NCBI RefSeq assembly: GCF_000223985.1
Contig: NZ_AFWV01000020.1
Span: 1 to 64,000, forward strand
Direction of reading: 5' to 3'
Length of the DNA stretch: 64,000 bases
Origin: Thiocapsa marina 5811
Lineage (GTDB): Bacteria > Pseudomonadota > Gammaproteobacteria > Chromatiales > Chromatiaceae
Shown: positions 1-64,000 of the stretch, piece after piece
Layout of the letters: each line of letters begins with the position of its first letter
Position numbering within the stretch: the first letter of the stretch is position 1
Program-made: the position numbers and the translations under genes
Notes under the pieces: model-generated
The model's input: only the letters and a program-made list of their open reading frames with translations
What the model was told of the DNA's origin: nothing
Databases searched by the model: none

Positions 1-656
1 CGGGCGAACACCTCGACGCCGACCGCCAGCCCGCCGCGCGCGGCATATTCCCACTCCAGACTGCTCGGCAACCGCACCGTCGCCGGCACACCGTCGGCAG
101 ACGGCAGACAGGGCGCGGGCGCTGCCCCGGAACCGCCGGGATCACACACCGGCCACGCCGAGGCCTGCCCGATCAGCCAGCGCGAATAGCCGTCCGCCAA
201 GCCGATCGCCTCGACCCAGTCGAGCACCGCCGGATGATCGGCCTCGGGTCCGCCGCCCTCCGACGGCGGACAGGTCGACCCCGCGGCCCCGGCCCGGATC
301 GCCTGCGCCTGACGGCGCGTGAGCTCGTACTTGCCCACGAGCAACACCGCGGTGCCCGCGCCGTCCGTGAAGGTTCCGCTCACCGCATAGCCGGCCTCGG
401 CACCCGGTGTCGCCACCGTGCGCAGCGCCAGCGCACCACCACAGGGTAAGGGCAGCAGCCAATCGTCGGGGGCGGGTCGGGGGTTGTAGAGCGCTGCATC
501 CCAGCTGACCGACGGCCCCGCCGCCGCCTGCGGCGGCGCGAGCGCGGCGATGACCCACGCCAGCAGAACAGCGGCGACGATCCGACCGACCGGCCACGGG
601 CGACGGCCCGGGGCAGGATCTCGGTCTTGATCAACGCTTCGCTGTTCCGCTTGCAT
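1..656 (-). CDS. Partial FGE-sulfatase-like envelope protein, DGR-target paralogue (runs off left edge)
   Basis: Reading the minus strand from an ATG at 656, the frame stays open to base 1. It encodes a basic N-terminus, a hydrophobic signal sequence, then the start of the N-terminal FGE-like domain (LPLPCGGALAL, VLLVGKYELTRRQ, SSLEWEYAARGG). It is almost identical to the first third of the gene at 14308-16827, so it is another copy of that family. The C-terminal PEGA, peptidoglycan-binding and FGE domains, where a variable repeat would sit, lie outside the window. Known: this fold family is a common DGR target. Inference: periplasmic or surface protein. The start was chosen because it matches the ATG of the full paralogue. 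Confidence 0.8.
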   Translation of the reverse strand, partial: MQAEQRSVDQDRDPAPGRRPWPVGRIVAAVLLAWVIAALAPPQAAAGPSVSWDAALYNPRPAPDDWLLPLPCGGALALRTVATPGAEAGYAVSGTFTDGAGTAVLLVGKYELTRRQAQAIRAGAAGSTCPPSEGGGPEADHPAVLDWVEAIGLADGYSRWLIGQASAWPVCDPGGSGAAPAPCLPSADGVPATVRLPSSLEWEYAARGGLAVGVEVFA

Positions 657-713
657 CCGACATCTCCAACCTTGCTGTTGCCACCATGTGAGGAGGATAG
701 CGCCGGCAGGCGG

Positions 714-747
714 AAGATGGGCATCGCCGTGCTCTGCCCATGCTACA
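714..747. repeat. REP-like palindrome, copy 1
   Basis: Imperfect inverted repeat built from GATGGGCATCG and GCTCTGCCCATG arms, lying between the divergent partial FGE gene and the RHS gene. The same hairpin occurs at 6102, 13774, 13990 and 16885, always next to members of the FGE/RHS gene group and never inside a gene. Confidence 0.7.
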
Positions 748-850
748 AAACCGGAGGATTTCTCCGGGGTCGCAATCGGTACCCGACCGGGAAAAAGCGG
801 CCGCGAATCACCTATGCTTGCAGAGCGACCGATCGCCAGGGAGTTTTCGC

Positions 851-3800
851 ATGTCATCGTCTCAACGAGTTTTGTTCCGGGTCTTCGTCTTGTCGCTGTG
901 CGTAAGCATGGGCGAGGCGCTTGCGGCGACTCACACAGGCTCGCAGGCCGGCGCGGATCTGCGCTGGGGAGTGACCTACGACGAGGCGGATCGGATCACC
1001 TCTATCCGTGATCCGGCCGGTCGCGAGACCCGTCTGGCCTACGGCTTCGACGACGACGGCGAATTGCTGCGCCTGACCCGCACCGCCGCGGACGGCACTC
1101 GGGTCGTGCGCGAACTCGACACGCTCGGTCGGCTAGCGCGCATGTCCGACGCGCAGGGCGAGGTGATCTACGGCTACGACGATCTCGACCGCCTCACGCG
1201 CATCGAGCGCACCGGCTCCCTCCCCATCCGATACAAGTACGACACGCAGGACCGGATCACGCGCCTGGAGGTCGGGGATCGCTATTGGCTGGACTACAGG
1301 TACGACTTCCTCGACCGCCTGGCGGAGATGGACACGCCAGCCGGGCGCATCCGCTACGACTACCCCAGTCCGAATCGCGTTGTTCGCACGCTCCCCAATG
1401 ATCTGAAGACAACCCGTGACTATGACGGGCAGGGCCGCTTGGAGCGGATCACTCATGCGCTGGCAGGGAGAGCTGGCCGCGATCGCTTGAGCGTCTTGGC
1501 GGACTATCGCTACAGCTATCGCCCGGATGGCCTCATCGACACCATCACCGAACGGTCCCCCGCCGGTGAATGGAGGCGGCAGCACCAATACGACCTCCGG
1601 GGTCGACTCACCCGCGTCAAGGGCGCCCCGCGCCCGCAGTATGTTTACGGGTACGACGCGCTCGGCAACCGGACTCGGACCCTATCAAGCCTTACGCCGC
1701 AGCGCGTGCTGAGCTACGACTGGGCGGGACGCCTGCTCGCGATCGCGGGCGCGCCGACGTCGCACGACCCGGCGGGCAACCTGACCGCGGTCAGCCACGA
1801 CGGCGTGCGCCGGACCTATGGCTTCGATGCCGAGAATCGGCTCAGTGCGGTCGACGCCGGACAGGCACGCTACACCTATGACGGCAACGGCGCACTCATT
1901 CGGCGCGAAATCCCCGGACGCACTACGGCCTTCATCCCGGACCCGCTGGCGATGGAGTGGCGCCCCTTGATCATCGATGACGTGGGCGGCGCCTCGTCGG
2001 CACTGGTCTGGGATGGGGATGCGCCGCTGATCTGGATGCGCGATGGTCGCCCCGAATATCTGCTCCATGATCATCAAGGATCGGTTCGGCTCGTCATCGA
2101 CGCGCGAGGACAGGTTGTTCGCCGGATCCACTACGACCCCTTCGGCGTCATCGAGGGCGACGCCGACGCCAATGACTTCGCCCCGCGTTTCGCCGGCCTC
2201 TTCTGGGATCCGGCCGGGGGGGTTTATCACACCCGTGTGCGCGTCTATTCGCCGAGCCTCGGTCGCTTTCTTCAGGTCGATCCGCAGCATCGCATCGCGA
2301 CGGGCTCCGCGGAGGATCTTGCACTCTATGCCTATTGCGGGCAGGACCCGCTGAATTTCGTGGATCTCGTCGGAACAGCGCGCACGCCCTCGGAAATTCG
2401 GGCACGCGAGGAAGCACGCAGACAGAAGGTTGCCTTGATTCGGCCATCCAACGCGCCGGATCTTTCCGAGGTACGCGATCGGCAGATGCAAATCATGTCG
2501 CGACAGCAGGAGATGATGCGGCGCATGGCCGAGACACAGGCCCGGCAGCGCGATGCCATGTCGCAACAACGCGAGCGTCTCCAGCAGATGCGCGCGCGGG
2601 TCGAAGGCGTCGGTCAGCGGCAACTCGAAGGCGCATTGAGGTTTCGCGACGACTATTTCTTCGTCCATCCAAGGGTGGTCGGGATCACCGCGGGAAACCT
2701 GGCGACGCTGGCGCTAGAGCCGGTCGGCTGGGCACTCCCCGGCCCGGTGGTGCCACTCGTTCAGGGCTTGATCGTAGGCAATGTCGACCGTTGGACCGAC
2801 GAGATTCGTACTCGCGCCGGGAATATCACGGATGCACAGACAAGCGCATTCCGAAAGACGACGGGCGTGCTGTCGACTGCGAAACTGGTCACCGACGTTT
2901 CATCGGTCCTGTCCAAGGTTCGCATCGACAAGATTTGGCGTGGTAACGAGATCGTTGTACTGCGTTCGAATTTCGACGTGCTTCCCGATGGTCAATTGAC
3001 ATTTATCCGTCACGTCGATCGTTATCAGACTCGAATCAGGTGGCCGTGGGACGAAACGGTAACACTGGGTGCAAATAAAACAATCGAGTGGGGCGCGAAG
3101 AACGTCGGCGAGACGCTTGGATACCTCATGCGCGTCGATCCGACCCCCGTCGGCGGCGTCTACCTCGGCGGCGCAGGTCGCGCCTTCGATGGCCTCGGGC
3201 TGATCAGCGGGATCAGCGTCGACGACAATCAGAACCTGTTGCTGATCGAGCAGAGCGGCGATGCGATCGCCCTGCCGCCGTTGCGTCTGGATGATCTGGT
3301 CACGGTCTTCCGCTCGGTCTACCTGCACGGCGAAGGCCCCACGGTCACCATCGATCCCGACCCCGATGCTCCGGAGGACGCGGCGATGATCGTGCGTCAC
3401 GGCGAGGCGACCGCGGGCACCTATGTCGGGTGGGTCTTGTTCCAGGCCGATCGCCTCATGAAGGGCTACACCCTCGGCGTGGACAATGATTCCGGGCGCG
3501 AGGTCGAGACGCGCGTCCCCGGCTATGCCCGGATTCAGGATCTCCTCTATTTCGGCGGAACCAGCCACAACCGACTCGGCGAGGGGCATTGGGAGCGGTT
3601 CTGGATCGTACCGGCAGAGTCCAACCGCATCGGCGGCGCGCGACGCGCCCTGACCCTTTTCGATGTGCCGCTGAAGGTGCGGACCCAATCGATGACATGG
3701 GAGGGCGGCGAGCTGGTCGATGATCCGCAGGGCGTCTCCTCTCCCGGGGCCAGTGCCTTCGTCGACTGGTTCACCGAGCACTACGACGGAATTGCCGCGG

Positions 3801-6070
3801 AGCGCTGGCTCACGCCGCCCCCCGAGTCGGGCATCACGGAGCCGGTCCCGGTGTTCACCGAGCTGCGCCGCATCGCACTCATGACCGCGATCGCCGAGAC
3901 CCTGCGCGACCGGGGCGTCCCGTTGCCGTTCTGGATGCGCGACTACGCGGTGACCGAGGTTCCGTTCGAAGAGCGGACACCGGCGCTCGAAGTCACGCGC
4001 TCGAATGAACGGATTCACGCGCGGGTGTTCGGCGGCGTGCAGCTCTCGCCGCCGGCCGATGCCGTGCACGAGATCGGCCTCGAAAGCGACCTCGGCGCTC
4101 TGCCGCCCGACGAGGCGATGGTGGCTGCCCAACGGCTCGCCCTTGCGACCGAATTGGCTCCCCTCGCCCGAGAGACCAGCGCCACCGCGAAGCCCCTGGA
4201 AGTCCGTCGCTTCGCCCACCAAGGCCAGTCCTACCAGACCGCCGCAGTCCCCGGCGCGGAGACCCGCGCGCTCGCACCCGGTCGCCTCGACGAGGTGGAT
4301 CTCGCGGTCCCCATCACCGGGGATGCCGCGATCAGTCTGACCCGGCATTCCAACTCCTTCTTCGATACGACAGGTCCCTGGGGCAAGGGCTGGACGCTTG
4401 ACCTTCCACAGCTCGTGGAGATGCGCGTGCCGGTCGAGCGCACCGGCGATCGGGTCGCGTTTCACACCGCCTACGAGCTGATCACCCCGCTGAATCGGCT
4501 CTATCAGCGCTTCTCGCGAATCGCGCCGGTGCCGACGCTCGGCGATGGCCGACTGATGGTCCCGGATGACGCCGACTCGGACTTCTTCGGACTCGCGGAT
4601 GCGCCGCCCGATCTCCTCTCGCAGCCGACACGCAAGTTGATCCGCAAGGATGGCGAGTCCTGGCATTTCAGTCAGAACGGAGATCTCGTCGGGATCGAGG
4701 GCCGGGGTCGCGTCACCCTCTACGAACGCGATACCCAAGGGCGGATCAGCCGCATCCTCGGACTGCTCGGGCGCAAACCCGTCGCCGCGATCGAGCTCGC
4801 CTACGATGGCGAAGGCCGGCTCGAACGTGCAACCGGCACGCGCATGGATACCCCCGGCGAGCGCCTGACGCTGCGTTATGCCTACGGGGCCGATGGTCGT
4901 CTGGCCACCGTCGCGTCCGAGGTCGGGACACTCGGCTATCGGTACCGAGGCAGCTGGGTCAGCGAGGTCGATTTCCGTCCGGCCGAGCAAGACCCGGCCG
5001 ATGATCGGCGCACCCTGCTGCACGCCTTCGAGTACGACGACCGCGGGCACCTGCTCCGCGAGCGTGACGGATTGGCCGGGGAAATCGATTATCGGGTCCA
5101 AGCCGGCGCCGCCGGGAGCACCCTCACCCTGGACACGGGGGGCGAGGAGGCCGCCTTCGAATATGATCAACGTCAGCGTCCGACCGAGGCGCGCTATCCG
5201 GACGGCACACACGCGCGTTGGGACTACGGCGAAGACGGCGCGACCGCCGTCGAGATCGACGCCCCGGATCTGCGCGCACCGATCCGTCTCGCCGAGAGTC
5301 CGGACGGACGCACACGACAGGTGGCCCTCGGTGATCGCTACCGGATGGAGGAGCAGTACGACGAGAACGGTCGCCTGACCAGCCTCGCCGAGAACGGTCG
5401 GACCCTTGTCGAGAACGAGTGGACCCCGGACGGTCGCCTGCAAACCACGCGGACGCAAGCACAGGCCGAGCACCTTCAGTATTCCGACGAGGGTCTCGTC
5501 GAAAAGGTCATCCGGACGCCTCCGAACGCCCAGGGACCATTCGACACCTGGCAAAGCACGCGGCTCGATCCCGAGGGGCGCCCCCTGGAGATCAAGGATC
5601 ACCGCGGACAAGACGTGGTCATCCGGTACGATGATCGAGGCCGGCTGAGCACGCTCGTCGACCGCAGCAGCGGCCACAACTACGGCTATCGGATCGAGCG
5701 CGACGACGACGGTCGCGTGCAGCACATCGATTCGTCATGGGGGCAGGAAAAGTATGACTACGACACGGAGGGTGCCCTCAAGACCATCAAGGCGACCAAG
5801 GGCGATGCCGCCGCCGAGGCCCATTTCGAGGCCGGGAAACCGACACGGGTCCGCCAATTCGACGGCGGCGAAACGCGACTGAGCTACGTCAAGGACGGCC
5901 CGCAAGCCGACCTGCTCGAGACCCTCGAGACCCCCGATGATCTCACGATCGCCTATGGGTACGACGATCAAGACCGCCTCGACGCGGTGACCATCGGCGA
6001 GCGCGCCCGCCTCAGCATCGACTACGACGACGCCGGCCGACCAACCGCCTGGCGCTATGCACAACCCTGA
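851..6070 (+). CDS. RHS-repeat protein with the core domain in its middle
   Basis: Encodes about 1739 residues. The ATG at 851 gives a signal peptide (VLFRVFVLSLCVSMGEALA) and has AGGGAG upstream; the frame is open further upstream but without a signal. Many YD repeats (YGYDDLDRLTRIE, YDWAGRLLAI) occupy residues 30-370. The RHS-associated core follows (YLLHDHQGSVRLV; SLGRFLQVDPQ; YAYCGQDPLNFVDLVG) and ends near residue 510. A Q/R/M-rich coiled coil comes next (520-580), then about 550 residues without RHS repeats, then a second block of YD repeats from about residue 1200 to the end. Known: the core usually closes an RHS shell before a toxin tip. Here the core is followed by more shell, so no ordinary C-terminal toxin is visible. 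The middle region (GGVYLGGAGRAFDGLGL) recalls DUF1598-like domains, weakly. Confidence 0.85.
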   Translation: MSSSQRVLFRVFVLSLCVSMGEALAATHTGSQAGADLRWGVTYDEADRITSIRDPAGRETRLAYGFDDDGELLRLTRTAADGTRVVRELDTLGRLARMSDAQGEVIYGYDDLDRLTRIERTGSLPIRYKYDTQDRITRLEVGDRYWLDYRYDFLDRLAEMDTPAGRIRYDYPSPNRVVRTLPNDLKTTRDYDGQGRLERITHALAGRAGRDRLSVLADYRYSYRPDGLIDTITERSPAGEWRRQHQYDLRGRLTRVKGAPRPQYVYGYDALGNRTRTLSSLTPQRVLSYDWAGRLLAIAGAPTSHDPAGNLTAVSHDGVRRTYGFDAENRLSAVDAGQARYTYDGNGALIRREIPGRTTAFIPDPLAMEWRPLIIDDVGGASSALVWDGDAPLIWMRDGRPEYLLHDHQGSVRLVIDARGQVVRRIHYDPFGVIEGDADANDFAPRFAGLFWDPAGGVYHTRVRVYSPSLGRFLQVDPQHRIATGSAEDLALYAYCGQDPLNFVDLVGTARTPSEIRAREEARRQKVALIRPSNAPDLSEVRDRQMQIMSRQQEMMRRMAETQARQRDAMSQQRERLQQMRARVEGVGQRQLEGALRFRDDYFFVHPRVVGITAGNLATLALEPVGWALPGPVVPLVQGLIVGNVDRWTDEIRTRAGNITDAQTSAFRKTTGVLSTAKLVTDVSSVLSKVRIDKIWRGNEIVVLRSNFDVLPDGQLTFIRHVDRYQTRIRWPWDETVTLGANKTIEWGAKNVGETLGYLMRVDPTPVGGVYLGGAGRAFDGLGLISGISVDDNQNLLLIEQSGDAIALPPLRLDDLVTVFRSVYLHGEGPTVTIDPDPDAPEDAAMIVRHGEATAGTYVGWVLFQADRLMKGYTLGVDNDSGREVETRVPGYARIQDLLYFGGTSHNRLGEGHWERFWIVPAESNRIGGARRALTLFDVPLKVRTQSMTWEGGELVDDPQGVSSPGASAFVDWFTEHYDGIAAERWLTPPPESGITEPVPVFTELRRIALMTAIAETLRDRGVPLPFWMRDYAVTEVPFEERTPALEVTRSNERIHARVFGGVQLSPPADAVHEIGLESDLGALPPDEAMVAAQRLALATELAPLARETSATAKPLEVRRFAHQGQSYQTAAVPGAETRALAPGRLDEVDLAVPITGDAAISLTRHSNSFFDTTGPWGKGWTLDLPQLVEMRVPVERTGDRVAFHTAYELITPLNRLYQRFSRIAPVPTLGDGRLMVPDDADSDFFGLADAPPDLLSQPTRKLIRKDGESWHFSQNGDLVGIEGRGRVTLYERDTQGRISRILGLLGRKPVAAIELAYDGEGRLERATGTRMDTPGERLTLRYAYGADGRLATVASEVGTLGYRYRGSWVSEVDFRPAEQDPADDRRTLLHAFEYDDRGHLLRERDGLAGEIDYRVQAGAAGSTLTLDTGGEEAAFEYDQRQRPTEARYPDGTHARWDYGEDGATAVEIDAPDLRAPIRLAESPDGRTRQVALGDRYRMEEQYDENGRLTSLAENGRTLVENEWTPDGRLQTTRTQAQAEHLQYSDEGLVEKVIRTPPNAQGPFDTWQSTRLDPEGRPLEIKDHRGQDVVIRYDDRGRLSTLVDRSSGHNYGYRIERDDDGRVQHIDSSWGQEKYDYDTEGALKTIKATKGDAAAEAHFEAGKPTRVRQFDGGETRLSYVKDGPQADLLETLETPDDLTIAYGYDDQDRLDAVTIGERARLSIDYDDAGRPTAWRYAQP

Positions 6071-6101
6071 AGAGGACACACCCAGCAATCTTACACACCC
6101 T

Positions 6102-6135
6102 TAGGATGGGCAGAGCGACAGCGATGCCCATCCTA
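6102..6135. repeat. REP-like palindrome, copy 2 (near-perfect)
   Basis: The best copy: TAGGATGGGCA and TGCCCATCCTA are perfect complements around a 12-base centre (GAGCGACAGCGA). It lies between the convergent RHS and STAND genes, so it could also end transcription, but there is no T-run. Confidence 0.75.
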
Positions 6136-6209
6136 CTCAATGCCGATCCTTGCCTGCCCTTGGCTCTTACACGCCCAGGTGCCTCGTGGCGCGCAGACCT
6201 GCCGGGATC

Positions 6210-9200
6210 TCACTCTGTCCCCAGCGTCTTGCCCAGCCGCTCGAGGATGCGCCTGTCGGCTTCCGGCAGCGCGGGCATCACACCGCCCAGGTCGGCAAGC
6301 ACGCGCTGCGCCTTCGCCCAATACATCGATGCGGCGGGTTCACGTGTGCGTTCGAGCACGTCCGCGATCCTCCAATAGCCCTCCCACAGGTCGATCCGCC
6401 ATTGATAGTTGCTCGGATCGACCCCCGCGAGTGCCTGGACCTGCGCAAGAGCGGCATGGAACGACGCGAGTGCCCCCGGGAGGTCTCCGATGGCCTGCCG
6501 CACGTCGCCGAGCCGATTGTGACTGACCGCATGATCGCGCTGCCACTCGGTATTGCGCGGATCCGCGGCCGCCAATCGTTCACGGATCGCCAGACTCGCC
6601 CGGTGCGCCCGCTCCGCCCCGTTCGGGTCCCCGCGCGCCTGCCGCACGTCACCGACCCGGTCGTGACTGACCGCCAGGTCGCGTTGCCACTCGGCGTTGC
6701 CGGGATCGGCCGCGACCAGGCGATCGGCGATCGCGAGACTCGCCCGGTACGCCTGCTCCGCCCCGTCGAGGTCCCCGCGCGCCCGCAGGATGTCGCCCAC
6801 CTTGTTGTGACTGACGGCGAGGTCGCGCTGCCGATGGGCCTGGCCCGGATCGATCGCGACCAGACGCTCGAGGATCGCGAGGCTCGCCCGGTAGGCGCGC
6901 TCCGCCCCGTCCAGATCGCCGCGGGCTTGCTGCAGGTCGCCCAACCGGTCGTGACCAACCGCCCGGTCGCGCTGCCACTGGGCGTTGCGCGGATCGGCCG
7001 CGGCCAGATGCTCGCCGATCGCCAATTCCGCCCAGTAGGCCCGCTCCGCGCCGTCCAGATCGCCGCGCGCCTGCCGCACGTCACCGACCCGCTCATGACC
7101 GACCGCTCGATCGCGCTGCCACTGTGCATCGCTCGGATCGACCGCGACCAGACGCTCACGAATCGCCAAACTCGCCCGGTAGGCCCGCTCCGCACCGTCC
7201 AGATCGCCGCGCGCGCGCCGCACGTCGCCCAGCCGTTCGTGATTGAGCGCCAGGTCACGCCGAAACTCGGCATTGCCCGGATCGGCCGCGACCAGGAGCT
7301 CGCTGATCTGCAATTCGGCCCGGTAGGCCCGCTCCGCCTCGTGCAGATCGCCGCGCGCCCGCCGTAAGTCGCCGACCAGGTTGTGACTGACCGCGAGGTC
7401 GCGCCGCCACGCGACCTGCTCTGGAGCAGCCGCGGCGAGTCGCCTCAGGACGTCGCGGACGCCTTCGAACAAGCCCAGGCGCAGCTCCACCCGGGCCTCC
7501 TGTTGCAAGGCATCGCGTAGGTCGAACAGATACCGGTTGCAGAGCGCACCGCTCCGGGCCGGCGCCTGCCCCGGCAGATCGAGCAACCCCAGCGCCCAGT
7601 GGAGATGTCCATTCGCGGTCGCTCCTTCGCCGGCCAGCAGATGCTCGCCCAGGGTGCGCATGGCGCCGGTGAGCTCCGGGCTCGGACGCGTCAAGCCGGC
7701 GGAATAGGCCGCTACCCGCGCCCGGTCGTCGGCGTGAATCAAGTGATACATGCGCTCGGTATGGCGCAGCGGATCTTCGGCGGAGACGCCCTCCAGATGA
7801 TCGGCCAGCCGGGTATGCAGGGCCCGCCGCCGCGCCGGATCATCCAGATTGCGCGCCAGCACGGCCGCTCGCAGCTGGCCATGGGCAAAGTCCCATTGCG
7901 CCTGCTCGCCGCGCTGCACCAGATGCGCGCGCAGGGTGCGGCGCAGCGCCGCGAAGGCGAGGTCGTCCCAGGCTTGGCCGCTGACCTGCGGCAGCAGCAC
8001 CTTGAGATCGGACTCGCGCCAGCCGGCGCGACCGAGTGCGGTCAGCTCGACAAAGGCCCGCGTCCAGGCGCGTCCGTGGACCTGCTCGGCGCGCTTGAGA
8101 AGTCGCCCGTAGAGCGCATCGATCTCGGGCGGGAAGGATGCAGCCTCGGCACACAGCAGCGCGCGCATCCGCTCCCCGGCAGTGGCTCCGGGCAGGGTGC
8201 GCGCCCGCGCGAAGTCGTCGGCATCGAGCAGCAACAACTCCTCCACCGCCAGCGCGAGCCATAGCGGCAGACCGGCTGCGGAACTGCCGTCGACGCGTGT
8301 CTTGGCGAGCAGCGCGGCCCGCACCGGCTCGGGCAGAGTCTTGTGATAGCGCCGACAGAGCCTGTCGGCGAGCGCACCGGCCTCCCCGTCATCGAGCCGC
8401 GGCAGGGCCTGCTCGCCGACACCGGGGTGGGCCAGCAGGGCGGCGCTCGCCACGCACGGGATGGCGGTGGCGATCAGCCGGGCATTGCTCGGCCACAAGC
8501 GCGGCAGCCAGGTGAGCTGCTGTGCCGCCGGGGTCGCCTCGAGCTGATCCAGTGCATCGAGCAGACAGACGACCCGACGGCCGGCGGCGGTTTGCCCGAG
8601 CAGCCGTGCAAAGGTGTCTTGCAGCGCCTCGCGCTCGGTCAGATCGGGCGCGGGGTCGGGAAGCCCCAACGCCGCAGCCAGCTCGCCGATCCAGCGCCGC
8701 ATCAGGTCCTCGAGACGGCCGGCCCGTTGGCTCGCCCCCGCGGCATGGGCGAGCAAAACGACCTCTTGCGCACTCAGCAACCGATGCAGGCGGGAGAACA
8801 GGGCGGTCTTGCCGGCACCGGCCGGGCCGGTGACGCAGATCCCCCAGGCGCCTTCCGGGGTGGGCTCGAGGCCGTCCCCGCAGCCCACCGCGGGGTCGGT
8901 CGCGTGGCGCACGAGGGTTCCCAACAGCCCCTCCCGGCCGACGAAATCGCGGCACTTGAGCGCGATGAGCTGCTCGAGCAGCCGCGCTTCCTGCGCCTGC
9001 CAGGTGATCGGCGCCGCCACCGCCCAGGCCGCGGTCTCGGCCGCGAGATCGCTCCAAAGATCTTCGAGCACCTGCCGGCCCCAGGCATCCAGACCGGTGA
9101 CACACCGCCGCGCCCCGTCCCACTCCGCCCGATAGGTGCGCCAGCGCCCGCGCTGCTCGGTGCGGATACGCGCCTTCAGCGCCGCCAGTCGCATCGCCGC

Positions 9201-9719
9201 GGTCGCCGCCCCCGGCTCGGTGCTGTACCCCTCGCTGTAGAGCGCCGCGCTCGCCGCAGCCATCTCGGCATAGGGCAAAGGCTCGCGCAGATAAAACCGA
9301 CTGCGCGCACACTGCGCGGGGTTGTCGAGCACCCCGTACTCGATCTCCAGGGCGGTCACGCTGGTGCCTTCCAGCGCCCCGCGATGACCGGCCTCCTCCG
9401 CCGCCGCCCGGATGCGCTCGAGCGGCGGCACCCAGCCGTAGCGGTCCCCGATCAGGGCGATCAGGAAGGGCCTCGAGCGTTCGATCTCGGCCAGACAGAC
9501 CTTCAGCACCAGCCGCTGGCGGGTCTCCTCCTCACCCGCCGCGGCGGTGTCCACGCCCCAGCGCAGATCGATCGGCTCCAGATAGTGATAGCGGGCCTTG
9601 AGGCGCTCCTCCAGCTCGGTAAAGACGAAGCGGTGCAAGTGATCGCGCTCGGCCTGGAAGTCGCGAAAGGTGCTGGTGACGAAGACCGGACGGGATTGCC
9701 AACTGATCGCCGTGTTCAT
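6210..9719 (-). CDS. STAND-type NTPase: DUF4062 N-domain, P-loop NTPase, TPR-like repeats
   Basis: 1169 residues. Residues 9-100 match the DUF4062 style (RPVFVTSTFRDFQAERDHL; LRWGV; LIGDRYGW). A Walker A (GPAGAGKT) lies near 298-305 and a Walker B (VVCLLDALDQLE) near 383-394. A helical region carries winged-helix-like segments. Seven tandem 48-residue TPR-like repeats (consensus RDLAVSHERVGDVRQARGD) fill about 770-1105, then a short cap. Known: DUF4062-NTPase-TPR proteins belong to the STAND class (as in NPHP3/TEP1-like proteins), which act as ligand-triggered signalling or defence switches. Inference: a cytosolic sensor in the same conflict network as the neighbouring FGE proteins. It converges with the RHS gene. 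The ATG at 9719 begins directly before the conserved domain. Confidence 0.85.
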   Translation of the reverse strand: MNTAISWQSRPVFVTSTFRDFQAERDHLHRFVFTELEERLKARYHYLEPIDLRWGVDTAAAGEEETRQRLVLKVCLAEIERSRPFLIALIGDRYGWVPPLERIRAAAEEAGHRGALEGTSVTALEIEYGVLDNPAQCARSRFYLREPLPYAEMAAASAALYSEGYSTEPGAATAAMRLAALKARIRTEQRGRWRTYRAEWDGARRCVTGLDAWGRQVLEDLWSDLAAETAAWAVAAPITWQAQEARLLEQLIALKCRDFVGREGLLGTLVRHATDPAVGCGDGLEPTPEGAWGICVTGPAGAGKTALFSRLHRLLSAQEVVLLAHAAGASQRAGRLEDLMRRWIGELAAALGLPDPAPDLTEREALQDTFARLLGQTAAGRRVVCLLDALDQLEATPAAQQLTWLPRLWPSNARLIATAIPCVASAALLAHPGVGEQALPRLDDGEAGALADRLCRRYHKTLPEPVRAALLAKTRVDGSSAAGLPLWLALAVEELLLLDADDFARARTLPGATAGERMRALLCAEAASFPPEIDALYGRLLKRAEQVHGRAWTRAFVELTALGRAGWRESDLKVLLPQVSGQAWDDLAFAALRRTLRAHLVQRGEQAQWDFAHGQLRAAVLARNLDDPARRRALHTRLADHLEGVSAEDPLRHTERMYHLIHADDRARVAAYSAGLTRPSPELTGAMRTLGEHLLAGEGATANGHLHWALGLLDLPGQAPARSGALCNRYLFDLRDALQQEARVELRLGLFEGVRDVLRRLAAAAPEQVAWRRDLAVSHNLVGDLRRARGDLHEAERAYRAELQISELLVAADPGNAEFRRDLALNHERLGDVRRARGDLDGAERAYRASLAIRERLVAVDPSDAQWQRDRAVGHERVGDVRQARGDLDGAERAYWAELAIGEHLAAADPRNAQWQRDRAVGHDRLGDLQQARGDLDGAERAYRASLAILERLVAIDPGQAHRQRDLAVSHNKVGDILRARGDLDGAEQAYRASLAIADRLVAADPGNAEWQRDLAVSHDRVGDVRQARGDPNGAERAHRASLAIRERLAAADPRNTEWQRDHAVSHNRLGDVRQAIGDLPGALASFHAALAQVQALAGVDPSNYQWRIDLWEGYWRIADVLERTREPAASMYWAKAQRVLADLGGVMPALPEADRRILERLGKTLGTE
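6402..7409 (-). repeat. Seven tandem 144-bp units coding TPR-like repeats
   Basis: Seven in-frame 144-bp units (48 codons) lie end to end in the STAND gene; each starts with a (W/F/R)(R/Q)RDxAV motif and ends near DPxNAx. Neighbouring units are very similar in DNA as well as protein, pointing to recent duplication or ongoing conversion. A partial eighth unit follows at lower coordinates. Confidence 0.85.
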
Positions 9720-9931
9720 CCTCTCCCCCTAAGCCCACCGACACGCCCGCCCCACCCACGATTGCAATCCGGATCACCCGTCCCCACCGCCAAGCCTACG
9801 CAAGACAAGACGGGCTGTACGCGAGACGCCGACCAGGGGGCTCCGCCCACTGGACCCCCGATCCATTCGAATTCACGCACTCGGCGCAGGCCTGAAACGC
9901 TCCCGCGATCAGGGGGTAAAGGGGTAAAGAC

Positions 9932-10670
9932 TCAAGGAGATAAGGTCCTGGCGAGACGAAAACCCTGGATTTAGTAGCGGAACTCGGGTTGGAACCTGAA
10001 GCGGTACGCCGCGCGCAGGTTCCCCGGTATGTTGCCCCAGGAGCCGCCGCGCACCGCCCGCGCGGCAGTACTGTTGCCTTCGGCACAGCGCTGCTCCGCC
10101 CCGGCATACGGGGACGCGAACTCCGAAGAGGTCCACTCCAACACGTTCCCCAACACCTCGTGCAACCCCTACGCATTCGCCGGCAAACTCCCTACCGGTA
10201 CCGTCTGCTTCCGGTACACCCCGGTCTTGGAACCGCAACCGTTGTAATCGTAGTTCCCGTTATAGTTCGCCTGATCCGTGTGAATGCACCGACCGGTCCA
10301 AAACGGCGTCTGCGTCCCCGCACGCGCGGCATACTCCCATTCCGCTTCGGTGGGTAACCGATAGCTGCGTCCGGTCTCTTTGGACAGCCACTGCGCATAG
10401 GCTATCGCATCGTGCCAACTGACATTGATCGCCGGGCGCTCGCCGCGTCCCCAGCCTTCATCTCCCGGTTTCACCCGACCGGTCGCCTCGCAAAAGACGT
10501 CGTGCTGACCAAAGGTTACCGCCGTCTTGCCGATCGCAAAGGGCGCGATCCGCACCCGATGCCGCGGACCTTCGTCGAACGAGCGCTCCAGTTCGTCCTC
10601 CGGCGGGCCCATCCAGAACTCCCCACCCGGCAGCACGATCATCGCGGGCTCGAAGGCATGCTTGGGCAGA
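9932..10670 (-). pseudogene. Decayed C-terminal FGE-sulfatase domain with a VR (third domain of the upstream gene)
   Basis: A complete FGE-like domain is readable on the minus strand (MIVLPGGEFWMG; RLPTEAEWEYAARAGTQTPF; LHEVLGNVLEWTSSE; RGGSW) but it has no start of its own. It sits just after a frameshift near 10650-10680, where the gene at 10639-13197 reaches an early stop while the HAFEP-MIxLPGGEFWMG boundary continues in another frame. Two nonsense codons break it: TAG where paralogues have TGG (PANPWGLHEV reads PANA-stop-GLHEV, about 10168) and TAA inside the variable repeat. It was probably a third tandem FGE domain of the upstream protein. Inference: inactive, though its VR region could still serve as a recombination donor. 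Confidence 0.8.
9948..10064 (-). repeat. Variable repeat 5 (VR5, second VR family, contains stop)
   Basis: 117 bp at the 3' end of the decayed FGE domain, gaplessly alignable to VR3 and VR4. The frame shared with them reads RGGSWGNIPGNLRAAYRFRF, then reaches a TAA at a variable codon. That codon and the one two positions on have non-C third bases (A and G) where VR3 and VR4 have C, so this copy has changed beyond adenine-only mutagenesis. Confidence 0.7.
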
Positions 10671-13197
10671 ACAGCGTCGGGGCGGTGATCTCTGAGACAC
10701 GCGGCTCGGCCTGCGTGGGTGCGGATGCGTGCAGTGTCGGTGGGCGCGGCGTGTCGATGAGATCCTCGCGCGGCGCCGGATCGGCCGTGACGTCCGGCGC
10801 GCCGGCAGGCTCGTCGATGCGATCGGTCTTACCGCCCTCGACCGGCGTGACCGGAACGAGATCCTCACGAAAACCGCCCAAGGTCCTAGCGAGACGAAAA
10901 CCGCTGTAGGCGTTACGGATCACGGGTGGGTACCAGATGCGGGCCGCTGCGCGCAGGAGCCCTGGCTCGTGGTACCAGGATCCGCCGCGCAACACCCGCC
11001 CGGCAGCACCCTTGCTTTCGGCGCAGCGCTGCTCCGCTCCCGCATACCGCTCCGCGTACTCCGAAGAGGTCCACTCCCACACGTTCCCCAACACCTCGTG
11101 CAACCCCCACGGATTGGCCGGCAAACTCCCCACCACCACCGTCTTACCGCGGTACACCCCGATACGCCGCCCCCAGTCATTGTAATCGTAGGCGGCGTCG
11201 TAATTCGCCTGATCCGTGTGAATGTCCCGACCTGTCCAGAACGGCGTCTGCGTCCCCGCACGCGCCGCATATTCCCATTCCGCCTCGGTGGGTAACCGAT
11301 AGCTGCGTTCGGTCTCTTTGGACAGCCACTGCGCATAGGCCATCGCATCGTGCCAACTGACATTAATCACCGGGCGCTCCCCGCGATCCCAGCCGCGATC
11401 TTCCGGTTTGACCCGACCGGTTGCCTCGCAAAAAGCGTCATACTGCCCAAAGGTCACCTGTGTCTTTCCGATCCCAAAGGGTTCGATCCGTACCCGATGC
11501 CGCGGCCCCTCGTCGCTACGGCGACCCGACTCGTCCTCGGGAGAGCCCATCCAGAACTCTCCGCCCGGCAGCGCGATCATCTCCGGCTCGAATGCGTGCG
11601 TGGGCGGGATCAGCGTCGGTTGCTCGAGCGCCGCCGCTTTCAGGACAGTCGGCGCGCGCCGCTCTGCCACCTCCGGCTCGGTCGCGCGCACCACGGGCGG
11701 CGCCGTGCCCTCCCCGCCGCCCGCGCCGACACGCGCCACGACCCGACGCCACAGCAGGGTCACGCCCGTCAACACCAACAACCCCACCCCCGACGGCAGC
11801 CAGGACGGCAGCCCGGCCCGCTCGGACGCCAGAGACAGATCGGCCCACCAGCCCCACAAACCGCGCGCCGCCGGCAACGCCACCGCCACCTGCGTCCAGC
11901 GCGCCGCCCCCACCGTCGGAGACTCGCGCACCCGACCATACCCTTGCGCCGACACCTCGAGCGCATGCTCCCCGGGTGCCAGGCCGCGCAGCGCCAGCGG
12001 CGCACCGGGCACGGCACGCCCGACCGCGCGACCGTCCAGACGGACCTCGGCGGCGACATCGACGTTGACCTGCAGATGTCCGGGCTGCGTGCGCGCCGCG
12101 CCAGGGGCCGCCAGTCCGCTCGCCAGTGCGATGGGACCAACTGCCCCGGGCGCGCGATCGAGCAGCAGCCGGTAACCGTTGTCGGGGGCCCGAATCACCC
12201 CGCCGGGACCGTACAGCGGCACCTCGCTGCGCCGACCCGCACGCAGGTCCTCGGCCCCGCTGTGCACGCTCCCGCCCCGAATCACCGCCGCACCCACCTG
12301 ACCGGGATAACGCCGGTCGCGATTCAGCCCCAGCTGCAGCTCTTCGACGTTGCCGTAAACATCATGCAGACCCAGCGGATTGGCCGCGCGATAGCCGATC
12401 GGGCGCACCCGCCCGTCGGCATTGTCGGCGAACCAGGCGTGACCGCGCAGCCCCTCGGGCATCGGATACAGCGGCGCGGCAAACTGCTCCGGGGTGACCT
12501 TCACCCCGCCGCGCGCGGCATACTCCCACTCCGCCTCCGTCGGCAGGCGCGCCATCACCCGATCCCCGTCCGCCACCCGCGGCACGCACAGCACGAGCGC
12601 GCTCGCGCAGTCGGGCACCCCCGCGGCCCGCTCGGCCAGCCAGACACTCCACCCCGCCGCCGCCTGCACCGCGTCCTGCCACGCCACCCGACCCTGCACC
12701 CGACGACCGGCCGCATCGACCGCCGGACAGGACCCGCCCGAGGCTGCCTGCAGCGCCGCATGCTGCAATGCGGTCACCTCGTATTTGCCCACCAGCAACG
12801 CCGGCTGCCCCGTCCCCTCGCCCGGGGCGCGATACGCGAACGGACCGCGCAGCCCATACAGCGCGCGTGTCGCCGCGCTCGACCCCGCCGGCACCGTCCC
12901 GTCCGCCGCCACCCAGCGAAACACCATCGCCCCGCCGCAGGGCACCGGCACCAGTACGTCGTCCACCTCGGCCTGCGGGTTGTAGAGATCGCGATCCCAG
13001 GCGATGCGCAACGCCTCGGCCGCACTCGCCGCGGCCGCGGGGATCGGCGCGGCGACGAGCGCCACCGCGAGCAGCCGCCGGAGGACCGGCCGCATGCCCG
13101 AGGCAGGGAGCCGCCCGCGCAGCGCGCGCAGCAACCCCGGAACCGGCGCGCACGGCGCGCAGAGCGGGGCAAACCCAGGGGCGCGGAGTCTGAGCAT
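10639..13197 (-). CDS. Membrane-anchored double FGE-sulfatase-like protein with PEGA domain and C-terminal VR (DGR target)
   Basis: 852 residues from the ATG at 13197; an ATG at 13095 directly before the hydrophobic stretch (LRRLLAVALVAAPI) is an equally good start. Order: signal sequence; N-terminal FGE-like domain (about 60-345; LLVGKYEVTALQ, RLPTEAEWEYAARGG, NPLGLHDVYGNVEEL); PEGA-like domain (370-440); one transmembrane helix (467-485) followed by RR and further basic residues; C-terminal FGE domain (540-775) ending in the variable repeat (RVLRGGSWYHEPGLLRAA...GFRLART). A 75-residue tail then stops early by a frameshift into the decayed third domain. Topology inference: first domain periplasmic, VR domain cytoplasmic. 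Known: FGE/C-type-lectin-fold proteins are typical DGR targets; catalysis is not implied. Confidence 0.85.
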   Translation of the reverse strand: MLRLRAPGFAPLCAPCAPVPGLLRALRGRLPASGMRPVLRRLLAVALVAAPIPAAAASAAEALRIAWDRDLYNPQAEVDDVLVPVPCGGAMVFRWVAADGTVPAGSSAATRALYGLRGPFAYRAPGEGTGQPALLVGKYEVTALQHAALQAASGGSCPAVDAAGRRVQGRVAWQDAVQAAAGWSVWLAERAAGVPDCASALVLCVPRVADGDRVMARLPTEAEWEYAARGGVKVTPEQFAAPLYPMPEGLRGHAWFADNADGRVRPIGYRAANPLGLHDVYGNVEELQLGLNRDRRYPGQVGAAVIRGGSVHSGAEDLRAGRRSEVPLYGPGGVIRAPDNGYRLLLDRAPGAVGPIALASGLAAPGAARTQPGHLQVNVDVAAEVRLDGRAVGRAVPGAPLALRGLAPGEHALEVSAQGYGRVRESPTVGAARWTQVAVALPAARGLWGWWADLSLASERAGLPSWLPSGVGLLVLTGVTLLWRRVVARVGAGGGEGTAPPVVRATEPEVAERRAPTVLKAAALEQPTLIPPTHAFEPEMIALPGGEFWMGSPEDESGRRSDEGPRHRVRIEPFGIGKTQVTFGQYDAFCEATGRVKPEDRGWDRGERPVINVSWHDAMAYAQWLSKETERSYRLPTEAEWEYAARAGTQTPFWTGRDIHTDQANYDAAYDYNDWGRRIGVYRGKTVVVGSLPANPWGLHEVLGNVWEWTSSEYAERYAGAEQRCAESKGAAGRVLRGGSWYHEPGLLRAAARIWYPPVIRNAYSGFRLARTLGGFREDLVPVTPVEGGKTDRIDEPAGAPDVTADPAPREDLIDTPRPPTLHASAPTQAEPRVSEITAPTLFCPSMPSSPR
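10886..11002 (-). repeat. Variable repeat 4 (VR4, second VR family)
   Basis: 117 bp at the end of the C-terminal FGE domain. VR3, VR4 and VR5 share constant blocks (GFRLART; RGGSW) and differ at clustered sites whose pattern fits AAC/AAA/AGG codons in a common lost or distant template. Their backbone (LRAA) differs from the in-window TR (LRVS) at non-adenine sites. Confidence 0.7.
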
Positions 13198-13519
13198 GGC
13201 GTCGGTCTCGGAGCGTCCGCGACAGGTGCCGGTCAGCTCGACCGTTCGGCATTGCGCGGTGCGGTGATCGGAGTGTGCATCTTAAACCGTGGCGCCCCGA
13301 TGACGAGCGCCTGTCCTCCGCTGGAACCGATCGGCACGCGCGTCGGGTGGGCAAGGCCCGCGTGAGCGTGAGCGGCTTGAAGGCGAGCCGCGACGGTGGA
13401 CGGGCGTGCCCGCCCTGCCCGCGCCTAAGCTTGAACGATGGGCGCGCGCACCGAACCCGGAGGGTCCCGGCGGGCACTTTGCCCATCCGGATTTGCAATG
13501 ATAAGCACGCCGCCAACCC

Positions 13520-13666
13520 TTGATGATGATCTCCCGCACGGGCTTTTAGAATCCGACCGATAATACGCTCGGCAACCCAATCCTCCCGTACGACGCCGCG
13601 CGGCCGATCGGCCACCAAATCACGATGGGGCAACAACAGCTTATCGGATGGATCGTAGGCGGCCAT
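13520..13666 (-). pseudogene. Remnant of an Rpn/YhgA-like PD-(D/E)XK nuclease gene
   Basis: The minus strand from an ATG at 13666 reads MAAYDPSDKLLLPHRDLVAD, then PRGVVREDWVAERI. This matches the usual beginning of recombination-promoting nuclease/putative transposase (Rpn) proteins (D-x-YKLLFSH-P-E-x-V-x-DLLRGFVHEDWV). Homology stops after about 40 residues and the rest of the gene is missing, so it is a decayed fragment. Confidence 0.5.
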
Positions 13667-13773
13667 CGGCGGGTCCGGCAGCGCGGTCGGCGGGACCTGT
13701 TCTCGAAGCATCGCCCGCGCGGGGCACGGCGGGAAATGAACCCCGGCGGGCTCCAGTCGGAACCGTAGACCCG

Positions 13774-13807
13774 TAGGACGGGCAGAGCGAGGGCGATGCC
13801 CATCATT
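13774..13807. repeat. REP-like palindrome, copy 3
   Basis: TAGGACGGGCAGAGC arm pairs with GCGATGCCCATC, with two mismatches; same family as 6102-6135. It overlaps no gene. Confidence 0.65.
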
Positions 13808-13989
13808 CCCTGCCACCCACGTCCGAACCCGAGCGGCTCGCCAATCACCCATGCGGTTCCCGCCGAGGTGACGCTACGGCGCCCGCTGGCCCTCGGCACC
13901 TGCCGCAAACCTCTCGCCGAACGCGCCCGAACGGTCGAGGCACGCTCATCGCGGCGCCTGGGATCTCGTCCTTGGCGAGGGACAGGGTC

Positions 13990-14024
13990 AGATGGGCATC
14001 GCTACCGCTCTGCCCATCCTACGA
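13990..14024. repeat. REP-like palindrome, copy 4
   Basis: Same hairpin in the opposite orientation (GATGGGCATCGCT ... GCTCTGCCCATCCTACG). Together with copy 3 it brackets about 200 bp of the spacer. Confidence 0.65.
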
Positions 14025-14307
14025 CGTACGGTACGCGCTGCCCGTCAGGAACCGTTGTCAGTGCGGAAAACGCTCCAGCGTCGGGATCAGCCAGAGGATG
14101 AACCGGTACATCCCCTCGAGGGCCGGGCCGGGCCGGTCGAACGGGCGGGGTTGGGCATGCGGCGGTCCGACTCAGCCGGGGGCATGCGGCAGCGTAAAAA
14201 ACACGCCCGACCAGGGCTCCGCCCCCTGGACCCCCGAAACACCCTGTCTCAACCTGTCGATTCATGCCCGGGACGACTCCGCGATCAAGGGGTAAAGGGG
14301 TAAGGAA

Positions 14308-16827
14308 CTAAGGAGATAAGGTCCTGGCGAGACGAAAACCGAGGATGACGTCGCGGAACCCGGGTAAGTTCCAGCTGCGGAGCGCAGCGCGCAGGTACCT
14401 CGGTCCGAAGTACCAGGAGCCGCCGCGCAACGCCCGCGCGCCACGATTGGCTCCGTCTGCGCAGCGCTGCTCCGCACCGGCATAGGACTCCGTGTATTCC
14501 GAACAGGTCCACTCCCAAACGTTCCCCAACACCTCATGCAACCCCCAGGGATTCGCCGGCAAACTCCCCACCGGCACCGTCTGCTTCCGGTATAGCCCGG
14601 TCTTGGCGCCGCAGTTGGCGTAATCGTGGGTCCCGTTGTAATTCGCCTGATCCGTGTGAATGCATCGCCCGGTCCAAAACGGTGTCTCGGTCCCCGCACG
14701 CGCCGCATATTCCCACTCCGCCTCCTTCGGCAACCGATACGTCAGACCCGTCTCTTGCGAGAGCCACGCCGCATACGCCACCGCGTCGTCCCAACTCACG
14801 TTGATCACCGGGCGCGCCCCACGTCCCCAGCCTGCCTCGCCGGGCTTGGCACGCCCGGTCGCCGCACAGAAGGCGTCGTACTGCGCAAAGGTCACCTCGG
14901 TCTTGCCGATCGCAAAGGCGTCAAGACAGACCTCATGCGGCGCCTCGTCGCTGTCCCGCATCGCCTCGTTCGCCGGACTGCCCATCCGAAAACACCCCGC
15001 CGGCATCACCACCATCGCCGGCGCACCGCCCGGCACCCGCGCTTCCCGCTCCGCCGCCTCACGCGCACGCCGCGCCGCCTCGGCCGAAGCCGCTTCAGCC
15101 AACCGCCCACGGGTCTCAACATCCAAGTAGCCGGTCGCCGCCAACCCCTGCGCGCCCTGAAACGCACTCAGCGCCTTGCGGGCCGCCGCATCGAAGTCCG
15201 CCCCACCCGCTCCCGCCGGGTGACCCACCAGGCCCAACTCGGCGCGGATTCCCGCTCGCTCCGCGGATCCCGGGACCAGCGCCTCCTCACGCGCCGTCCG
15301 CTCCGCCTCTTCCCGGACACGCCGCGACTCCTCCCCCGCCTCGGCCAACCGCGCCCGTGTCGGCTCGTCCACATACCCCGTCGCCTCGAGCCTCGCCGCC
15401 GACTGAAACGCCCGCAACGCCGCACGCGCGGACTCCGCAAAGGCATCCCCGCCCCCGCCCGCCGGATGACCGACCAACGCCAGCTCCGCCCGGATCGCCG
15501 AACGCGCCGCGCCGTCCAGATCCAATTCCGCCTCCCGCTCCGCCGGGGTCTGCGGGCGGAGCTTGAAGCGGGCCTCCCCGGGACGGTGCACGCTCACCGC
15601 TATGACTTGCTCCTCGGCGGTGTAGCCGGCACCGCGCACCCCGATCCGACGCTCCCCCGCCGCGATCCCCTCGCCCTCGAACGGCACCGCCGGGGTCGCC
15701 TCCCCCACCCGTACCCCGTCCACCCACACCGCGGCCGCGCGGTCCACCGCCACCCGCAATCGACCCGTGAACGCGATCGGCGCAGGCTCGCCATCTCCCG
15801 CGACACCCCCCTCGGCATCTGCGGACCCGCCCGCGCGCACCTTCTCCACCGAGGTGAAGACCGGGACCCCCAGCATCCATCGCACCCCGGTGCGCGCGTC
15901 CGCGGGCCACGCGCCCAACGGCCACACCCGGGCGGACTGAAGCTCAAGATCTCCGGGCGCACTGCCGGCATCCCCGCCGCGCGTCACCGCCACGGGCACC
16001 CCCGCCGCAGGGTCCGCCGCCTCGGCATCCAGCACCCATTCGGAGACATTGCCGAACACGTCATGCAGACCCAGGACATCCGCCGCACGCGTGCCGATCG
16101 GCTGCACCCGCCCCCCGGCATTGGCATCGATCCAGGCGATTCGCTCGGGATCCGCCGGCTGCGCGCGGGCGAACACCTCGACGCCGACCGCCAGCCCGCC
16201 GCGCGCGGCATATTCCCACTCCAGACTGCTCGGCAACCGCACCGTCGCCGGCACACCGTCGGCAGACGGCAGACAGGGCGCGGGCGCTGCCCCGGAACCG
16301 CCGGGATCACACACCGGCCACGCCGAGGCCTGCCCGATCAACCAGCGCGAATAGCCGTCCGCCAAGCCGATCGCCTCGACCCAGTCGAGCACCGCCGGAT
16401 GCTCGGCCTCGGGTCCGCCGCCCTCCGACGGCGGACAGGTCGACCCCGCGACCCCGGCCCGGATCGCCTGCGCCTGACGGCGCGTGAGCTCGTATTTGCT
16501 CACGAGCAACACCGGGGTGCCTGCGCCGTTCGTGAAGGATCCGCTCACCGCATAGCCGGCCTCGGCACCCGGTGTCGCCACCGCGCGCAACGCCAGCGCA
16601 CCACCACAGGGTAAGGGCAGCAGCCAATCGGCGGGAGCGGGTCGGGGGTTGTAGACCGCGGCATCCCAGGTCACCGATGGCGCCGCGGCGGCGGCCGGCG
16701 CCGGCCCGAGCACACAGATGACCAACACCAGCGGAACAGCGGCGGCGACGATCCGACCGACCGGCCACGGGCCACAGCCCCGGGCAGGATCTCGGTCTCG
16801 GTCATTCCTTCGCTGCTCCGCTTGCAT
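14308..16827 (-). CDS. Exported double FGE-sulfatase-like protein with PEGA and two peptidoglycan-binding-like domains, C-terminal VR (DGR target)
   Basis: 839 residues from the ATG at 16827 (MQAEQRRNDRDRDPARG), placed just before the signal helix (IVAAAVPLVLVICVLG). Order: signal; N-terminal FGE-like domain (about 50-310); PEGA-like domain (GRLRVAVDRAAAVWVDGVRVG, about 350-430); two similar helical modules of the PG_binding_1 type (AFQSAARLEATGYVDEPTRARL and AFQGAQGLAATGYLDVETRGRL) separated by charged linkers; C-terminal FGE domain (about 605-835) ending in a VR (RGGSWYFGPRYLRAA...GFRLARTLSP). There is no middle transmembrane helix, unlike the genes at 10639 and 40019, so the variable domain should be outside the cytoplasm. 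Role inferred: cell-wall-associated, diversified binding protein. Confidence 0.85.
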   Translation of the reverse strand: MQAEQRRNDRDRDPARGCGPWPVGRIVAAAVPLVLVICVLGPAPAAAAAPSVTWDAAVYNPRPAPADWLLPLPCGGALALRAVATPGAEAGYAVSGSFTNGAGTPVLLVSKYELTRRQAQAIRAGVAGSTCPPSEGGGPEAEHPAVLDWVEAIGLADGYSRWLIGQASAWPVCDPGGSGAAPAPCLPSADGVPATVRLPSSLEWEYAARGGLAVGVEVFARAQPADPERIAWIDANAGGRVQPIGTRAADVLGLHDVFGNVSEWVLDAEAADPAAGVPVAVTRGGDAGSAPGDLELQSARVWPLGAWPADARTGVRWMLGVPVFTSVEKVRAGGSADAEGGVAGDGEPAPIAFTGRLRVAVDRAAAVWVDGVRVGEATPAVPFEGEGIAAGERRIGVRGAGYTAEEQVIAVSVHRPGEARFKLRPQTPAEREAELDLDGAARSAIRAELALVGHPAGGGGDAFAESARAALRAFQSAARLEATGYVDEPTRARLAEAGEESRRVREEAERTAREEALVPGSAERAGIRAELGLVGHPAGAGGADFDAAARKALSAFQGAQGLAATGYLDVETRGRLAEAASAEAARRAREAAEREARVPGGAPAMVVMPAGCFRMGSPANEAMRDSDEAPHEVCLDAFAIGKTEVTFAQYDAFCAATGRAKPGEAGWGRGARPVINVSWDDAVAYAAWLSQETGLTYRLPKEAEWEYAARAGTETPFWTGRCIHTDQANYNGTHDYANCGAKTGLYRKQTVPVGSLPANPWGLHEVLGNVWEWTCSEYTESYAGAEQRCADGANRGARALRGGSWYFGPRYLRAALRSWNLPGFRDVILGFRLARTLSP
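14324..14440 (-). repeat. Variable repeat 3 (VR3, second VR family)
   Basis: 117 bp, gapless against VR4 and VR5. One codon is GCT in VR3, GCA in VR4 and GCG in VR5, which implies an A in the template. The flanking 3' sequence (GATAAGGTCCTGGCGAGACG) is shared with VR5. Confidence 0.7.
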
Positions 16828-16884
16828 CCGACATCTCCAATCATGCTGTTGCCGCCAGGCGAGAAGGATAACGCCGCAGCGTGC

Positions 16885-16936
16885 ACGATGGGACTCGCCG
16901 TGCTCTGCCCATCCTACGAAACCGCAGGATGGGCAG
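16885..16936. repeat. REP-like palindrome, copy 5, plus an extra half site
   Basis: GATGGGACTCGCCGTGCTC-TGCCCATCCTACG forms the hairpin; a second AGGATGGGCAG arm follows at about 16925, so the CCCATCCTA arm can pair with either side. It lies upstream of the FGE gene at 14308-16827. Confidence 0.65.
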
Positions 16937-17035
16937 GGTCCGGTGAGCACCTTAGGATGTTGATTGCCTTAGATAACCCTGCGCCCAGGATCGTCACCGC
17001 CGCAGTCCGGGGTCTCCTCGCCCCCGACTCGCCGC

Positions 17036-19342
17036 TCAGGTCAGATTGATCCACAGGGTCTCGCCGTCGCGTGCGCGGCTGGCCAGACCCGCCAAGTCTC
17101 CGCCGGGTGTCGCGCTGGTCAGCGCCAGCACCCGGAGCCGGATCGCGTTGACCCCGTCCAGCTCGCGTTGGGCCGCGGCCACCGACAATTGCTCGACGAT
17201 TCGGTTGCGCAGGATCGTCGTCAGGTGGCGCACACCGAAGCGCGGCTGCCAGCGCTCCGCCAGGTAGTCGACCACCGCCTGATCCCAGGCCAGCCGATAG
17301 CCCTGGACATCGGCCCCGGTGCGCAACCGCTCCAATTGTTGCGCGACGATGCGGCGAATCGCCTCCGACGCGAGCCCCCGGAAGACGAAGAAGGCGTCGA
17401 TCCGACCCAGGAACTCCTCGCCATAGCCGATCGCGCGCAAGGCCTGCTTCACCGCGTCCACCTCGACGACCGGGGTGTCGGGCGCCTCCTCCATCACGCT
17501 GCCGAAACCGATCGAGCGATGCGCGTAGACGGCTCCGGCATTGGTGGTGAAAACGATGAAGGCGCGTCGGAAGTCCAGCAGGTTGCCGTCGTTGTCCTCT
17601 ACCCGCCCCTCGTCCATGACCTGCAAGAGCAGCTTGGCGACACCGGGGTCGGCCTTCTCGATCTCGTCGAACAGCAGGATGCTTTCCGGCAGATCGCGGA
17701 TCTTCGAGAGCAGACCACCGGCCCCGCGCACATAGCCGACGAAGCCGGGCGGCGGCCCGAGCAGCAGGTTGGTCGCGGGTCCGCTATCGTGCCCGGACCC
17801 TTGTAGTGTGTTGCAATTGATGCGGATCAGCGCCTCGCTGCCGCCGCCGAGGAGCCGCCCCAGCAGCTCCGCTGTGGCGGTCTTGCCGACCCCGGTCGGG
17901 CCGCAGAAGAAGAAGACGCCGCGCGGCGCGCTGCGCTTCATCCAGCCACCCAGACCGGCGACGACCGAGCGCGCGAGCGCGGCCAGGGTGTCGTCTTGAC
18001 CGATGATCTTGGCCTGCAGCCGGGTGCGCAGGTCGTCTTCAGTCAGATCGCCGGCACGCACCAGACCATGCCCGATCGTGCTCTCCAGGGCCGCCCAGAG
18101 TGCCTCATCGGTCACTGCGGCAGGGCGCGGGTCGCTGGTCACGCACCAGGCGCAGGCCTCGTCGAGTAACTGCAGGGACTTGGCCGGCTGGAAGCGCGCG
18201 GGCAGGTATTCCTCGGTGAGGGCGACGCAGTGCTCGAGAATGGCGTCCGGGATGGCCAGCGGTGGCGGGGCAAAATAGCGCTCCAATCGCGGTCGGCGGG
18301 TCTTGAGGATGTCGACCGTGACCGCCGGGGTCGGCGCCGCGACGCGAATGGTCGCGAACCGCTGGGCCAGCGCGACATCGGGCTCGATAGCGTTGCGATA
18401 CTCCGCGGGGGTGGTGCACCCGAGGCAGGTGATGATCCCCTTCGACAAGGCCACCTTGAACGCCTCGTTGGCATCGCTGAAGGGCCCGCGGTCATGCATC
18501 CCGCTGCGCAGCAAGGAGTGGATCTCGTCGACGAAGAGCAGGATCTTCGGGTGCGCTTCCAGCACCTGCAGCAGTGCCTTGATGCGCTCTTCGTACTGAC
18601 CGACCATCGAGGCGCCGGAGCGCAGGAAGACCGGCGACAGCTCGAACAGGTCGAGGTCCCGCAGATGCGGCGGGAGCAACGGGTCGCGATGATAGAGCCG
18701 TCGCGCCAGCTCGTAGATGGCCGCCGACTTGCCGACCCCGGACGGGCCGATGATGATGGCGTTGCGACGCTTCATCCGGCTCAGGGTCCGCACCAGCGCC
18801 CGCAACGTCTCATCCATACCGAACAGCCCCTTGTCGGGCGGCTCGGTGGCGGTGAGCATGCGGCCGAAGGCGTCGAGCGCCTCTAACGCGGCCCGTCGCT
18901 CGGGACTGGTACGCCAATCGGTCTCGCCGGCTGGCGGCGCGGTGGTCTGGGCGGACTCGGCAGCCGCCGCGTGCAGGATCCCGGAAACAGCCGCCAACTC
19001 CGCATCGCTCAGACCGGCGGCGCGCAGATACTCCCGCGCGGCGTCACTGTCGAGCAACAGCCCTAAGAGCGCTGCCGGCGTCACCGCCACGCCGTGCTCG
19101 ATTACACGTGCCAGTAACGGCTGCAAGGGCTTCGCCAGCGGCACCTTCTCGGGCACCGTCGGCCGCTCACCCGACGGCCGCTCAAGACAGGCGCTCAAGC
19201 GTTCCGGCAGCCGGTCCTTCAAGTCGGTGGCGTGATAGAGGGCGGCCAGCAGCAGGCCGACGTCCAACTCGCCGCCCTCGGGCACCGAGCGCTTGGCCAG
19301 GTCGAGCGCCGCGCGGGCCTCCGGGTCGAGCGGCAGGCTCAT
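17036..19342 (-). CDS. ClpA-like double AAA+ unfoldase
   Basis: 768 residues from the ATG at 19342, which overlaps the stop of the 80-residue gene upstream. N-terminal Clp-N-like helices (1-130); AAA1 with Walker A GPSGVGKS and Walker B ILLFVDEIHSLL; AAA2 with Walker A GPTGVGKT, Walker B SILLFDEIEKA and a C-terminal D2-small domain. A SIGFG sequence sits after AAA2 Walker B where ClpA has its IG(L/F) ClpP-docking loop, so coupling to a peptidase is plausible. Known: ClpA/ClpB-type enzymes thread proteins with ATP. No ClpP or type VI secretion genes are in the window. The extra 33 codons upstream of the chosen start read poorly and overlap the neighbour. Confidence 0.85.
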   Translation of the reverse strand: MSLPLDPEARAALDLAKRSVPEGGELDVGLLLAALYHATDLKDRLPERLSACLERPSGERPTVPEKVPLAKPLQPLLARVIEHGVAVTPAALLGLLLDSDAAREYLRAAGLSDAELAAVSGILHAAAAESAQTTAPPAGETDWRTSPERRAALEALDAFGRMLTATEPPDKGLFGMDETLRALVRTLSRMKRRNAIIIGPSGVGKSAAIYELARRLYHRDPLLPPHLRDLDLFELSPVFLRSGASMVGQYEERIKALLQVLEAHPKILLFVDEIHSLLRSGMHDRGPFSDANEAFKVALSKGIITCLGCTTPAEYRNAIEPDVALAQRFATIRVAAPTPAVTVDILKTRRPRLERYFAPPPLAIPDAILEHCVALTEEYLPARFQPAKSLQLLDEACAWCVTSDPRPAAVTDEALWAALESTIGHGLVRAGDLTEDDLRTRLQAKIIGQDDTLAALARSVVAGLGGWMKRSAPRGVFFFCGPTGVGKTATAELLGRLLGGGSEALIRINCNTLQGSGHDSGPATNLLLGPPPGFVGYVRGAGGLLSKIRDLPESILLFDEIEKADPGVAKLLLQVMDEGRVEDNDGNLLDFRRAFIVFTTNAGAVYAHRSIGFGSVMEEAPDTPVVEVDAVKQALRAIGYGEEFLGRIDAFFVFRGLASEAIRRIVAQQLERLRTGADVQGYRLAWDQAVVDYLAERWQPRFGVRHLTTILRNRIVEQLSVAAAQRELDGVNAIRLRVLALTSATPGGDLAGLASRARDGETLWINLT

Positions 19343-19581
19343 GACCGCGCGACCGGCTGCGCGAAGCCCGCGAGCGCCTCCACCCAGGCCACGGCATCCA
19401 AAGGCTGGGCGGGCGCCTGCACCTTGGCCGCCGATTTCCAATCCGGACTGCGCCGGATAGGCGTCCCCTCCACCCGCCGTACCGGATAATAAAACGCGTC
19501 GGGTTTAGCGGTTGCATTCAAGACCGGCGCGGCCGGGTCGAGCCAAATCGGATTTATGTCGTTGAGCGTGGATGGCTTCAT
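19339..19581 (-). CDS. Small protein translationally coupled to the Clp ATPase
   Basis: 80 residues (MKPSTLNDINPIWLDP...). The gene ends at 19339, overlapping the ATG of the Clp ATPase at 19342 by four bases, a typical translational coupling. An AGGAG lies about 14 bases upstream of its ATG. No signal peptide, membrane segment or cysteine is present and no family was recognised. The W/P/Y-rich N-terminus (residues 9-35) looks unstructured. Inference: an adaptor or substrate tag for the ATPase. Confidence 0.65.
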   Translation of the reverse strand: MKPSTLNDINPIWLDPAAPVLNATAKPDAFYYPVRRVEGTPIRRSPDWKSAAKVQAPAQPLDAVAWVEALAGFAQPVARS

Positions 19582-19800
19582 GAGGGGACCACTCCTAGGC
19601 TGCGGATGATCCCGTTACTCTAAGGAAAAACTCCGCCACGCGCATCGCAGCTTAGGGCCTTTTGGCGTGAAGTCCGCCTCCCGGCCCTGGCCGCAGTGGG
19701 CATCGTACGAGGCTGTGAGCAGGGCGGCGGGGACCTGCCGCACGACCCGATCCCGACCAAAGATTGCGGGTGACGTCCCCCTATTTTTTACTGCATCGCG

Positions 19801-20427
19801 TCATAGTTCGATTGCCACGAGCGGGGTGCTACCCTTGAAGTAGACTTCATCCTCCGCTCCGCAAAGTTGAGCAGGATGACAAAATGCCGCCCAACCACCG
19901 GCACGATTGTATTCTCCGGCTGCAAGATGAAAGCGACCATCCCCCATCGTTAGCGAGATCTGTAGCCAATGCGTGACGCCGTTTCCTGGTTTCATGAGCA
20001 TCAACGCCGAGTTCAGAAAGGCACCGTAACCAAAGGCTGCCTTTCCGGCCGACCGCTCCAGTAGGTTCGTGACGTCCCGTGTCGCCCAAGGCAGCCCAGT
20101 CACCAGAAAGACGAAGCTGCTACCAAGAGCGTGAAACAATGCGACTTCCATCTCGCCGGTTTCGGCGGTCCGGCGCATGCTCTCGACAATCCCGTCGCGA
20201 CCCGAAACAAATGCCCGGTAGCCCAACGGGAAGATCTCAGCGCGGCGCGCCAGCGGGACTTCATCGAGCTGTGGCCCAATGGTATTCACCATATGATTTT
20301 CCCAATAAGCAATCTCGAAGATGTTGTCAAAATAGTCTCCGGATGCGGCTATGGCGCTCGCTTGGGCGGTGTCAGCACTGGGTCGCTCGGATTGCTGATT
20401 GTCGAGCAGTTTTTCTAAGAGATTCAT
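19801..20427 (-). CDS. Uncharacterised protein
   Basis: 208 residues from the ATG at 20427 (MNLLEKLLDNQQ); the upstream extension in the same frame looks non-coding. It has a helical start, then a mixed alpha/beta region (FPLGYRAFVSGRDGI; ALGSSFVFLVTGLPW; GDGRFHLAAGEYNRAGG). Not recognised. It is separated from the 80-residue gene by about 220 bp in which nothing was seen, and faces away from the TIR gene. Base composition is less GC-rich than its neighbours, which may mean separate acquisition. Confidence 0.6.
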   Translation of the reverse strand: MNLLEKLLDNQQSERPSADTAQASAIAASGDYFDNIFEIAYWENHMVNTIGPQLDEVPLARRAEIFPLGYRAFVSGRDGIVESMRRTAETGEMEVALFHALGSSFVFLVTGLPWATRDVTNLLERSAGKAAFGYGAFLNSALMLMKPGNGVTHWLQISLTMGDGRFHLAAGEYNRAGGWAAFCHPAQLCGAEDEVYFKGSTPLVAIEL

Positions 20428-20670
20428 TGTTGCTCTCTGTATTCGGTGCGCGCAAAGAGGTTTCCTGCTGGCGGTCGCCGCGACGGTGGCGCATACCGAC
20501 ATTCACCGGCGCCCTAAACCCCGGGTAGTGGGCTGAAACCGATACGGGTTCGTCAACCGGGTCGCGAAATCGAAGAAACACGATCAAGTGATGCGGATCA
20601 GCGCCATGGTGGTGGAGCTTGTGGCGATGCCGCGGCTTCGGTGGTCCGCAAATGGCTTCCGATCAAGGGG

Positions 20671-20676
20671 TATACT
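20671..20676 (+). promoter_or_regulatory. Possible -10 element (TATACT) for the TIR-FGE gene
   Basis: A TATACT box about 70 bases upstream of the GTG start in otherwise GC-rich sequence; no good -35 is visible 17 bases upstream, so this is tentative. Confidence 0.3.
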
Positions 20677-20744
20677 AGACGGCCCCGGCGACGTCTGAAC
20701 GCGCGACGCGATAACGCATCCGCACCAGGAGAGGGCTGTGCGCA

Positions 20745-23438
20745 GTGCCTGAGACCGACCCCATCACATCGACCGAGTCGGCAGAGGACCGGACATCCGA
20801 TCCCGCGCCGACCTCGGAGACCGAGCGTCCGTCGGACAGGGCGTCGCCGCGGCGCTCCAAGCCCCTGGTGGTCGTCTCCTACGCCCGCGAAGACGAGAAC
20901 CTCAAGACGCAGATCGATCTCTATCTTCAGTCGGAGGTCAACATGGGTCGGTTCGACTATTGGTCGGACCGATCGATCGACGCCGGAAGGAACTACCAGC
21001 ACGAGATCGAGCGACATCTTCGGGAAGCCGATATCGCGATCCTCCTGGTGTCGCCCTATTTCTTCGCCTCGTCCTTCGTCACTCGGCATGAGCTTCCGAT
21101 GCTCTGTCGTCGCGCCGAGGATGGTTCGTGTGTCCTGATTCCGGTTCAGGCGAGGCCGATGGACCGGGAATCGACGGGCTGCCTGTATGACGGGCGCATC
21201 CAGTACTTCAGCCCGAACGGCGTGATCCAATGGGGCGCGAGGCCGACTTGGGCCTACGCGGATCTCAACGAGCAGCAGCGGCCTTACTTTCTCAAGGACC
21301 TGGTGAAGACCGTCCGCGAGACGCTGGAGAGGCGCCGGATCGCCGACCGGCACATTTCTTCGGACGATGAGCGTCGTCAAGAACACTCGAACTCCCCCGA
21401 GCGCCCGTCGCGGGAAGGCGCCGGGAGGAGCGAGCCTTCCGGTGACGATGGCCGCCCAGGGCCGTCGGGCATGCCGCCCGGCGGTTCCGGACCTGACGGA
21501 GTGCTCTCGGCCCCGTCCCCGCAATCGAACACGCGTCCGCGGCACCGGCCCTCGCCTTACTGGCTGCTCCTGGTCCTGGTGCCGATCGCGGCACTGTCCT
21601 GCCTTTGGCTGCCGTGGTGCTGCTGGATCTTGAACCGGAGCACCCTGGAGGTCTTGGTGTCCGACCAGCCGGTCGAGTCGGCGAGCGTCAGACTCTATCG
21701 AGACGGCCGGGTGTCTCGAGCCTTCACGATCGAATCCGGCTCCGAATCTCGGGTCACGATCCCGACACGCGAGCTTGACGGGGTCACTGCCGTCGCCATC
21801 GATATCGCCGCGCCGATCGATTACCTACCCTTGGCTGTTCCAGGGTTCGCCGATTCCGGGTGCCGCCATCGCGTGGACCTCGACGCCAAGACCCTCGTGC
21901 CGATGCCCCCGATGGTCGGCATCCCTGCCGGGGTCTTGAACAAGGGTATCCAGGACGACTCCTTTCCCATGCAACTGATCCGCGAGTACCAGGATCTCAA
22001 CACACGATTCGGTCCCGATATTCAGTTCGACGAGGGGTCGATCGCGGCTCTGCTCATGCGTCCCCCGCGCACGGTGACCCTCCCCGACTTCTATATCGAC
22101 GCGTATGAGGTCACCAACGCCGACTATTCGGCCTTTCTGAAATCGGGATCGACCGTCAAGCACCCGCAGGACCCGGCGCCATCGGACCGCGATCCGGCTT
22201 GGAGCGAAGGCGACGCGATGCTCAAGCAATCATTGGGGCAGCCGGATCAACCGGTATCGAGCGTGGATTTCTTCGATGCCTACGCCTACTGCGACTGGGC
22301 GGATCGGCGCCTGCCGACCGAGGATGAATGGGAGGCCGCCGCGCGAGGCTCGGACAGTCTCCTCTATCCTTGGGGCGATTCATTCGACGAGGCCTTCTTC
22401 AATCGAAACAACGGAGCTCGGAACGGTCCCCAGGCGGTCTCGACACTGGAACGACCCCGCGAGGGTGCACCCTTCGGCATGGAAGGAAATCTAGCGGAAT
22501 GGACGAGCACCGACGTCCCCGGCGGCAGGAAGGCCATGAAGGGTGCCGGGTGGGTCGCAAGCGCGATCGAGGGCAGAACCTCGGCGCTGACCTACGTCCG
22601 CCATGCGATGCCGCCCTCGAGCCCGATGCTGGACGTCGGCTTTCGGTGTGCGTCGGATAAACCGCCAGCAAAACAAGGCAGACCAATGATCAAGGTCCCG
22701 GCAGGCGCCTATCGGCTCGGTGGACCCGAATCGATCGTGCTCGCTTTCCTCGGTCGCTTGCGCGATGACTTCGGAATCGATGTGTCCGCCGGGATCATGC
22801 AAGCCGCGACACCGGGATCCGTCGGTCTTTCGGCCTATCGAATCGATCAGCACGAGGTCACGAATCGACAGTACGGTGCCTTCCTGGATTATTTGAAAGC
22901 GACGGAGACAATGGAATTTGCGCATCCGGAGCAACCCGTCGAGCATGATCACGAGCCGAAGCTCTGGGGCGACCATAGACACAATGCATCCGATCAACCG
23001 GTTGTCGGGGTCGACTGGTATAACGCCTACGCCTTTCTCGGTTGGATCGGCAAACGTCTGCCGACGGCCAACGAGTGGGAGCGCGCCGCGCGCTCGTCGG
23101 ACCATCGTTGGTACCCCTGGGGCGATCGATTCGATCCATCCTGGACGGTTGTTCGGGAGTCTCGAGCCACGCAAGCCGCTTCAGTCGGTTCGGCCGAGCG
23201 TGACAGGTCGCCATTCGACGTTCTCGATCTCGCCGGCAATGTCCAGGAATGGACCTCCACCGAAGGCGAGAACAGCTCCAAGGAGTCGCGAACACTGGTC
23301 CTGAAAGGTGGAAGCTGGGCGGAGCCGGGGATCCTGAATGCCCTGATCCCTTACCGCGGCCCGATCGCGAGCCCGACCTATCGCGGGTCGGAAGTGGGTT
23401 TCAGAGGTGCCGCGGATGCGTCGGCGCCTGATCTCTGA
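20745..23438 (+). CDS. TIR domain - transmembrane - two FGE-sulfatase-like domains
   Basis: 897 residues from a GTG with AGGAG about 15 bases upstream. TIR-like domain at 39-195 (LVVVSYAREDENLKTQI; FDYWSDRSIDAG; DIAILLVSPYFFASSF); the Glu in FVTRHELPML sits where NAD-cleaving TIR domains carry their catalytic Glu. Acidic/proline-rich linker; transmembrane helix 272-296; a short beta domain; FGE-like domain 1 (about 390-645; IDAYEVTNADYSAFL, RRLPTEDEWEAAARG) and 2 (about 650-890; IDQHEVTNRQYGAFL, GNVQEWTST, LKGGSW, VGFRGA). Topology: TIR inside, FGE domains outside. No TR-like variable repeat is evident at the end, and the C-terminus differs from the DGR targets. Inference: receptor-like protein with an NADase-type effector. 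Confidence 0.85.
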   Translation: MPETDPITSTESAEDRTSDPAPTSETERPSDRASPRRSKPLVVVSYAREDENLKTQIDLYLQSEVNMGRFDYWSDRSIDAGRNYQHEIERHLREADIAILLVSPYFFASSFVTRHELPMLCRRAEDGSCVLIPVQARPMDRESTGCLYDGRIQYFSPNGVIQWGARPTWAYADLNEQQRPYFLKDLVKTVRETLERRRIADRHISSDDERRQEHSNSPERPSREGAGRSEPSGDDGRPGPSGMPPGGSGPDGVLSAPSPQSNTRPRHRPSPYWLLLVLVPIAALSCLWLPWCCWILNRSTLEVLVSDQPVESASVRLYRDGRVSRAFTIESGSESRVTIPTRELDGVTAVAIDIAAPIDYLPLAVPGFADSGCRHRVDLDAKTLVPMPPMVGIPAGVLNKGIQDDSFPMQLIREYQDLNTRFGPDIQFDEGSIAALLMRPPRTVTLPDFYIDAYEVTNADYSAFLKSGSTVKHPQDPAPSDRDPAWSEGDAMLKQSLGQPDQPVSSVDFFDAYAYCDWADRRLPTEDEWEAAARGSDSLLYPWGDSFDEAFFNRNNGARNGPQAVSTLERPREGAPFGMEGNLAEWTSTDVPGGRKAMKGAGWVASAIEGRTSALTYVRHAMPPSSPMLDVGFRCASDKPPAKQGRPMIKVPAGAYRLGGPESIVLAFLGRLRDDFGIDVSAGIMQAATPGSVGLSAYRIDQHEVTNRQYGAFLDYLKATETMEFAHPEQPVEHDHEPKLWGDHRHNASDQPVVGVDWYNAYAFLGWIGKRLPTANEWERAARSSDHRWYPWGDRFDPSWTVVRESRATQAASVGSAERDRSPFDVLDLAGNVQEWTSTEGENSSKESRTLVLKGGSWAEPGILNALIPYRGPIASPTYRGSEVGFRGAADASAPDL

Positions 23439-23594
23439 GCGCATTGCCCGCACTCGGCCTGTCTCGCCGCGACCTCTCCGCACCTTTGCGACGCCCCCCG
23501 CGTCCCGTGAACCGAGCGCGCGCTCGTTGCTGCTCGGCTCCGAACGAATCACCGGCGATATCGCGTTGTCCGATTGCGCCGGCCCATCCCGCCG

Positions 23595-26174
23595 TCAAGG
23601 CATGCTCTCCATCACCCTTTTCCAGGCTTGCTTGATCTCCCCGCCCGCGGCGCGCACCTGATCCGTCACTGCCTTGATCGGATTCGCGGGCTCGCTCTGC
23701 CGTGGCGGCGATGTCTCCGGGGCTCTCGACGACGTCGGCGACGTCGGGGGCTCCAAGGCGGCCATGGCCTCGCCCTGCCGTTTTGACTCCACAGGAGTAC
23801 TGCTCGCCGTCCTCGGCTGTTCAGCTCGGGCCGGCGCGGGTTTGGGTCTCGGGCGACTCAGCTCCGACACTTGTTTCTTGAGACGCCCGAGGCTCGCGAG
23901 CTGGTTGTCGGAGCCGTAGTCGGCGAGCCGGTCGGCCTTCTGAAGGTTGTGGCGGGCGGCGTCGAGACTCCCCCGCCCGATGGACGTCTCTGCCCAGCCG
24001 AGATACCGCTGCAGCATCTCGCCGCGCAGCGCGAGCGCCTCCGCGTTCGCCGGATCGAGATCCAGCACGCGGCTGGTCCAGTGAAAGGCGCTCTGATCCG
24101 CAGGGGTCAGGAGGTATTGTTTCTCCAATGCCGAACGCGCCTCTTGAAGCCAAGCAGCGATCGGGGTCTCGAACGGATCGGGCTCGGTCGGCACAGCGGC
24201 CGGCACGGCATTGAGGGTCAGGGGTTCCGACGACGCGCCAGCGGCAGGATGGTCCTGCGGCTGCGCGAGCTCGGGAGCGACCTGAGTCGTGCCGCCGGGG
24301 GCAGCTCCCCGGCTGCCCGGGGGCGGCGACTCGCTCCCGGGCGCGATCGGTGATGGAGCGGGCGCGCGGATCAGAGTCGATTCTGAAAGCGCTTGCACCT
24401 GTTGCGGGTCTGTCGAGGCAGGGTCGTTGGACTCCGTCCTCTCGATCGGGGGCACCACCGACGCGGCCTGCGTCACTCCCGAGCCCGTTGATCCCGGATC
24501 AGCCGGACGGGGCGACCCCGCAACGAGGCCGGCCAAGACAGCCGATCCAACAGTCTCGTTCGGCCGCGCCTCGGCTTCGGAGATGCTGGTCGTCGCGGGC
24601 TCGCTCGCTCCCTGCTCGGCGGCCTCGTTCGTCGACGTCGCAGCGCCCATGCCGATTTCCGGACTGGACCACACCGTTGCGGGCACCGAGGGCATCGTCG
24701 GGGGCGGTATCGTTCCCGAACCACCGATCTGATCGAGCGAACCCGCCAATTCAGTGATCCTGGACGACAAGGCTTGGTCACCATCATGGACGACGCGCGT
24801 CATGTCCTCGATCCGCTGCAGCCCGATGACCATGCTTCCCGCGCCCGTCGCCAGGAGCAGCAGGCCCACGCCCGCTCCGATCCCTGCCCAGCGTGGCCAG
24901 GCGACAGGCCCGGTCCCGAGGCGATTCGCATCGCGCCGAACAGTGTCGAGACTCGTCCTGAGCTCGTGCCCGATCCGATCCAGAAGATCGACGATCCGTG
25001 CATCGACGTGCGCTCGGGTGTCGTCGGCGAGACCGCGGTCCGCCTGCATCCGGGTGTTCAGGTCCTCGCGAAGACCCGCGAGAATGTCGCGGAGCTGCTC
25101 CAATTGACGTGTCATGCCCGCAACACCCTGCTCCACACGACCGCCGATGGTCTCTCCTTGTAGCCTGATGCGCTCGATCTCGGCGGCCTTCGCTTCCACC
25201 GAGCCGCGCAGCATCTCCATGCTCGCGGTGACTCGGCCGGACAACGGGGAGATCGCACGCCCCAGCCCATCGATCTGGGATACCAGCCCCCCTCCGAAGT
25301 CCGTAAGGGTCCGGTCGAGCCCGGCGACGGTCTCCTGCAGTCGACCCTTGAGCTCTGCGATGTCCATGTCGACCGCCCCCGCGGCCGGCCCGCCTCCCCA
25401 GGTCGTGATGACGCCCAAGCCAAGCTCCTCGAGGCCGGAGAAAAAGCTCTCCTCACTGCGTTGCACAAACGACATCACCAGCATGGCCACGAGACTCGCC
25501 GTCAAGCCGAGCAGCGTGGTGTCGAACGCGAACGACAGGCCCCCGGCGACCTCGGCCAAGGCACCCTTGACCTTCTGAATGTCCTCGACGCCCATATCCG
25601 CCGTGAGGAAACTTGAGAACTCGGCCACCGCGAGCCCGATGCCGATCACGGTCCCGATGAAACCCACGATCGGCATGGCCCAAATGTAGACCTTCGCCAG
25701 CGTATAGCTTCCGGCCGCTTGGTCGGCATCGATCTCGAGTTGATGGCGATAATGCTCATGCGCGCGCTCTCGACTTCCCGGGAGATTCAGTTGCCGGGCG
25801 AGATCGGCGATCCGCACGAATGCAAAACGCGCGCGAGAGGCATCCTTGTCGACCGCATTCAGGACGCAATGGATCTCTTGATCCCGGCAGCCCTCCGTGA
25901 TCTTGCGTAGCTCGCCCAACTGCCGCTGCCTCATCCAATCCAGCAATGCCTTGACACCCACATCCAGCATGGTCCACATCCACAAGAGGATGATCGTGAA
26001 AGGCACCGCATTCTCGATCATCGAGTCCGACGGACTGATGAGGCGTCGCAAAAAGCTGCCGGAGTCGAATGTCATGGAAACATAGTAAGCGACGACGAAA
26101 GCGCCGATGACACTCAGAATCCCGAGCAGTACTTGCGGAGCTCCGCGCTCGCCTAGGTGCTTTGCATTCTTCAT
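23595..26174 (-). CDS. ExbB/MotA/TolQ-like proton channel subunit with long coiled-coil and TPR-like tail
   Basis: 859 residues; ATG at 26174 with GGAGG six bases upstream. Transmembrane helices near 15-35, 55-75, 168-190 and 215-237; the last two hold the family signature (GFIGTVIGIGLA; LSFAFDTTLLGLTASLVAMLV). Then a long coiled coil (about 270-420, with phases like MDIAELKGRLQETVAG), another transmembrane helix (about 430-452), a proline/serine-rich linker (500-650), a TPR-like module (660-760; VLDLDPANAEALALRGEM) and a low-complexity end. Known: ExbB/MotA proteins form pentameric proton channels; ZorA of Zorya also has a channel plus a long helical tail. Here the tail re-enters the membrane. 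Last gene of an eight-gene run, downstream of its two ExbD-like partners. Confidence 0.85.
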   Translation of the reverse strand: MKNAKHLGERGAPQVLLGILSVIGAFVVAYYVSMTFDSGSFLRRLISPSDSMIENAVPFTIILLWMWTMLDVGVKALLDWMRQRQLGELRKITEGCRDQEIHCVLNAVDKDASRARFAFVRIADLARQLNLPGSRERAHEHYRHQLEIDADQAAGSYTLAKVYIWAMPIVGFIGTVIGIGLAVAEFSSFLTADMGVEDIQKVKGALAEVAGGLSFAFDTTLLGLTASLVAMLVMSFVQRSEESFFSGLEELGLGVITTWGGGPAAGAVDMDIAELKGRLQETVAGLDRTLTDFGGGLVSQIDGLGRAISPLSGRVTASMEMLRGSVEAKAAEIERIRLQGETIGGRVEQGVAGMTRQLEQLRDILAGLREDLNTRMQADRGLADDTRAHVDARIVDLLDRIGHELRTSLDTVRRDANRLGTGPVAWPRWAGIGAGVGLLLLATGAGSMVIGLQRIEDMTRVVHDGDQALSSRITELAGSLDQIGGSGTIPPPTMPSVPATVWSSPEIGMGAATSTNEAAEQGASEPATTSISEAEARPNETVGSAVLAGLVAGSPRPADPGSTGSGVTQAASVVPPIERTESNDPASTDPQQVQALSESTLIRAPAPSPIAPGSESPPPGSRGAAPGGTTQVAPELAQPQDHPAAGASSEPLTLNAVPAAVPTEPDPFETPIAAWLQEARSALEKQYLLTPADQSAFHWTSRVLDLDPANAEALALRGEMLQRYLGWAETSIGRGSLDAARHNLQKADRLADYGSDNQLASLGRLKKQVSELSRPRPKPAPARAEQPRTASSTPVESKRQGEAMAALEPPTSPTSSRAPETSPPRQSEPANPIKAVTDQVRAAGGEIKQAWKRVMESMP

Positions 26175-26237
26175 CGAAAGTCCTCCGGCATGAAAAAACT
26201 CCGTGATATCACGATACCCTTCAGCACGACGACCGAC

Positions 26238-26921
26238 TCACTGAATCCCCGCCTTCAGCGGCCCGCTCTCCCCGCCGCCCAGACCAACACGTGCTGGAAA
26301 AGTGAAATCCAGTGCGTCCCAGCCCGTGAGAAATCCCGCGTCCAATGCAACCTGCCGGGCCGCTCGGAAGAGCTCGATGCTCTCCGGCGCAACCAAGAAT
26401 CGGACCCAGGTCTCTTTGGAATCCATATGACGCAGTCTCTCGAGAAACCGTAAGGTTTCGATCTCAGTAGGATTTTGATCGACACCCCTATTGCTTGACT
26501 TCTCGTTCACGATTAACACCCAGGATCGCGTACTTGCGGGAAAGTTGAATGTTGTCGAGACCTCCATCGAATAGTTGAACCATTCGTCGCTGATCCTCTT
26601 CTTATTGAAGGCGTCCGCCAACTCCGGCATCGTCTCATACGTTACGTCCGATTCGCTCAGCAGCTTGACGAATTCGGCGACCGGCGCATCGATATCCATG
26701 GTGCGGAGACCCTCCTCCGAAACCAGGACCTGTCGGAAGCGCATCCCTTCATCGGGCTCTTTCCAGATCGGGCGAAACAATTGAAACTGGATGTCCGAGC
26801 TTTCGATCGCACTGAACATCGCTACAACGACCATGATTCCGACGGTGCATGTCAGAATGTCCATCAGAGAATCGAGTTGAAGCAGTTGACTTCGCTTCGA
26901 CCGGCGTATTGATCTAGTCAT
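26238..26921 (-). CDS. ExbD-like single-pass protein 2 (keeps the membrane Asp)
   Basis: 227 residues. A basic N-terminus (RSIRRSKRSQ) is followed by one transmembrane helix (LDSLMDILTCTVGIMVVVAM) with an Asp at the position of the proton-carrying Asp of ExbD/TolR/MotB. The rest is a periplasmic domain with a second beta-alpha unit (RSWVLIVNEKS; WVRFLVAPESIELF). The gene overlaps the previous ExbD-like gene by eight bases. No OmpA peptidoglycan-binding motif is present, unlike MotB or ZorB. Inference: stator partner of the ExbB-like channel. Confidence 0.75.
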   Translation of the reverse strand: MTRSIRRSKRSQLLQLDSLMDILTCTVGIMVVVAMFSAIESSDIQFQLFRPIWKEPDEGMRFRQVLVSEEGLRTMDIDAPVAEFVKLLSESDVTYETMPELADAFNKKRISDEWFNYSMEVSTTFNFPASTRSWVLIVNEKSSNRGVDQNPTEIETLRFLERLRHMDSKETWVRFLVAPESIELFRAARQVALDAGFLTGWDALDFTFPARVGLGGGESGPLKAGIQ

Positions 26922-27453
26922 TGTGCTCTCTCACCTGAATCGTCTTCCACTCTTTCAGAAGCGGCTCGTAACCGAGATCAAGGTTCAAGTGGGAGCTGAA
27001 ATACGCTTGCAGATTGGAAAAGCTCTCGAAACCTTCGGGGCGAACCAAGATGACGAAGTAGCGGGATTCCGAGTCTTTGACGATCTCCTTGATCTCGCGC
27101 TCCAACTCGGAGTCCTGGATCGATCTGTCCAAATAGCGATAGGTTTCCTCCCAATTCCGAATACTCGAAAGGCTGCGATGGATACGGACTTCGGACTTGG
27201 AAGGGTGCAGTACCAAGCGCGCCCCATCCCACTCGAGATATGTGGGAATCTTCTTGTTCACGTTGCACGAGATGTCACCTGTCCCGCAAACCATTGCATC
27301 GATAACGACGTTTCCACTCGATAGCGACAGTGTTGCCAATGCACTCATGATGAACACCAAGACGCCTAACGTAGCGATCAAGATGTTGAACATCGGAAAC
27401 AACGAGATTCCAAGGTCGTCCCTATCTCCCAGACGGGCCATCGTCACCCCCAT
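26914..27453 (-). CDS. ExbD-like single-pass protein 1 (Asn in place of the membrane Asp)
   Basis: 179 residues from 27453; an ATG at 27441 preceded by GGGGGTG is an alternative. N-terminal transmembrane helix FPMFNILIATLGVLVFIM with Asn where ExbD proteins have Asp (P-L-V-D). The periplasmic part holds two Cys (MVCGTGDISCNV) that could form a disulfide, and an ExbD-like RYFVILVRPEGFESF unit. It overlaps the next gene and follows the RelA/SLOG/RyR gene by 77 bases. Inference: regulatory or structural stator subunit that cannot relay protons itself. Confidence 0.7.
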   Translation of the reverse strand: MGVTMARLGDRDDLGISLFPMFNILIATLGVLVFIMSALATLSLSSGNVVIDAMVCGTGDISCNVNKKIPTYLEWDGARLVLHPSKSEVRIHRSLSSIRNWEETYRYLDRSIQDSELEREIKEIVKDSESRYFVILVRPEGFESFSNLQAYFSSHLNLDLGYEPLLKEWKTIQVREHND

Positions 27454-27529
27454 GAGTCAATTGATCCAATCGCTTCGGCACGGTCTGGTCGGCGGGCTTT
27501 CTGCAACGATGCCGAACGGCCGGGCCGCT

Positions 27530-30500
27530 CTACTGCCGCAACCACTCGAACCCTGCGGTCCCGTCGACAGCAAACACGGCAAAACCCAGCTCCTTTAGCA
27601 CCGACGGGACCCGCCTGGCGTAGTCGCGGTCCTTGTCGCGCGACTCTTCGTCGAGGTCTTCCCAGCGGATGAGATCGGGGTGGCGCTTGTTGGGCTCGTC
27701 CTTCACCTCGGCGAGGCGCCAGCCGTCGAGGAGCTTCTGCACGCACCAGCGCCCGTGCTCCATCTCGGCCATGATCTCGATTTGCTCGGAGGTCAGGGTC
27801 TCGACCGTGGCCACGCCGTCGGGGACCTGGTCGGAGGGGACGAGACGCAGCCCCACGGCGCGCAGTTGCTCGATGCTGAAGTCGACGCGATCGAGGATCA
27901 GGGCCTTCAGGTCCTCGCGGAGCCGGTCCCAGGGTTGATTCCGATCCTCGTCGGCACCGGCCTTGATTCGCCTGGACTCGGCGTTGCGCGCGTGCTCGAT
28001 GCGGGCGGCCGCCTCGCGCTGGTCCGGGGTGAGGACGGCCGCCGAGGAGGGTCGATTGACGAAGAGCCGGACGGTCTGCGGATCGTAGGGGAGCGCGATC
28101 AGATTCGGGTGCCCGCTCCAGTCCGGGTCCTCGAGGATCTCCTCGGCGGCGCGTCCACTGCCTCGGAGGACGCCCACCTTCGCGCCCATCATCAGGGCGA
28201 GCCGATACTCGAGTCCGGCGACGGTCCCGCCGCCGATGCCGATCACGCGCACCTCGGCCGGGCGGACGCCTTGGCTCAGGAGATCCGCCCAGACCTGCAC
28301 GGGACCCGGGGGCGAGAAGCCGTTGCCCGGGTGATAGTAGAGACGATAGGCAGGATGACGGTCGTGTTCGGCCGGCATGCTCTCGGGCAGGATCGCCAGC
28401 TTCAGGATGGCGCCCGGACGAGTCTCGGGAAGGTTCCCGACCATTTCGGCAATGCCGTTGCGTGTGCCGCCGCCGAAGAGTGTTCCGGAGAAGCCTCGAA
28501 AGGCATCTTCGAGCAAGGGCCGATACTCTTGCATCCGCGTCTCGTCCTCCCGCGAGCAGCCGCCGACGACAATGACGACCTGATCGCGGGCCGGCTCGCT
28601 CGAATCGGACTCGCCATGGACCCCGGTCTGGGGCTTGGGCTGCCCCCTCGCCGGCCCGCGGAGGACCGGGCAGTCCGGATGACCCACCTCGGATTCGAGC
28701 GCGTGCTGCGCCGCCGCGGCGGCCTCGCGTCGGACCTGGACCTCGGCGGTCGCCCGCTCGAGCGCGGCTCGCGCGGCATCGAACTTGGACTGCTCGGCTT
28801 CGAGGCCGACCTCGCGAGTCTCGGCCTTCTTCAGGGCGTTCTGCAGTGCCTCTTCGGCGGCATCGAGGTCCTTTCGCCGGTCGATGACCGCCTGCTCGGC
28901 CGCCCGCCATTGCGCCTCGAGCTTGACGACACGGGCGACGACGAGAAACCGCTCGAGTGCAGTCCAGGCGCCGTCCGGACCCTCGTCGAGTGCCTCGCGC
29001 AGTCGCCGGGCCTGGTCCAGGGCGGTCTCGATCGGGGTCTCCGTGTGACTGAGCTCGACCGCGCGTGCATAGGCGGCGAGCGCCTCGAAAGGCCGACTCA
29101 GGAACAGCAGAAAACAGCCGATATCGTAATGAGCCCAGGGGAGATAGATCCCCAAGGCGGCACGCTCCCGGCAGCGTTGGACGGCCTTGGCCAGGGTCGG
29201 GCGCATCGGGGCGACGAAGCCGAGATCGTGGTCGTGCTCGGCGGTGAGCTGGAGAAAGCCACGGACCGCCCGCGGCTCGTCCGGGTTGATCTCGAACGCC
29301 TTGCCGTAGCCGAGGCGCGCCGGCGTCCTCCGCCCTTCTTCATCCCGGGTCTCGGCCAGCGCAATGACGGCGTCGGCACTGGTCAGGTCCAGGCCGGTGG
29401 CCCGCAGCAGATCGCGGCGTGCGACGGCGCGCTCCCCCAGACGCCAGTTGGCGATCCCGTAGTCGAGCAGCAGGTTCATGGCGCGCGGATCGCGCAGATC
29501 ATCCAGGACGGCGCGGGCGCGGCGCTGATCGCCCGGGGTCTTGGCTGATTCGTACGCGGCGATCGCGGCGTCCAACGCGGCCGAGCGGGTGGGCCAATGC
29601 CCGTCCGGCTTCGGCCAGGGGAGGGCCTCCCAGGCGGCGACGAAGGGCTCCAGGATCTCGACCACATCCGCCCAACGCTCCAGCGAGACGGCGAGACGCG
29701 CCGCTTTCAGCGCCAGACCGAGATTGCCGGGATCGAACGCGAGCACCTGACGGTCCTTCGCGAGCTCGTCACCCATGCGATCCGGCGGGAGATAGGTGCC
29801 GAAATACTCCCGATAGCCATCCACGGCGGCGATGGCGCGGGCGAAGCTCTCGTCGGCATCCTCCAGCACGGCCGCGATGCGAAGCAAGTCGCGCTTGAGG
29901 TTGGCCGGGAGATTGAAGGCACTCTTGTAGACCCGGTCGTGATAGAGGCTCGCCCAGGCATGCTGGAGCAGCGAGCGCACCTGGATCTCCATCCGGTACT
30001 TCGGTCCAGGCGCATAGGATTTGCCGTCGCATTCCTCGTGGGAACGACGCTCGTGCAGACGTGCGACGATGCGCGCGACCTCCGGGTCCTGCGCCTGCTC
30101 CGCCATAACGGCGGCGATGTCCTCGGTCAGCTCACCCGGCTTCAACGCGACGATGAAGTGCACGGACCGATAGCCGAACTCCCCGACACCGAGCCGCGCG
30201 GCCGTATCCTCGCTGTTGGCCTCGTCGATCAGGAAGTGCTTGCGGATGAAGGCACAGATCGGGGCGATAGCGTCGGTGGACTCGGTGATCACCCGCGCCC
30301 CGCAGAGATCCGTCATGCTGTTGACCGGATCGCGGTAGCTGGCCTGCTTGCGGATGGTCTTCTCGGCAAAGCTGGCCAACTCCTTCACCCGGGCTTGCAC
30401 GATAGCGCTGATCCCGAGCTCGCCCGCGGCACGCTTGAGGACACGCTCGACGATCGCGGCAAAGAGCCGGTAGTCCGGCCGCACGGCCTTGAAGGCCGCG

Positions 30501-30544
30501 ACATCCGCCTGGTACTTCGCGATGAGGGACGCCGATTCAGGCAT
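27530..30544 (-). CDS. RelA/SpoT synthetase-like - TPR - coiled coil - SLOG - RyR protein
   Basis: 1004 residues from the ATG at 30544, which has GGAG nine bases upstream. Residues 40-215: RelA/SpoT nucleotidyltransferase-like domain (DLCGARVI; GYRSVHF; EIQVRSLLQHAWASLYHD) with the catalytic Glu of E-x-Q-x-R kept. Helical/TPR-like region to about 560, coiled coil 570-645. SLOG/LSDAT-like Rossmann domain about 665-830 (VVIVVGGCSREDE; GTLFGGGTRNGIAE; IGIGGGTVAGLEYRLAL). C-terminal RyR domain about 905-990 (MAEMEHGRWCVQKLLDGW; KRHPDLIRWEDL). Known: SLOG domains bind nucleotide-derived ligands, and RyR domains occur with them in nucleotide-centred conflict systems. Inference: makes and/or senses a nucleotide signal; adjacent Nudix and channel genes are probable partners. 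Confidence 0.85.
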   Translation of the reverse strand: MPESASLIAKYQADVAAFKAVRPDYRLFAAIVERVLKRAAGELGISAIVQARVKELASFAEKTIRKQASYRDPVNSMTDLCGARVITESTDAIAPICAFIRKHFLIDEANSEDTAARLGVGEFGYRSVHFIVALKPGELTEDIAAVMAEQAQDPEVARIVARLHERRSHEECDGKSYAPGPKYRMEIQVRSLLQHAWASLYHDRVYKSAFNLPANLKRDLLRIAAVLEDADESFARAIAAVDGYREYFGTYLPPDRMGDELAKDRQVLAFDPGNLGLALKAARLAVSLERWADVVEILEPFVAAWEALPWPKPDGHWPTRSAALDAAIAAYESAKTPGDQRRARAVLDDLRDPRAMNLLLDYGIANWRLGERAVARRDLLRATGLDLTSADAVIALAETRDEEGRRTPARLGYGKAFEINPDEPRAVRGFLQLTAEHDHDLGFVAPMRPTLAKAVQRCRERAALGIYLPWAHYDIGCFLLFLSRPFEALAAYARAVELSHTETPIETALDQARRLREALDEGPDGAWTALERFLVVARVVKLEAQWRAAEQAVIDRRKDLDAAEEALQNALKKAETREVGLEAEQSKFDAARAALERATAEVQVRREAAAAAQHALESEVGHPDCPVLRGPARGQPKPQTGVHGESDSSEPARDQVVIVVGGCSREDETRMQEYRPLLEDAFRGFSGTLFGGGTRNGIAEMVGNLPETRPGAILKLAILPESMPAEHDRHPAYRLYYHPGNGFSPPGPVQVWADLLSQGVRPAEVRVIGIGGGTVAGLEYRLALMMGAKVGVLRGSGRAAEEILEDPDWSGHPNLIALPYDPQTVRLFVNRPSSAAVLTPDQREAAARIEHARNAESRRIKAGADEDRNQPWDRLREDLKALILDRVDFSIEQLRAVGLRLVPSDQVPDGVATVETLTSEQIEIMAEMEHGRWCVQKLLDGWRLAEVKDEPNKRHPDLIRWEDLDEESRDKDRDYARRVPSVLKELGFAVFAVDGTAGFEWLRQ

Positions 30545-30591
30545 GGTGTGACTCCGAGGGAATAGGCCGCTTGAGGTCGCTTTCGGAAGGG

Positions 30592-31092
30592 TCATGTCCA
30601 ACCCGATGGCCTGTCGCCGGCGTCCGGATGAGCGCACGGCGCAGGTCCCCGCTCGGCATCGACCGATGCCCAGTAACGTCCGAGCGCCGCATCGTTGCCG
30701 AACACCAGGGCCGGGGCGTCCGGCTGATCTCGCGCGATCCAGGCCGACGCGCTCGATTCATGGTTGATCTTCATCTCGCCCGCGGTGCGGCACACGAAGT
30801 ATAGATTGATACAGTGCATCTCCCCCGATTCCGAGGGCGGACTGTCCTGGTAGAACAAGAACTCGGCCGCCAGACAGTCGAGTCCGGTCTCTTCCCTCAG
30901 CTCGTCGCGCACGGCCTGCTCGACCGTGACCCCATAGTCCACCTTCCCGCCCGGCAGGCACCACTCACCATGCGCATGACCGGTGCCGTCGCGCCGAAGG
31001 ATCAAGACGCGCTCCCGGTCGTCGGTCACGATCATGCGCACGATCGGGACCGGGAAAGCGGTCTTGGCGGCATATTTTGAGACGGGTTCCAT
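30592..31092 (-). CDS. Nudix hydrolase
   Basis: 166 residues. The ATG at 31092 is preceded by AGGTGG at proper spacing; a GTG three codons upstream is the alternative. The Nudix box is clear (GGKVDYGVTVEQAVRDELRE then ETGL) but departs from consensus: Val replaces the first Glu (GET to GVT) and Asp precedes ELREE where Arg is usual. The metal-binding REExGU-type Glu residues are kept. Known: Nudix enzymes cleave nucleoside diphosphates linked to another group. It lies 48 bases upstream of the RelA/SLOG/RyR gene on the same strand. Inference: limits or processes that protein's nucleotide signal. Confidence 0.85.
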   Translation of the reverse strand: MEPVSKYAAKTAFPVPIVRMIVTDDRERVLILRRDGTGHAHGEWCLPGGKVDYGVTVEQAVRDELREETGLDCLAAEFLFYQDSPPSESGEMHCINLYFVCRTAGEMKINHESSASAWIARDQPDAPALVFGNDAALGRYWASVDAERGPAPCAHPDAGDRPSGWT

Positions 31093-31206
31093 GATGGCCA
31101 CCTGATGCTTGGAATTCGCACGGGATAGGGCTTCCGCGAGGCGGTGGAGGACCAGAGGATGGCGCGCGGCTTCGCCACGGCGAGCCCTGCTCCGGTCCGC
31201 ACTTAC

Positions 31207-31665
31207 TCAAGGACTCTCGAACAGCATCCAGTTGCTCTGACCGGTGTGCCCCGTGCCGGAGTCACACGCATCGAGACGCATGACATACCAGCCGGACTCA
31301 AGGTCCCATTGCTCGGCAATATCGCGAATCGGCCTGGGATAATTGGCGGCGGAGTCGACGACCAAAAACCCAATCTTAGCGATCTGGATCCGACCATCCT
31401 GCGCCTCAGGCCCTTTAGCCCGCGCCACTGACGCGGGGATCAATCGATCCTGAGATGGCTCGATATCCAACTGAAGACTATCCGGCGATAGGTGCAATCG
31501 ACACACCCCCGGGGTGCTCGGATCGATGCCTACCCACTCGGTTTCGGGTTCCTCGGAGGTGGCCCGAGAATCCGATTCCCTCTCCGAACCAGCGATAGCC
31601 CCCGCAAAATTCCACTGTACAAGCAGCAACGCAATCGCGCCCGCCAACCACGTCGATACTCTCAT
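31207..31665 (-). CDS. Secreted protein of unknown function
   Basis: 152 residues from the ATG at 31665 (GGAGG seven bases upstream), starting with a signal peptide (MRVSTWLAGAIALLLVQWNF) and an acidic linker (RESDSRATSEEPETEW). The mature part contains two Cys (GVCRLHL; LDACDSG), a beta-strand set (IQIAKIGFLVVDS) and ends WMLFESP. Family not recognised. Third gene of the minus-strand run; probably periplasmic, with one disulfide. Confidence 0.7.
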   Translation of the reverse strand: MRVSTWLAGAIALLLVQWNFAGAIAGSERESDSRATSEEPETEWVGIDPSTPGVCRLHLSPDSLQLDIEPSQDRLIPASVARAKGPEAQDGRIQIAKIGFLVVDSAANYPRPIRDIAEQWDLESGWYVMRLDACDSGTGHTGQSNWMLFESP

Positions 31666-31753
31666 CTCGATCCCTCCGCGCTTAAGCCATGCTCTCAGTT
31701 CCGCCTCCCTGGCCTCCATGCAACGGTCCTCCGATGGAGCCGCCGATGCTGAA

Positions 31754-32368
31754 TCATTGCTTCCGACTCGGCAGTGTTTGCAGCATTTGCAGCGTCGCCT
31801 GATGCACCGCGCTTTCTTCCATCACGCCCTTGACCAGCATCCCCGCGATGCCGCCGTAGCCGATTTGAGCGACCTCGCGATTCCTCCAAGCGACGCTGCC
31901 TGAAGCCTTGTCGAAGAGATTACCCGACATCTCGGCGGTTCCGGTACTGCCGAAGGTGAGCTTCGAAGCGCTGTCCTCCACGACGAACAGCAAGACCCAG
32001 CGTGCCGAGGGCGGCGGCAATGCGCTGATGAACTCCGGGGTCGGATTCTCGAGCGACTCGCGAGAGACCTTCGATAACAACGACCTGTTTCGCTCCGTCG
32101 CGTAAGAATAGCCCTTCTTTTTCAAGTCGTGCTCGATCAGTCGGGTAATGTTCTTATCCAGCTTTAGGTCTTTTGATTGATTCAGCCGATGATCCAGGAT
32201 CGGCAGCAACGCGACGGAATCCACCGCGGCGGGATTGAACCCCGCGCTCGAGTAATCTGCTGGTCTTGTCGTCGCACACCCGGAAACCAATGACACCATT
32301 GCGATTGTCGCGATCAGATTGATGAGTCCGGCCCGACCTGAGATCCATTCGCCTCTTGTCTGATTCAT
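31754..32368 (-). CDS. Lipoprotein (lipobox LVSGC)
   Basis: 204 residues from the ATG at 32368 with AGGAG upstream. Signal with lipobox LVSGCATT, then an alpha/beta domain (VDSVALLPILDHRLNQSKDL; LIEHDLKKKGYSYATE; ARWVLLFVVEDSASKL) that resembles the small outer-membrane lipoproteins with a TolB-N or DUF799-like fold. The Ser after the lipid Cys position is replaced by Ala, with no Asp at +2, so outer-membrane sorting is expected. Second gene of the run. Inference: outer-membrane end of the channel machine. Confidence 0.75.
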   Translation of the reverse strand: MNQTRGEWISGRAGLINLIATIAMVSLVSGCATTRPADYSSAGFNPAAVDSVALLPILDHRLNQSKDLKLDKNITRLIEHDLKKKGYSYATERNRSLLSKVSRESLENPTPEFISALPPPSARWVLLFVVEDSASKLTFGSTGTAEMSGNLFDKASGSVAWRNREVAQIGYGGIAGMLVKGVMEESAVHQATLQMLQTLPSRKQ

Positions 32369-32396
32369 TTCTTGACTCCTATTGTGGGATGATGTT

Positions 32397-33038
32397 TTAG
32401 AAGGCGGCGAAAAGCCGAGGAACCAACTCCGCAAGTGCAGACTTGGCTCCGTTTTTCGCTGTACGAGATTGGACGGCATGACTCCAGGTAACCTTGTCGG
32501 CTTCGAGATCGTAAAGGTGGCATTCCAGAAGCGTCCGCGAGCTATTGGACTTGATCACGCCGCTGGTCGGATCCCATAAACCGCCCGGTCCGACATAGAC
32601 CCGATACCGACAAAACAGCAGATGAGAGGCGCCTCGGCTCGCATTCCATTCCCGAAGCTTCAGCAGCTGCTCATCGCGTGCTTCACCCGACTGCACTCGG
32701 ATGTCGCGATACATGCGCGCGACATCGAAGGATGGGTGAGCGTTGGCTGTGAACTCGCTTGTCCCGGAGCGCGCGCGGGGCCGGGTCGCGAGCTCCGATC
32801 CGAGCGAGCTCAGGAGAAGGGTTCGAAGCTCGGCGTCCTTCGGGTCGTTTGCCGGCAAGGCATTGCCGGTATTCGAATCGATGATGTCCAGCCATGGATC
32901 CATCAGAACGAGTTTCTCGATCCCACCTGAATACCTCTGGACCTCCGCTCGCTCGACCGCTGAGGACGCGCATCCCGCCGCAAGAAGACCCGACAGCAGC
33001 AAACAGGCGGTGAGCCGAACGTTGTTGGGTTGACTCAT
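32397..33038 (-). CDS. Lipoprotein (lipobox LAAGC), first gene of the eight-gene run
   Basis: 213 residues from the ATG at 33038 with AGGAG at -16. Signal and lipobox (LLLSGLLAAGCASS), then an alpha/beta domain (VLMDPWLDIIDSNTG; ASHLLFCRYRVYVGPGG; LLECHLYDLEADKVTWSHAV). The repeated 'class of strand plus W' ending is similar to the next lipoprotein (SGSVAWRN), suggesting the same fold. It is divergent from the zinc-ribbon operon, so the operon promoter should lie between 33038 and 33311; no clear -35/-10 pair was found there. Confidence 0.75.
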   Translation of the reverse strand: MSQPNNVRLTACLLLSGLLAAGCASSAVERAEVQRYSGGIEKLVLMDPWLDIIDSNTGNALPANDPKDAELRTLLLSSLGSELATRPRARSGTSEFTANAHPSFDVARMYRDIRVQSGEARDEQLLKLREWNASRGASHLLFCRYRVYVGPGGLWDPTSGVIKSNSSRTLLECHLYDLEADKVTWSHAVQSRTAKNGAKSALAELVPRLFAAF

Positions 33039-33310
33039 GTCGCGACGACTCCTGTGGGTTGAGAAAAGGGCTTGTCGCTCCTCGGTAGTGCGCTGGAAAG
33101 GCGCGGCTCTCACGGGAGGACGTTTCCATCGGTCGCGATACCGTTGCGGAGGCCGATCAACCCGCGGCAAGCTGTGGTTTAATGGCCGTGTGCGAGAGGG
33201 CCCCGCTGTGATATCGAAGGCGTCGTGCGCGCGAGCACCGGTGTCTCGGACTCGCGACCCCTCCGCCCGTCGGTAGTGGGCTGAATCTTGACGTTCAGGG
33301 TGAAACCTCG

Positions 33311-34351
33311 ATGGAGACGACCGCGATGCATCGGACTCCGGCGATGCGCGACGACGACCTGGAGCGAGTCTGGAAGCCGCTGCTTGTCGCGGCTCGCAAG
33401 CTCCCCCCTACAGGGTCGGGCTTCGACAGCCTGATGGCGCGTGCCTTGGATGCGTTCGCGGGGACATCGATCGAGCGCTTCCCGACGGCCAGCGAGCTCG
33501 CCCTGCCCGTCGCGCTCTCTCTGCTCGGCCTGGACACCAGTGCACCGCCCGCCGAGGTCGTCGCGACCCTCCAACACCACATGGCCGCCGCACCCGCCGC
33601 GCATCCGCTCGACGTGGTCACCGCATACGGTTGTGGATGGGCGCGCAGGGTCGCGCCGACGGCGACCGGTTGGGACGGGCGCTGGGATCGCGCACAGGCC
33701 GCGCTGCACGCGCTGGTGGCGCGCTTCGTCGGCGATGCTGCCAAACAGCTCGAGCGTGCCGGGATCCGCTTTCCCTACGAGCCCGACACGGCCTTCGCCG
33801 CCGATCTGCTGATCATTCGGCTCTATCGTCCTCTCAGCACACTACCGCTCGATGAGGCGCAGGCGCTTTACATCACCTGCACCGAAGACGGCGCGCAGGT
33901 TACGTGCGGCGAGGATCATGAAGAGCTGATCCCCGCCGGTGCCAAGGCAGTCTACGACGTGCGGCACGACAAGGCGGGGCCTCCGCGTCTCCGCCGTGGC
34001 GAGAACACCTTGACGCTCGCCCCGGATCACGCATCCGTCCTGCGAGTGACCGCCATGGATCTCGAGACACGCATCACCCTCACCGCGGGCAACCGCGAGA
34101 AGACGCTCAAGCTGGCCCCATCGGAGATCCTGGAGCTGGCGGGACCCGTCACGCTGGATGTCCTGGAATGCACCTGTGGTCACTGGCGATGCGCCGAGCG
34201 CCATCGCCTCTCGGGTTGGCAGCCCGACGCGGCGGAGATCTCGCTCGCCAGCTTCGTGGCCTCGGCCGTGAAGGGCCCGGGTCGGACCCTGCGGACCGGC
34301 ACCTTTCCGCAAGGCATGCTCTTCGCGCTCTGGTCCCGAGAGGGTTTCTGA
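33311..34351 (+). CDS. Uncharacterised protein, first of a three-gene operon
   Basis: 346 residues from an ATG with GGG/GGTGA upstream. Helical N-terminal half (AALHALVARFVGDAAKQLE), beta-rich C-terminal half (LYITCTEDGAQVTCGEDHEEL; ENTLTLAPDHASVLRVTAMD) and a Cys cluster near the end (LECTCGHWRCAERH) that could bind a metal. No signal peptide, so cytoplasmic. Its stop codon overlaps the next ATG (TGATG). No family recognised. Confidence 0.7.
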   Translation: METTAMHRTPAMRDDDLERVWKPLLVAARKLPPTGSGFDSLMARALDAFAGTSIERFPTASELALPVALSLLGLDTSAPPAEVVATLQHHMAAAPAAHPLDVVTAYGCGWARRVAPTATGWDGRWDRAQAALHALVARFVGDAAKQLERAGIRFPYEPDTAFAADLLIIRLYRPLSTLPLDEAQALYITCTEDGAQVTCGEDHEELIPAGAKAVYDVRHDKAGPPRLRRGENTLTLAPDHASVLRVTAMDLETRITLTAGNREKTLKLAPSEILELAGPVTLDVLECTCGHWRCAERHRLSGWQPDAAEISLASFVASAVKGPGRTLRTGTFPQGMLFALWSREGF

Positions 34352-34980
34352 TGGCCCGCATGCGCATCGCCACGGTCGAGTACCGCCGCTGCGAGCCCTG
34401 CGCGCTCGACTACACCGGCCCACACTGCCCGCGGTGCCGACACCCGACGAGCGTCCTCACGCCCCGGCTCACACGCTCGCTCTTGATCGTCGTTGACCCG
34501 GCCTGTCCGGACTTCGTGCGCGAGGAGCGTTGGCGGTGCCGCAGTTGCGAAGCGCTCTATGTTCCGCCCGCCATCGCCCCGATCGTGGCGCGTGCCGCGC
34601 GGTGTACCTGCGGGGCGACCCTGTTCGATCGCGCGGCCTTGGCGGACATCTTCGCCGGCGCGACGACCCCGCTCGCCCAAGCCCAACGGGTCGTCGCCGC
34701 CATCAAGCGGCGCAAGCGATGCCGTACCTGCGGCGCCGCACTCGCGCCCCCCTGCTGGTGCCCGATCTGTGCCGCGACCCAACTGGCAACCTCGAGCATC
34801 CTGCCGCTGCGCTCGACCTGGGTGTATGTCCCGACCGGTAACGCGGCGACCGAGTTGACGGATCGCATCGCCGACCAGACACCGGACCCGCGGGACCCGA
34901 CACCGGACGACGACGCCATTGCGACCGACCCGACCGCCGATATGGCCTCGGACTCACCTGCCCCCGCAAGGGAAGACTGA
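34351..34980 (+). CDS. Zinc-ribbon protein, second gene of the operon
   Basis: 209 residues; its ATG overlaps the previous stop by one base. At least four Cys pairs make zinc-ribbon-like knuckles: CEPC with CPRC (residues 14-31), CRSC (about 64-67), CTCG (about 85-88), and CRTCG with CWCPIC near 127-143. A short helical stretch separates the knuckles, and the last 50 residues are acidic and disordered (PDPRDPTPDDDAIATD). Soluble. Known: tandem zinc ribbons often hold a protein complex or nucleic acid. Function not assigned. Confidence 0.75.
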   Translation: MARMRIATVEYRRCEPCALDYTGPHCPRCRHPTSVLTPRLTRSLLIVVDPACPDFVREERWRCRSCEALYVPPAIAPIVARAARCTCGATLFDRAALADIFAGATTPLAQAQRVVAAIKRRKRCRTCGAALAPPCWCPICAATQLATSSILPLRSTWVYVPTGNAATELTDRIADQTPDPRDPTPDDDAIATDPTADMASDSPAPARED

Positions 34981-34983
34981 ACC

Positions 34984-35793
34984 GTGCTTGCACACCCCGA
35001 CACCCAACCGGCCGGCCGTAGACGCCTGCTCGACGAGACCGTCCGCCTGCTGGCCGATCTGCACATCGCACCCGACGTCGGCACCGCCCGCGAGGGCGAC
35101 AGGGTCAGCGTCCGCGCCACCGCGCAGTCGGCCGACGACGCCGTGCGAATACGCGTGACCTGCTATGCGCACGGTCATCGCCTGACCGACTGGAACCGCA
35201 TCCGTCTGGCCGTTGCCCCCGCCGCCCAGCCCGATCAGCTCTGGTTCCTGCCGACGCTCGATGCCCGGGGGCAGACGCTCGGCGCACTGCCGATGCACGA
35301 GGGCTATGTCATCGCCGCCTTTCATCGACTGCCCTACCGACTGCGATTGGCCGACACCCAAACCGCGCGCGTGCTCCAACAGGGGCAGGTCCTCTATCTC
35401 GAACAGCACGCCGGCGGCCCGGTCACGACCCGATCGGTCTTGCTCACCGAGCCACGACGATCAGGCCCGACCGACCCGGCCGTACTGTCCCTCGATCAGC
35501 CGCGGCGCTTCGATCTCGGCGATGGCCTCGCGATCATGCTGAGCCCCCGCGAGCCGGGACTGGACGTCGCGGTCGAGGTCCCGGCGTCGGCGCCCGCCGG
35601 GGCGCGGCTGGAGCTCCTCGCGGCCGCGATTGACGCCGTCACCGATGAGGCCGCCTTACTCGATCGCACGGCCCTCCTGCTGGCGCCGGACGCGACGCGC
35701 CTCGCCTGGCCCGCCATCGGCGAGCACAATGGCTCCGAGGACACCTTCAGCCTCTTCTGGCGCATCAGGCCGCCGGTGCCAACCACCGTCTGA
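34984..35793 (+). CDS. Uncharacterised protein, third gene of the operon
   Basis: 269 residues from a GTG three bases after the zinc-ribbon stop. Alternating beta and coil segments (DRVSVRATAQSADDAVRIRVT; PDQLWFLPTLDARGQ; GYVIAAFHRLPYRLRL) suggest a beta-sandwich. The first 35 residues are helical (RRRLLDETVRLLADLHIA). No cysteines that match the zinc-ribbon neighbour, no signal peptide. Not recognised; tight spacing says it works with the two genes before it. Confidence 0.65.
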   Translation: MLAHPDTQPAGRRRLLDETVRLLADLHIAPDVGTAREGDRVSVRATAQSADDAVRIRVTCYAHGHRLTDWNRIRLAVAPAAQPDQLWFLPTLDARGQTLGALPMHEGYVIAAFHRLPYRLRLADTQTARVLQQGQVLYLEQHAGGPVTTRSVLLTEPRRSGPTDPAVLSLDQPRRFDLGDGLAIMLSPREPGLDVAVEVPASAPAGARLELLAAAIDAVTDEAALLDRTALLLAPDATRLAWPAIGEHNGSEDTFSLFWRIRPPVPTTV

Positions 35794-36126
35794 CGCCAAG
35801 GAACGATTCAAAACCACATGAACAGGTAGGTTCGGCAAAGAGCAGCGTGCCCAAACCGCCCCGGCATCGCTGGGAGCAGTTGGGCACGCTACGTTTTGCC
35901 CAGCCGACATCCGACGCCGGTCACGCATCGGTACACCTGGTTCTTGAGCCGTTACTAACCGATGAGAGACTCATCGCCGAAGGCCCCGGGAACGACCCAA
36001 CGGGGCCGACCGCGCGGCGAGCACCGCGGGTGTGTCGGACTCGACGGCGATTCGGACGGGGAAGGAAGAAGAGAGAAAGAGAAAAAGAAAAAAGAAAAAA
36101 AGGGTTAAAGCCTCAAAGGAAAAAGG
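35794..36126. other. Intergenic stretch with hairpin and polypurine tract
   Basis: No gene. A perfect 7-bp stem hairpin (CGATGAG-AGA-CTCATCG) lies at 35960-35976. A run of about 45 bases of almost only A and G lies at 36058-36107, ending near the motif AAAGCCTCAAAGGAAAAAGG just 3' of VR1. A similar but shorter A-rich stretch and the same motif stand 3' of VR2 (39962-40020). Confidence 0.6.
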
Positions 36127-38379
36127 TCAAAGGTCCTGGGCAAGACGCACGCCGAGGTCGTCGATGCGGAAGTCGGGGTTGTACCTGAGACGGAGCGACA
36201 CACGCAGGAACCACGGAGAGTAGCTCCAGGAACCGCCGCGCAACACCCGGCGAGGGTCAGGGCAATTTTCCTGCCACACTGAACCGACCGCCGGGGCGCC
36301 GACATAATCATCGTGCCAGCAGTCCTGCACCCACTCCCAGACGTTCCCCGCCGTATCGTGGAGCCCAAAGGCGTTGGCCTGGAAGGAACCGACCGGAGCG
36401 GTTACCCGAGCGTCCCAGCGGCTCCCGCAGCCGTCACAGTTGGCCCGGCCCGTCCCGATCGACGCGCCCCACCAGTAGGGGGGGCGGGTGCCCGCCCGCG
36501 CGGCATACTCCCATTCGGCCTCGCTCGGCAGACGATAGGGCGTGCCGGCATGGCCCGCGTTCAACCGCCCGAGAAAGGCCTGGACGTCGTTCCAGGAGAC
36601 CCTCTCCACCGGGCGGTCGTCGCCTGTGAACCGGGAGGGGTTCTTACCCATCACCGCGCGCCACTGCGCCTGGGTGACCTCGTACTTGCCGATGCGGAAG
36701 GAGGCGATCCGCACCTCATAGGCCGGCTTCTCAGCTTCGGAGCAACTCTTATCGCCCGGGCTGCATCCCATCCGGAAGGTGCCGCCCGGAATCTCGATCA
36801 TCGTGTCCGCGAGGCCACGCAAGATCTCCGCTTTGGCCTTGGCTTCAGCCTCCGCTTTAGCCTTCGCTTCAGCCTCCGCTTTGGCCTTGGCTTCAGCCTC
36901 CGCTTTGACCTTGACCGCAGCCTCGGCCGCCGCCGCCAGCCGTGTCCGCGTTGTCGCATCCACGTAGCCCGTCGCCTCCAGCCCCACCTGCGCCTGAAAC
37001 GCCCGCACCGCCGCGCGCTCGGACGCCGCAAGCCCATCCCCGCCCGCACCCGCCGCGTGACCGACCAACTCAAGCTCCGCCCGGAGCACCGCACGCGCCG
37101 CCCCGTCCAACATCAAGGCGGCCTCGCGCTCCGCCGGCGTCAGCGGGCGGAGCGTGAAACCGGCGGCCCCGGGACGGTGCACGCTTACCACCACGATCTG
37201 TTCCTTCGCTGTGTAGCCCTTGCCACGCACCCCGACGCGCCGCTCACCCGCCGTAATCGCCTCGCCCTCGAACGGGACCTCCGGCGTCGCCGCGCCCACC
37301 CGCACCCCGTCCACCCACACCTCAGCCGGGCGGTCCACCGCCACACGCAACCGGCCCGTCAAGAGCACCGGCGGCGGCTCGGGGGGCGCTGTATCGGAGA
37401 CGGGACCGCCTTGCTGCGCCGCGCGCACCTTCTCGACACTGGTGAAGATCGGCACGCTCGCCACCAGGCGCACGCCGGTCAGGGCCTCGGGCGGGCGCGC
37501 GAGGAGCGGCCACAGCCGCGCCTCGGCCAGCAGCGGCGCATCCGCCGGACTGCGCGCATCGCCGCCGCGCGCCACACCGAGCAGCGGCCGGCCGGGCCGC
37601 TCGGGATCCTCGGCCTCCAGCACCCATTCGGCGGCGTTGCCGAGCAGGTCGTGAAGACCCAGCGGATTGGCCTGACGGGTGCCGATCGGCTGCACCGCCC
37701 CGCGCGCGTTGGCCGCGCTCCAGACCTCGGCCGCCCCCGCGCGCGCGTCCGCCGCTCCGAAGACCTCCGCCGCCACGGCCAGACCGCCGCGCGCGGCATA
37801 CTCCCATTCCGCGGCGCTCGGCAGCCGCAGCGCGGCCGGGACACCATCGACCCGCGGCAGGCAGGGCCCGGGCTTGGGCTCGGCATCGCGACAGGCGGGC
37901 AGGACCGCGGCCTGGGTCGCCAGCCAGGCGGACACCTGCTCGGACAGGATCAGGGCCTCGGCGAAGCTCAGCAGCACCGGACGCTCGCCCGCGGCCTCGG
38001 GGGACACCTCGGGCTCGGGACAGGCACCGCCCGCGCCCGCCCGCGCCTGGCGCTCCGTCACCTCGTATTTGCCGACCAACAAGGCCGTCGCGCCGGCGCC
38101 GTCACTGAAGGCGCCGCTCACCGCGTAGCCCTGCTCGGGGCCGGGCGTGCTCACCCGGCGCAACGCCAAGGCACCGCCGCAGGGCAGCGGCACCAGCAGG
38201 TCGTCGGGTTGGGCCTGCGGGTTGTAGGCCGCCGCCGGCCAGGTGACGGCACCGGGCGGCGGATCGGCAGCGGCCGGGCCGGCAATGGTCGGATCGGCGG
38301 CGAGGACACCGACCGGTGCAACGGCGGCGAGCAACAGCAGGACCGCCGGCAGCCGCCCGGAGATCCAGGATCGCGGCAC
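36127..38379 (-). CDS. Variable protein 1 of the DGR: exported FGE-sulfatase-like protein
   Basis: About 750 residues from a GTG at 38379 that opens a signal peptide (PAVLLLLAAVAPVGVLAA). The frame is open through the TR up to an ATG at 38721, but the TR need not be translated, so the start is uncertain. Order: signal; N-terminal FGE-like domain (about 40-300; LPLPCGGALALR, GLHDLLGNAAEWVL); PEGA-like domain (GRLRVAVDRPAEVWVDG); one PG_binding_1-like module (AFQAQVGLEATGYVDATTRTRL); an AKAEAEAKAK coiled coil; C-terminal FGE domain (IPGGTFRMG; FRIGKYEVTQAQW; RLPSEAEWEYAARAG; GNVWEWVQDCW) ending in VR1. It lacks a middle membrane helix, so the diversified surface is expected outside the cytoplasm. 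Confidence 0.85.
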   Translation of the reverse strand: MPRSWISGRLPAVLLLLAAVAPVGVLAADPTIAGPAAADPPPGAVTWPAAAYNPQAQPDDLLVPLPCGGALALRRVSTPGPEQGYAVSGAFSDGAGATALLVGKYEVTERQARAGAGGACPEPEVSPEAAGERPVLLSFAEALILSEQVSAWLATQAAVLPACRDAEPKPGPCLPRVDGVPAALRLPSAAEWEYAARGGLAVAAEVFGAADARAGAAEVWSAANARGAVQPIGTRQANPLGLHDLLGNAAEWVLEAEDPERPGRPLLGVARGGDARSPADAPLLAEARLWPLLARPPEALTGVRLVASVPIFTSVEKVRAAQQGGPVSDTAPPEPPPVLLTGRLRVAVDRPAEVWVDGVRVGAATPEVPFEGEAITAGERRVGVRGKGYTAKEQIVVVSVHRPGAAGFTLRPLTPAEREAALMLDGAARAVLRAELELVGHAAGAGGDGLAASERAAVRAFQAQVGLEATGYVDATTRTRLAAAAEAAVKVKAEAEAKAKAEAEAKAKAEAEAKAKAEILRGLADTMIEIPGGTFRMGCSPGDKSCSEAEKPAYEVRIASFRIGKYEVTQAQWRAVMGKNPSRFTGDDRPVERVSWNDVQAFLGRLNAGHAGTPYRLPSEAEWEYAARAGTRPPYWWGASIGTGRANCDGCGSRWDARVTAPVGSFQANAFGLHDTAGNVWEWVQDCWHDDYVGAPAVGSVWQENCPDPRRVLRGGSWSYSPWFLRVSLRLRYNPDFRIDDLGVRLAQDL
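36136..36254 (-). repeat. Variable repeat 1 (VR1)
   Basis: 119 bp, no gaps against the TR at 38581-38699. I count 20 differences; 18 fall on TR adenines (coding strand) and 2 on other bases. Encodes the RGGSWSYSPWFLRVSLRLRY segment to GVRLAQDL at the protein's C-terminus. Confidence 0.9.
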
Positions 38380-38580
38380 CGCGACGCCGGGTGAAACGGG
38401 GCGGCCCTTTCGCTCCGGGCTACTCGCGCCGCCCCCCACCGTCCTGGCACAACTATTTGTCCGCTCCGCCCTGACCAGGCTGGAGACAGGCTCATGGACA
38501 CCCGCGCACCAGACCCCCGCCGACCTTGACCGCCGGGGCTCCGGGCCGAGACGCCCGCCGATGGGCGCCGCGCGGGCGGA

Positions 38581-38699
38581 CTGGGCAAGACGCACGCCGC
38601 TGTTGTCGTTGCGGTTGTCGGGGTTGTTCCTGTTGCGGTTCGACACACGCAGGTTCCTCGGTTTGTTGTTCCAGGAACCGCCGCGCAACACCCGGCGAG
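38581..38699 (-). repeat. Template repeat (TR) of the diversity-generating retroelement
   Basis: 119 bp directly downstream of the RT stop. On the minus strand it reads as a string of AAC codons in the FGE end motif (GGSWNNKPRNLRVSNRNRNN...GVRLAQ). AAC is the codon type that lets adenine mutagenesis reach many residues with no stop codon. Both VR1 and VR2 align without gaps. The TR carries G at the coding base opposite 38600 and C opposite 38635, where both VRs differ, so it seems to have drifted since the last transfer. Confidence 0.92.
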
Positions 38700-38717
38700 C
38701 GCTTCGGCCTATCCCCG

Positions 38718-39500
38718 TCATCGGATGTACCAGCCATCACGGTCAAAGGCAACCGGTCCGAAGATCGACTCGCGCAAACCGGCTGTCTCGGCGTGACGGG
38801 CATGTCCGATCCAGCTTTGGATCCCCGGCATCAGATCTGCCCAGCCAAGCCGACCGGCGCGATACAGACCGAGCAGACGTCGGAACCGCCGTCGGAACCG
38901 ATAGCCGTTGTCGTTGCGCAGCCAGCGCCGCGTGCGCGAGACGCGGTAGCCGAGCACATCCACCGCCTCGCTGGTGCGGTGCACACGCACCTTGCGCGGG
39001 TGCAGGCGTAACCGCTCGCCGGCCAGGTCGGCGGCACAGGCGTCGCGAAGCTCCCAAAGCGCCGCCAGGTCATCGCCCAAGAGATACAGATCATCGACAT
39101 AGCGCATATAGGCCGGGACTTTCCGGGTGTCCAACAACCCGTGGTCAAAGCGGTCCAGATAGAGGTTCGCGAAGAACTGACTGGTGAGATTCCCGATCGG
39201 AATACCGCGTGGGCGTTCCAGCGGCGTCAAGAGATCGTCGTCGGCAAAATAGGCCGGCGGCTCGGCGGCAGGCGGGCTGCCGTCGATCATGGCGTCGAGC
39301 AGCGACAGCGTGCGCGCATCCTTGAGGTGACGGCGCAGGGCCTCTTTCAACAGACGATGATCGATGCTCGGAAAGTAGCGACTGATATCGAGCTTGAGGA
39401 CGTACGCATAGCGCCGCGCCCACCCCTGATAGCGGTCGACGGCCGCGTGCAGATTCTCAAACGACACCAGGCGCGGCCAGACCCCACCCAGCCGCTTCAT
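38718..39500 (-). CDS. DGR reverse transcriptase, shortened
   Basis: 260 residues. The palm is well preserved: YVLKLDISRYFPSIDH (motif with the first catalytic Asp), RGIPIGNLTSQFFANLYLD (the DGR-type GNxxSQ) and YMRYVDDL (catalytic YxDD), then thumb motifs (LRLHPRKVRVHRT; VLGYRVS). Between LVSFENLHAAVDR and YVLKLDIS only about ten residues remain; full DGR RTs have roughly 100 more here, covering the fingers motifs (the DPKPR-type block and the AAPFRDRVVHHAL block). The gap is in frame. The ATG overlaps the avd stop (ATGA). Known: DGR RTs copy TR RNA with adenine errors. Inference: this copy is likely inactive. Confidence 0.88.
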   Translation of the reverse strand: MKRLGGVWPRLVSFENLHAAVDRYQGWARRYAYVLKLDISRYFPSIDHRLLKEALRRHLKDARTLSLLDAMIDGSPPAAEPPAYFADDDLLTPLERPRGIPIGNLTSQFFANLYLDRFDHGLLDTRKVPAYMRYVDDLYLLGDDLAALWELRDACAADLAGERLRLHPRKVRVHRTSEAVDVLGYRVSRTRRWLRNDNGYRFRRRFRRLLGLYRAGRLGWADLMPGIQSWIGHARHAETAGLRESIFGPVAFDRDGWYIR

Positions 39501-39865
39501 GACGCGCTCGCCTGCCGGCTGCGCAGCCAGCCGCCGATCTGGCGGCCCACGTCGTCCATCAGCCGCGCGCCATGCTCGTACTGGCGCATCCCGATCACAC
39601 GCAACTCATGGGCGGCACGCCAGAGGCGGAGGACCTCCAGATCCCGATTGGCGCGGCGCAGCAACGGGTCCTTGTCACGCGTATAGGCGGCCTGCACCAG
39701 CACGCGGAGCAGCTCCAGCACGCCTTGCTCCAGTTGCGCCCCCAAGGAGAAGCGTCTGGCGCGCGGAAAGTCATCCAGACGCGGGATGATCCAGGTCAAG
39801 AGGGCGTGGCAGGACTCGACAACACCGGCCGTCGTCGGCGCCCCGGGTCGCGGACACTCAGACAT
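39497..39865 (-). CDS. avd: DGR accessory protein Avd (four-helix bundle)
   Basis: 122 residues from the ATG at 39865. All-helical, basic composition (LDDFPRARRFSLGAQLEQGV; LRRANRDLEVLRLWRAAHEL; QYEHGARLMDDVGRQIGGWL) as in the Avd/S23-like bundle family that makes a pentamer and binds the DGR reverse transcriptase and template RNA. It lies directly upstream of the RT and shares its ATGA overlap, so the two are translationally coupled. Length matches the family. The upstream extension of the frame is not needed for the fold. Confidence 0.85.
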   Translation of the reverse strand: MSECPRPGAPTTAGVVESCHALLTWIIPRLDDFPRARRFSLGAQLEQGVLELLRVLVQAAYTRDKDPLLRRANRDLEVLRLWRAAHELRVIGMRQYEHGARLMDDVGRQIGGWLRSRQASAS

Positions 39866-40018
39866 CCTCGTGCTCACTCCTAATGTGATGTGGCGCTCGG
39901 TCCGGATCCCCGATGCGGTGCGGGCGTCGGCGGGCCCAGCCCGATGCCCCGGCGATTCGGACGGGAAAAAACACAAAAGAAAAAAGAGATAAAGGGTGAA
40001 AGCCTCAACGGAAAAAGG

Positions 40019-42280
40019 TCAAAGGTCCTGGGCAAGACGCACGCCGGAGCTGTCGCCACGGAGGCCGGGGTTGGCCCAGTGACGGTTCGACACACGCAGG
40101 TACCTCGGATCGTTGCTCCAGGAACCACCGCGCAACACCCGGCCAGCGTGAACGCAGTTTTCCTGCCATGCGGAACCGTCCGCCGGGGCGCCAACATAAT
40201 TCCCATGCCAGCAGTCCTGCACCCACTCATCGACGTTGCCGTGCACCTCATGGAGACCCCACGGATTGGCGGGTAAGCTGCCCACCGGGACGGTCTTCCA
40301 CCTGAAAACACCCGTCTTCGCACCGCAGCCGTTGTAATCGGACTTACCACAGTAGTTGGCCTGATCCGTGTGGACGCAACGCCCGGTCCAGAACGGGGTC
40401 TGCGTGCCCGCGCGCGCCGCATACTCCCATTCCGCTTCGCTCGGCAACCGATAGGCCTTGCCCGTCCGGGTCGACAGCCAGTGCGCATAGGCCGTCACTT
40501 CATGCCAACTCACGCCGGTCACCGGACGCTCGCCACGACCCCAGCCTCCGATCGGTGTCCCGCGTCCGGTCGCCTCGCAAAAGGCGTCATATTGCTTGAA
40601 GGTCACCGCCGTCTTGCCGATGGCAAAGGGGCGGATCGACACCCGATGGCGCGGACCTTCATTGGACTTGCGCCCCGGCTCGTCCTCCGGCGAGCCCATC
40701 CAGAACTCACCGCCCGGCAGGGCGATCATCACGGGCTCGAAGGGATAGGTCGGCTTGAGTAGCCTCAGTTGCGCGACCGCCCGCACCGCGCCGGAGTCGC
40801 GGGGAGCGACCGCGCTCGGGACCGCACTCGGAACGGGCGCCGCGGCGCCCGCGGTCGGTGTCGACCGGGGGGTGGACGCCGCGCGCGCGTGCCACCGCCG
40901 TCGCAGCACCGTCAGCCCGCCGAGCAGCAGCACCACCGCCACCGCGGGCAACCACCCGCCGGTTGGACCGGACTCGGCGAGCCGCGCCAACAGGGCCTCG
41001 GCCCAGGCCAAGGGTGTGGCGCGCACCGGCAGCGCGACCACCACCTGGGTCCATTGATCGGCGGCGACGACGGGCTGCTCGCGCACCTCTTGATAGCCCT
41101 CGGCGACGAGCTCGACGCGGTGCGCCCCGGCGGTGAGTCCGCGCAGCGCCAGCGGGGCGCCGGGGGCGGCCTCGCCGACCGGCGTCCCGTCCAGGCGGAT
41201 CCGCGCGGGGACGTCGACGTTGATCTGCAGATGACCGCGCGGGGTGCGCTCCGCGCGTGGCGGCGCCAGCGCGGCCAGCGCCGGCAGCACCCCACCCGGG
41301 GCGGCCGGGGCGAGATCGAGCACCAGCCGAAACCCGTTGTCGGGGCCGCGGACGACCCCGCTCGGACCATACAAGGGGGCCTCGTTGCGCCGCCCGGCAC
41401 TCAGATCCGCCGCCGCACTGTGCACGCTCCCGCCGCGAATCACCGCATCCCCGAGCTGACCGGGATAGCGGGTGTTGCGGTATAACCCGAGCTGCAGCTC
41501 TTCGACGTTGCCGTAGAGGTCATGCAACCCGAGCGGGTTGGCCGCCCGAAAGCCGATCGGGCGCGGCCGACCCTCGGCGTTGATCGAATACCAGGCGTGC
41601 GCGGACAGGCCCCCGGGCATCGAAGACAGGGGCGCGTCGAACTGCGCGAGGCTCACCGCCCGCCCGCCGCGCGCGGCGTACTCCCACTCCGCCTCCGTCG
41701 GCAGACGCGCCACCACCCGCCGACCGGGGACCCGCGGCAGACACAGCAGCGGGGCCCCGGCGCAATCGGTCAGCCCGTCGGCCTGCGCGCCGAGCCAGCC
41801 GCTCCAATGCGCGGCCGCCGCCATCGTGTCCGTCCAGCCCACCCCGCCCTGCACCTGCCGCCCGCCGGCGTCGAGCGAAGGACAGGCGTCGCCCGCACGA
41901 TGCCGCAGCGCGGCGTATTGGATCTGGCTGACCTCGTATTTGCCGATCAGCAGCGCGCGGTCTTCCCTCCCGGTGACGGGATCGCGACGGGTGAAGGGAC
42001 CCTCCAGAGCGTAGAGCGCGCGGCTCGCCCCGCGCACCTCCGCCGGCACCACACCGGACGCCGCCACCCACCGCATCGCCATCGCCCCGCCGCAGGGCAA
42101 GGGCACCAGCACGTCGTCATAGGCAGGCTTGGGATTGAACAGATCCCGATCCCAGCTGATCGCCAGCGCCGCGGGCTCCGCCGGCGTGCCGAGCACGGGG
42201 ACACCGAGGAGGATCGGCAACACCGCCGCCAAGGCGACCGAGAGGAAGGGATGCGCCATCAGGTGGCGTGTCGGGTGCAT
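40019..42280 (-). CDS. Variable protein 2 of the DGR: membrane-anchored double FGE-sulfatase-like protein
   Basis: 753 residues from the ATG at 42280 (AGGGA about 11 bases upstream); ATG at 42259 is an alternative. Signal peptide (LSVALAAVLPILLGVPVLG); N-terminal FGE-like domain (ALLIGKYEVSQIQ; RLPTEAEWEYAARGG; NPLGLHDLYGNVEEL); PEGA-like domain (GHLQINVDVPARIRLDG); transmembrane helix near 450-470 followed by RRRWHAR; C-terminal FGE domain (MIALPGGEFWMGSPEDE; IGKTAVTFKQYDAFC; GNVDEWVQDCW) ending with VR2. Same layout as 10639-13197. The basic cluster after the helix argues that the diversified domain is cytoplasmic. Head gene of the minus-strand VP2-avd-RT-TR-VP1 block. Confidence 0.87.
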   Translation of the reverse strand: MHPTRHLMAHPFLSVALAAVLPILLGVPVLGTPAEPAALAISWDRDLFNPKPAYDDVLVPLPCGGAMAMRWVAASGVVPAEVRGASRALYALEGPFTRRDPVTGREDRALLIGKYEVSQIQYAALRHRAGDACPSLDAGGRQVQGGVGWTDTMAAAAHWSGWLGAQADGLTDCAGAPLLCLPRVPGRRVVARLPTEAEWEYAARGGRAVSLAQFDAPLSSMPGGLSAHAWYSINAEGRPRPIGFRAANPLGLHDLYGNVEELQLGLYRNTRYPGQLGDAVIRGGSVHSAAADLSAGRRNEAPLYGPSGVVRGPDNGFRLVLDLAPAAPGGVLPALAALAPPRAERTPRGHLQINVDVPARIRLDGTPVGEAAPGAPLALRGLTAGAHRVELVAEGYQEVREQPVVAADQWTQVVVALPVRATPLAWAEALLARLAESGPTGGWLPAVAVVLLLGGLTVLRRRWHARAASTPRSTPTAGAAAPVPSAVPSAVAPRDSGAVRAVAQLRLLKPTYPFEPVMIALPGGEFWMGSPEDEPGRKSNEGPRHRVSIRPFAIGKTAVTFKQYDAFCEATGRGTPIGGWGRGERPVTGVSWHEVTAYAHWLSTRTGKAYRLPSEAEWEYAARAGTQTPFWTGRCVHTDQANYCGKSDYNGCGAKTGVFRWKTVPVGSLPANPWGLHEVHGNVDEWVQDCWHGNYVGAPADGSAWQENCVHAGRVLRGGSWSNDPRYLRVSNRHWANPGLRGDSSGVRLAQDL
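40028..40146 (-). repeat. Variable repeat 2 (VR2)
   Basis: 119 bp, no gaps against the TR. I count 20 differences; 15 at TR adenines and 5 at other bases, two of which (opposite TR 38600 and 38635) are sites where VR1 also departs from the TR. Encodes RGGSWSNDPRYLRVSNRHWA through GVRLAQDL. Confidence 0.9.
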
Positions 42281-42367
42281 CGCTCGGGTTCCCTGTCGCA
42301 CGCTCGTTGCATGGCCTTCACCTTCAATGGTCATCCACTGTTCACCGTCGCGGCTGTGCACGCCATC

Positions 42368-42712
42368 TTAATCCGCACCCGATACGCCGGTCGATCGGCA
42401 AGGCACGGCTCCGAAAGGGTTCGGACCCGGGGTGCCGGGGCGAAGCGTGAAGTAAGCGAGCGCCAACAAGAGAAGGACGGCTCCCATCTCGGGGATCAAG
42501 GCAACGAGCAACCACCAACCGCGATGACTGCTGTCGTGCATGCGCCGCACGGTCACGGAAAGAGAAGGGAGCAAGATCGCGAGCAGAAAAAGCGCTGATC
42601 CAAGTCCCCCTCGGGACCCGAAAGAAAGACCAGCAGCGACAGATTGATCAAGATGAAAGACCACTACTCCGTGCGATCGGCGCGCCCCTTGAAGCTCACG
42701 TACTGTCGTCAC
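42368..42712 (-). pseudogene. N-terminally truncated DUF805 membrane protein
   Basis: The second half reads as the C-terminus of a DUF805 protein: LPSLSVTVRRMHDSSHRGWW, then LLVALIPEMGAVLLLLALA and PGTPGPNPFG. The usual first transmembrane helices are not in frame, and the first 40 codons look unrelated. Probably a fragment left by rearrangement next to the FGE relics. Confidence 0.5.
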
Positions 42713-43665
42713 GCATCGATATACCGGCTTAGGACGAGCGTCAGGTCAACCTTCGGCACACAAGGCTTGGTCGAGGATCGCAGCCTTGGTGCCTCCTGTC
42801 GGGCGTACTGCCGGTTCGTCGACCACATCGAATCTTCGGATCCCGGCGAATCGGATGCCCGGGCCCTGGTCGGATTCGAAAACGACTGCGCCCGCTGTCC
42901 GACGTACATCAAGCGGAAGCCCCAGATCATCAGGGCCAACCAGATCATCAGAGCCACTCCGACAACAGATCCTAAAAGCTCCATCAAGGACACCGCTCCC
43001 CCGGTTCGAGCGTCGGCTCCCGACGCCGGGGCCGAGCCCGGGAACTGCTCGGTTGGGGGTTGATGTTCAGGTTCAGGTTGAGGTTCAGGCCCCGTCATGC
43101 GCGGCTGCATCGCCACCGTCACCTGCGTCCAGCGATCGGCGTCCACCCGGTGGCTCTCTTGGACCCGCGTATAGCCTTCGGACAGGAGTTCGAGGCGGTA
43201 CTCGCCCACGGCCAGATTGGTCAGCACCAACGGCGCCCCCGGCGCGGCAGTGCCGACCCCTCGGCCGTCCAGGCTGAGCGCCGAGGCGACATCGACGTTG
43301 ATCTGCAGGTGACCGGCGAGGGTCCGCGCTGCACCGGGGGCCGTCAGGCCGCTCGCCAGCGCCACCGGAGCGACCGCGCCGGGGGCGCGATCGAGCACCA
43401 ACCGGTACCCGTTGTCGGGCGCGCGGATCACCCCTTCGGGACCATAGGGCGGCACCTCGTTGCGCCGGCCGGCACTGAGATGCTCGGCCTCGGCGTGACG
43501 CTCCAGCCAGTTACTCCAGTGTGCCGCCGCCCGAGCCGCATCCTGCCACGCCACCCGGCCCTGCACCTGTCGTCCGGCCGCATCGACCGACGGACAAGGC
43601 CCGGCCGCCGCGGCCTGCATGGCGGACTGCTGCAACACGCTGACCTCGTACTTTCCGATCAACAC
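42709..43665 (-). pseudogene. FGE/PEGA variable-protein relic A, without a VR domain
   Basis: Begins in the middle of an N-terminal FGE-like domain (MLIGKYEVSVLQQSA), then jumps from WSNWLERHAEAE to LSAGRRNEVPPYGP, an in-frame loss of about 120 residues seen in the 10639 and 40019 genes. The PEGA-like domain is complete, followed by a transmembrane helix (LLGSVVGVALMIWLALMIWG), then an unrelated tail. The C-terminal FGE domain and VR are missing. No credible start: its 5' side is an RHS fragment. A dead member of the family. Confidence 0.7.
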
Positions 43666-43768
43666 TCTCGATCGCCTACCGCTACGACGACCAAGACCGT
43701 CCCGGCGCCGTGACGATCGGCGAGCGCGTCCGCCTCACCATCGACTACGACGACGCCGGCCGACGCCG
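43663..43768 (+). pseudogene. Fragment of the RHS gene's 3' end
   Basis: About 105 bp that read LSIAYRYDDQDRPGAVTIGE and IDYDDAGR on the plus strand, clearly related to the last 40 codons of the RHS gene at 5940-6050. It splits the two FGE relics on either side, so recombination has moved RHS sequence here. Confidence 0.7.
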
Positions 43769-43829
43769 ATGCACATCGGGAGCCGTGCAGCATCGGTGCG
43801 GCGAGGTCGATATCGAGCGTCGACAAGGC

Positions 43830-44060
43830 CCTCCCGCCACTTGCGTGGCGGCATGCTGCAACGCGGTCACCTCATATTTGCCGATCAGCAGCGCCGGTTG
43901 TCCCTGGTCAACAACAAACGGCCGGCGCAGCCCTTAAAGCGCGCGCGTCGGACCGCTCGCCCCCGCCGGCACCGCGCCGTCAGCCACCACCCAGTGAAAC
44001 GCCATCGCTCCTTCGCAGGACAACAACGGTACCAGCACGTCGTTCAACGCTTCGAACATC
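43830..44060 (-). pseudogene. FGE variable-protein relic B (N-terminal part)
   Basis: The minus strand reads LNDVLVPLLSCEGAMAFHWV, then after a stop ALLIGKYEVTALQHAATQ, matching the first 150 residues of the 10639 gene. It contains an in-frame stop and ends at the RHS fragment. It overlaps the LIGKYEV region of relic A in content, so it comes from a different copy. Confidence 0.65.
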
Positions 44061-44589
44061 TCGACGTCGCAGCGCGAGGCGATTATCAGCGTGGTCAGGT
44101 CCGAGACCAACCGGCGAAGTCGATGTCGAGGACGTTCTTGTCGCGCACGCGGACGATGCGCCCCTCGCCGATCACCCGATGGCAGATCCGATCGTTGACA
44201 GCCCAACGCAGCGAGCCCTCCCCAGCCATTCCCCTTTCGACACCGTGGGTTGCGCTTTCGGCGCGGCATAGGCATAGCGTTCGGGGATGCCGACCGCCCC
44301 CAGATACCGATTCAGTAAGCCGCTCGCGTCGGCGGGTGCATCGGGGAGCTTGGCATCCGGATCGGTTCCGGAGAGCCGTTTCGACAAGGAGCCCCCCGAG
44401 CGGGACCGCGGTCCGGGGTCGCGCTTCGACGACGAAACGGCTGGCCGGCGTGCGCGGGATTCCGGGGCCTCGCCACTCGTGCCCCTTCCATGCCGCATCG
44501 AAGCGCTCGTCGGGCGGGATGTCTTTGGCGCAGGGGAAGGCCACGTATGCCAGGCGCCCTTCCATTTGCACCGGTGCCGGATCCCCAAA
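44061..44589 (-). pseudogene. Broken reading frames, one resembling the C-terminus of a UvrD-type helicase
   Basis: Sensible protein sequence exists on the minus strand but jumps frames: RLAYVAFPCAKDIPPDERFD..., then SLSKRLSGTDPDAKLPDAPA..., then WAVNDRICHRVIGEGRIVRV with RDKNVLDIDF. The last part looks like the small C-terminal domain of UvrD/PcrA helicases (VxHxxFGEGxV). The first two parts were not recognised. Decayed material at a junction. Confidence 0.4.
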
Positions 44590-44759
44590 CCAGGGGCGTC
44601 ACGTCCCCGGAGGTAGAGGCGTCATGCCCCCGGAGGTAGGGGCGTCATACCTCACGACGAGGGGCATCATGCCCCCGGACCAGGGGCGTCACGCCCCCGG
44701 AAGTAGGGGCGTCATGCCCCCCGAACCGTCATATGAACCGTCATTGAACCGTCAGTGAA
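44590..44759. repeat. Iteron-like direct repeats, 6 x 22-23 bp plus 3 x 11-12 bp
   Basis: Six consecutive units of 22-23 bp, each with a palindromic core (GGGGCGTCATGCCCC or a variant) and a spacer such as CCGGAGGTA. Right after come three short repeats GAACCGTCA. The 22-23-bp period (about two helical turns) is typical of iterons bound by a replication initiator. No rep gene is recognised nearby. Confidence 0.7.
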
Positions 44760-45366
44760 TCGACGTCGTCGCGCGCGAAACCCCGCTTGTCGAATGACAC
44801 CTCGAAACGCAGACCCGAACCGGCGCACCCGATTCCGGCCGACCGGGAACCCGGCGAGGGGTCTCGACTCGGGCCGCCGAGAAGACATCGCACCCGGCCG
44901 GGTCCAGGAGCGCGTCGCCTCCCGGTCCGACACCGGAGCGCACCGCAGGTGTCGGGACGTCACCGTCATCCAGCGCCTGCAGACGCTTCGGCACGCGGAC
45001 AAGGGCTCGACTCGGCCGGTCGGCACCCGCCACTCGCACAACGCACACGCCACCCTCCCCGGATCCACCGCGCTCGATCGCGCAGGGTCTCGCCGGGACC
45101 GTCCGGACCCGGGCATTCTTCGACCGGCCGGCATTCCGCCCAGCCCTGTCCGGCGCTTAACCCGCTCGAGCACAGGTTATCCACACGACCGATCACAGGG
45201 ATTGTGAACAAAAAGGCCGTCGGCACCTTGACGACCTCCCCGATGCGCCGTCCGCGCAGCTTCCGACAGACCTGCAAGTAAAGCCGCGTTTTCGAGCGAT
45301 TAGCGCCATCGCCGTCACGTCCGTCGGCCGGCACTCTGTCCGCACCTTCACGGACAGGCCAGCGGC
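44760..45366. other. Gene-poor leader between the iteron-like array and the conjugation cluster
   Basis: No convincing gene on either strand; frames here are low in sensible protein. It includes a DnaA box (45177) and ends with the untranslated leader of the DsbC-like gene. It may be an origin region, judged from the array and the box. Confidence 0.5.
45177..45185 (+). promoter_or_regulatory. DnaA box (TTATCCACA)
   Basis: Exact match to the consensus DnaA site about 420 bp from the iteron-like array. A single 9-mer can occur by chance, though an AT-rich 9-mer is rarer in this GC-rich DNA. Confidence 0.45.
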
Positions 45367-46134
45367 ATGCGACAGAACCTCGATTCATCCTTCGACGAGA
45401 CGCCGGGGCGTCTGGCCCGACACCTCGCCGCCTCGCTGGCCGCCCTCGGATTGGCGGCGGCGTCGCTGGCGACCCCCGGTATGGCCGAGCCGTTGCCGAG
45501 CGCGTCGATCGCGCGCATGGCGCAGCTGCCGTCCGGCGCTCTGCAGGCGGTGGAGACCACCGACGGGGAGCTGCTGTTCTTCTCGGAGAACGGGCGCTAC
45601 GTGCTGCGCGGCAGTGCCGTGGATCTCTGGCACGGGGCCAAGCTCACCGCATTCGATCAGACCCAACGCCTCGCCGGGCGGATCGATCTGGCGCGACTGA
45701 AGCTCGACGTGGCCGATCTGGGGGCAATCGACGTCGGCGAAGGCCCCGAAGTGGTCGTCTTCGTCGATCCCTTCTGCCCCCATTGCACCGCACTGTATGA
45801 CGATCTGGCGCCGCTGCGCGCGACCTATCGCTTCCGGCTAGTCCCGATTCCGGTGCTGGGTGAGCCCTCGCAGCGCGCCGTGCTCGCGCTGGCGTGTCTG
45901 TCCGGGAGTGATCCCGAGCAGGCGCGCGAGGCGCTGCTCGGCGGGCTGACGGCGGATCTCCCGGAACCCGCGGCGGGATGCGGCGAGGCGGTTGCGCAAC
46001 GCACGCTGATCGCGGCTCAAATCCTCGGGATTCGCGGCACGCCCTTCCTGATCGCGCCGGACGGACGCCTGCGTCAAGGTCGCCCCGACGACCTCGCGGC
46101 CTGGCTCGGCGGCGTCGAGGAGCGCGCCGAATGA
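45367..46134 (+). CDS. DsbC-like thiol-disulfide isomerase of the conjugation system
   Basis: 255 residues with a signal region (HLAASLAALGLAAASLATPGMA) and a thioredoxin fold with a CPHC active site (VVVFVDPFCPHC, about residues 130-141). The cis-Pro loop is visible (GIRGTPFLIAPDG). Known: F-type conjugation clusters often carry a DsbC to fold cysteine-rich TraU/TraN-like proteins, both of which are encoded downstream. First gene of a tightly packed plus-strand operon; its stop overlaps the next start (ATGA). Confidence 0.85.
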   Translation: MRQNLDSSFDETPGRLARHLAASLAALGLAAASLATPGMAEPLPSASIARMAQLPSGALQAVETTDGELLFFSENGRYVLRGSAVDLWHGAKLTAFDQTQRLAGRIDLARLKLDVADLGAIDVGEGPEVVVFVDPFCPHCTALYDDLAPLRATYRFRLVPIPVLGEPSQRAVLALACLSGSDPEQAREALLGGLTADLPEPAAGCGEAVAQRTLIAAQILGIRGTPFLIAPDGRLRQGRPDDLAAWLGGVEERAE

Positions 46135-46376
46135 TCCACGCCACACCCCTGCTGCTGTGCGCGGCCCTGCTCGGGGGTTGCGCTTCGGGCAACCCCGGGT
46201 ACGCCTGTCCCGGCTATCCGGGCAAACCGCTCTGTCTGCCGCCGAGTGCCGTCTACAGCCTCAGCGACGGGGCCGGGCCACCGCCCGCGTCCGTCGCACG
46301 CGCCCTGCCGGCCGAAACCGAAAGCGGGTTTGCCGGCGGGTCCGGTTGGGCCTGGACCACACGCCTGCGGGATTAG
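46131..46376 (+). CDS. traV: Short TraV-like lipoprotein (N-terminal half of TraV)
   Basis: 81 residues; starts in an ATGA overlap. Lipobox LLGGCASG, then a Cys pair with a CPG motif (YACPGYPGKPLCLPPSAVYS) as in the middle of TraV of F-type systems. A typical TraV continues with a conserved W-E-D-x-x-GDL block; here that block is in the next gene, so TraV seems split. Would lie in the outer membrane as part of the TraV-TraK-TraB core. Family assignment is moderate. Confidence 0.6.
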   Translation: MIHATPLLLCAALLGGCASGNPGYACPGYPGKPLCLPPSAVYSLSDGAGPPPASVARALPAETESGFAGGSGWAWTTRLRD

Positions 46377-46385
46377 GAGACCGCC

Positions 46386-46796
46386 ATGACCTCACGCCTC
46401 ACGTTGCCGCTCGTGCTCTCGGCGCTCGCCGTCCTGAGCGGCTGCGCCACCCGAGCGCCTGCTCCGGATGCCTTGGCGGCCCAAGACCAACGCCCCGCCG
46501 AGTATCGACCCACACGCGCCGCCGCCGCGTCGATGCAGGCCTGGATCGCCCCTTGGGAGGATGCGACCGGCGATCTGTACCCGCCCTCCACGGTGTACAT
46601 CGAGGTCCTGCGCGAGCACTGGCAGTACGACGGCGCTGCACACGGGCGTTTGACCGTGCTGCGGCCGCTGCAGGTGCAGCCGCGCTCGCCCGCACCACGC
46701 GACGCAGCACCGCCGGCCATGCCCCCGGATGCGGTTCCGCCGGATCCGGCGCACGCACCGATGCACCTGCCGCGGGCGGACAAGCGCGGCGCCTGA
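46386..46796 (+). CDS. Lipoprotein with TraV C-terminal-like motif
   Basis: 136 residues, AGGAG upstream, own lipobox (LSGCATR). The core AWIAPWEDATGDLYPPSTVY followed by an HW motif matches the conserved C-terminal block of TraV-type lipoproteins, while the N-terminal Cys motif is in the preceding gene. The last 40 residues are proline-rich. Inference: works with the preceding short lipoprotein as a two-piece TraV. Confidence 0.6.
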   Translation: MTSRLTLPLVLSALAVLSGCATRAPAPDALAAQDQRPAEYRPTRAAAASMQAWIAPWEDATGDLYPPSTVYIEVLREHWQYDGAAHGRLTVLRPLQVQPRSPAPRDAAPPAMPPDAVPPDPAHAPMHLPRADKRGA

Positions 46797-46884
46797 ACAC
46801 CGTGGTCCGGTGCAGACCGGACGATCGGCCCACTCGAACCCGCGCGCGCGGCGTGCGGTCCTCAACCTTCAGGAGAAGCTTGTC

Positions 46885-47217
46885 ATGTTGTCCCCGCCCC
46901 CGTTGTCCGGTCGCGACCGCCGGACCCTGCTGTTCGCGGGCCTCGCCGCGACCCTGCTCGCCCTGGCGCTCTCCGCGAGCGCCACGGCCGGCACCACCGG
47001 GACCGAGTTCTCGGCCCTCTACACCCTGCTCACCGGCTGGATGACCGGCTTTCTGGGCCGCGTGGTGGCCGTGATCTTCATCATCATCGGCGTCATCGCC
47101 GGTGCCGCACGCCAGTCGATCATGGGTTTCGTCCTGGGCATCGCCGCCGGCGTGGGCATGTTCCTCGCCCCGGCGATCGTCGACGGCGTCGTCACCGCCA
47201 CCCTGCCCGTCCTCTGA
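46885..47217 (+). CDS. traA: Conjugative pilin (TraA/TrbC-VirB2 type)
   Basis: 110 residues from the ATG at 46885 with AGGAG ten bases upstream. Long leader with signal helix (LLFAGLAATLLALALSASATAG), then a two-helix mature pilin (GFLGRVVAVIFIIIGVIAGA; GFVLGIAAGVGMFLAPAIVD) as in TraA/VirB2 pilins. Position after the lipoproteins and before TraC fits a shuffled F-type order. Processed subunit would assemble the pilus with lipid. Confidence 0.8.
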   Translation: MLSPPPLSGRDRRTLLFAGLAATLLALALSASATAGTTGTEFSALYTLLTGWMTGFLGRVVAVIFIIIGVIAGAARQSIMGFVLGIAAGVGMFLAPAIVDGVVTATLPVL

Positions 47218-47302
47218 TCGGAGCGTTCCGATCGCCCGGACCCCGACCATCGGGTCCATTGCCGGGTCCCGACCACGGGACCCCCTTTCACGCGAGGTCT
47301 TC

Positions 47303-48220
47303 ATGGTCGAATTCGACAGGCGCGCCGTCGCCGGCGTGGCCCTCGTCTTGGCGGTCGCGGTCGCGCACGCCGACGACCTCCCGCGGCTTCCCGAATCCCT
47401 GATGGCCGCGTTGCCCGGCGTCGGCGATCTCGTCGTCTATCCGCGTTCGGGCGAGGTCCACGTCTGCCGGCGCATCCCCGCGCGCGCTTCGGCGGGCTGC
47501 GCGAGCGCGCGACAGGTCATCGACGGCGCGCTCGCCCATCGCGACGCTTGGCTCGCGGGCACCGCCGATCTGCTCTATCCGACGGATCCGGACATCGCGG
47601 TGCTCGATCGCGCGATCGCCCTCGCCGCGGACGGCGCGGACGGTCTCTTCGTGGTCGCCTACCGGATGGCACGCCACCACGCCGACGGCGCTCCGTCCCG
47701 GTCCCGAACGCTCGTCGTCACCCGCTGTGCCCCGAGCCGGGAGGCCGACCTCGGATCCTCCGCGGGATCCGGGCCGACGGCGCTCTGCAGCGAAGCGGAA
47801 TACTGCATTGAACCGACCGGCGAAGCGCGGGCCGCGCACGCACGCGACGGTGCCGGACGCCTCGCCGTCGCCACGACCGCACATGGCCTGGCCATCCTGC
47901 TCCCCGACGGACGCGCGCTGTTCACCGCCCAAGCGGTCGACCCGCTCGCCTGGAGCGCGGCGCACATCCGACACCACCCGCAACCGGTCTTCGCGCCGGC
48001 CTCGGCCGACGAGGATGGGCTCGACGCACACGCCGCCGTCTTCCGGCTTCATCCGTCGGCCATCGACGATGTGCTGATCGTCACGCGCGAAATCGCCGCC
48101 GTCGACGGCCCGACCCTGGTGTCGCTCGGCGCCCTGCCTGCCGACCCGAGCGATCCCACCCCGATGCTCCGCCTCGCGGAGACCCGCCTGTTCGACCGTG
48201 CGCAGGGGCTACGACCATGA
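47303..48220 (+). CDS. Exported protein of the conjugation operon, family unknown
   Basis: 305 residues from the ATG at 47303 with GAGG upstream. Signal peptide (AVAGVALVLAVAVAHA), then an alpha/beta protein with several Cys (VCRRIPARASAGCASARQ; TRCAPSREADLG; ALCSEAEYCIEP) that could be disulfide bonded. Its stop overlaps the next ATG. It sits where traK/traB-like genes would be, but no such motifs are visible. Function unassigned; probably periplasmic part of the transfer machine. Confidence 0.7.
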   Translation: MVEFDRRAVAGVALVLAVAVAHADDLPRLPESLMAALPGVGDLVVYPRSGEVHVCRRIPARASAGCASARQVIDGALAHRDAWLAGTADLLYPTDPDIAVLDRAIALAADGADGLFVVAYRMARHHADGAPSRSRTLVVTRCAPSREADLGSSAGSGPTALCSEAEYCIEPTGEARAAHARDGAGRLAVATTAHGLAILLPDGRALFTAQAVDPLAWSAAHIRHHPQPVFAPASADEDGLDAHAAVFRLHPSAIDDVLIVTREIAAVDGPTLVSLGALPADPSDPTPMLRLAETRLFDRAQGLRP

Positions 48221-48378
48221 GCCGCTCCCGCACCGCCCCGGTCCAGGTGCGCTCGCCCTCCGGCAAACCCCTGAGCGACTGCGCCCGCCGCCGCGCCCGG
48301 GAGTTGGTCCGCCGCGGTCGCGCGACCTGGATCTCGACATCACCCCCGATCATCCGCCTGACCGAGAAGCCCTCATGA
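48217..48378 (+). CDS. Mini RRXRR-domain protein
   Basis: 53 residues, with ATGA overlaps on both sides (previous stop and TraC start). Reads VQVRSPSGKPLSDCARRRAR then ELVRRGRATW and PIIRL, close to the RRXRR domain (V-x-D-x-x-G-KPL-x-PC-x-x-x-RAR-x-LL-x-x-G-x-A) usually found in front of HNH endonucleases. Here it stands alone inside a conjugation operon. It could bind nucleic acid. Too short for most gene finders. Confidence 0.6.
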   Translation: MSRSRTAPVQVRSPSGKPLSDCARRRARELVRRGRATWISTSPPIIRLTEKPS

Positions 48379-50789
48379 CGACACCGCGCCGGTTCACCGG
48401 CTCGCGCGCCAACGCGCTCTTCCCGACCCTGGCCTACGACCCGGACAGCCATCTGTTTCTGCTCGACGACCAGTCGCTCGCCTTCGGCTATCTGTGCGAG
48501 CCTCTGTCCGCCGCCGATCAGTCCAACGCCGACCGGCTGCTGGTGCTCGGCAATCTCGACTGGCCACCCGAGACCCTGCTGCAGGTCGCGCTCTGGACCT
48601 CGCCCGATATCGAGGAGACCGTCGCGCGCATGGAAGGGCTGCGCATCGAGACCGCCACCGCGCTGTTGCGCGAATCCACGCGCCGCACCGCCGCCTATCT
48701 GCGCGCCGGCAGCACCGCCCCGCTCTCCCCGGCCGGGGATCTGCGGCTGCGCGAGCTGCAGGTGTTGGTCACGGCCAAGCTGCCGCTCGCCGCCCCGCAG
48801 CCGAGCGCGCACGAGTTGCGCGATGCCCGCGAGTTGCAGGCGACCGCCCTGCAGGTGCTGGTCACCGCCGGGATGCGCCCGGCGAGCCTCACCGCCGACC
48901 GTCACGTGCGGATCATGACGACCCTGCTCAATTGGGGACCGCAGGCGGGGTGGCGCGACCGCATCACGCCCGAGTGCGATGCCCGGCGCCCGGTCCGCGA
49001 TCAGTATCTGGACTACGACGTCGGCATCGATGTCGACGCCAAGGGGATCACGCTCGGGGAGCAACGCATCCAGACCTTCTCGGTCAAACGCTTTCCCGAC
49101 CGGGCCGGCTTCGGGCTCGCCGCGCGCTTCCTCGGGGATCCCTTCTCGGGCTCGCGCGGGGTGCGCCACAATGCGCTGATCACCCTGAACCTGCATTTCC
49201 CGGACCCCGAGGCGACGCGGGTGAATCTCACCTCGCGTGCGCAGTGGGCGGCCCATCAGGTGAGCGGCAATCTTTCCCACTACATGCCGCGTCTGGCCCA
49301 CAACAAGCGCGATTTCGATGCCTTGTTCGCCCGGCTGGATCACGGCGACCGCCCGCTGCAGGCCTACCTGGGGATCGTGCTCTTCACCGCCCCGGAAGAG
49401 GCCGCGGGCGCGGCCTCGAATCTGCGCACCTACTGGCGCGAGCTCGGCTTTCAGGTCTTGACCGACCGCTTCTTCGTGCTGCCGCTCTTTCTCAACTGCC
49501 TGCCGTTCGGCGTCGATCGCGGGGCGATCCGCACCAGCTTTCGCTACCGCACCCTCTCCGCCGCCCATGCCGTCGCGCTGATGCCGGTCTTCGGCGACTG
49601 GAAGGGCACCGGCACCCCGGTGCTGAACCTGATCGGGCGCACCGGTCAGCTCGTGGATCTGAGCCTCTTCGATTCGGCGACCAACTACAACGCCGTCATC
49701 GCCGCCTCCTCGGGCTCGGGCAAGTCGTTCCTCGCCAACGAGCTGCTCTCGACCAACCTGAGTGTCGGGGGGCGCTGCTGGGTGATCGACGTCGGGCGCA
49801 GCTACGCCAACCTCTGCGAGTCCCTCGGCGGGCAGTTCGTCGCCTTCACCGCCGACTCGGACATCGTGCTGAATCCCTTCGAGCTGCTGCAGACGTGGGA
49901 AGAAGACGCCGACGTGATCGCCGCCATGGTCACGGCGATGGCCGCCCCGACCGAGCCGCTCGGCGACTACCGTACCGCCGGTCTCAAGCGCGCCCTGCGC
50001 GAGCTGTGGGACACCCACGGCACGGCAATGAATGTCGATCTGATCGCCGCGGCCATGCTCGCCTGCGCGGACGAGCGCCTGCAGGACGTCGGCGTGCAGC
50101 TCTACCCCTTCACCTCGCGCGGGGAATACGGACGCTGGTTCCACGGGCGCAACACCATGGACTTCAGCGCGGACCTGGTGGTTCTGGAGCTCGAAGAGCT
50201 CAAAGGCCGCAAACACCTCCAGCAGGTCATCCTGCTGCAGCTGATCTTCCAGATCCAGCAGGCGATGTATCTGGGCGAGCGTTCTCGCCAAAAGCTGGTG
50301 CTGATCGACGAGGCCTGGGATCTGCTCACCCAGGGCGATGTCGCGACCTTCATCGAGCACGGCTACCGGCGCTTTCGCAAGTACAACGGGGCCGCGATCA
50401 CCGTCACCCAGTCCCTCGCCGACCTCTACGCCAACCCCACCGGGCGGGCGATTGCCGACAACAGCGCCCACACCCTGCTGCTCGCCCAGCCCGGTCACGC
50501 GATCGATCGGCTCAAGGCCGATCACCGTCTGCCGATGACCGCCGCGGGCGCGGAGATGCTCAAGACCGTGCACACCGTTCCCGGTGCCTACTCCGAGATC
50601 ATGACCCTCGCCGACAGCGGCGCGGGGATCGGCCGGCTGATGGTCGACCCCTTTCGTCAGCTGCTCTACTCCACCAAGCCCGCGGACGTCGCGGCAATCC
50701 GGCGCCTGCGCGAGCGCGGGATGAGCGTCGAGCAGGCGATCAACCGGCTGCTGGCGGGGGCAGAGGCGGAGGCGTCCGATGCCGCCTGA
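48375..50789 (+). CDS. traC: TraC/VirB4-type conjugation ATPase
   Basis: 804 residues from the ATG at 48375. N-terminal TraC domain (FPTLAYDPDSHLFLLDDQSL; GYLCEPLSAAD), Walker A (SGSGKS, about 447-452) in AASSGSGKSFLANELL, Walker B (LVLIDEAWDLL, about 639) and a later VTQSLADLY motif. Length matches TraC. Cytoplasmic motor for pilus assembly and the F-type secretion channel. Overlaps the RRXRR gene by four bases and TrbI by eleven. Confidence 0.9.
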   Translation: MTTPRRFTGSRANALFPTLAYDPDSHLFLLDDQSLAFGYLCEPLSAADQSNADRLLVLGNLDWPPETLLQVALWTSPDIEETVARMEGLRIETATALLRESTRRTAAYLRAGSTAPLSPAGDLRLRELQVLVTAKLPLAAPQPSAHELRDARELQATALQVLVTAGMRPASLTADRHVRIMTTLLNWGPQAGWRDRITPECDARRPVRDQYLDYDVGIDVDAKGITLGEQRIQTFSVKRFPDRAGFGLAARFLGDPFSGSRGVRHNALITLNLHFPDPEATRVNLTSRAQWAAHQVSGNLSHYMPRLAHNKRDFDALFARLDHGDRPLQAYLGIVLFTAPEEAAGAASNLRTYWRELGFQVLTDRFFVLPLFLNCLPFGVDRGAIRTSFRYRTLSAAHAVALMPVFGDWKGTGTPVLNLIGRTGQLVDLSLFDSATNYNAVIAASSGSGKSFLANELLSTNLSVGGRCWVIDVGRSYANLCESLGGQFVAFTADSDIVLNPFELLQTWEEDADVIAAMVTAMAAPTEPLGDYRTAGLKRALRELWDTHGTAMNVDLIAAAMLACADERLQDVGVQLYPFTSRGEYGRWFHGRNTMDFSADLVVLELEELKGRKHLQQVILLQLIFQIQQAMYLGERSRQKLVLIDEAWDLLTQGDVATFIEHGYRRFRKYNGAAITVTQSLADLYANPTGRAIADNSAHTLLLAQPGHAIDRLKADHRLPMTAAGAEMLKTVHTVPGAYSEIMTLADSGAGIGRLMVDPFRQLLYSTKPADVAAIRRLRERGMSVEQAINRLLAGAEAEASDAA

Positions 50790-51153
50790 GACCAATCTCG
50801 ACGCGACCCGCCCGAGCGCGATCGTTCTCCGAGACAGGCCGGTGATGGGGTTCGGTGCGGGCGGATTCCTGCTGCTCGCGGCGATCCCCCTCTCGGCCCT
50901 TGCCGGCGGTTACCTCGGCACCGAGTTCGCGGCCCGACCGCTGCGCGACGCCATCGCCACCCGCCCGCCGGTGCTGATCGTCGATGTCGCCGGCGCCCTG
51001 GAGGGCGTCGCGCCGGAGGACGTCGGCGAGGCGATTGCGAACCTCCGTTCAACCGCGGCGCGTCTCGCCGACGGGGGCGTTCTGGTGTTGGACGCCCAGG
51101 CCGTGCTCGCGGCACCGCAGGACGCCTATGTGTTGTCGGGGAAGCAGCCATGA
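50779..51153 (+). CDS. trbI: TrbI-like protein of the F-type system
   Basis: 124 residues. One N-terminal transmembrane helix (GAGGFLLLAAIPLSALAGGY), then PPVLIVDVAGALEGVAPEDV and a helix-rich end (LDAQAVLAAP), as in F-type TrbI, an inner-membrane protein of about 125 residues affecting pilus retraction. It lies between TraC and TraF, the usual spot. Start overlaps the traC stop; end overlaps the TraF ATG. Confidence 0.7.
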   Translation: MPPETNLDATRPSAIVLRDRPVMGFGAGGFLLLAAIPLSALAGGYLGTEFAARPLRDAIATRPPVLIVDVAGALEGVAPEDVGEAIANLRSTAARLADGGVLVLDAQAVLAAPQDAYVLSGKQP

Positions 51154-51680
51154 GTGCACGCGCGGACATCGCCGCTTCCCCCGAGGCCCGCCTGGCGCGC
51201 ACCGTCCGGCGCGGCCTGCCGGCGCTGCTCCTCGTCCTGGGGTTGATGCTGTATCTCGGGACGCGCTATCGCATCGCGATCGACGATCAGGTCGACAAGT
51301 GCCTGCCGCCCTATACCGTCTTTCTGGTGGATCGGCACGACCGGACAGTCGAGCGCGACGGCCTCTTCGCCTTCCTCGCCGGCGAGCGCATGGCGCCTTT
51401 CTTTCCGATGCAAATGCAGGTCATCAAGCGGGTCGTCGGCCTGCCCGGAGAGACGGTCTCGGTCACTGAACAGACCACTCGGGTGGAAGGGCGAACGGTC
51501 GGCGAAGGACTGGATCTGGCCGGCACCCTCGGCACGCCCGCGGCGCAGTTCGTCCGCGAGGTCGTGGTCCCCGCCGATGCGGTGTGGATCATGGGCGCCA
51601 CCCGCGACAGCTTCGACTCGCGTTATTGGGGTCCGCTGCCCCGTCATCAGATCATCGGGCGGGCCTATGCATTGCTCTGA
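51150..51680 (+). CDS. traF: TraF/TrhF-type signal peptidase (S26 family)
   Basis: 176 residues. Transmembrane helix (LPALLLVLGLMLYLGTRY), then DKCLPPYTVFLVDR where S26 peptidases carry the nucleophile Ser; here the position looks like Cys. The general-base Lys region is present (MQMQVIKRVVGLPGETVSV), as is the end motif (DSFDSRYWGPLPRHQIIGRA). Known: TrhF/TraF peptidases process pilins in conjugation systems. Overlaps both neighbours. Confidence 0.8.
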   Translation: MSARADIAASPEARLARTVRRGLPALLLVLGLMLYLGTRYRIAIDDQVDKCLPPYTVFLVDRHDRTVERDGLFAFLAGERMAPFFPMQMQVIKRVVGLPGETVSVTEQTTRVEGRTVGEGLDLAGTLGTPAAQFVREVVVPADAVWIMGATRDSFDSRYWGPLPRHQIIGRAYALL

Positions 51681-52863
51681 GCGTCGGTTCCGTGCCCTGC
51701 TCGTCCTCGCGCTCCTATCCGCCCCGACGGCATCCGCCCAGTCAAGCGAGCGCGCCGACCTGCGTGCGCTGCGCGATCAGGTCGGAGCAATCCAAGAGGC
51801 GGTCTCCGGCACGGCGCTCCCGGACTGGCTCCGGAATCCGCCCGACGCCTCCGCAGGTGCGGGCGAGGCGCTCGGCGCGGCCGAGCGCGAACGGATGCAC
51901 CGGCTGGCCACCGCGCAGATGCCCGCCCTCCCCGACGCGCAAGCGACCGCGACCGCAACGCCGACGCAGACCATCACGCTCCTGGTCTCGCGCGCGCTGG
52001 GCGCGGCCGCGCTGCGCGACATCTTCGCCAGCGCGGCCCGACCCGAGGTACGGGTGGTCTTTCGCGGCGTGGCCGAAGGCGAACCGCTGATGGACTTCAT
52101 GCGCGGGATCCACGCGGAGCTTGAGGGGCTCGATCCGATGCCCGCGGTCGCGCTCGACCCGACACCCTTTCGCGAGGCCGGCGCCGCGGCCGTCCCGCTG
52201 ATGATCCTCTCCGGACCCGACGGGGAGATCGCGCGGGTCGCCGGCCTGTCGGATCCCGCTTGGCTGCAGGCGCAGGTGGCGGCCGGCCGGACCGGGGATC
52301 TGGGGGTACGCGGACCGGTCGAGACGATCTCCGAGCCGGACATGCTCGAGGAGATCGCGCGCCGGGTCGCCGCATTGGATCTCGCGGCACTGCGCGAGCA
52401 GGCCCTCGCGCGCTACTGGAGAAGCGCGGTCTTCGAACATCTGCCGGCCGCGCGGGAGCCCCGCACGCGGGTGATCGATCCCATCATCGAGGCGAAGGCC
52501 GACATCGCCCTGCCGGACGGAACCCTGCTGGTGCGCTCCGGCGAGCGGCTCAATCCGCTCGATCGCCTGGCGTTCGGGCTGCGTCTGGTGGTGTTCGATC
52601 CGACCGAGCCGGGCCAGATCCGCACGGCCCGTCGTCTTGGCGAGAGCGCCGGGGCGCTGCGCCCGGTCTATCTGGCGACCCGTTTGGATCGCGAGGCCGG
52701 CTGGGAGGGCTTTCACGCGCTCGAGGATGCGCTCGACGAGCCAGTCTATCTGCTCACCGCGGACGTGCGCGAACGCTTCGCCCTGGAGCGCGTGCCGGCA
52801 AGCGTCGAGTCCGCGGATCGTGTCTTCCTGGTGCGCGAGCATCCGCCGGAGGAACCCCGATGA
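51667..52863 (+). CDS. TrbC-TraW fusion protein
   Basis: 398 residues from the ATG at 51667 inside the end of traF. Signal sequence (FRALLVLALLSAPTASAQS). N-terminal half: TrbC (F-type) thioredoxin-like domain (TITLLVSRALGAAALRDIFA; VRVVFRGVAEGEPLMDFMRG; VPLMILSGPDGEIARVAGL). C-terminal half: TraW (TRVIDPIIEAKADIALPDGT; GERLNPLDRLAFGLRLVVFD; VYLLTADVRERF). Known: TrbC and TraW work together in periplasmic pilus assembly and are fused in some systems. Stop overlaps the traU start. Confidence 0.85.
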   Translation: MHCSERRFRALLVLALLSAPTASAQSSERADLRALRDQVGAIQEAVSGTALPDWLRNPPDASAGAGEALGAAERERMHRLATAQMPALPDAQATATATPTQTITLLVSRALGAAALRDIFASAARPEVRVVFRGVAEGEPLMDFMRGIHAELEGLDPMPAVALDPTPFREAGAAAVPLMILSGPDGEIARVAGLSDPAWLQAQVAAGRTGDLGVRGPVETISEPDMLEEIARRVAALDLAALREQALARYWRSAVFEHLPAAREPRTRVIDPIIEAKADIALPDGTLLVRSGERLNPLDRLAFGLRLVVFDPTEPGQIRTARRLGESAGALRPVYLATRLDREAGWEGFHALEDALDEPVYLLTADVRERFALERVPASVESADRVFLVREHPPEEPR

Positions 52864-53891
52864 AGACACCCACCCTGCGACGCCTCGCCGGCCCTGCCCT
52901 GCTCCTCGCGGCCCTTCTGGCGGCCCCCTTCGGCGCAGCCGATGCCGCCGACCCCGCCTGCCCGGACGCCGAGCTGTTCTCGGGCAAACTGATCACCGAT
53001 GTCTGCTGGGCCTGTCTGTTTCCGATCCGCATCGCCGGCATGCCCCTGTTCGGCGGAACCGCACCGGCGGGTGCGGCCTCCGCCCCCTTCTGCGCCTGCA
53101 ACGATGGCCTCGGCGTGCCGCATCCGGGCTTCACCGTCGGGATGTGGGAGCCCGCGCGCCTGATCGAGCTGGTCCATGCGCCGCGCTGCGCGCCGGCCTT
53201 GGGCGGGATCCGCCTGCCGCTCGGCAGTCGCCGTCTGCTCGGAACCGCGGGGCAAGCCGAATACGACGCGAGCGATACGTCCTTCTACAACTTTCACTGG
53301 TACGCCTTCCCGCTGCTGATCCTGCTGGATCTGTTCTGGGACGACCGCTGCAACCCGGACGGCTATGTCGATCTGGACCTGCTCTATCTCTCCGAGCTGG
53401 ATCCGACCTGGAACCACGACGAGCTGGCCTTCTTCACCAACCCGGAGGCCGCCTGGCTCGCCAATCCGGTCGCCCTGGCCGCCTGCCTGGCCGATGCCGC
53501 CGCGGCGACCGCGGGCACCCCGATCGATGCGCTCTTCTGGTGTGCCGGGACCTGGGGCAACCTTTATCCCTTCACCGGGCGCGGTCCCACCGTCGGCTCG
53601 CGCGCGCGCGAAACCAGTCTGGCCTCGGCCCGGTCGCTCGCGGCCCTGCATCGGCGCGGACTCAGCCGCCGCACGATGGGCAACGACGCGCTGTGCGGCT
53701 CCCCGATGGCGCCCTTCCTCCCGAAGAGCCAGTACAAGCTCTCGATGTTCTACCCTCTGCCCGAGACGCAGCGCGCCCACGTGATCGGCGAAAGCCCGTT
53801 CACCTGGGGGGAGTGGCGCAACATCCCCGCGGTCGGGGAGGACCATCTCTATCTGCTGTGGCGCTGGAACGACTGCTGTGCAACCTTCTGA
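52860..53891 (+). CDS. traU: TraU, F-type conjugation protein
   Basis: 343 residues, ATGA overlap with TraW. Signal peptide (LLLAALLAAPFGAADA). Conserved TraU features: LITDVCWACLFPIRIAG, FCACNDGLGVPHPGFTVGMW, SFYNFHWYAFPLLILLDLFW, DALFWCAGTWGNLYPFTG. Cysteine-rich, as expected for a client of the DsbC-like protein. Length fits the family (about 330). Periplasmic role in mating-pair formation and DNA transfer. Confidence 0.9.
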   Translation: MKTPTLRRLAGPALLLAALLAAPFGAADAADPACPDAELFSGKLITDVCWACLFPIRIAGMPLFGGTAPAGAASAPFCACNDGLGVPHPGFTVGMWEPARLIELVHAPRCAPALGGIRLPLGSRRLLGTAGQAEYDASDTSFYNFHWYAFPLLILLDLFWDDRCNPDGYVDLDLLYLSELDPTWNHDELAFFTNPEAAWLANPVALAACLADAAAATAGTPIDALFWCAGTWGNLYPFTGRGPTVGSRARETSLASARSLAALHRRGLSRRTMGNDALCGSPMAPFLPKSQYKLSMFYPLPETQRAHVIGESPFTWGEWRNIPAVGEDHLYLLWRWNDCCATF

Positions 53892-56637
53892 GCGGTATCC
53901 CCTCCCCGTCCGGGTCCTGACCGGCCTCCTCTGCATCGCCCTGGTCTGGACCCCGTGGGCGTTGGTGTGGGGCGACGACTTCGCCGACGCCATCGACGCC
54001 GGCAAGGAAACAGGTCGCGAGGCGGCCGGCGCGCTGACGGTCCCGGCACTCTCCGGCGAGACACTGACGCTGCCCGGTGGGGACCTGCGTCTCGACGCGC
54101 TCTTCCCCGGCGCCGCCGGCGGCGACCCGGCGCGCTTCTCCGGACTCTACGGCAATCACCACGGCACCCTGATCCAAGGCCAACAGGCCCAAGGTGCGCT
54201 GATCACCGAGGGCTCGGCGACCGGCGAGGCCTACCGCACCCTGCGCGGCTCGGTCGAGCGCTCCCGTGCCGATATGCGCATCGACCCGCTCTGGGCGCAG
54301 ACCGACGACGTGCTCGACAACTTCGAGGCGATCGCCGAGACCTTCGGGCACTGTGAGACCGAGACGACCTTCGACAACGGGACCCGCGAGGTCCACGTCC
54401 CGGACCTGCGCACCTGCGATCGGTTGACCCCGCAAGGCGGCTCCTGCTCCTGGTATCACGATTACGAACTGCCTGCGCCGGACAGCCTCGTCACCGTGAC
54501 GGGCAGTGCTGCACTCGAAGACTGCGGACCCGGCTGCAAGCGGGTCGTGCTCGAGCGCGCCGGGGCCTGGCATGGATCCGCGGTGCTGGCCCTGCAGACG
54601 CCGTTGAACGGCGGCTTCGGCGTCAGCGATCCGTCGCGGGTGACGGACATTCGGGTGACCCTTGCCTTCGAGGAGCGCCCGGCGCCGGCCGAGCCCGACG
54701 AAGGGTTCTTCTTCGAGCACTATCAGGGATGGTACGCGGCGACCTTTCCGGGCGTGAACCGTGTGCAGAGCACCGCGTTCGGTTATTCGGCGCAGCCGAT
54801 GACGCAGGCGCTGCGCAATGGGGGCGATTTCGCCCTGCGCCACGCCCATGTCTGGACCTTCGGCGACGGCACCCTGCCCGAGCCGGGCTGCGCCTGGTGC
54901 ATACCGCAGGTCTACGACGCTGCCTGGACCGGCGGGATCCGGCTCGAGGTGGAGATCCGTTACAGCTCCCGGCCGCTGCGCAGTGTCTGGGGTCCGAACG
55001 ACGGCTGCTACGACCTGCTCGAGACCCTCGGCAGCGACTTCTGCAGCGGCACGGTCGAGTGTCTGGGTTCGCCTTCGCTCGCCGCGGACGGCTGCTACGA
55101 GAACGCCGACGTGCGGATCTGCCCGGACGCCATGGCCGCCCCGCCCGTGGCCGGTCAAAACCCCTTCTGTACCGAGATCAAGGTGACCGCGAGCTGCTCG
55201 GGGTTCAACCAAGGGCCGATGCCGTGCTGGACCGATCCGCAGGGACAGGTGCAGTGTCCCTACAACGACGGCGATCAACCCTCCGACTGCATCGCCTTGG
55301 AGGAAGATCCCGCCTGCGGCTTCATCAAGTCCGAGTGTGTGGAGGGGGCCGTCGACAACCGCGGCATCTGTTTTCTGTTCGAGGAGACCTGGGACTGCGG
55401 CACCTCCCGCACCATCCCGTTTTTGAACCGCAACCGCACGCTGGACTGTGCCGGTCCGGTGCGCTGCCTCGGCACGGATTGCGCGGAGTTTCCCGAGGAG
55501 CAATCCGCGGACTTCGCCAAGGCGGTCGGGGCGTTGCAGACCGTGCAGATGGCGGTCTCGGACATGCAGTGCACGCCGGGCGGCAGCTGTCGGGTGTTCT
55601 CGGGCAGCGCCCATCAGTGCAAACGCGCGGTCGGGGGGATCGTCAACTGCTGCACGCGACCCCAAGGCGTGTCGCTGGCGGACTACGTCAGCCTGATCTT
55701 CGCACTCGGGAAGATCGATGCCGCGATCATGGGACTCGACAAAGGGGCGATGATCCGCGGCTCCTGGGAGACGCTGCGCCAGCCGGTCACCGCGACCTGG
55801 AGCGCGGTGAAGGAGTCCTTCGTCAGCGTCGCCAACAGCTTCACCGGCAAGACCGCGGCGGCCGCCAGCGACGCCGCGGCCGAGGTCGGCCTGAATGCAG
55901 TCAAACAAGCGCTTCTGAAGCAGACCGCGGAATGGGCCGCGCAGCTCTTCGGCGATGCCGCGGTCAATGCGCTCTTCTCGACCACGAGCGGCGGGGTCGC
56001 GGTCACCGGGGGCGTGGTGGCGGAAGGCTCGGTGCTGCAGCTCGGCGGCGGCACGGCCTGGCTCGGCACGGCGATGGCCTGGGCGATGTATGCCTACATG
56101 ATCTACACGGTCGTGATGATCCTGATCCGCATCATCTGGACCTGCGAGCAGAGCGAGTTCGAGCTGGGTGCGAAGCGGGAGCTGCGCGCCTGCCATCGCG
56201 TCGGCTCCTACTGCAGGAAGGAGGTGCTGACCTGGTGCGTGGAGAAGCGCGAGAGCTATTGCTGCTTCAACACCCCGCTCGCGCGGATCCTCAACCAGCA
56301 GATCCGCCCGCAGCTCGGGCGCGACTGGGGCGAGGCGCAATCACCGGAGTGCTCGGGGATCGACATCCGGGATTTCGCGCGGGTCGACTGGACCCGGGTG
56401 AATCTCGACGAGTGGCTGGCGATCCTCTACGAGACCGGGCACTTCCCGACCCCGGGGACCCTCACCGTCGAGGACCTGACCGGCGCGGGCAGCGCGCTGA
56501 CCGTCCGCAGCGAGGGCCGGGCGGACGCTGCGACGCGCACCACGCAACGCAGCGAAGGACTCGACAGCGAGGAGGTCCGCAAGGAGGCCGAGTCCGAGCT
56601 GTGGCGCGAGACGCTTCCGGCTCTGCCGGCCGAGTAG
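53878..56637 (+). CDS. traN: TraN, mating-pair stabilisation protein
   Basis: 919 residues from a GTG that overlaps the traU end. Signal-like helix (VLTGLLCIALVWTPWALVWG), then a very Cys-rich exported protein (LRTCDRLTPQGGSCSWYHDY; CIALEEDPACGFIKSECVEG; KELTWCVEK-like KEVLTWCVEKRESYCCFNTP) with the TraN ending (QIRPQLGRDWGEAQSPECSG; DFARVDWTRVNLDEWLAIL). A hydrophobic segment near 735-760 is present. Known: TraN is the outer-membrane adhesin of F-type conjugation. Last transfer gene here; traH/traG/traD do not follow. Confidence 0.88.
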   Translation: MQPSERYPLPVRVLTGLLCIALVWTPWALVWGDDFADAIDAGKETGREAAGALTVPALSGETLTLPGGDLRLDALFPGAAGGDPARFSGLYGNHHGTLIQGQQAQGALITEGSATGEAYRTLRGSVERSRADMRIDPLWAQTDDVLDNFEAIAETFGHCETETTFDNGTREVHVPDLRTCDRLTPQGGSCSWYHDYELPAPDSLVTVTGSAALEDCGPGCKRVVLERAGAWHGSAVLALQTPLNGGFGVSDPSRVTDIRVTLAFEERPAPAEPDEGFFFEHYQGWYAATFPGVNRVQSTAFGYSAQPMTQALRNGGDFALRHAHVWTFGDGTLPEPGCAWCIPQVYDAAWTGGIRLEVEIRYSSRPLRSVWGPNDGCYDLLETLGSDFCSGTVECLGSPSLAADGCYENADVRICPDAMAAPPVAGQNPFCTEIKVTASCSGFNQGPMPCWTDPQGQVQCPYNDGDQPSDCIALEEDPACGFIKSECVEGAVDNRGICFLFEETWDCGTSRTIPFLNRNRTLDCAGPVRCLGTDCAEFPEEQSADFAKAVGALQTVQMAVSDMQCTPGGSCRVFSGSAHQCKRAVGGIVNCCTRPQGVSLADYVSLIFALGKIDAAIMGLDKGAMIRGSWETLRQPVTATWSAVKESFVSVANSFTGKTAAAASDAAAEVGLNAVKQALLKQTAEWAAQLFGDAAVNALFSTTSGGVAVTGGVVAEGSVLQLGGGTAWLGTAMAWAMYAYMIYTVVMILIRIIWTCEQSEFELGAKRELRACHRVGSYCRKEVLTWCVEKRESYCCFNTPLARILNQQIRPQLGRDWGEAQSPECSGIDIRDFARVDWTRVNLDEWLAILYETGHFPTPGTLTVEDLTGAGSALTVRSEGRADAATRTTQRSEGLDSEEVRKEAESELWRETLPALPAE

Positions 56638-56646
56638 GCGGGACTC

Positions 56647-56675
56647 TTGACATGTATTGCAGAGCGCTATACGTT
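56647..56675 (+). promoter_or_regulatory. Promoter/operator of the toxin-antitoxin pair
   Basis: TTGACA (56647-56652) with TATACG or TACGTT 15-17 bases downstream, embedding a near-palindrome GTATTGC-AGA-GCGCTATAC. Operators overlapping the promoter are usual for DUF1778/GNAT pairs, which repress themselves. Confidence 0.55.
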
Positions 56676-56706
56676 TTCCGGCACCATGATCGATCCGAGG
56701 ATGCCG

Positions 56707-56976
56707 ATGAACAGCCCGTCGACCAGTCTCATGGTCCGTCTCGACGCCGTCAGCAAGGACAGCGTTGCGCGGGCGGCGAAGCTGCGCCACGTCAGTATCA
56801 GCGATTACGTGCGTATGGTCGTCGTCGCTCAGGCGCAACGCGAGCTGAGCGCCGCCCGGCAGCGCGTCATCGCCCTGACCGCCGACGAGCAGCTCGCCTT
56901 CTGGCAAGCGCTCGACGAGCCGGCTCGGCTCACCGAGGCGCAGCACGCACTCGGTGCCTTGATGCGGGGCGAATGA
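56707..56976 (+). CDS. DUF1778/TacA-type antitoxin
   Basis: 89 residues if started at the ATG at 56707, which has GAGG six bases upstream; earlier ATGs in frame lie at 56701 and 56686. Ribbon-helix-helix N-terminus (SLMVRLDAVSKDSVARAAKL; VSISDYVRMVVVAQAQRELS) and a C-terminal toxin-binding tail. Its TGA overlaps the toxin ATG. Known: neutralises and represses with a GNAT acetyltransferase toxin. Confidence 0.85.
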   Translation: MNSPSTSLMVRLDAVSKDSVARAAKLRHVSISDYVRMVVVAQAQRELSAARQRVIALTADEQLAFWQALDEPARLTEAQHALGALMRGE

Positions 56977-57497
56977 ACGCCGTCCGTTTCCCGGACGGCT
57001 ACCGTCTCGAGCCCCTTCGCAAGAGCCACCCGCGCTCGGCGTTCCGCTGCGGCCAAGCACAGGTCGACGACTGGCTCGCCACCAAGGCGCTGCAGAATCA
57101 GGACAAGCGTCTGTCTGCAACGAAGGCGCTGATCGCAGCACCGGGCGACATCGCCGGGTTCTATACGCTCGCAACCGCTCAGGTCGACTTCTCCGACCTG
57201 CCGCCGGAGCTCATCCGACACCTGCCCCGCCGGGATCTACCGGTGGCGGTGTTGGCCTGGCTCGGCGTGGACGTGGGTCACCGAGGTTTGGGTCTCGGGC
57301 ACCGCCTGCTCGCGAAGGCGCTCTTGGATTGTCACCTGGCGAGCCGAATCTTTCCGGTCGTGGCGGTCATCCTCGACTGCATCGACGCGCCGGCCAAGGC
57401 GTTCTATCGGCGCTGGGACTTCCGCGAGCTGCCGGGATACCGGCAACGCCTCTATCTGAGTTGGAAGCAGCTCGACGCCATGATGCAGGACCAGTGA
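56973..57497 (+). CDS. GNAT acetyltransferase toxin (TacT-like)
   Basis: 174 residues. GNAT motifs: VDDWLATKALQNQDKRLSAT, AGFYTLATAQVDFSDLP, LAWLGVDVGHRGLGLGHRLL (acetyl-CoA loop with RGLGLGHRL), KAFYRRWDFRELPG. Known: such toxins acetylate charged tRNA and stop translation. Coupled to the antitoxin by an ATGA overlap. Likely stabilises the mobile region. Confidence 0.87.
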   Translation: MNAVRFPDGYRLEPLRKSHPRSAFRCGQAQVDDWLATKALQNQDKRLSATKALIAAPGDIAGFYTLATAQVDFSDLPPELIRHLPRRDLPVAVLAWLGVDVGHRGLGLGHRLLAKALLDCHLASRIFPVVAVILDCIDAPAKAFYRRWDFRELPGYRQRLYLSWKQLDAMMQDQ

Positions 57498-57519
57498 AAG
57501 GATTCCGGCAGCCGGGTCG

Positions 57520-58371
57520 ATGAAGACGCCGATCCGACGAGAGCGAGCCGGTCGCATGCGCAGGTCGTTCAACGCCCGTCCAGCGTGGCCGCGCATTCTC
57601 CTCCTGGCCCTTCTGCTGCCGGCTTCGAACGCGCTCGCCGCGGACTGGACGCCTGCCGGGGAGTCGCAGCGGCAGGACATCGGCGCGGACCTCGCCTACG
57701 CCAAGCGCACCGCGGCGCGCCCGTCCGACGGCAAACAAGTCAGCGCACACCTCGCCTTCTTCACCTCGCGAGCGTTCCGCTTGGAGGTCATCGATCTAGG
57801 GGCCGGCCCCGAGCCGGCATACCCGACACTGGAGTCCGCCTTCCGCAGCGCGGGCTGCGTGGCCGGGGTCAACGGCGGCTTCTTCCATCCGGATCGGCAG
57901 CCGTCCGGGCTCGTGATTTCCAAAGGACGACGGATCAATCGCTTCGAGACCGCAAAACTCCTGAGCGGCGTGATCTACAGCGACGAGCGCGGCATCCGCC
58001 TCGTCCGGCGTGGCCGGTTCCAAGATCACCCGCACATCACCGCCTTGTTGCAGACCGGGCCCTATCTCGTGGAAAACGCACGTCCGGTGCGGGGCCTGTC
58101 CACCGCCGATCCACGGCGCCGCACCTTCGTCGCCACGGATTGGCGCGGACATTGGGTCATCGGAGCGACCACGAGCAGTCTCTCCCTCGCCGAGCTCGGG
58201 GAAATGCTCGCTTTACCGGACGTCCTGACGCCTTGGAGGGTGGATCGCGCCATCAACCTCGACGGCGGATCCTCGAGCGGATTCTTCTTCGAGCGCGGCG
58301 CCGACCGGGCTCCCGTGACCCTGCAACCCTGGAAACGCGTGAGGAACCTGCTCGGAATCTGCCCGCGTTGA
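57520..58371 (+). CDS. Exported phosphodiester glycosidase-family (NAGPA/DUF2233) protein
   Basis: 283 residues from an ATG at 57520, or 270 residues from 57556 (MRRSFNARPAWPR). Signal peptide (PRILLLALLLPASNALAA). The NAGPA-type fold is shown by GVNGGFFHPDRQPSGLVIS and AINLDGGSSSGFFFERG, whose Asp/Asn/Gly motifs line the metal-bound active site in the family. Known relatives remove sugar phosphodiesters or process exopolysaccharide. Its link to the transfer cluster is unclear. Confidence 0.8.
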   Translation: MKTPIRRERAGRMRRSFNARPAWPRILLLALLLPASNALAADWTPAGESQRQDIGADLAYAKRTAARPSDGKQVSAHLAFFTSRAFRLEVIDLGAGPEPAYPTLESAFRSAGCVAGVNGGFFHPDRQPSGLVISKGRRINRFETAKLLSGVIYSDERGIRLVRRGRFQDHPHITALLQTGPYLVENARPVRGLSTADPRRRTFVATDWRGHWVIGATTSSLSLAELGEMLALPDVLTPWRVDRAINLDGGSSSGFFFERGADRAPVTLQPWKRVRNLLGICPR

Positions 58372-59416
58372 ACCGTGCCGAGGGAGCCGAAACCGCTCGG
58401 TCAGCACCCACTGTGAAGGCGGATTCCGGAAAGCGACATCGGTATCGGCACGCTGAGCCGCCAGAGGGCAGGAACCGGCGATGCCATCACCGGTGCCCGG
58501 CGGTAAGCCGACGGTTGCCACGAGTCTACTCGACTCGGTGGACGCGGTCTGCTGCCGGTCGAGTCGCCGGTATTCGTGTCCCCTCCGCCCCATTAGCGGT
58601 CAATCGCGGCGGCTCAGTCTTGCGGCCCCGAAAGGTCGTTGTCGGCCAGTAAGAGACATCGCACCTTCTACTGCCATAGAGAGCAATGTTCAATAGAGCG
58701 GACATTGGGTGGCCGAGTACAGTGGCGCACCGATCGCCCCAAACTCCGCGTCGTGGAAGGAGAATCGCAGTCGTGCGCTTCCTCTCGGAGTGCACACTCG
58801 CCAAGAGCACGTCTTTCGTCGCCGAAAGCCAGACAAAAGCGCTTCGTTGATTTGCCATTAACATTGTGCAAGTCTTCCTGCCAGATAAGCGAAAGGCCAA
58901 ACCTACCGAGAGGTAGGGGCGGAAAGTCGCGGATCCTAAGATCCCGGATTCTGGGATCAAGGACAGCCGGACTGCCGAGGGTGACCAGCGAAACGGTCAC
59001 GCGCGGCGTCCGGCTTTTGATTTTCTGGGGGCAAGGAAGACGAGATGAAATCTTCGGCCGCGGGAGTAACCGCCGCAGGACTTAGCCTACGGCCCGCGCG
59101 CGCACGCTCAGCCCCTTCGCGTGGGCGGGTCTCGTCCGAACGCATCAAGCTCGCGAAACTGCGCTCTTCGGGATGCGCGCTCTGGTCGGGCGTGGGCTGC
59201 GCCACAAGGGAACGCCGGATCGCTACTGAGCACAACGCCCAACCCCAACTCGGTTCTCGCCTCGCATCCGACGGCCGCGCCTTGGCCGCACGGGAAAGCT
59301 CCTGTTTGCTCGCCGAAACAACCTCTGACGCGAGCCGCATCGCCTGTGATTAGTGACGCATAGGGATCAGAAAACCATGAATATACCGGTCTCATCTGAG
59401 TTTTTCTCTCAGGAGT
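58372..59416. other. About 1 kb without a recognisable gene
   Basis: All frames are short and not protein-like. It contains a perfect small hairpin near 58901-58917 (CCTACC-GAGA-GGTAGG) and an inverted GATCCTAAGATCCCGGATTC-type repeat about 58929-58962. Composition is less GC-rich than neighbouring genes. Possibly debris at the IS insertion side. Confidence 0.5.
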
Positions 59417-60512
59417 CTAGCGCAAGATCCTGAAGCTTCGCTATCATTGCCGACATGGTCGACTACACCCTTACATCGGACGAACTCACGCAGTTGCGGG
59501 CCGCACACCGGCGCACGCGCGACCAGCGCGAGGCCGATCGCATCAAAGCCGTCATCCTCCTCGCCTCCGGCTGGCGAGCCGAGGACATTGCCGAGGCCCT
59601 GCTGGTCGATCCCAATACGGTGCGCACTCACTTCAAGCGCTATAGAGCCGGTGGTCTGGCCGAGTTGCTCAAGGTCGAGTATCGCGGCAGCGATGTCCTG
59701 TTGAGCGACGCGCAACTCGATCGGCTCGATCTGCATCTCCAAGAACACCTCTACCTCTCGGCTAAGGACATCGCGGCGTGGGTCGAAGCCGAGTTCAAGG
59801 TCAGCTACACCCCCAGCGGCATGACGGCCTTGCTGCATCGCCTCGGGTTCGTCTACAAGAAGCCCAAGCTCGTCCCCGGCAAGGCCGACCCGGAGGCCCA
59901 GCGCGCCTTTCTCGCCAAGTACGAAGAACTGAAGAAAAACAAAAGCCCGAACGACGTCATCGTGTTCATGGATGCCGTGCATCCGCAGCACAATCCGGTG
60001 CTGGGCTACGGCTGGATCAAGCGCGGCAAAGACCATGAGGTGCGTTCCAACAGCGGGCGTCAGCGCCTCAACATCAACGGCGCCATCGACTTGGAGCGGA
60101 TGGAGCCGGTGGTGCGCTACGACGACACCATCAACGCCGACTCGACCATCGCGCTGTTCGATCAGCTCCTGTTGGCCTATGCCTACGCCGCGAGCATCTA
60201 TGTGATCTGTGACAACGCGCGCTATTACCGATCGAAAGCCGTCCAGGCGTACCTCGAGGATTCGCGCATCAAGCTGGTGTTTCTTCCTCCGTATGCCCCG
60301 AATTTGAATCCGATCGAGCGATTATGGAAGCTCTTCAAGAAAACGACGCTCTATAATCGCTATTATGAATCGTTCGGCGATTTTCGGAGCGCTTGCGAAG
60401 GGTTCTTCGACAATTCGCATCTGTATCGTGATCAGATGCGCTCGTTGTTAACCGAGAACTTCGCGATTGTTGGCGAATGAAAGCGCCGAAAATCTCGCAT
60501 TCGCTGAGTATA
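59417..60512 (+). mobile_element. IS630-family insertion sequence
   Basis: The transposase gene is flanked by imperfect inverted sequences: AGATCC...CGCTATCATT before the gene and, reversed, AGATTT...CGCTTTCATT after it. IS630 elements insert at TA; the flanks contain TA (near 59418 and 60509-60511), but ends cannot be fixed exactly by eye. Confidence 0.6.
59455..60480 (+). CDS. IS630-family transposase
   Basis: 341 residues, single frame, apparently intact. N-terminal helix-turn-helix of the HTH_29/winged type (GWRAEDIAEALLVDPNTVRT). DDE domain: VIVFMDAVHPQHNP (first Asp), IYVICDNARYYRS (second Asp), LPPYAPNLNPIERLWKLFKK (Glu in NPIE), all standard for IS630/Tc1 enzymes. Copies DNA by cut-and-paste. 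Confidence 0.92.
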   Translation: MVDYTLTSDELTQLRAAHRRTRDQREADRIKAVILLASGWRAEDIAEALLVDPNTVRTHFKRYRAGGLAELLKVEYRGSDVLLSDAQLDRLDLHLQEHLYLSAKDIAAWVEAEFKVSYTPSGMTALLHRLGFVYKKPKLVPGKADPEAQRAFLAKYEELKKNKSPNDVIVFMDAVHPQHNPVLGYGWIKRGKDHEVRSNSGRQRLNINGAIDLERMEPVVRYDDTINADSTIALFDQLLLAYAYAASIYVICDNARYYRSKAVQAYLEDSRIKLVFLPPYAPNLNPIERLWKLFKKTTLYNRYYESFGDFRSACEGFFDNSHLYRDQMRSLLTENFAIVGE

Positions 60513-60568
60513 ACGCAAAAAATCTGCTGCTCGCTATGGGATCTGCGCAAAGGATCTGGGCCGCTTCG

Positions 60569-63500
60569 ATGAGAACGCTGATTCTCTCGTCCGCCGCCTT
60601 GCTTGGCTTCCTTGCACTGCCCGGCATGGCCGAGGTCTACGATCCCTACACCGGGCCAGACCCAGTCGCTCCGTCCCTTCGGCTAATGGCGGAGCCCTTT
60701 GCGGCGACGGAGGCCTTGGGACCCGTCAGTGTCTCCATCCGCTCCCTCAACTCGCAGACCTTCCCCTTCGTCTTTCTCGATGTCGATGCGACGGACGAGA
60801 CCAGTACCTGCACGCTGTTCAGCGCCGAGAACTTCCAGGTGCTGGAAGACGGCGTCGCTCAAAAGGATTACTTCGCGGTCACGCCACCGAACGAGAACCA
60901 AGGCGTGCGCCTGGTCGATATCGTCTTCATCATGGACAACAGCGGGAGCATGAGCGACGACCAACTGGCTGTTCGGAACAACGTCTACGGCTTTGTCGAC
61001 AAACTGGCCCAGGCAGGGATCAACTACGCCTTTGGCCTCACGCGTTACGGCCAAGGTGCGAACTCGGGCGCCCCGCTCATTGAGGACAACGGAAACCTAA
61101 CTTCTGACGCTGCCTACTTCAAAGACACCGTCTGGACGCGCAACACCATCGATGGCGGCACTGAGCCGGGGTATCGAGCCATCGTCGATTCGGCGGCGAA
61201 GTTCAACTACCGCCCTGGATCGCGGCGCGTCTTCATCATCGTCACGGACGAGAGCCCCAATCAGGGCGGAGCCACCCTCGACCAGGCCGCGGCGGCGCTG
61301 CAAAGCGGCGACGTAACCCTCTTCGCCGTGACCGCGACGAGCCTATTCTCGTCGTTCCAGAGCCTCGTGGCCGACCCCTCCCAGCAGCTACTGGGCCTAA
61401 CCACCAGCTTCGATCAGATCTTCACTGCGGTCACTGACCTGCTTGCCGACACCTACCGCGTTACCTACAAGGCCCAGAATGAGACGATCGACGGTCTGGA
61501 GCGGGCCGTCGAGGTCCAGGTGACGTGCGGAGCGGAAACCGGATCCGACACGACCACCTACATGCCCGGGAGCGAGCCGAAGATCGCGCGCACCCAGGAA
61601 ACGACCGACCTCAGCGCGACAACGCAGCCCGCGCAGACCGCTCTCACGATCGCCGCCCAGGTCACCGACCAGGCGGAGCCCCTCGTTCAAACCGACGGAG
61701 TACGGCTGTATTACCGCCCAACCACCACGGACAGCAACGCGCCCTATAAGTTCGTCAAGATGACGAGAATTGGCGGGGATAACTATAGCGTCTCGATCCC
61801 CTCGTCCGATGTGCTTGAGCCCGGTGTCGACTATTACATCTCGGCGACAGATGGGGTCAGCAACGTGACTGACCCAAAGGTAGAAGCATCTCTAAGGCCA
61901 TACGCTATCGCCGTCTTCCCCAATGAGCCACCTCTGCTTGTTCTTGACTTAATAACCGATGCCGAAGAGGGAGAGCCCATCGGCGTCTGTGTAGAAGCTG
62001 ACGACACCACAGACCGACTGGAAAAGGTTGTTCTCCACTTCCGCGCACTTGGGGAGCTGACCTACGAATCGGTAACCATGCAGCCCAGTGACGGCCCTCC
62101 TTGCTCAACCTCGGCAACACCCCATGTCTATGACGCCACAATCCCGGCAGATCGTGTCACTTTAAAGGGAGTCGAATACTACATTGAGGCGGTTGACAAC
62201 TACGGGACCCGGGCAACACTAGGAGCCGCTGATCAACCTGCAGTTATTACGGTGAGCGCAGCTGGCAACAAGCCTTACGTCGTGTTCATTCCAGGCTTTC
62301 TCGGCAGTCGCCTTTACCGCCCTGGGACGTTCGAGCTTGACAGGGTATGGGAGACTATTTACGACGATTGGTTCAACAGCGACTTTGAATACCTTAGGCT
62401 TTGCGATTCCGACGTCGGGCCCTGCGATGGCATCGGAGAGCCAAACCCTGATCGACCTGCTTACTTGGGTGATCCGGATGACATTATTGGGACACCTGAC
62501 GATGATCAAAACGAGCGGGGAATAATTGGCGAAGTCCACCTCGATGGCAAAGTGCCACTCGTCGAAGGAAGAAATGTATACAAGTCCGCAATTGACTACT
62601 TCAATCAGCGACTAGGGCAAGATCATTGGCGTACCGTCCCTTGGGACTGGCGCCTGAGCGTAGAAGACCCTTTGACCTTGGTTCTTGTTGAGTTGGCGAT
62701 CCGATCGCTCGTTGGCGATAGCGGGGAGAAAGTGGTAATCGTGGCACACAGCACGGGCGGTTTGGTTGCCAAAGCGTACTTAGAACAGTACGGCAGTAGG
62801 CAGGTCAGCCGCTTGATCTCGGTCGCTGTGCCACATTTTGGCACTCCCCAGGCGCTGCCCGAGCTATTGCACGGGGATATGAACGATTGGCCAAACGGGT
62901 TTATTCCGAAAAAAGAATGGCGCGACGCCGGGCGGCGAATGAAGTCGACTCATCAACTGCTACCCAGCGACGCTTATATCGCAGGATCCGACGAGAGCGT
63001 TATCGACGTGCTCGATCTGCCTCGAGTTTTCGCGGTTTCCGATTGCGCGAACGACCCTGGAGAGGACGACTGGGAGCTGAACAATTACGATTTCAAGAGC
63101 TATCTCGGTCTTTCTTCCTGGTTGCAGGAGCACACCTTGATGAAGCCCGGAAGGTATGACGATACCACGCGTCCGCTCGAACTTTCCGGACAATTGCTCG
63201 ATGTCGCAGAGGGGTTTCACTCGGCATTTGATGGTTGGGTACCGGATATTCCCGTTGACCTTATTGCTGGGACTAACGTGGCAACCGTAGAAGGTATTGA
63301 CTATGGTCATGAATACCTTCTGCGCGATGTTTATGTGGCGCCTTCGCTGAGCGTACGTAAATGGATTTGCAAAGATGACGTGATTTACGACATCCGGGAG
63401 AACCGTAAGGGTGACGGTACAGTTCCCGTCGCGAGCGCCTTGGGCATGCCTGATCATGAGAATATCAAGAAGCATCAGCCGGTCGACCTCAAGGTGGGAC

Positions 63501-64000
63501 GGAATGCCAGCCATTCCACCATTTTTGCTCACCAGGGAATTCAGAAGTTGCTTGACCAGGTTCTTGGCGTGAGCGAAACGGTCACGGTGCAGGCACAAGC
63601 CCTTCGGATCGCAAGCGTTTCGGCGCTATATTCAACTGGCTCGGATGTGCAGACACGTATCCGCGTCTTTGGGGACGTCGCGCTTCATGTTTACGATGAA
63701 AGTGGACAGCATACCGGTTATCGGGCAAGTGGAAATCTAGGCCTAGACTTTGGCGAGGAGGCTGTTCCCGGCAGTAGCTACCGCAGCAATGGCTATACTC
63801 AAATCGTCTGGATCCCAGGCACACTTGAAATCTACCGTACAGAAATTGTGCCTCGCGCGCAGACCCAGGTCGTAGTGCGGATAGAGCAGTACATAGGTGA
63901 CGAGAGAGTGGCGCAGGTCGATCTGCCTCCCGTGGACCTAGGGGATAACGGAAGGCTTAATGTCATTGGCAGTGAGTCACTCGAAGAGACCAAGATCGCT
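60569..64000 (+). CDS. Exported VWA-domain protein fused to an LCAT-like lipase/acyltransferase (runs off right edge)
   Basis: The frame is open from the ATG at 60569 through base 64000 (at least 1144 residues). Signal peptide (TLILSSAALLGFLALPGMA). VWA domain about 115-295 with a MIDAS (DNSGSMS, near 123). Beta-rich linker domains 330-560. Alpha/beta hydrolase from about 566 (YVVFIPGFLGSRLYRPG), nucleophile elbow AHSTGG near 726, GDGTVP near 948 as in lecithin-cholesterol acyltransferase-like enzymes, and a His in HSTIFAHQG. More beta-rich sequence follows. Base composition falls in the second half, suggesting foreign origin. Lies just behind the IS630 copy. Substrate unknown. Confidence 0.8.
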   Translation, partial: MRTLILSSAALLGFLALPGMAEVYDPYTGPDPVAPSLRLMAEPFAATEALGPVSVSIRSLNSQTFPFVFLDVDATDETSTCTLFSAENFQVLEDGVAQKDYFAVTPPNENQGVRLVDIVFIMDNSGSMSDDQLAVRNNVYGFVDKLAQAGINYAFGLTRYGQGANSGAPLIEDNGNLTSDAAYFKDTVWTRNTIDGGTEPGYRAIVDSAAKFNYRPGSRRVFIIVTDESPNQGGATLDQAAAALQSGDVTLFAVTATSLFSSFQSLVADPSQQLLGLTTSFDQIFTAVTDLLADTYRVTYKAQNETIDGLERAVEVQVTCGAETGSDTTTYMPGSEPKIARTQETTDLSATTQPAQTALTIAAQVTDQAEPLVQTDGVRLYYRPTTTDSNAPYKFVKMTRIGGDNYSVSIPSSDVLEPGVDYYISATDGVSNVTDPKVEASLRPYAIAVFPNEPPLLVLDLITDAEEGEPIGVCVEADDTTDRLEKVVLHFRALGELTYESVTMQPSDGPPCSTSATPHVYDATIPADRVTLKGVEYYIEAVDNYGTRATLGAADQPAVITVSAAGNKPYVVFIPGFLGSRLYRPGTFELDRVWETIYDDWFNSDFEYLRLCDSDVGPCDGIGEPNPDRPAYLGDPDDIIGTPDDDQNERGIIGEVHLDGKVPLVEGRNVYKSAIDYFNQRLGQDHWRTVPWDWRLSVEDPLTLVLVELAIRSLVGDSGEKVVIVAHSTGGLVAKAYLEQYGSRQVSRLISVAVPHFGTPQALPELLHGDMNDWPNGFIPKKEWRDAGRRMKSTHQLLPSDAYIAGSDESVIDVLDLPRVFAVSDCANDPGEDDWELNNYDFKSYLGLSSWLQEHTLMKPGRYDDTTRPLELSGQLLDVAEGFHSAFDGWVPDIPVDLIAGTNVATVEGIDYGHEYLLRDVYVAPSLSVRKWICKDDVIYDIRENRKGDGTVPVASALGMPDHENIKKHQPVDLKVGRNASHSTIFAHQGIQKLLDQVLGVSETVTVQAQALRIASVSALYSTGSDVQTRIRVFGDVALHVYDESGQHTGYRASGNLGLDFGEEAVPGSSYRSNGYTQIVWIPGTLEIYRTEIVPRAQTQVVVRIEQYIGDERVAQVDLPPVDLGDNGRLNVIGSESLEETKIA

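What the first reader, a model, noticed from the sequence alone, without database searches (positions are those of the whole stretch)
23595..33038. Eight-gene operon linking a RelA/SpoT-SLOG-RyR protein and a Nudix enzyme to an ExbB/ExbD channel
Seen: one minus-strand run with small gaps or overlaps: two lipoproteins, a secreted Cys protein, Nudix hydrolase, RelA/SpoT-TPR-SLOG-RyR, two ExbD-like proteins, ExbB-like channel with long coiled coil. Known: SLOG and RyR domains mark nucleotide-centred conflict systems; ExbB/MotA channels with long tails occur in Zorya. Inference: a nucleotide signal made or sensed in the cytoplasm gates or drives a proton-powered envelope machine reaching the outer membrane through lipoproteins. 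I know of no described system with this gene set.
Basis: partly seen in the sequence, partly recalled or inferred. Interest (0 to 1): 0.9.

Follow-up and report, generated by a model that had tools for sequence, protein, structure and literature searches.

The report
Nucleotide-signalling module beside a membrane motor
A bacterium carries a gene cluster in which a protein built from the same sensor parts as the animal TRPM2 and ryanodine-receptor channels, paired with a nucleotide-cutting enzyme, sits next to genes for a proton-motor-like membrane complex, which suggests a bacterial defence signal that acts on the membrane.

Summary
The eight genes are real, but they look like three separately conserved blocks rather than one conserved operon. 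Core: a RelA/SpoT-TPR-SLOG-RyR protein ("RSR") plus a Nudix hydrolase. I collected 20 full-length RSR loci from several phyla; 16 of 20 have a nearby Nudix gene (6 of 7 loci held out from profile building; 0 of 36 control stretches). Six of 20 carry an RCK/TrkA-type channel-like protein, five an AAA-RyR protein, seven a TIR protein. Structure comparison matches the SLOG part to TRPM2 MHR1/2, the RyR part to human RyR Repeat12 and the RelA part to small alarmone synthetases. Second block: ExbB plus two paralogous small membrane proteins, found on two cyanobacterial plasmids near defence genes and repeatedly in Planctomycetota, but beside none of the 20 other RSRs. Third block: two lipoproteins, found paired on one relative's short contig. 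I read the core as a defence-like nucleotide-signalling module with exchangeable partners; here a motor-like cassette lies where some genomes have an RCK channel. Signal, motor function and any outer-membrane link are untested, and the RSR-ExbB link rests on one genome. Nine literature searches found no such combination; the key 2015 SLOG/RyR paper was not available.

The parts
27530..30544 (-). RSR: RelA/SpoT synthetase domain + TPR + coiled coil + SLOG (TRPM-like) + RyR domain
   Evidence: Pfam; alignment of 14 homologues with the RelA/SpoT residues D80, G83, R85, Y126, H130, E187, Q189 invariant; AlphaFold model pLDDT 81; fold matches to TRPM2, RyR Repeat12 and alarmone synthetases
30592..31092 (-). 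Nudix hydrolase, core partner of RSR
   Evidence: Pfam NUDIX 9.7e-19; the Nudix-box glutamates E64, E67, E68 invariant in 11 rows; near RSR in 16 of 20 other loci
23595..26174 (-). ExbB/MotA-type channel protein with coiled coil, a fifth hydrophobic segment (residues 432-450) and a long Pro/Ser-rich tail
   Evidence: Pfam MotA_ExbB; homologues with the trio gene order; hydrophobic segments
26238..26921 (-). ExbD-like protein D2; membrane Asp (D21) conserved in 8 of 8 rows
   Evidence: alignments, paralogy with D1; no ExbD family match
26914..27453 (-). ExbD-like protein D1; Asn in place of the membrane Asp
   Evidence: alignments: Asp in only 2 of 10 D1 rows
31207..31719 (-). secreted protein with cysteines, no family and no relative in the loci compared; membership doubtful
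   Evidence: no match in the RSR loci or in the relative's contig
31754..32368 (-). lipoprotein Lp2 (start at an internal Met); membership doubtful
   Evidence: 54% identical copy next to an Lp1 copy on a relative's contig
32397..33038 (-). lipoprotein Lp1; membership doubtful
   Evidence: 33% identical copy next to Lp2 on the same contig
20745..23438 (+). TIR domain + two FGE/C-type-lectin-like domains, convergent with ExbB; possible signal source, not in the same transcript
   Evidence: Pfam TIR_2 1.6e-11, FGE-sulfatase 1.9e-71; PADLOC ThsB1 2.2e-16; TIR genes in 7 of 20 RSR loci, but 1 of 7 held-out ones

Best explanation
The core is a two-gene nucleotide-signalling conflict module. RSR uses its SLOG and RyR domains to sense an adenine- or ADP-ribose-type nucleotide, such as one made by the TIR enzymes that lie near some RSRs. 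Sensing switches on its RelA/SpoT domain, which makes an alarmone-type product (or pyrophosphorylates RNA); the TPR part couples the domains. The Nudix enzyme removes the signal or the product and so sets a threshold and resets the system. The output is a membrane response delivered by exchangeable partners: RCK/TrkA channel-like or SLATT-like proteins elsewhere (AAA-RyR proteins are a further, soluble kind of partner), and in this genome an ExbB + D1 + D2 proton-channel or motor cassette. Opening or driving that cassette would dissipate or use the proton-motive force and stop infected or stressed cells. Shown: the domain architecture, intact catalytic motifs, the conserved RSR-Nudix link, the channel link in six other loci, conflict-type neighbours, and the independent conservation of the ExbB trio. 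Inferred: the ligand, the reaction, the direction of signalling, and that the ExbB trio is the effector of this RSR.
For: Nudix gene in 16 of 20 RSR loci, 14 of them within 165 bp or overlapping and the other two 0.9 and 1.35 kb away; held-out loci 6 of 7 against 0 of 36 control stretches, p 1e-6. Two of the first 11 Nudix rows look like another subfamily (23% and 26% identity), which suggests repeated recruitment. RCK/TrkA genes in 6 of 20 loci (held-out 3 of 7 against 1 of 36, p 0.010), on several branches of the RSR tree. Conflict genes nearby: TIR 7 of 20, DUF4062 11 of 20, 0 of 57 control stretches each; SLATT-like in L029 and L063, both slightly under the Pfam cut-off. Structure: SLOG against TRPM2 Z 15.7 (196 aligned), RyR part against 6uhi Z 16.0 and against human RyR3 Repeat12 with AMP-PCP Z 15.2, RelA part against B. 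subtilis alarmone synthetase with pppGpp Z 12.8. PADLOC candidates match RSR (PDC-S33, 9.9e-14) and Nudix (PDC-S07, 2.4e-11). The ExbB trio lies beside type III-B CRISPR and viperin genes in Anabaena, and beside SLATT, helicase and methylase genes in Microcystis.
Against: The ExbB trio is beside RSR only in this window: 0 of 20 other loci and 0 matches in 13 RSR genomes (an empty search without a positive control). The NUDIX gene near the Microcystis trio is weak (4.2e-5) and does not match the RSR-type Nudix profile. The RSR-to-D1 gap is 76 bp and no transcript data exist. No ligand or product was tested; a RelA/SpoT domain with all motifs may make several products. Four of 20 RSR loci have no Nudix match in the stretch held, and L035 has no partner gene by these profiles beyond a 64-residue DUF4062 fragment. 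TIR, DUF4062 and TrkA profiles were partly built from the loci counted (held-out TIR 1 of 7, DUF4062 2 of 7). None of 55 relatives of this genome has RSR; their best matches (1.2e-17) are to the RyR end only.
Confidence: 0.42

Rival explanations
1. Chance stacking in a defence-rich island: RSR-Nudix, the ExbB trio and the lipoprotein pair are three unrelated acquisitions that happen to point the same way, and the trio has its own job.
For: Each block is found without the others; neighbouring genes include other conflict-type genes and a diversity-generating retroelement.
Against: Same strand, short gaps, a good ribosome-site sequence before ExbB by eye; six other RSR loci carry membrane channel-like genes, in five directly after Nudix.
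Confidence: 0.35
2. RSR-Nudix is a toxin-antitoxin-like pair: the RelA/SpoT domain is a toxic small-alarmone-synthetase enzyme released by SLOG/RyR sensing, and Nudix is its antidote that destroys the product. Membrane genes are incidental.
For: RelA/SpoT motifs intact; Nudix often overlaps or abuts RSR within 20 bases; the best-scoring solved Nudix relatives are MutT/NudI-type enzymes.
Against: RCK channel-like and AAA-RyR partners recur (6 and 5 of 20); four RSR loci lack a Nudix match in the stretch held; TPR-SLOG-RyR makes the protein far larger than known toxSAS enzymes (recalled).
Confidence: 0.2
3. A housekeeping envelope-stress or starvation regulator with an alarmone output, not a defence system.
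For: RelA/SpoT and ExbB families have housekeeping members (established knowledge); RSR is not rare in one phylum, 9 of 82 genomes.
Against: Patchy elsewhere: 1 further genome of 398 in the own-phylum sample (single sequence at 1e-30), 2 of 247 and 1 of 297 in two other phyla, the known ones included (only the best 3 candidates a genome were scored); the two copies of genome G450 lie far apart on the tree; conflict genes around.
Confidence: 0.1

Closest known systems
SLOG/RyR nucleotide-centric conflict systems of Burroughs et al. 2015 (paper not held; known here from passages of citing papers PMC13143021 and PMC7272460, and recall)
   Same: SLOG domains as nucleotide sensors in conflict systems; RyR, Nudix and SLATT associations are recalled
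   Different: RelA/SpoT-TPR-SLOG-RyR with a dedicated Nudix as a recurrent pair, and its RCK-channel or ExbB partners, could not be checked against that paper
Thoeris (TIR ThsB + SLOG effector ThsA)
   Same: TIR gene nearby that matches ThsB1; SLOG sensor
   Different: the SLOG protein carries RelA/SpoT, TPR and RyR instead of SIR2 or Macro; a Nudix partner; the TIR is on the opposite strand here and has no match in 13 of 20 RSR loci
TRPM2 channel/chanzyme of animals
   Same: the same kinds of element: MHR1/2-type SLOG (fold match Z up to 15.7), Nudix, ion channel
   Different: separate proteins; the channel is RCK-type or ExbB, not a TRP channel; an added RelA/SpoT enzyme; the Nudix is MutT-like by sequence
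Zorya (ZorAB)
   Same: MotA/ExbB-family protein with a long tail in a defence-like context
   Different: ZorA models weak (E 0.005-0.09); two small ExbD-like partners; no ZorB/C/D/E model matched
GAP1-N2 GTPase-centric conflict systems (Kaur et al. 2020, PMC7159879, section 29 read whole, other passages seen)
   Same: the ExbB-D1-D2 gene order beside a GAP1-N2/GAP1-M protein and a GYF-domain protein in one Planctomycetota locus, L095
   Different: no GAP1 match in the window genes scanned; that section does not mention an ExbB trio

Membership tests
RelA/SpoT-type (p)ppGpp synthetase domain | conserved synthetase residues (DxxGxR, GYxSxH-type, ExQ) | tested here: met
   D80, G83, R85, G125, Y126, H130, E187, Q189 invariant in 14 rows; the Arg of GYRS varies; fold match to a B. 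subtilis small alarmone synthetase Z 12.8
RelA/SpoT-type (p)ppGpp synthetase domain | product is (p)ppGpp | not testable with these tools
   needs enzymology
SLOG, TRPM/LSDAT type | sequence match to the family model | tested here: inconclusive
   LSDAT_prok 19.9 bits, E 0.0005, cut-off 25.4
SLOG, TRPM/LSDAT type | fold | tested here: met
   ten TRPM2 rows at Z 13.0-15.7, 187-198 residues aligned; TM1055 (LOG-type) Z 15.9 is tied
RyR domain | sequence and fold | tested here: met
   PF02026 1.2e-11; animal RyR chains at E 1e-31 by profile; Z 16.0
Zorya | ZorA-type match | tested here: inconclusive
   E 0.005-0.09
Zorya | ZorB with OmpA-like domain plus ZorC/D or ZorE | tested here: not met
   no such match among the eight genes and the TIR gene
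Thoeris | ThsA (SIR2- or Macro-containing SLOG protein) next to ThsB (TIR) | tested here: not met
   RSR has no SIR2 or Macro match and no hydrophobic membrane segment
ExbD/TolR | family profile match | tested here: inconclusive
   no family hit for the window proteins, none among the families shown for their relatives (lists capped); hhalign 28% and 0.65%; membrane Asp in D2 only
MotA/TolQ/ExbB | family profile match and channel motifs | tested here: met
   PF01618 35.5 bits, cut-off 22.9; GFIGTVxGI and FDTTLL invariant in 3 rows

The most novel reading that the evidence does not exclude
A bacterial 'split TRPM2/RyR' signalling system: an ADP-ribose-class signal, sensed by SLOG and RyR domains on an alarmone synthetase and cleared by a dedicated Nudix enzyme, gates interchangeable membrane effectors. 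In six of the 20 other loci this would be an RCK-type channel; here it is a proton motor with an asymmetric pair of ExbD-like axles, only one of which keeps the proton-carrying Asp.
Probability: 0.25. Interest if true: 0.88.

Novelty: new variant of a known kind. Interest (0 to 1): 0.65.

Why it matters
If the reading holds, bacteria use the same kinds of part as the human TRPM2 channel (SLOG sensor, Nudix, channel), spread over separate genes, which would make the origin of TRPM and ryanodine-receptor regulation testable in bacteria. It would also tie alarmone-type enzymes to TIR-class immune signals, and add an uncharacterised double-ExbD-like motor cassette, found here in three phyla (Pseudomonadota, Cyanobacteriota, Planctomycetota), to possible defence effectors.

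Tried and rejected
Conserved eight-gene unit: rejected, no other RSR locus has ExbB, D1 or D2 or the lipoproteins or secreted protein. Phage or plasmid origin of RSR: tblastn in plasmids and phages hit only the RelA/SpoT part; the first viral-contig scan gave none and a second gave 8 loci matching only that part. ExbB and D2 scans of viral contigs: none. ExbD2 structure: folded alone, pLDDT 38, unusable, so not searched. Lp2: no solved structure better than E 0.11, no plasmid match. The RyR-domain proteins of relatives are other proteins of 470-809 aa that match only my RyR-bearing profiles, not the TrkA profile. Rows dropped before the count: L038, L039 and L040 (partial or RelA-only matches), L064 (a further RelA-TPR copy in G450), and L024 (same locus as L035). 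L063 and L025 come from one genome, G450. The tree has a misread row, L059 (frame error in my cut; very long branch), which I ignore. One search found nothing and had no positive control. Control stretches (starts of contigs C3, C10, C30 of 19 genomes) were chosen by number before looking; 36 of 57 are at least 10 kb. Some DUF4062 hits are short frames (95 and 64 residues). Literature: nine searches listed no paper that I recognised as describing RSR-Nudix-channel or the ExbB trio in defence; I read only passages, and the held library lacks the 2015 paper, so priority is not settled. Papers: PMC7159879 passages and section 29; PMC13143021, PMC12505986, PMC10907252 and PMC7272460 passages; others search listings with the start of the abstract only.
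Full report
OBSERVATION. The window holds eight minus-strand genes in the stated order: two lipoproteins (Lp1, Lp2), a secreted protein, a Nudix hydrolase, a 1,004-residue RelA/SpoT-TPR-SLOG-RyR protein (RSR), two small membrane proteins (D1, D2) and an ExbB/MotA-type protein. Pfam supports RelA_SpoT, RyR, NUDIX and MotA_ExbB; SLOG is below its cut-off, and the small membrane proteins, the secreted protein and the lipoproteins have no family. Gaps are 76 bp between RSR and D1, an 8-bp D1-D2 overlap, 63 bp between D2 and ExbB, 47 bp between Nudix and RSR, and over 100 bp between the secreted protein and Nudix. No promoter or terminator signal exceeds chance, so a single operon is an inference.

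RSR AND NUDIX ARE A CONSERVED PAIR. In the own family RSR is rare: none of 55 relatives matches beyond the RyR end, and one other genome of 398 in the own-phylum sample has it. A scan of genome contigs gave 16 loci, of which I kept 13 with full-length RSR; searches of three phyla gave 9 of 82, 1 of 297 and 2 of 247 genomes, those already known included, adding 7 loci. Of these 20 loci, 16 have a Nudix gene: 14 within 165 bp or overlapping, the others at 0.9 and 1.35 kb. The Nudix profile was built from the window and the first 13 loci, so the fair test is the 7 later loci: 6 of 7 against 0 of 36 control stretches of at least 10 kb from the same genomes, p 1e-6. Two of the first 11 Nudix rows look like another subfamily (23% and 26% identity to the window's), as if a Nudix had been recruited more than once.

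PARTNERS VARY. Six of 20 loci carry an RCK/TrkA-type protein (seven genes, L057 has two) with at least two hydrophobic segments before the TrkA-N domain, in five loci directly after Nudix. By eye the stretch where a potassium channel has its filter is not canonical, so 'channel-like' is as far as I go. Five loci have a full-length AAA-RyR protein, two a SLATT-like protein (slightly under the Pfam cut-off), seven a TIR protein (two of these TIR-PFK fusions), eleven a DUF4062 match, some in short frames; the three DUF4062 neighbours scanned (L028, L031, L033) are NACHT/STAND-type proteins. Control stretches had 1 of 57 with a TrkA match and 0 of 57 with TIR or DUF4062. These profiles were partly trained on the counted loci; in held-out loci TrkA is 3 of 7 (p 0.010), TIR 1 of 7, DUF4062 2 of 7. 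The tree puts the channel-bearing RSRs on several branches and the two copies of genome G450, L025 and L063, far apart, which suggests horizontal spread and partner exchange (one row misread, see Tried and rejected). The window's RSR groups with L025 and L026 (100/100).

WHAT RSR IS. In 14 aligned homologues the RelA/SpoT residues D80, G83, R85, Y126, H130, E187 and Q189 are invariant (numbering has one extra residue at the start). The AlphaFold model (pLDDT 81, pTM 0.75) matches solved structures part by part: residues 14-202 the B. subtilis small alarmone synthetase 1 with pppGpp (Z 12.8, 143 aligned, 26% identity); 621-834 TRPM2 MHR1/2, including entries with ADP-ribose ligands (Z up to 15.7, 196 aligned, 14%), tied with the LOG-type TM1055 (Z 15.9); 819-995 RyR repeats, among them human RyR3 Repeat12 with AMP-PCP (Z 15.2) and a Bacteroides/human RyR chimera (Z 16.0, 23%). 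The RSR profile also reaches animal RyRs by sequence through its RyR part. So both putative sensor domains resemble domains that bind adenine nucleotides or ADP-ribose in solved structures. Ligand residues were not compared.

THE EXBB TRIO IS ANOTHER BLOCK. ExbB, D1 and D2 are found in the same order on plasmids of Anabaena cylindrica (beside a type III-B CRISPR module and, further on, viperin) and Microcystis aeruginosa (after SLATT, nucleotidyltransferase, helicase and methylase genes, before DUF559 and a weak NUDIX that does not match the RSR-type Nudix profile). ExbB relatives at E 1e-15 or better occur in 26 of 179 genomes of the phylum of G461, a Phycisphaeraceae record (Planctomycetota); of 12 flanks fetched, all have at least one D1- or D2-type match beside ExbB, and at least 8 have separate D1 and D2 matches. 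One of them, L095, also has a GAP1-N2/GAP1-M protein and a GYF-domain protein, known conflict-system parts (PMC7159879). None of these 14 loci has an RSR, RSR-type Nudix, TIR or TrkA match. ExbB was not found in 397 other genomes of the own-phylum sample (single sequence, 1e-12) or 115 others of the family (profile, 1e-20), and none of the 20 RSR loci has a trio match by profile. D1 and D2 are paralogues. The Asp at the place of ExbD D25/TolR D23 is present in 8 of 8 D2 rows but only 2 of 10 D1 rows (N, S or T in the others). If D1 and D2 pair as the two ExbD copies do in known 5:2 motors (established knowledge), the motor would be asymmetric. Their membership of the ExbD family is inconclusive. 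The window's ExbB has a fifth hydrophobic segment and a long tail that the cyanobacterial proteins lack.

LIPOPROTEINS. Lp2 has a relative in one of 145 other family genomes (54%), with an Lp1 relative (33%) just before it, on a 6.7 kb contig without RSR, Nudix or ExbB matches; whether that genome has RSR elsewhere was not tested. They are probably a third block.

MECHANISM. I favour a conflict module in which RSR senses an adenine/ADP-ribose-type nucleotide, acts as an alarmone-type synthetase, is limited by Nudix, and hands over to a membrane effector, here the ExbB trio. The convergent TIR-FGE gene is a candidate signal source: TIR domains make ADP-ribose-type signals (PMC10022894 and PMC11204291, starts of abstracts in search listings). 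The link between RSR and the trio rests on this one genome, and chance stacking is a serious rival.

SETTING. The window is a conflict-rich island: DUF4062-NACHT-TPR protein (6210-9719), ClpB-like AAA protein (17036-19441), several FGE proteins, and a diversity-generating retroelement with adenine-specific variation, the kind of association described for conflict systems of Thiohalocapsa (PMC10907252, passages read).

NOVELTY. Nine literature searches listed no paper with this combination, but the 2015 paper that defined SLOG/RyR systems was not available. I file it as a new variant of nucleotide-centred conflict systems.

Noticed in passing
window 36068-40259: Diversity-generating retroelement: reverse transcriptase (38718-39500), template repeat 38581-38701, variable repeats in FGE genes at 36136-36256 and 40028-40148; 18 of 21 and 15 of 20 differences fall at template adenines.
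   Followed up: partly
window 9984-10060, 10889-10998, 14326-14436: More distant matches (71-78%) to the template repeat in or near other FGE genes, possibly older or differently templated targets.
   Followed up: no
window 6210-9719: DUF4062-NACHT-TPR protein; DUF4062 matches lie in 11 of 20 RSR loci.
   Followed up: partly
window 17036-19441: ClpB/Cdc48-type double AAA protein; a similar gene lies beside RSR in L027.
   Followed up: no
window 740-6070: Long RHS-repeat protein.
   Followed up: no
L095 6751-16302: ExbB-D1-D2 trio in one run with a GAP1-N2 protein and a GYF-domain protein; L099 looks alike by the start of its upstream protein, not scanned.
   Followed up: partly
L025 13948-16089; L037 3507-5720: TIR domain fused to a phosphofructokinase-like domain near RSR.
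   Followed up: no
L029 15012-17696, L030 4541-7126, L032 7856-10462, L033 4798-7404, L063 3978-6767: Large AAA-RyR proteins whose N termini look sugar-kinase-like by eye; recurrent neighbours of RSR.
   Followed up: partly
L026 2186-9897: vWA-like lipoprotein (by eye), tubulin-like protein and unknown 837-aa protein in line upstream of RSR.
   Followed up: no
L064 144-3203: Third RSR-like gene in genome G450 with RelA-TPR but another N-terminal part and no RyR match.
   Followed up: no
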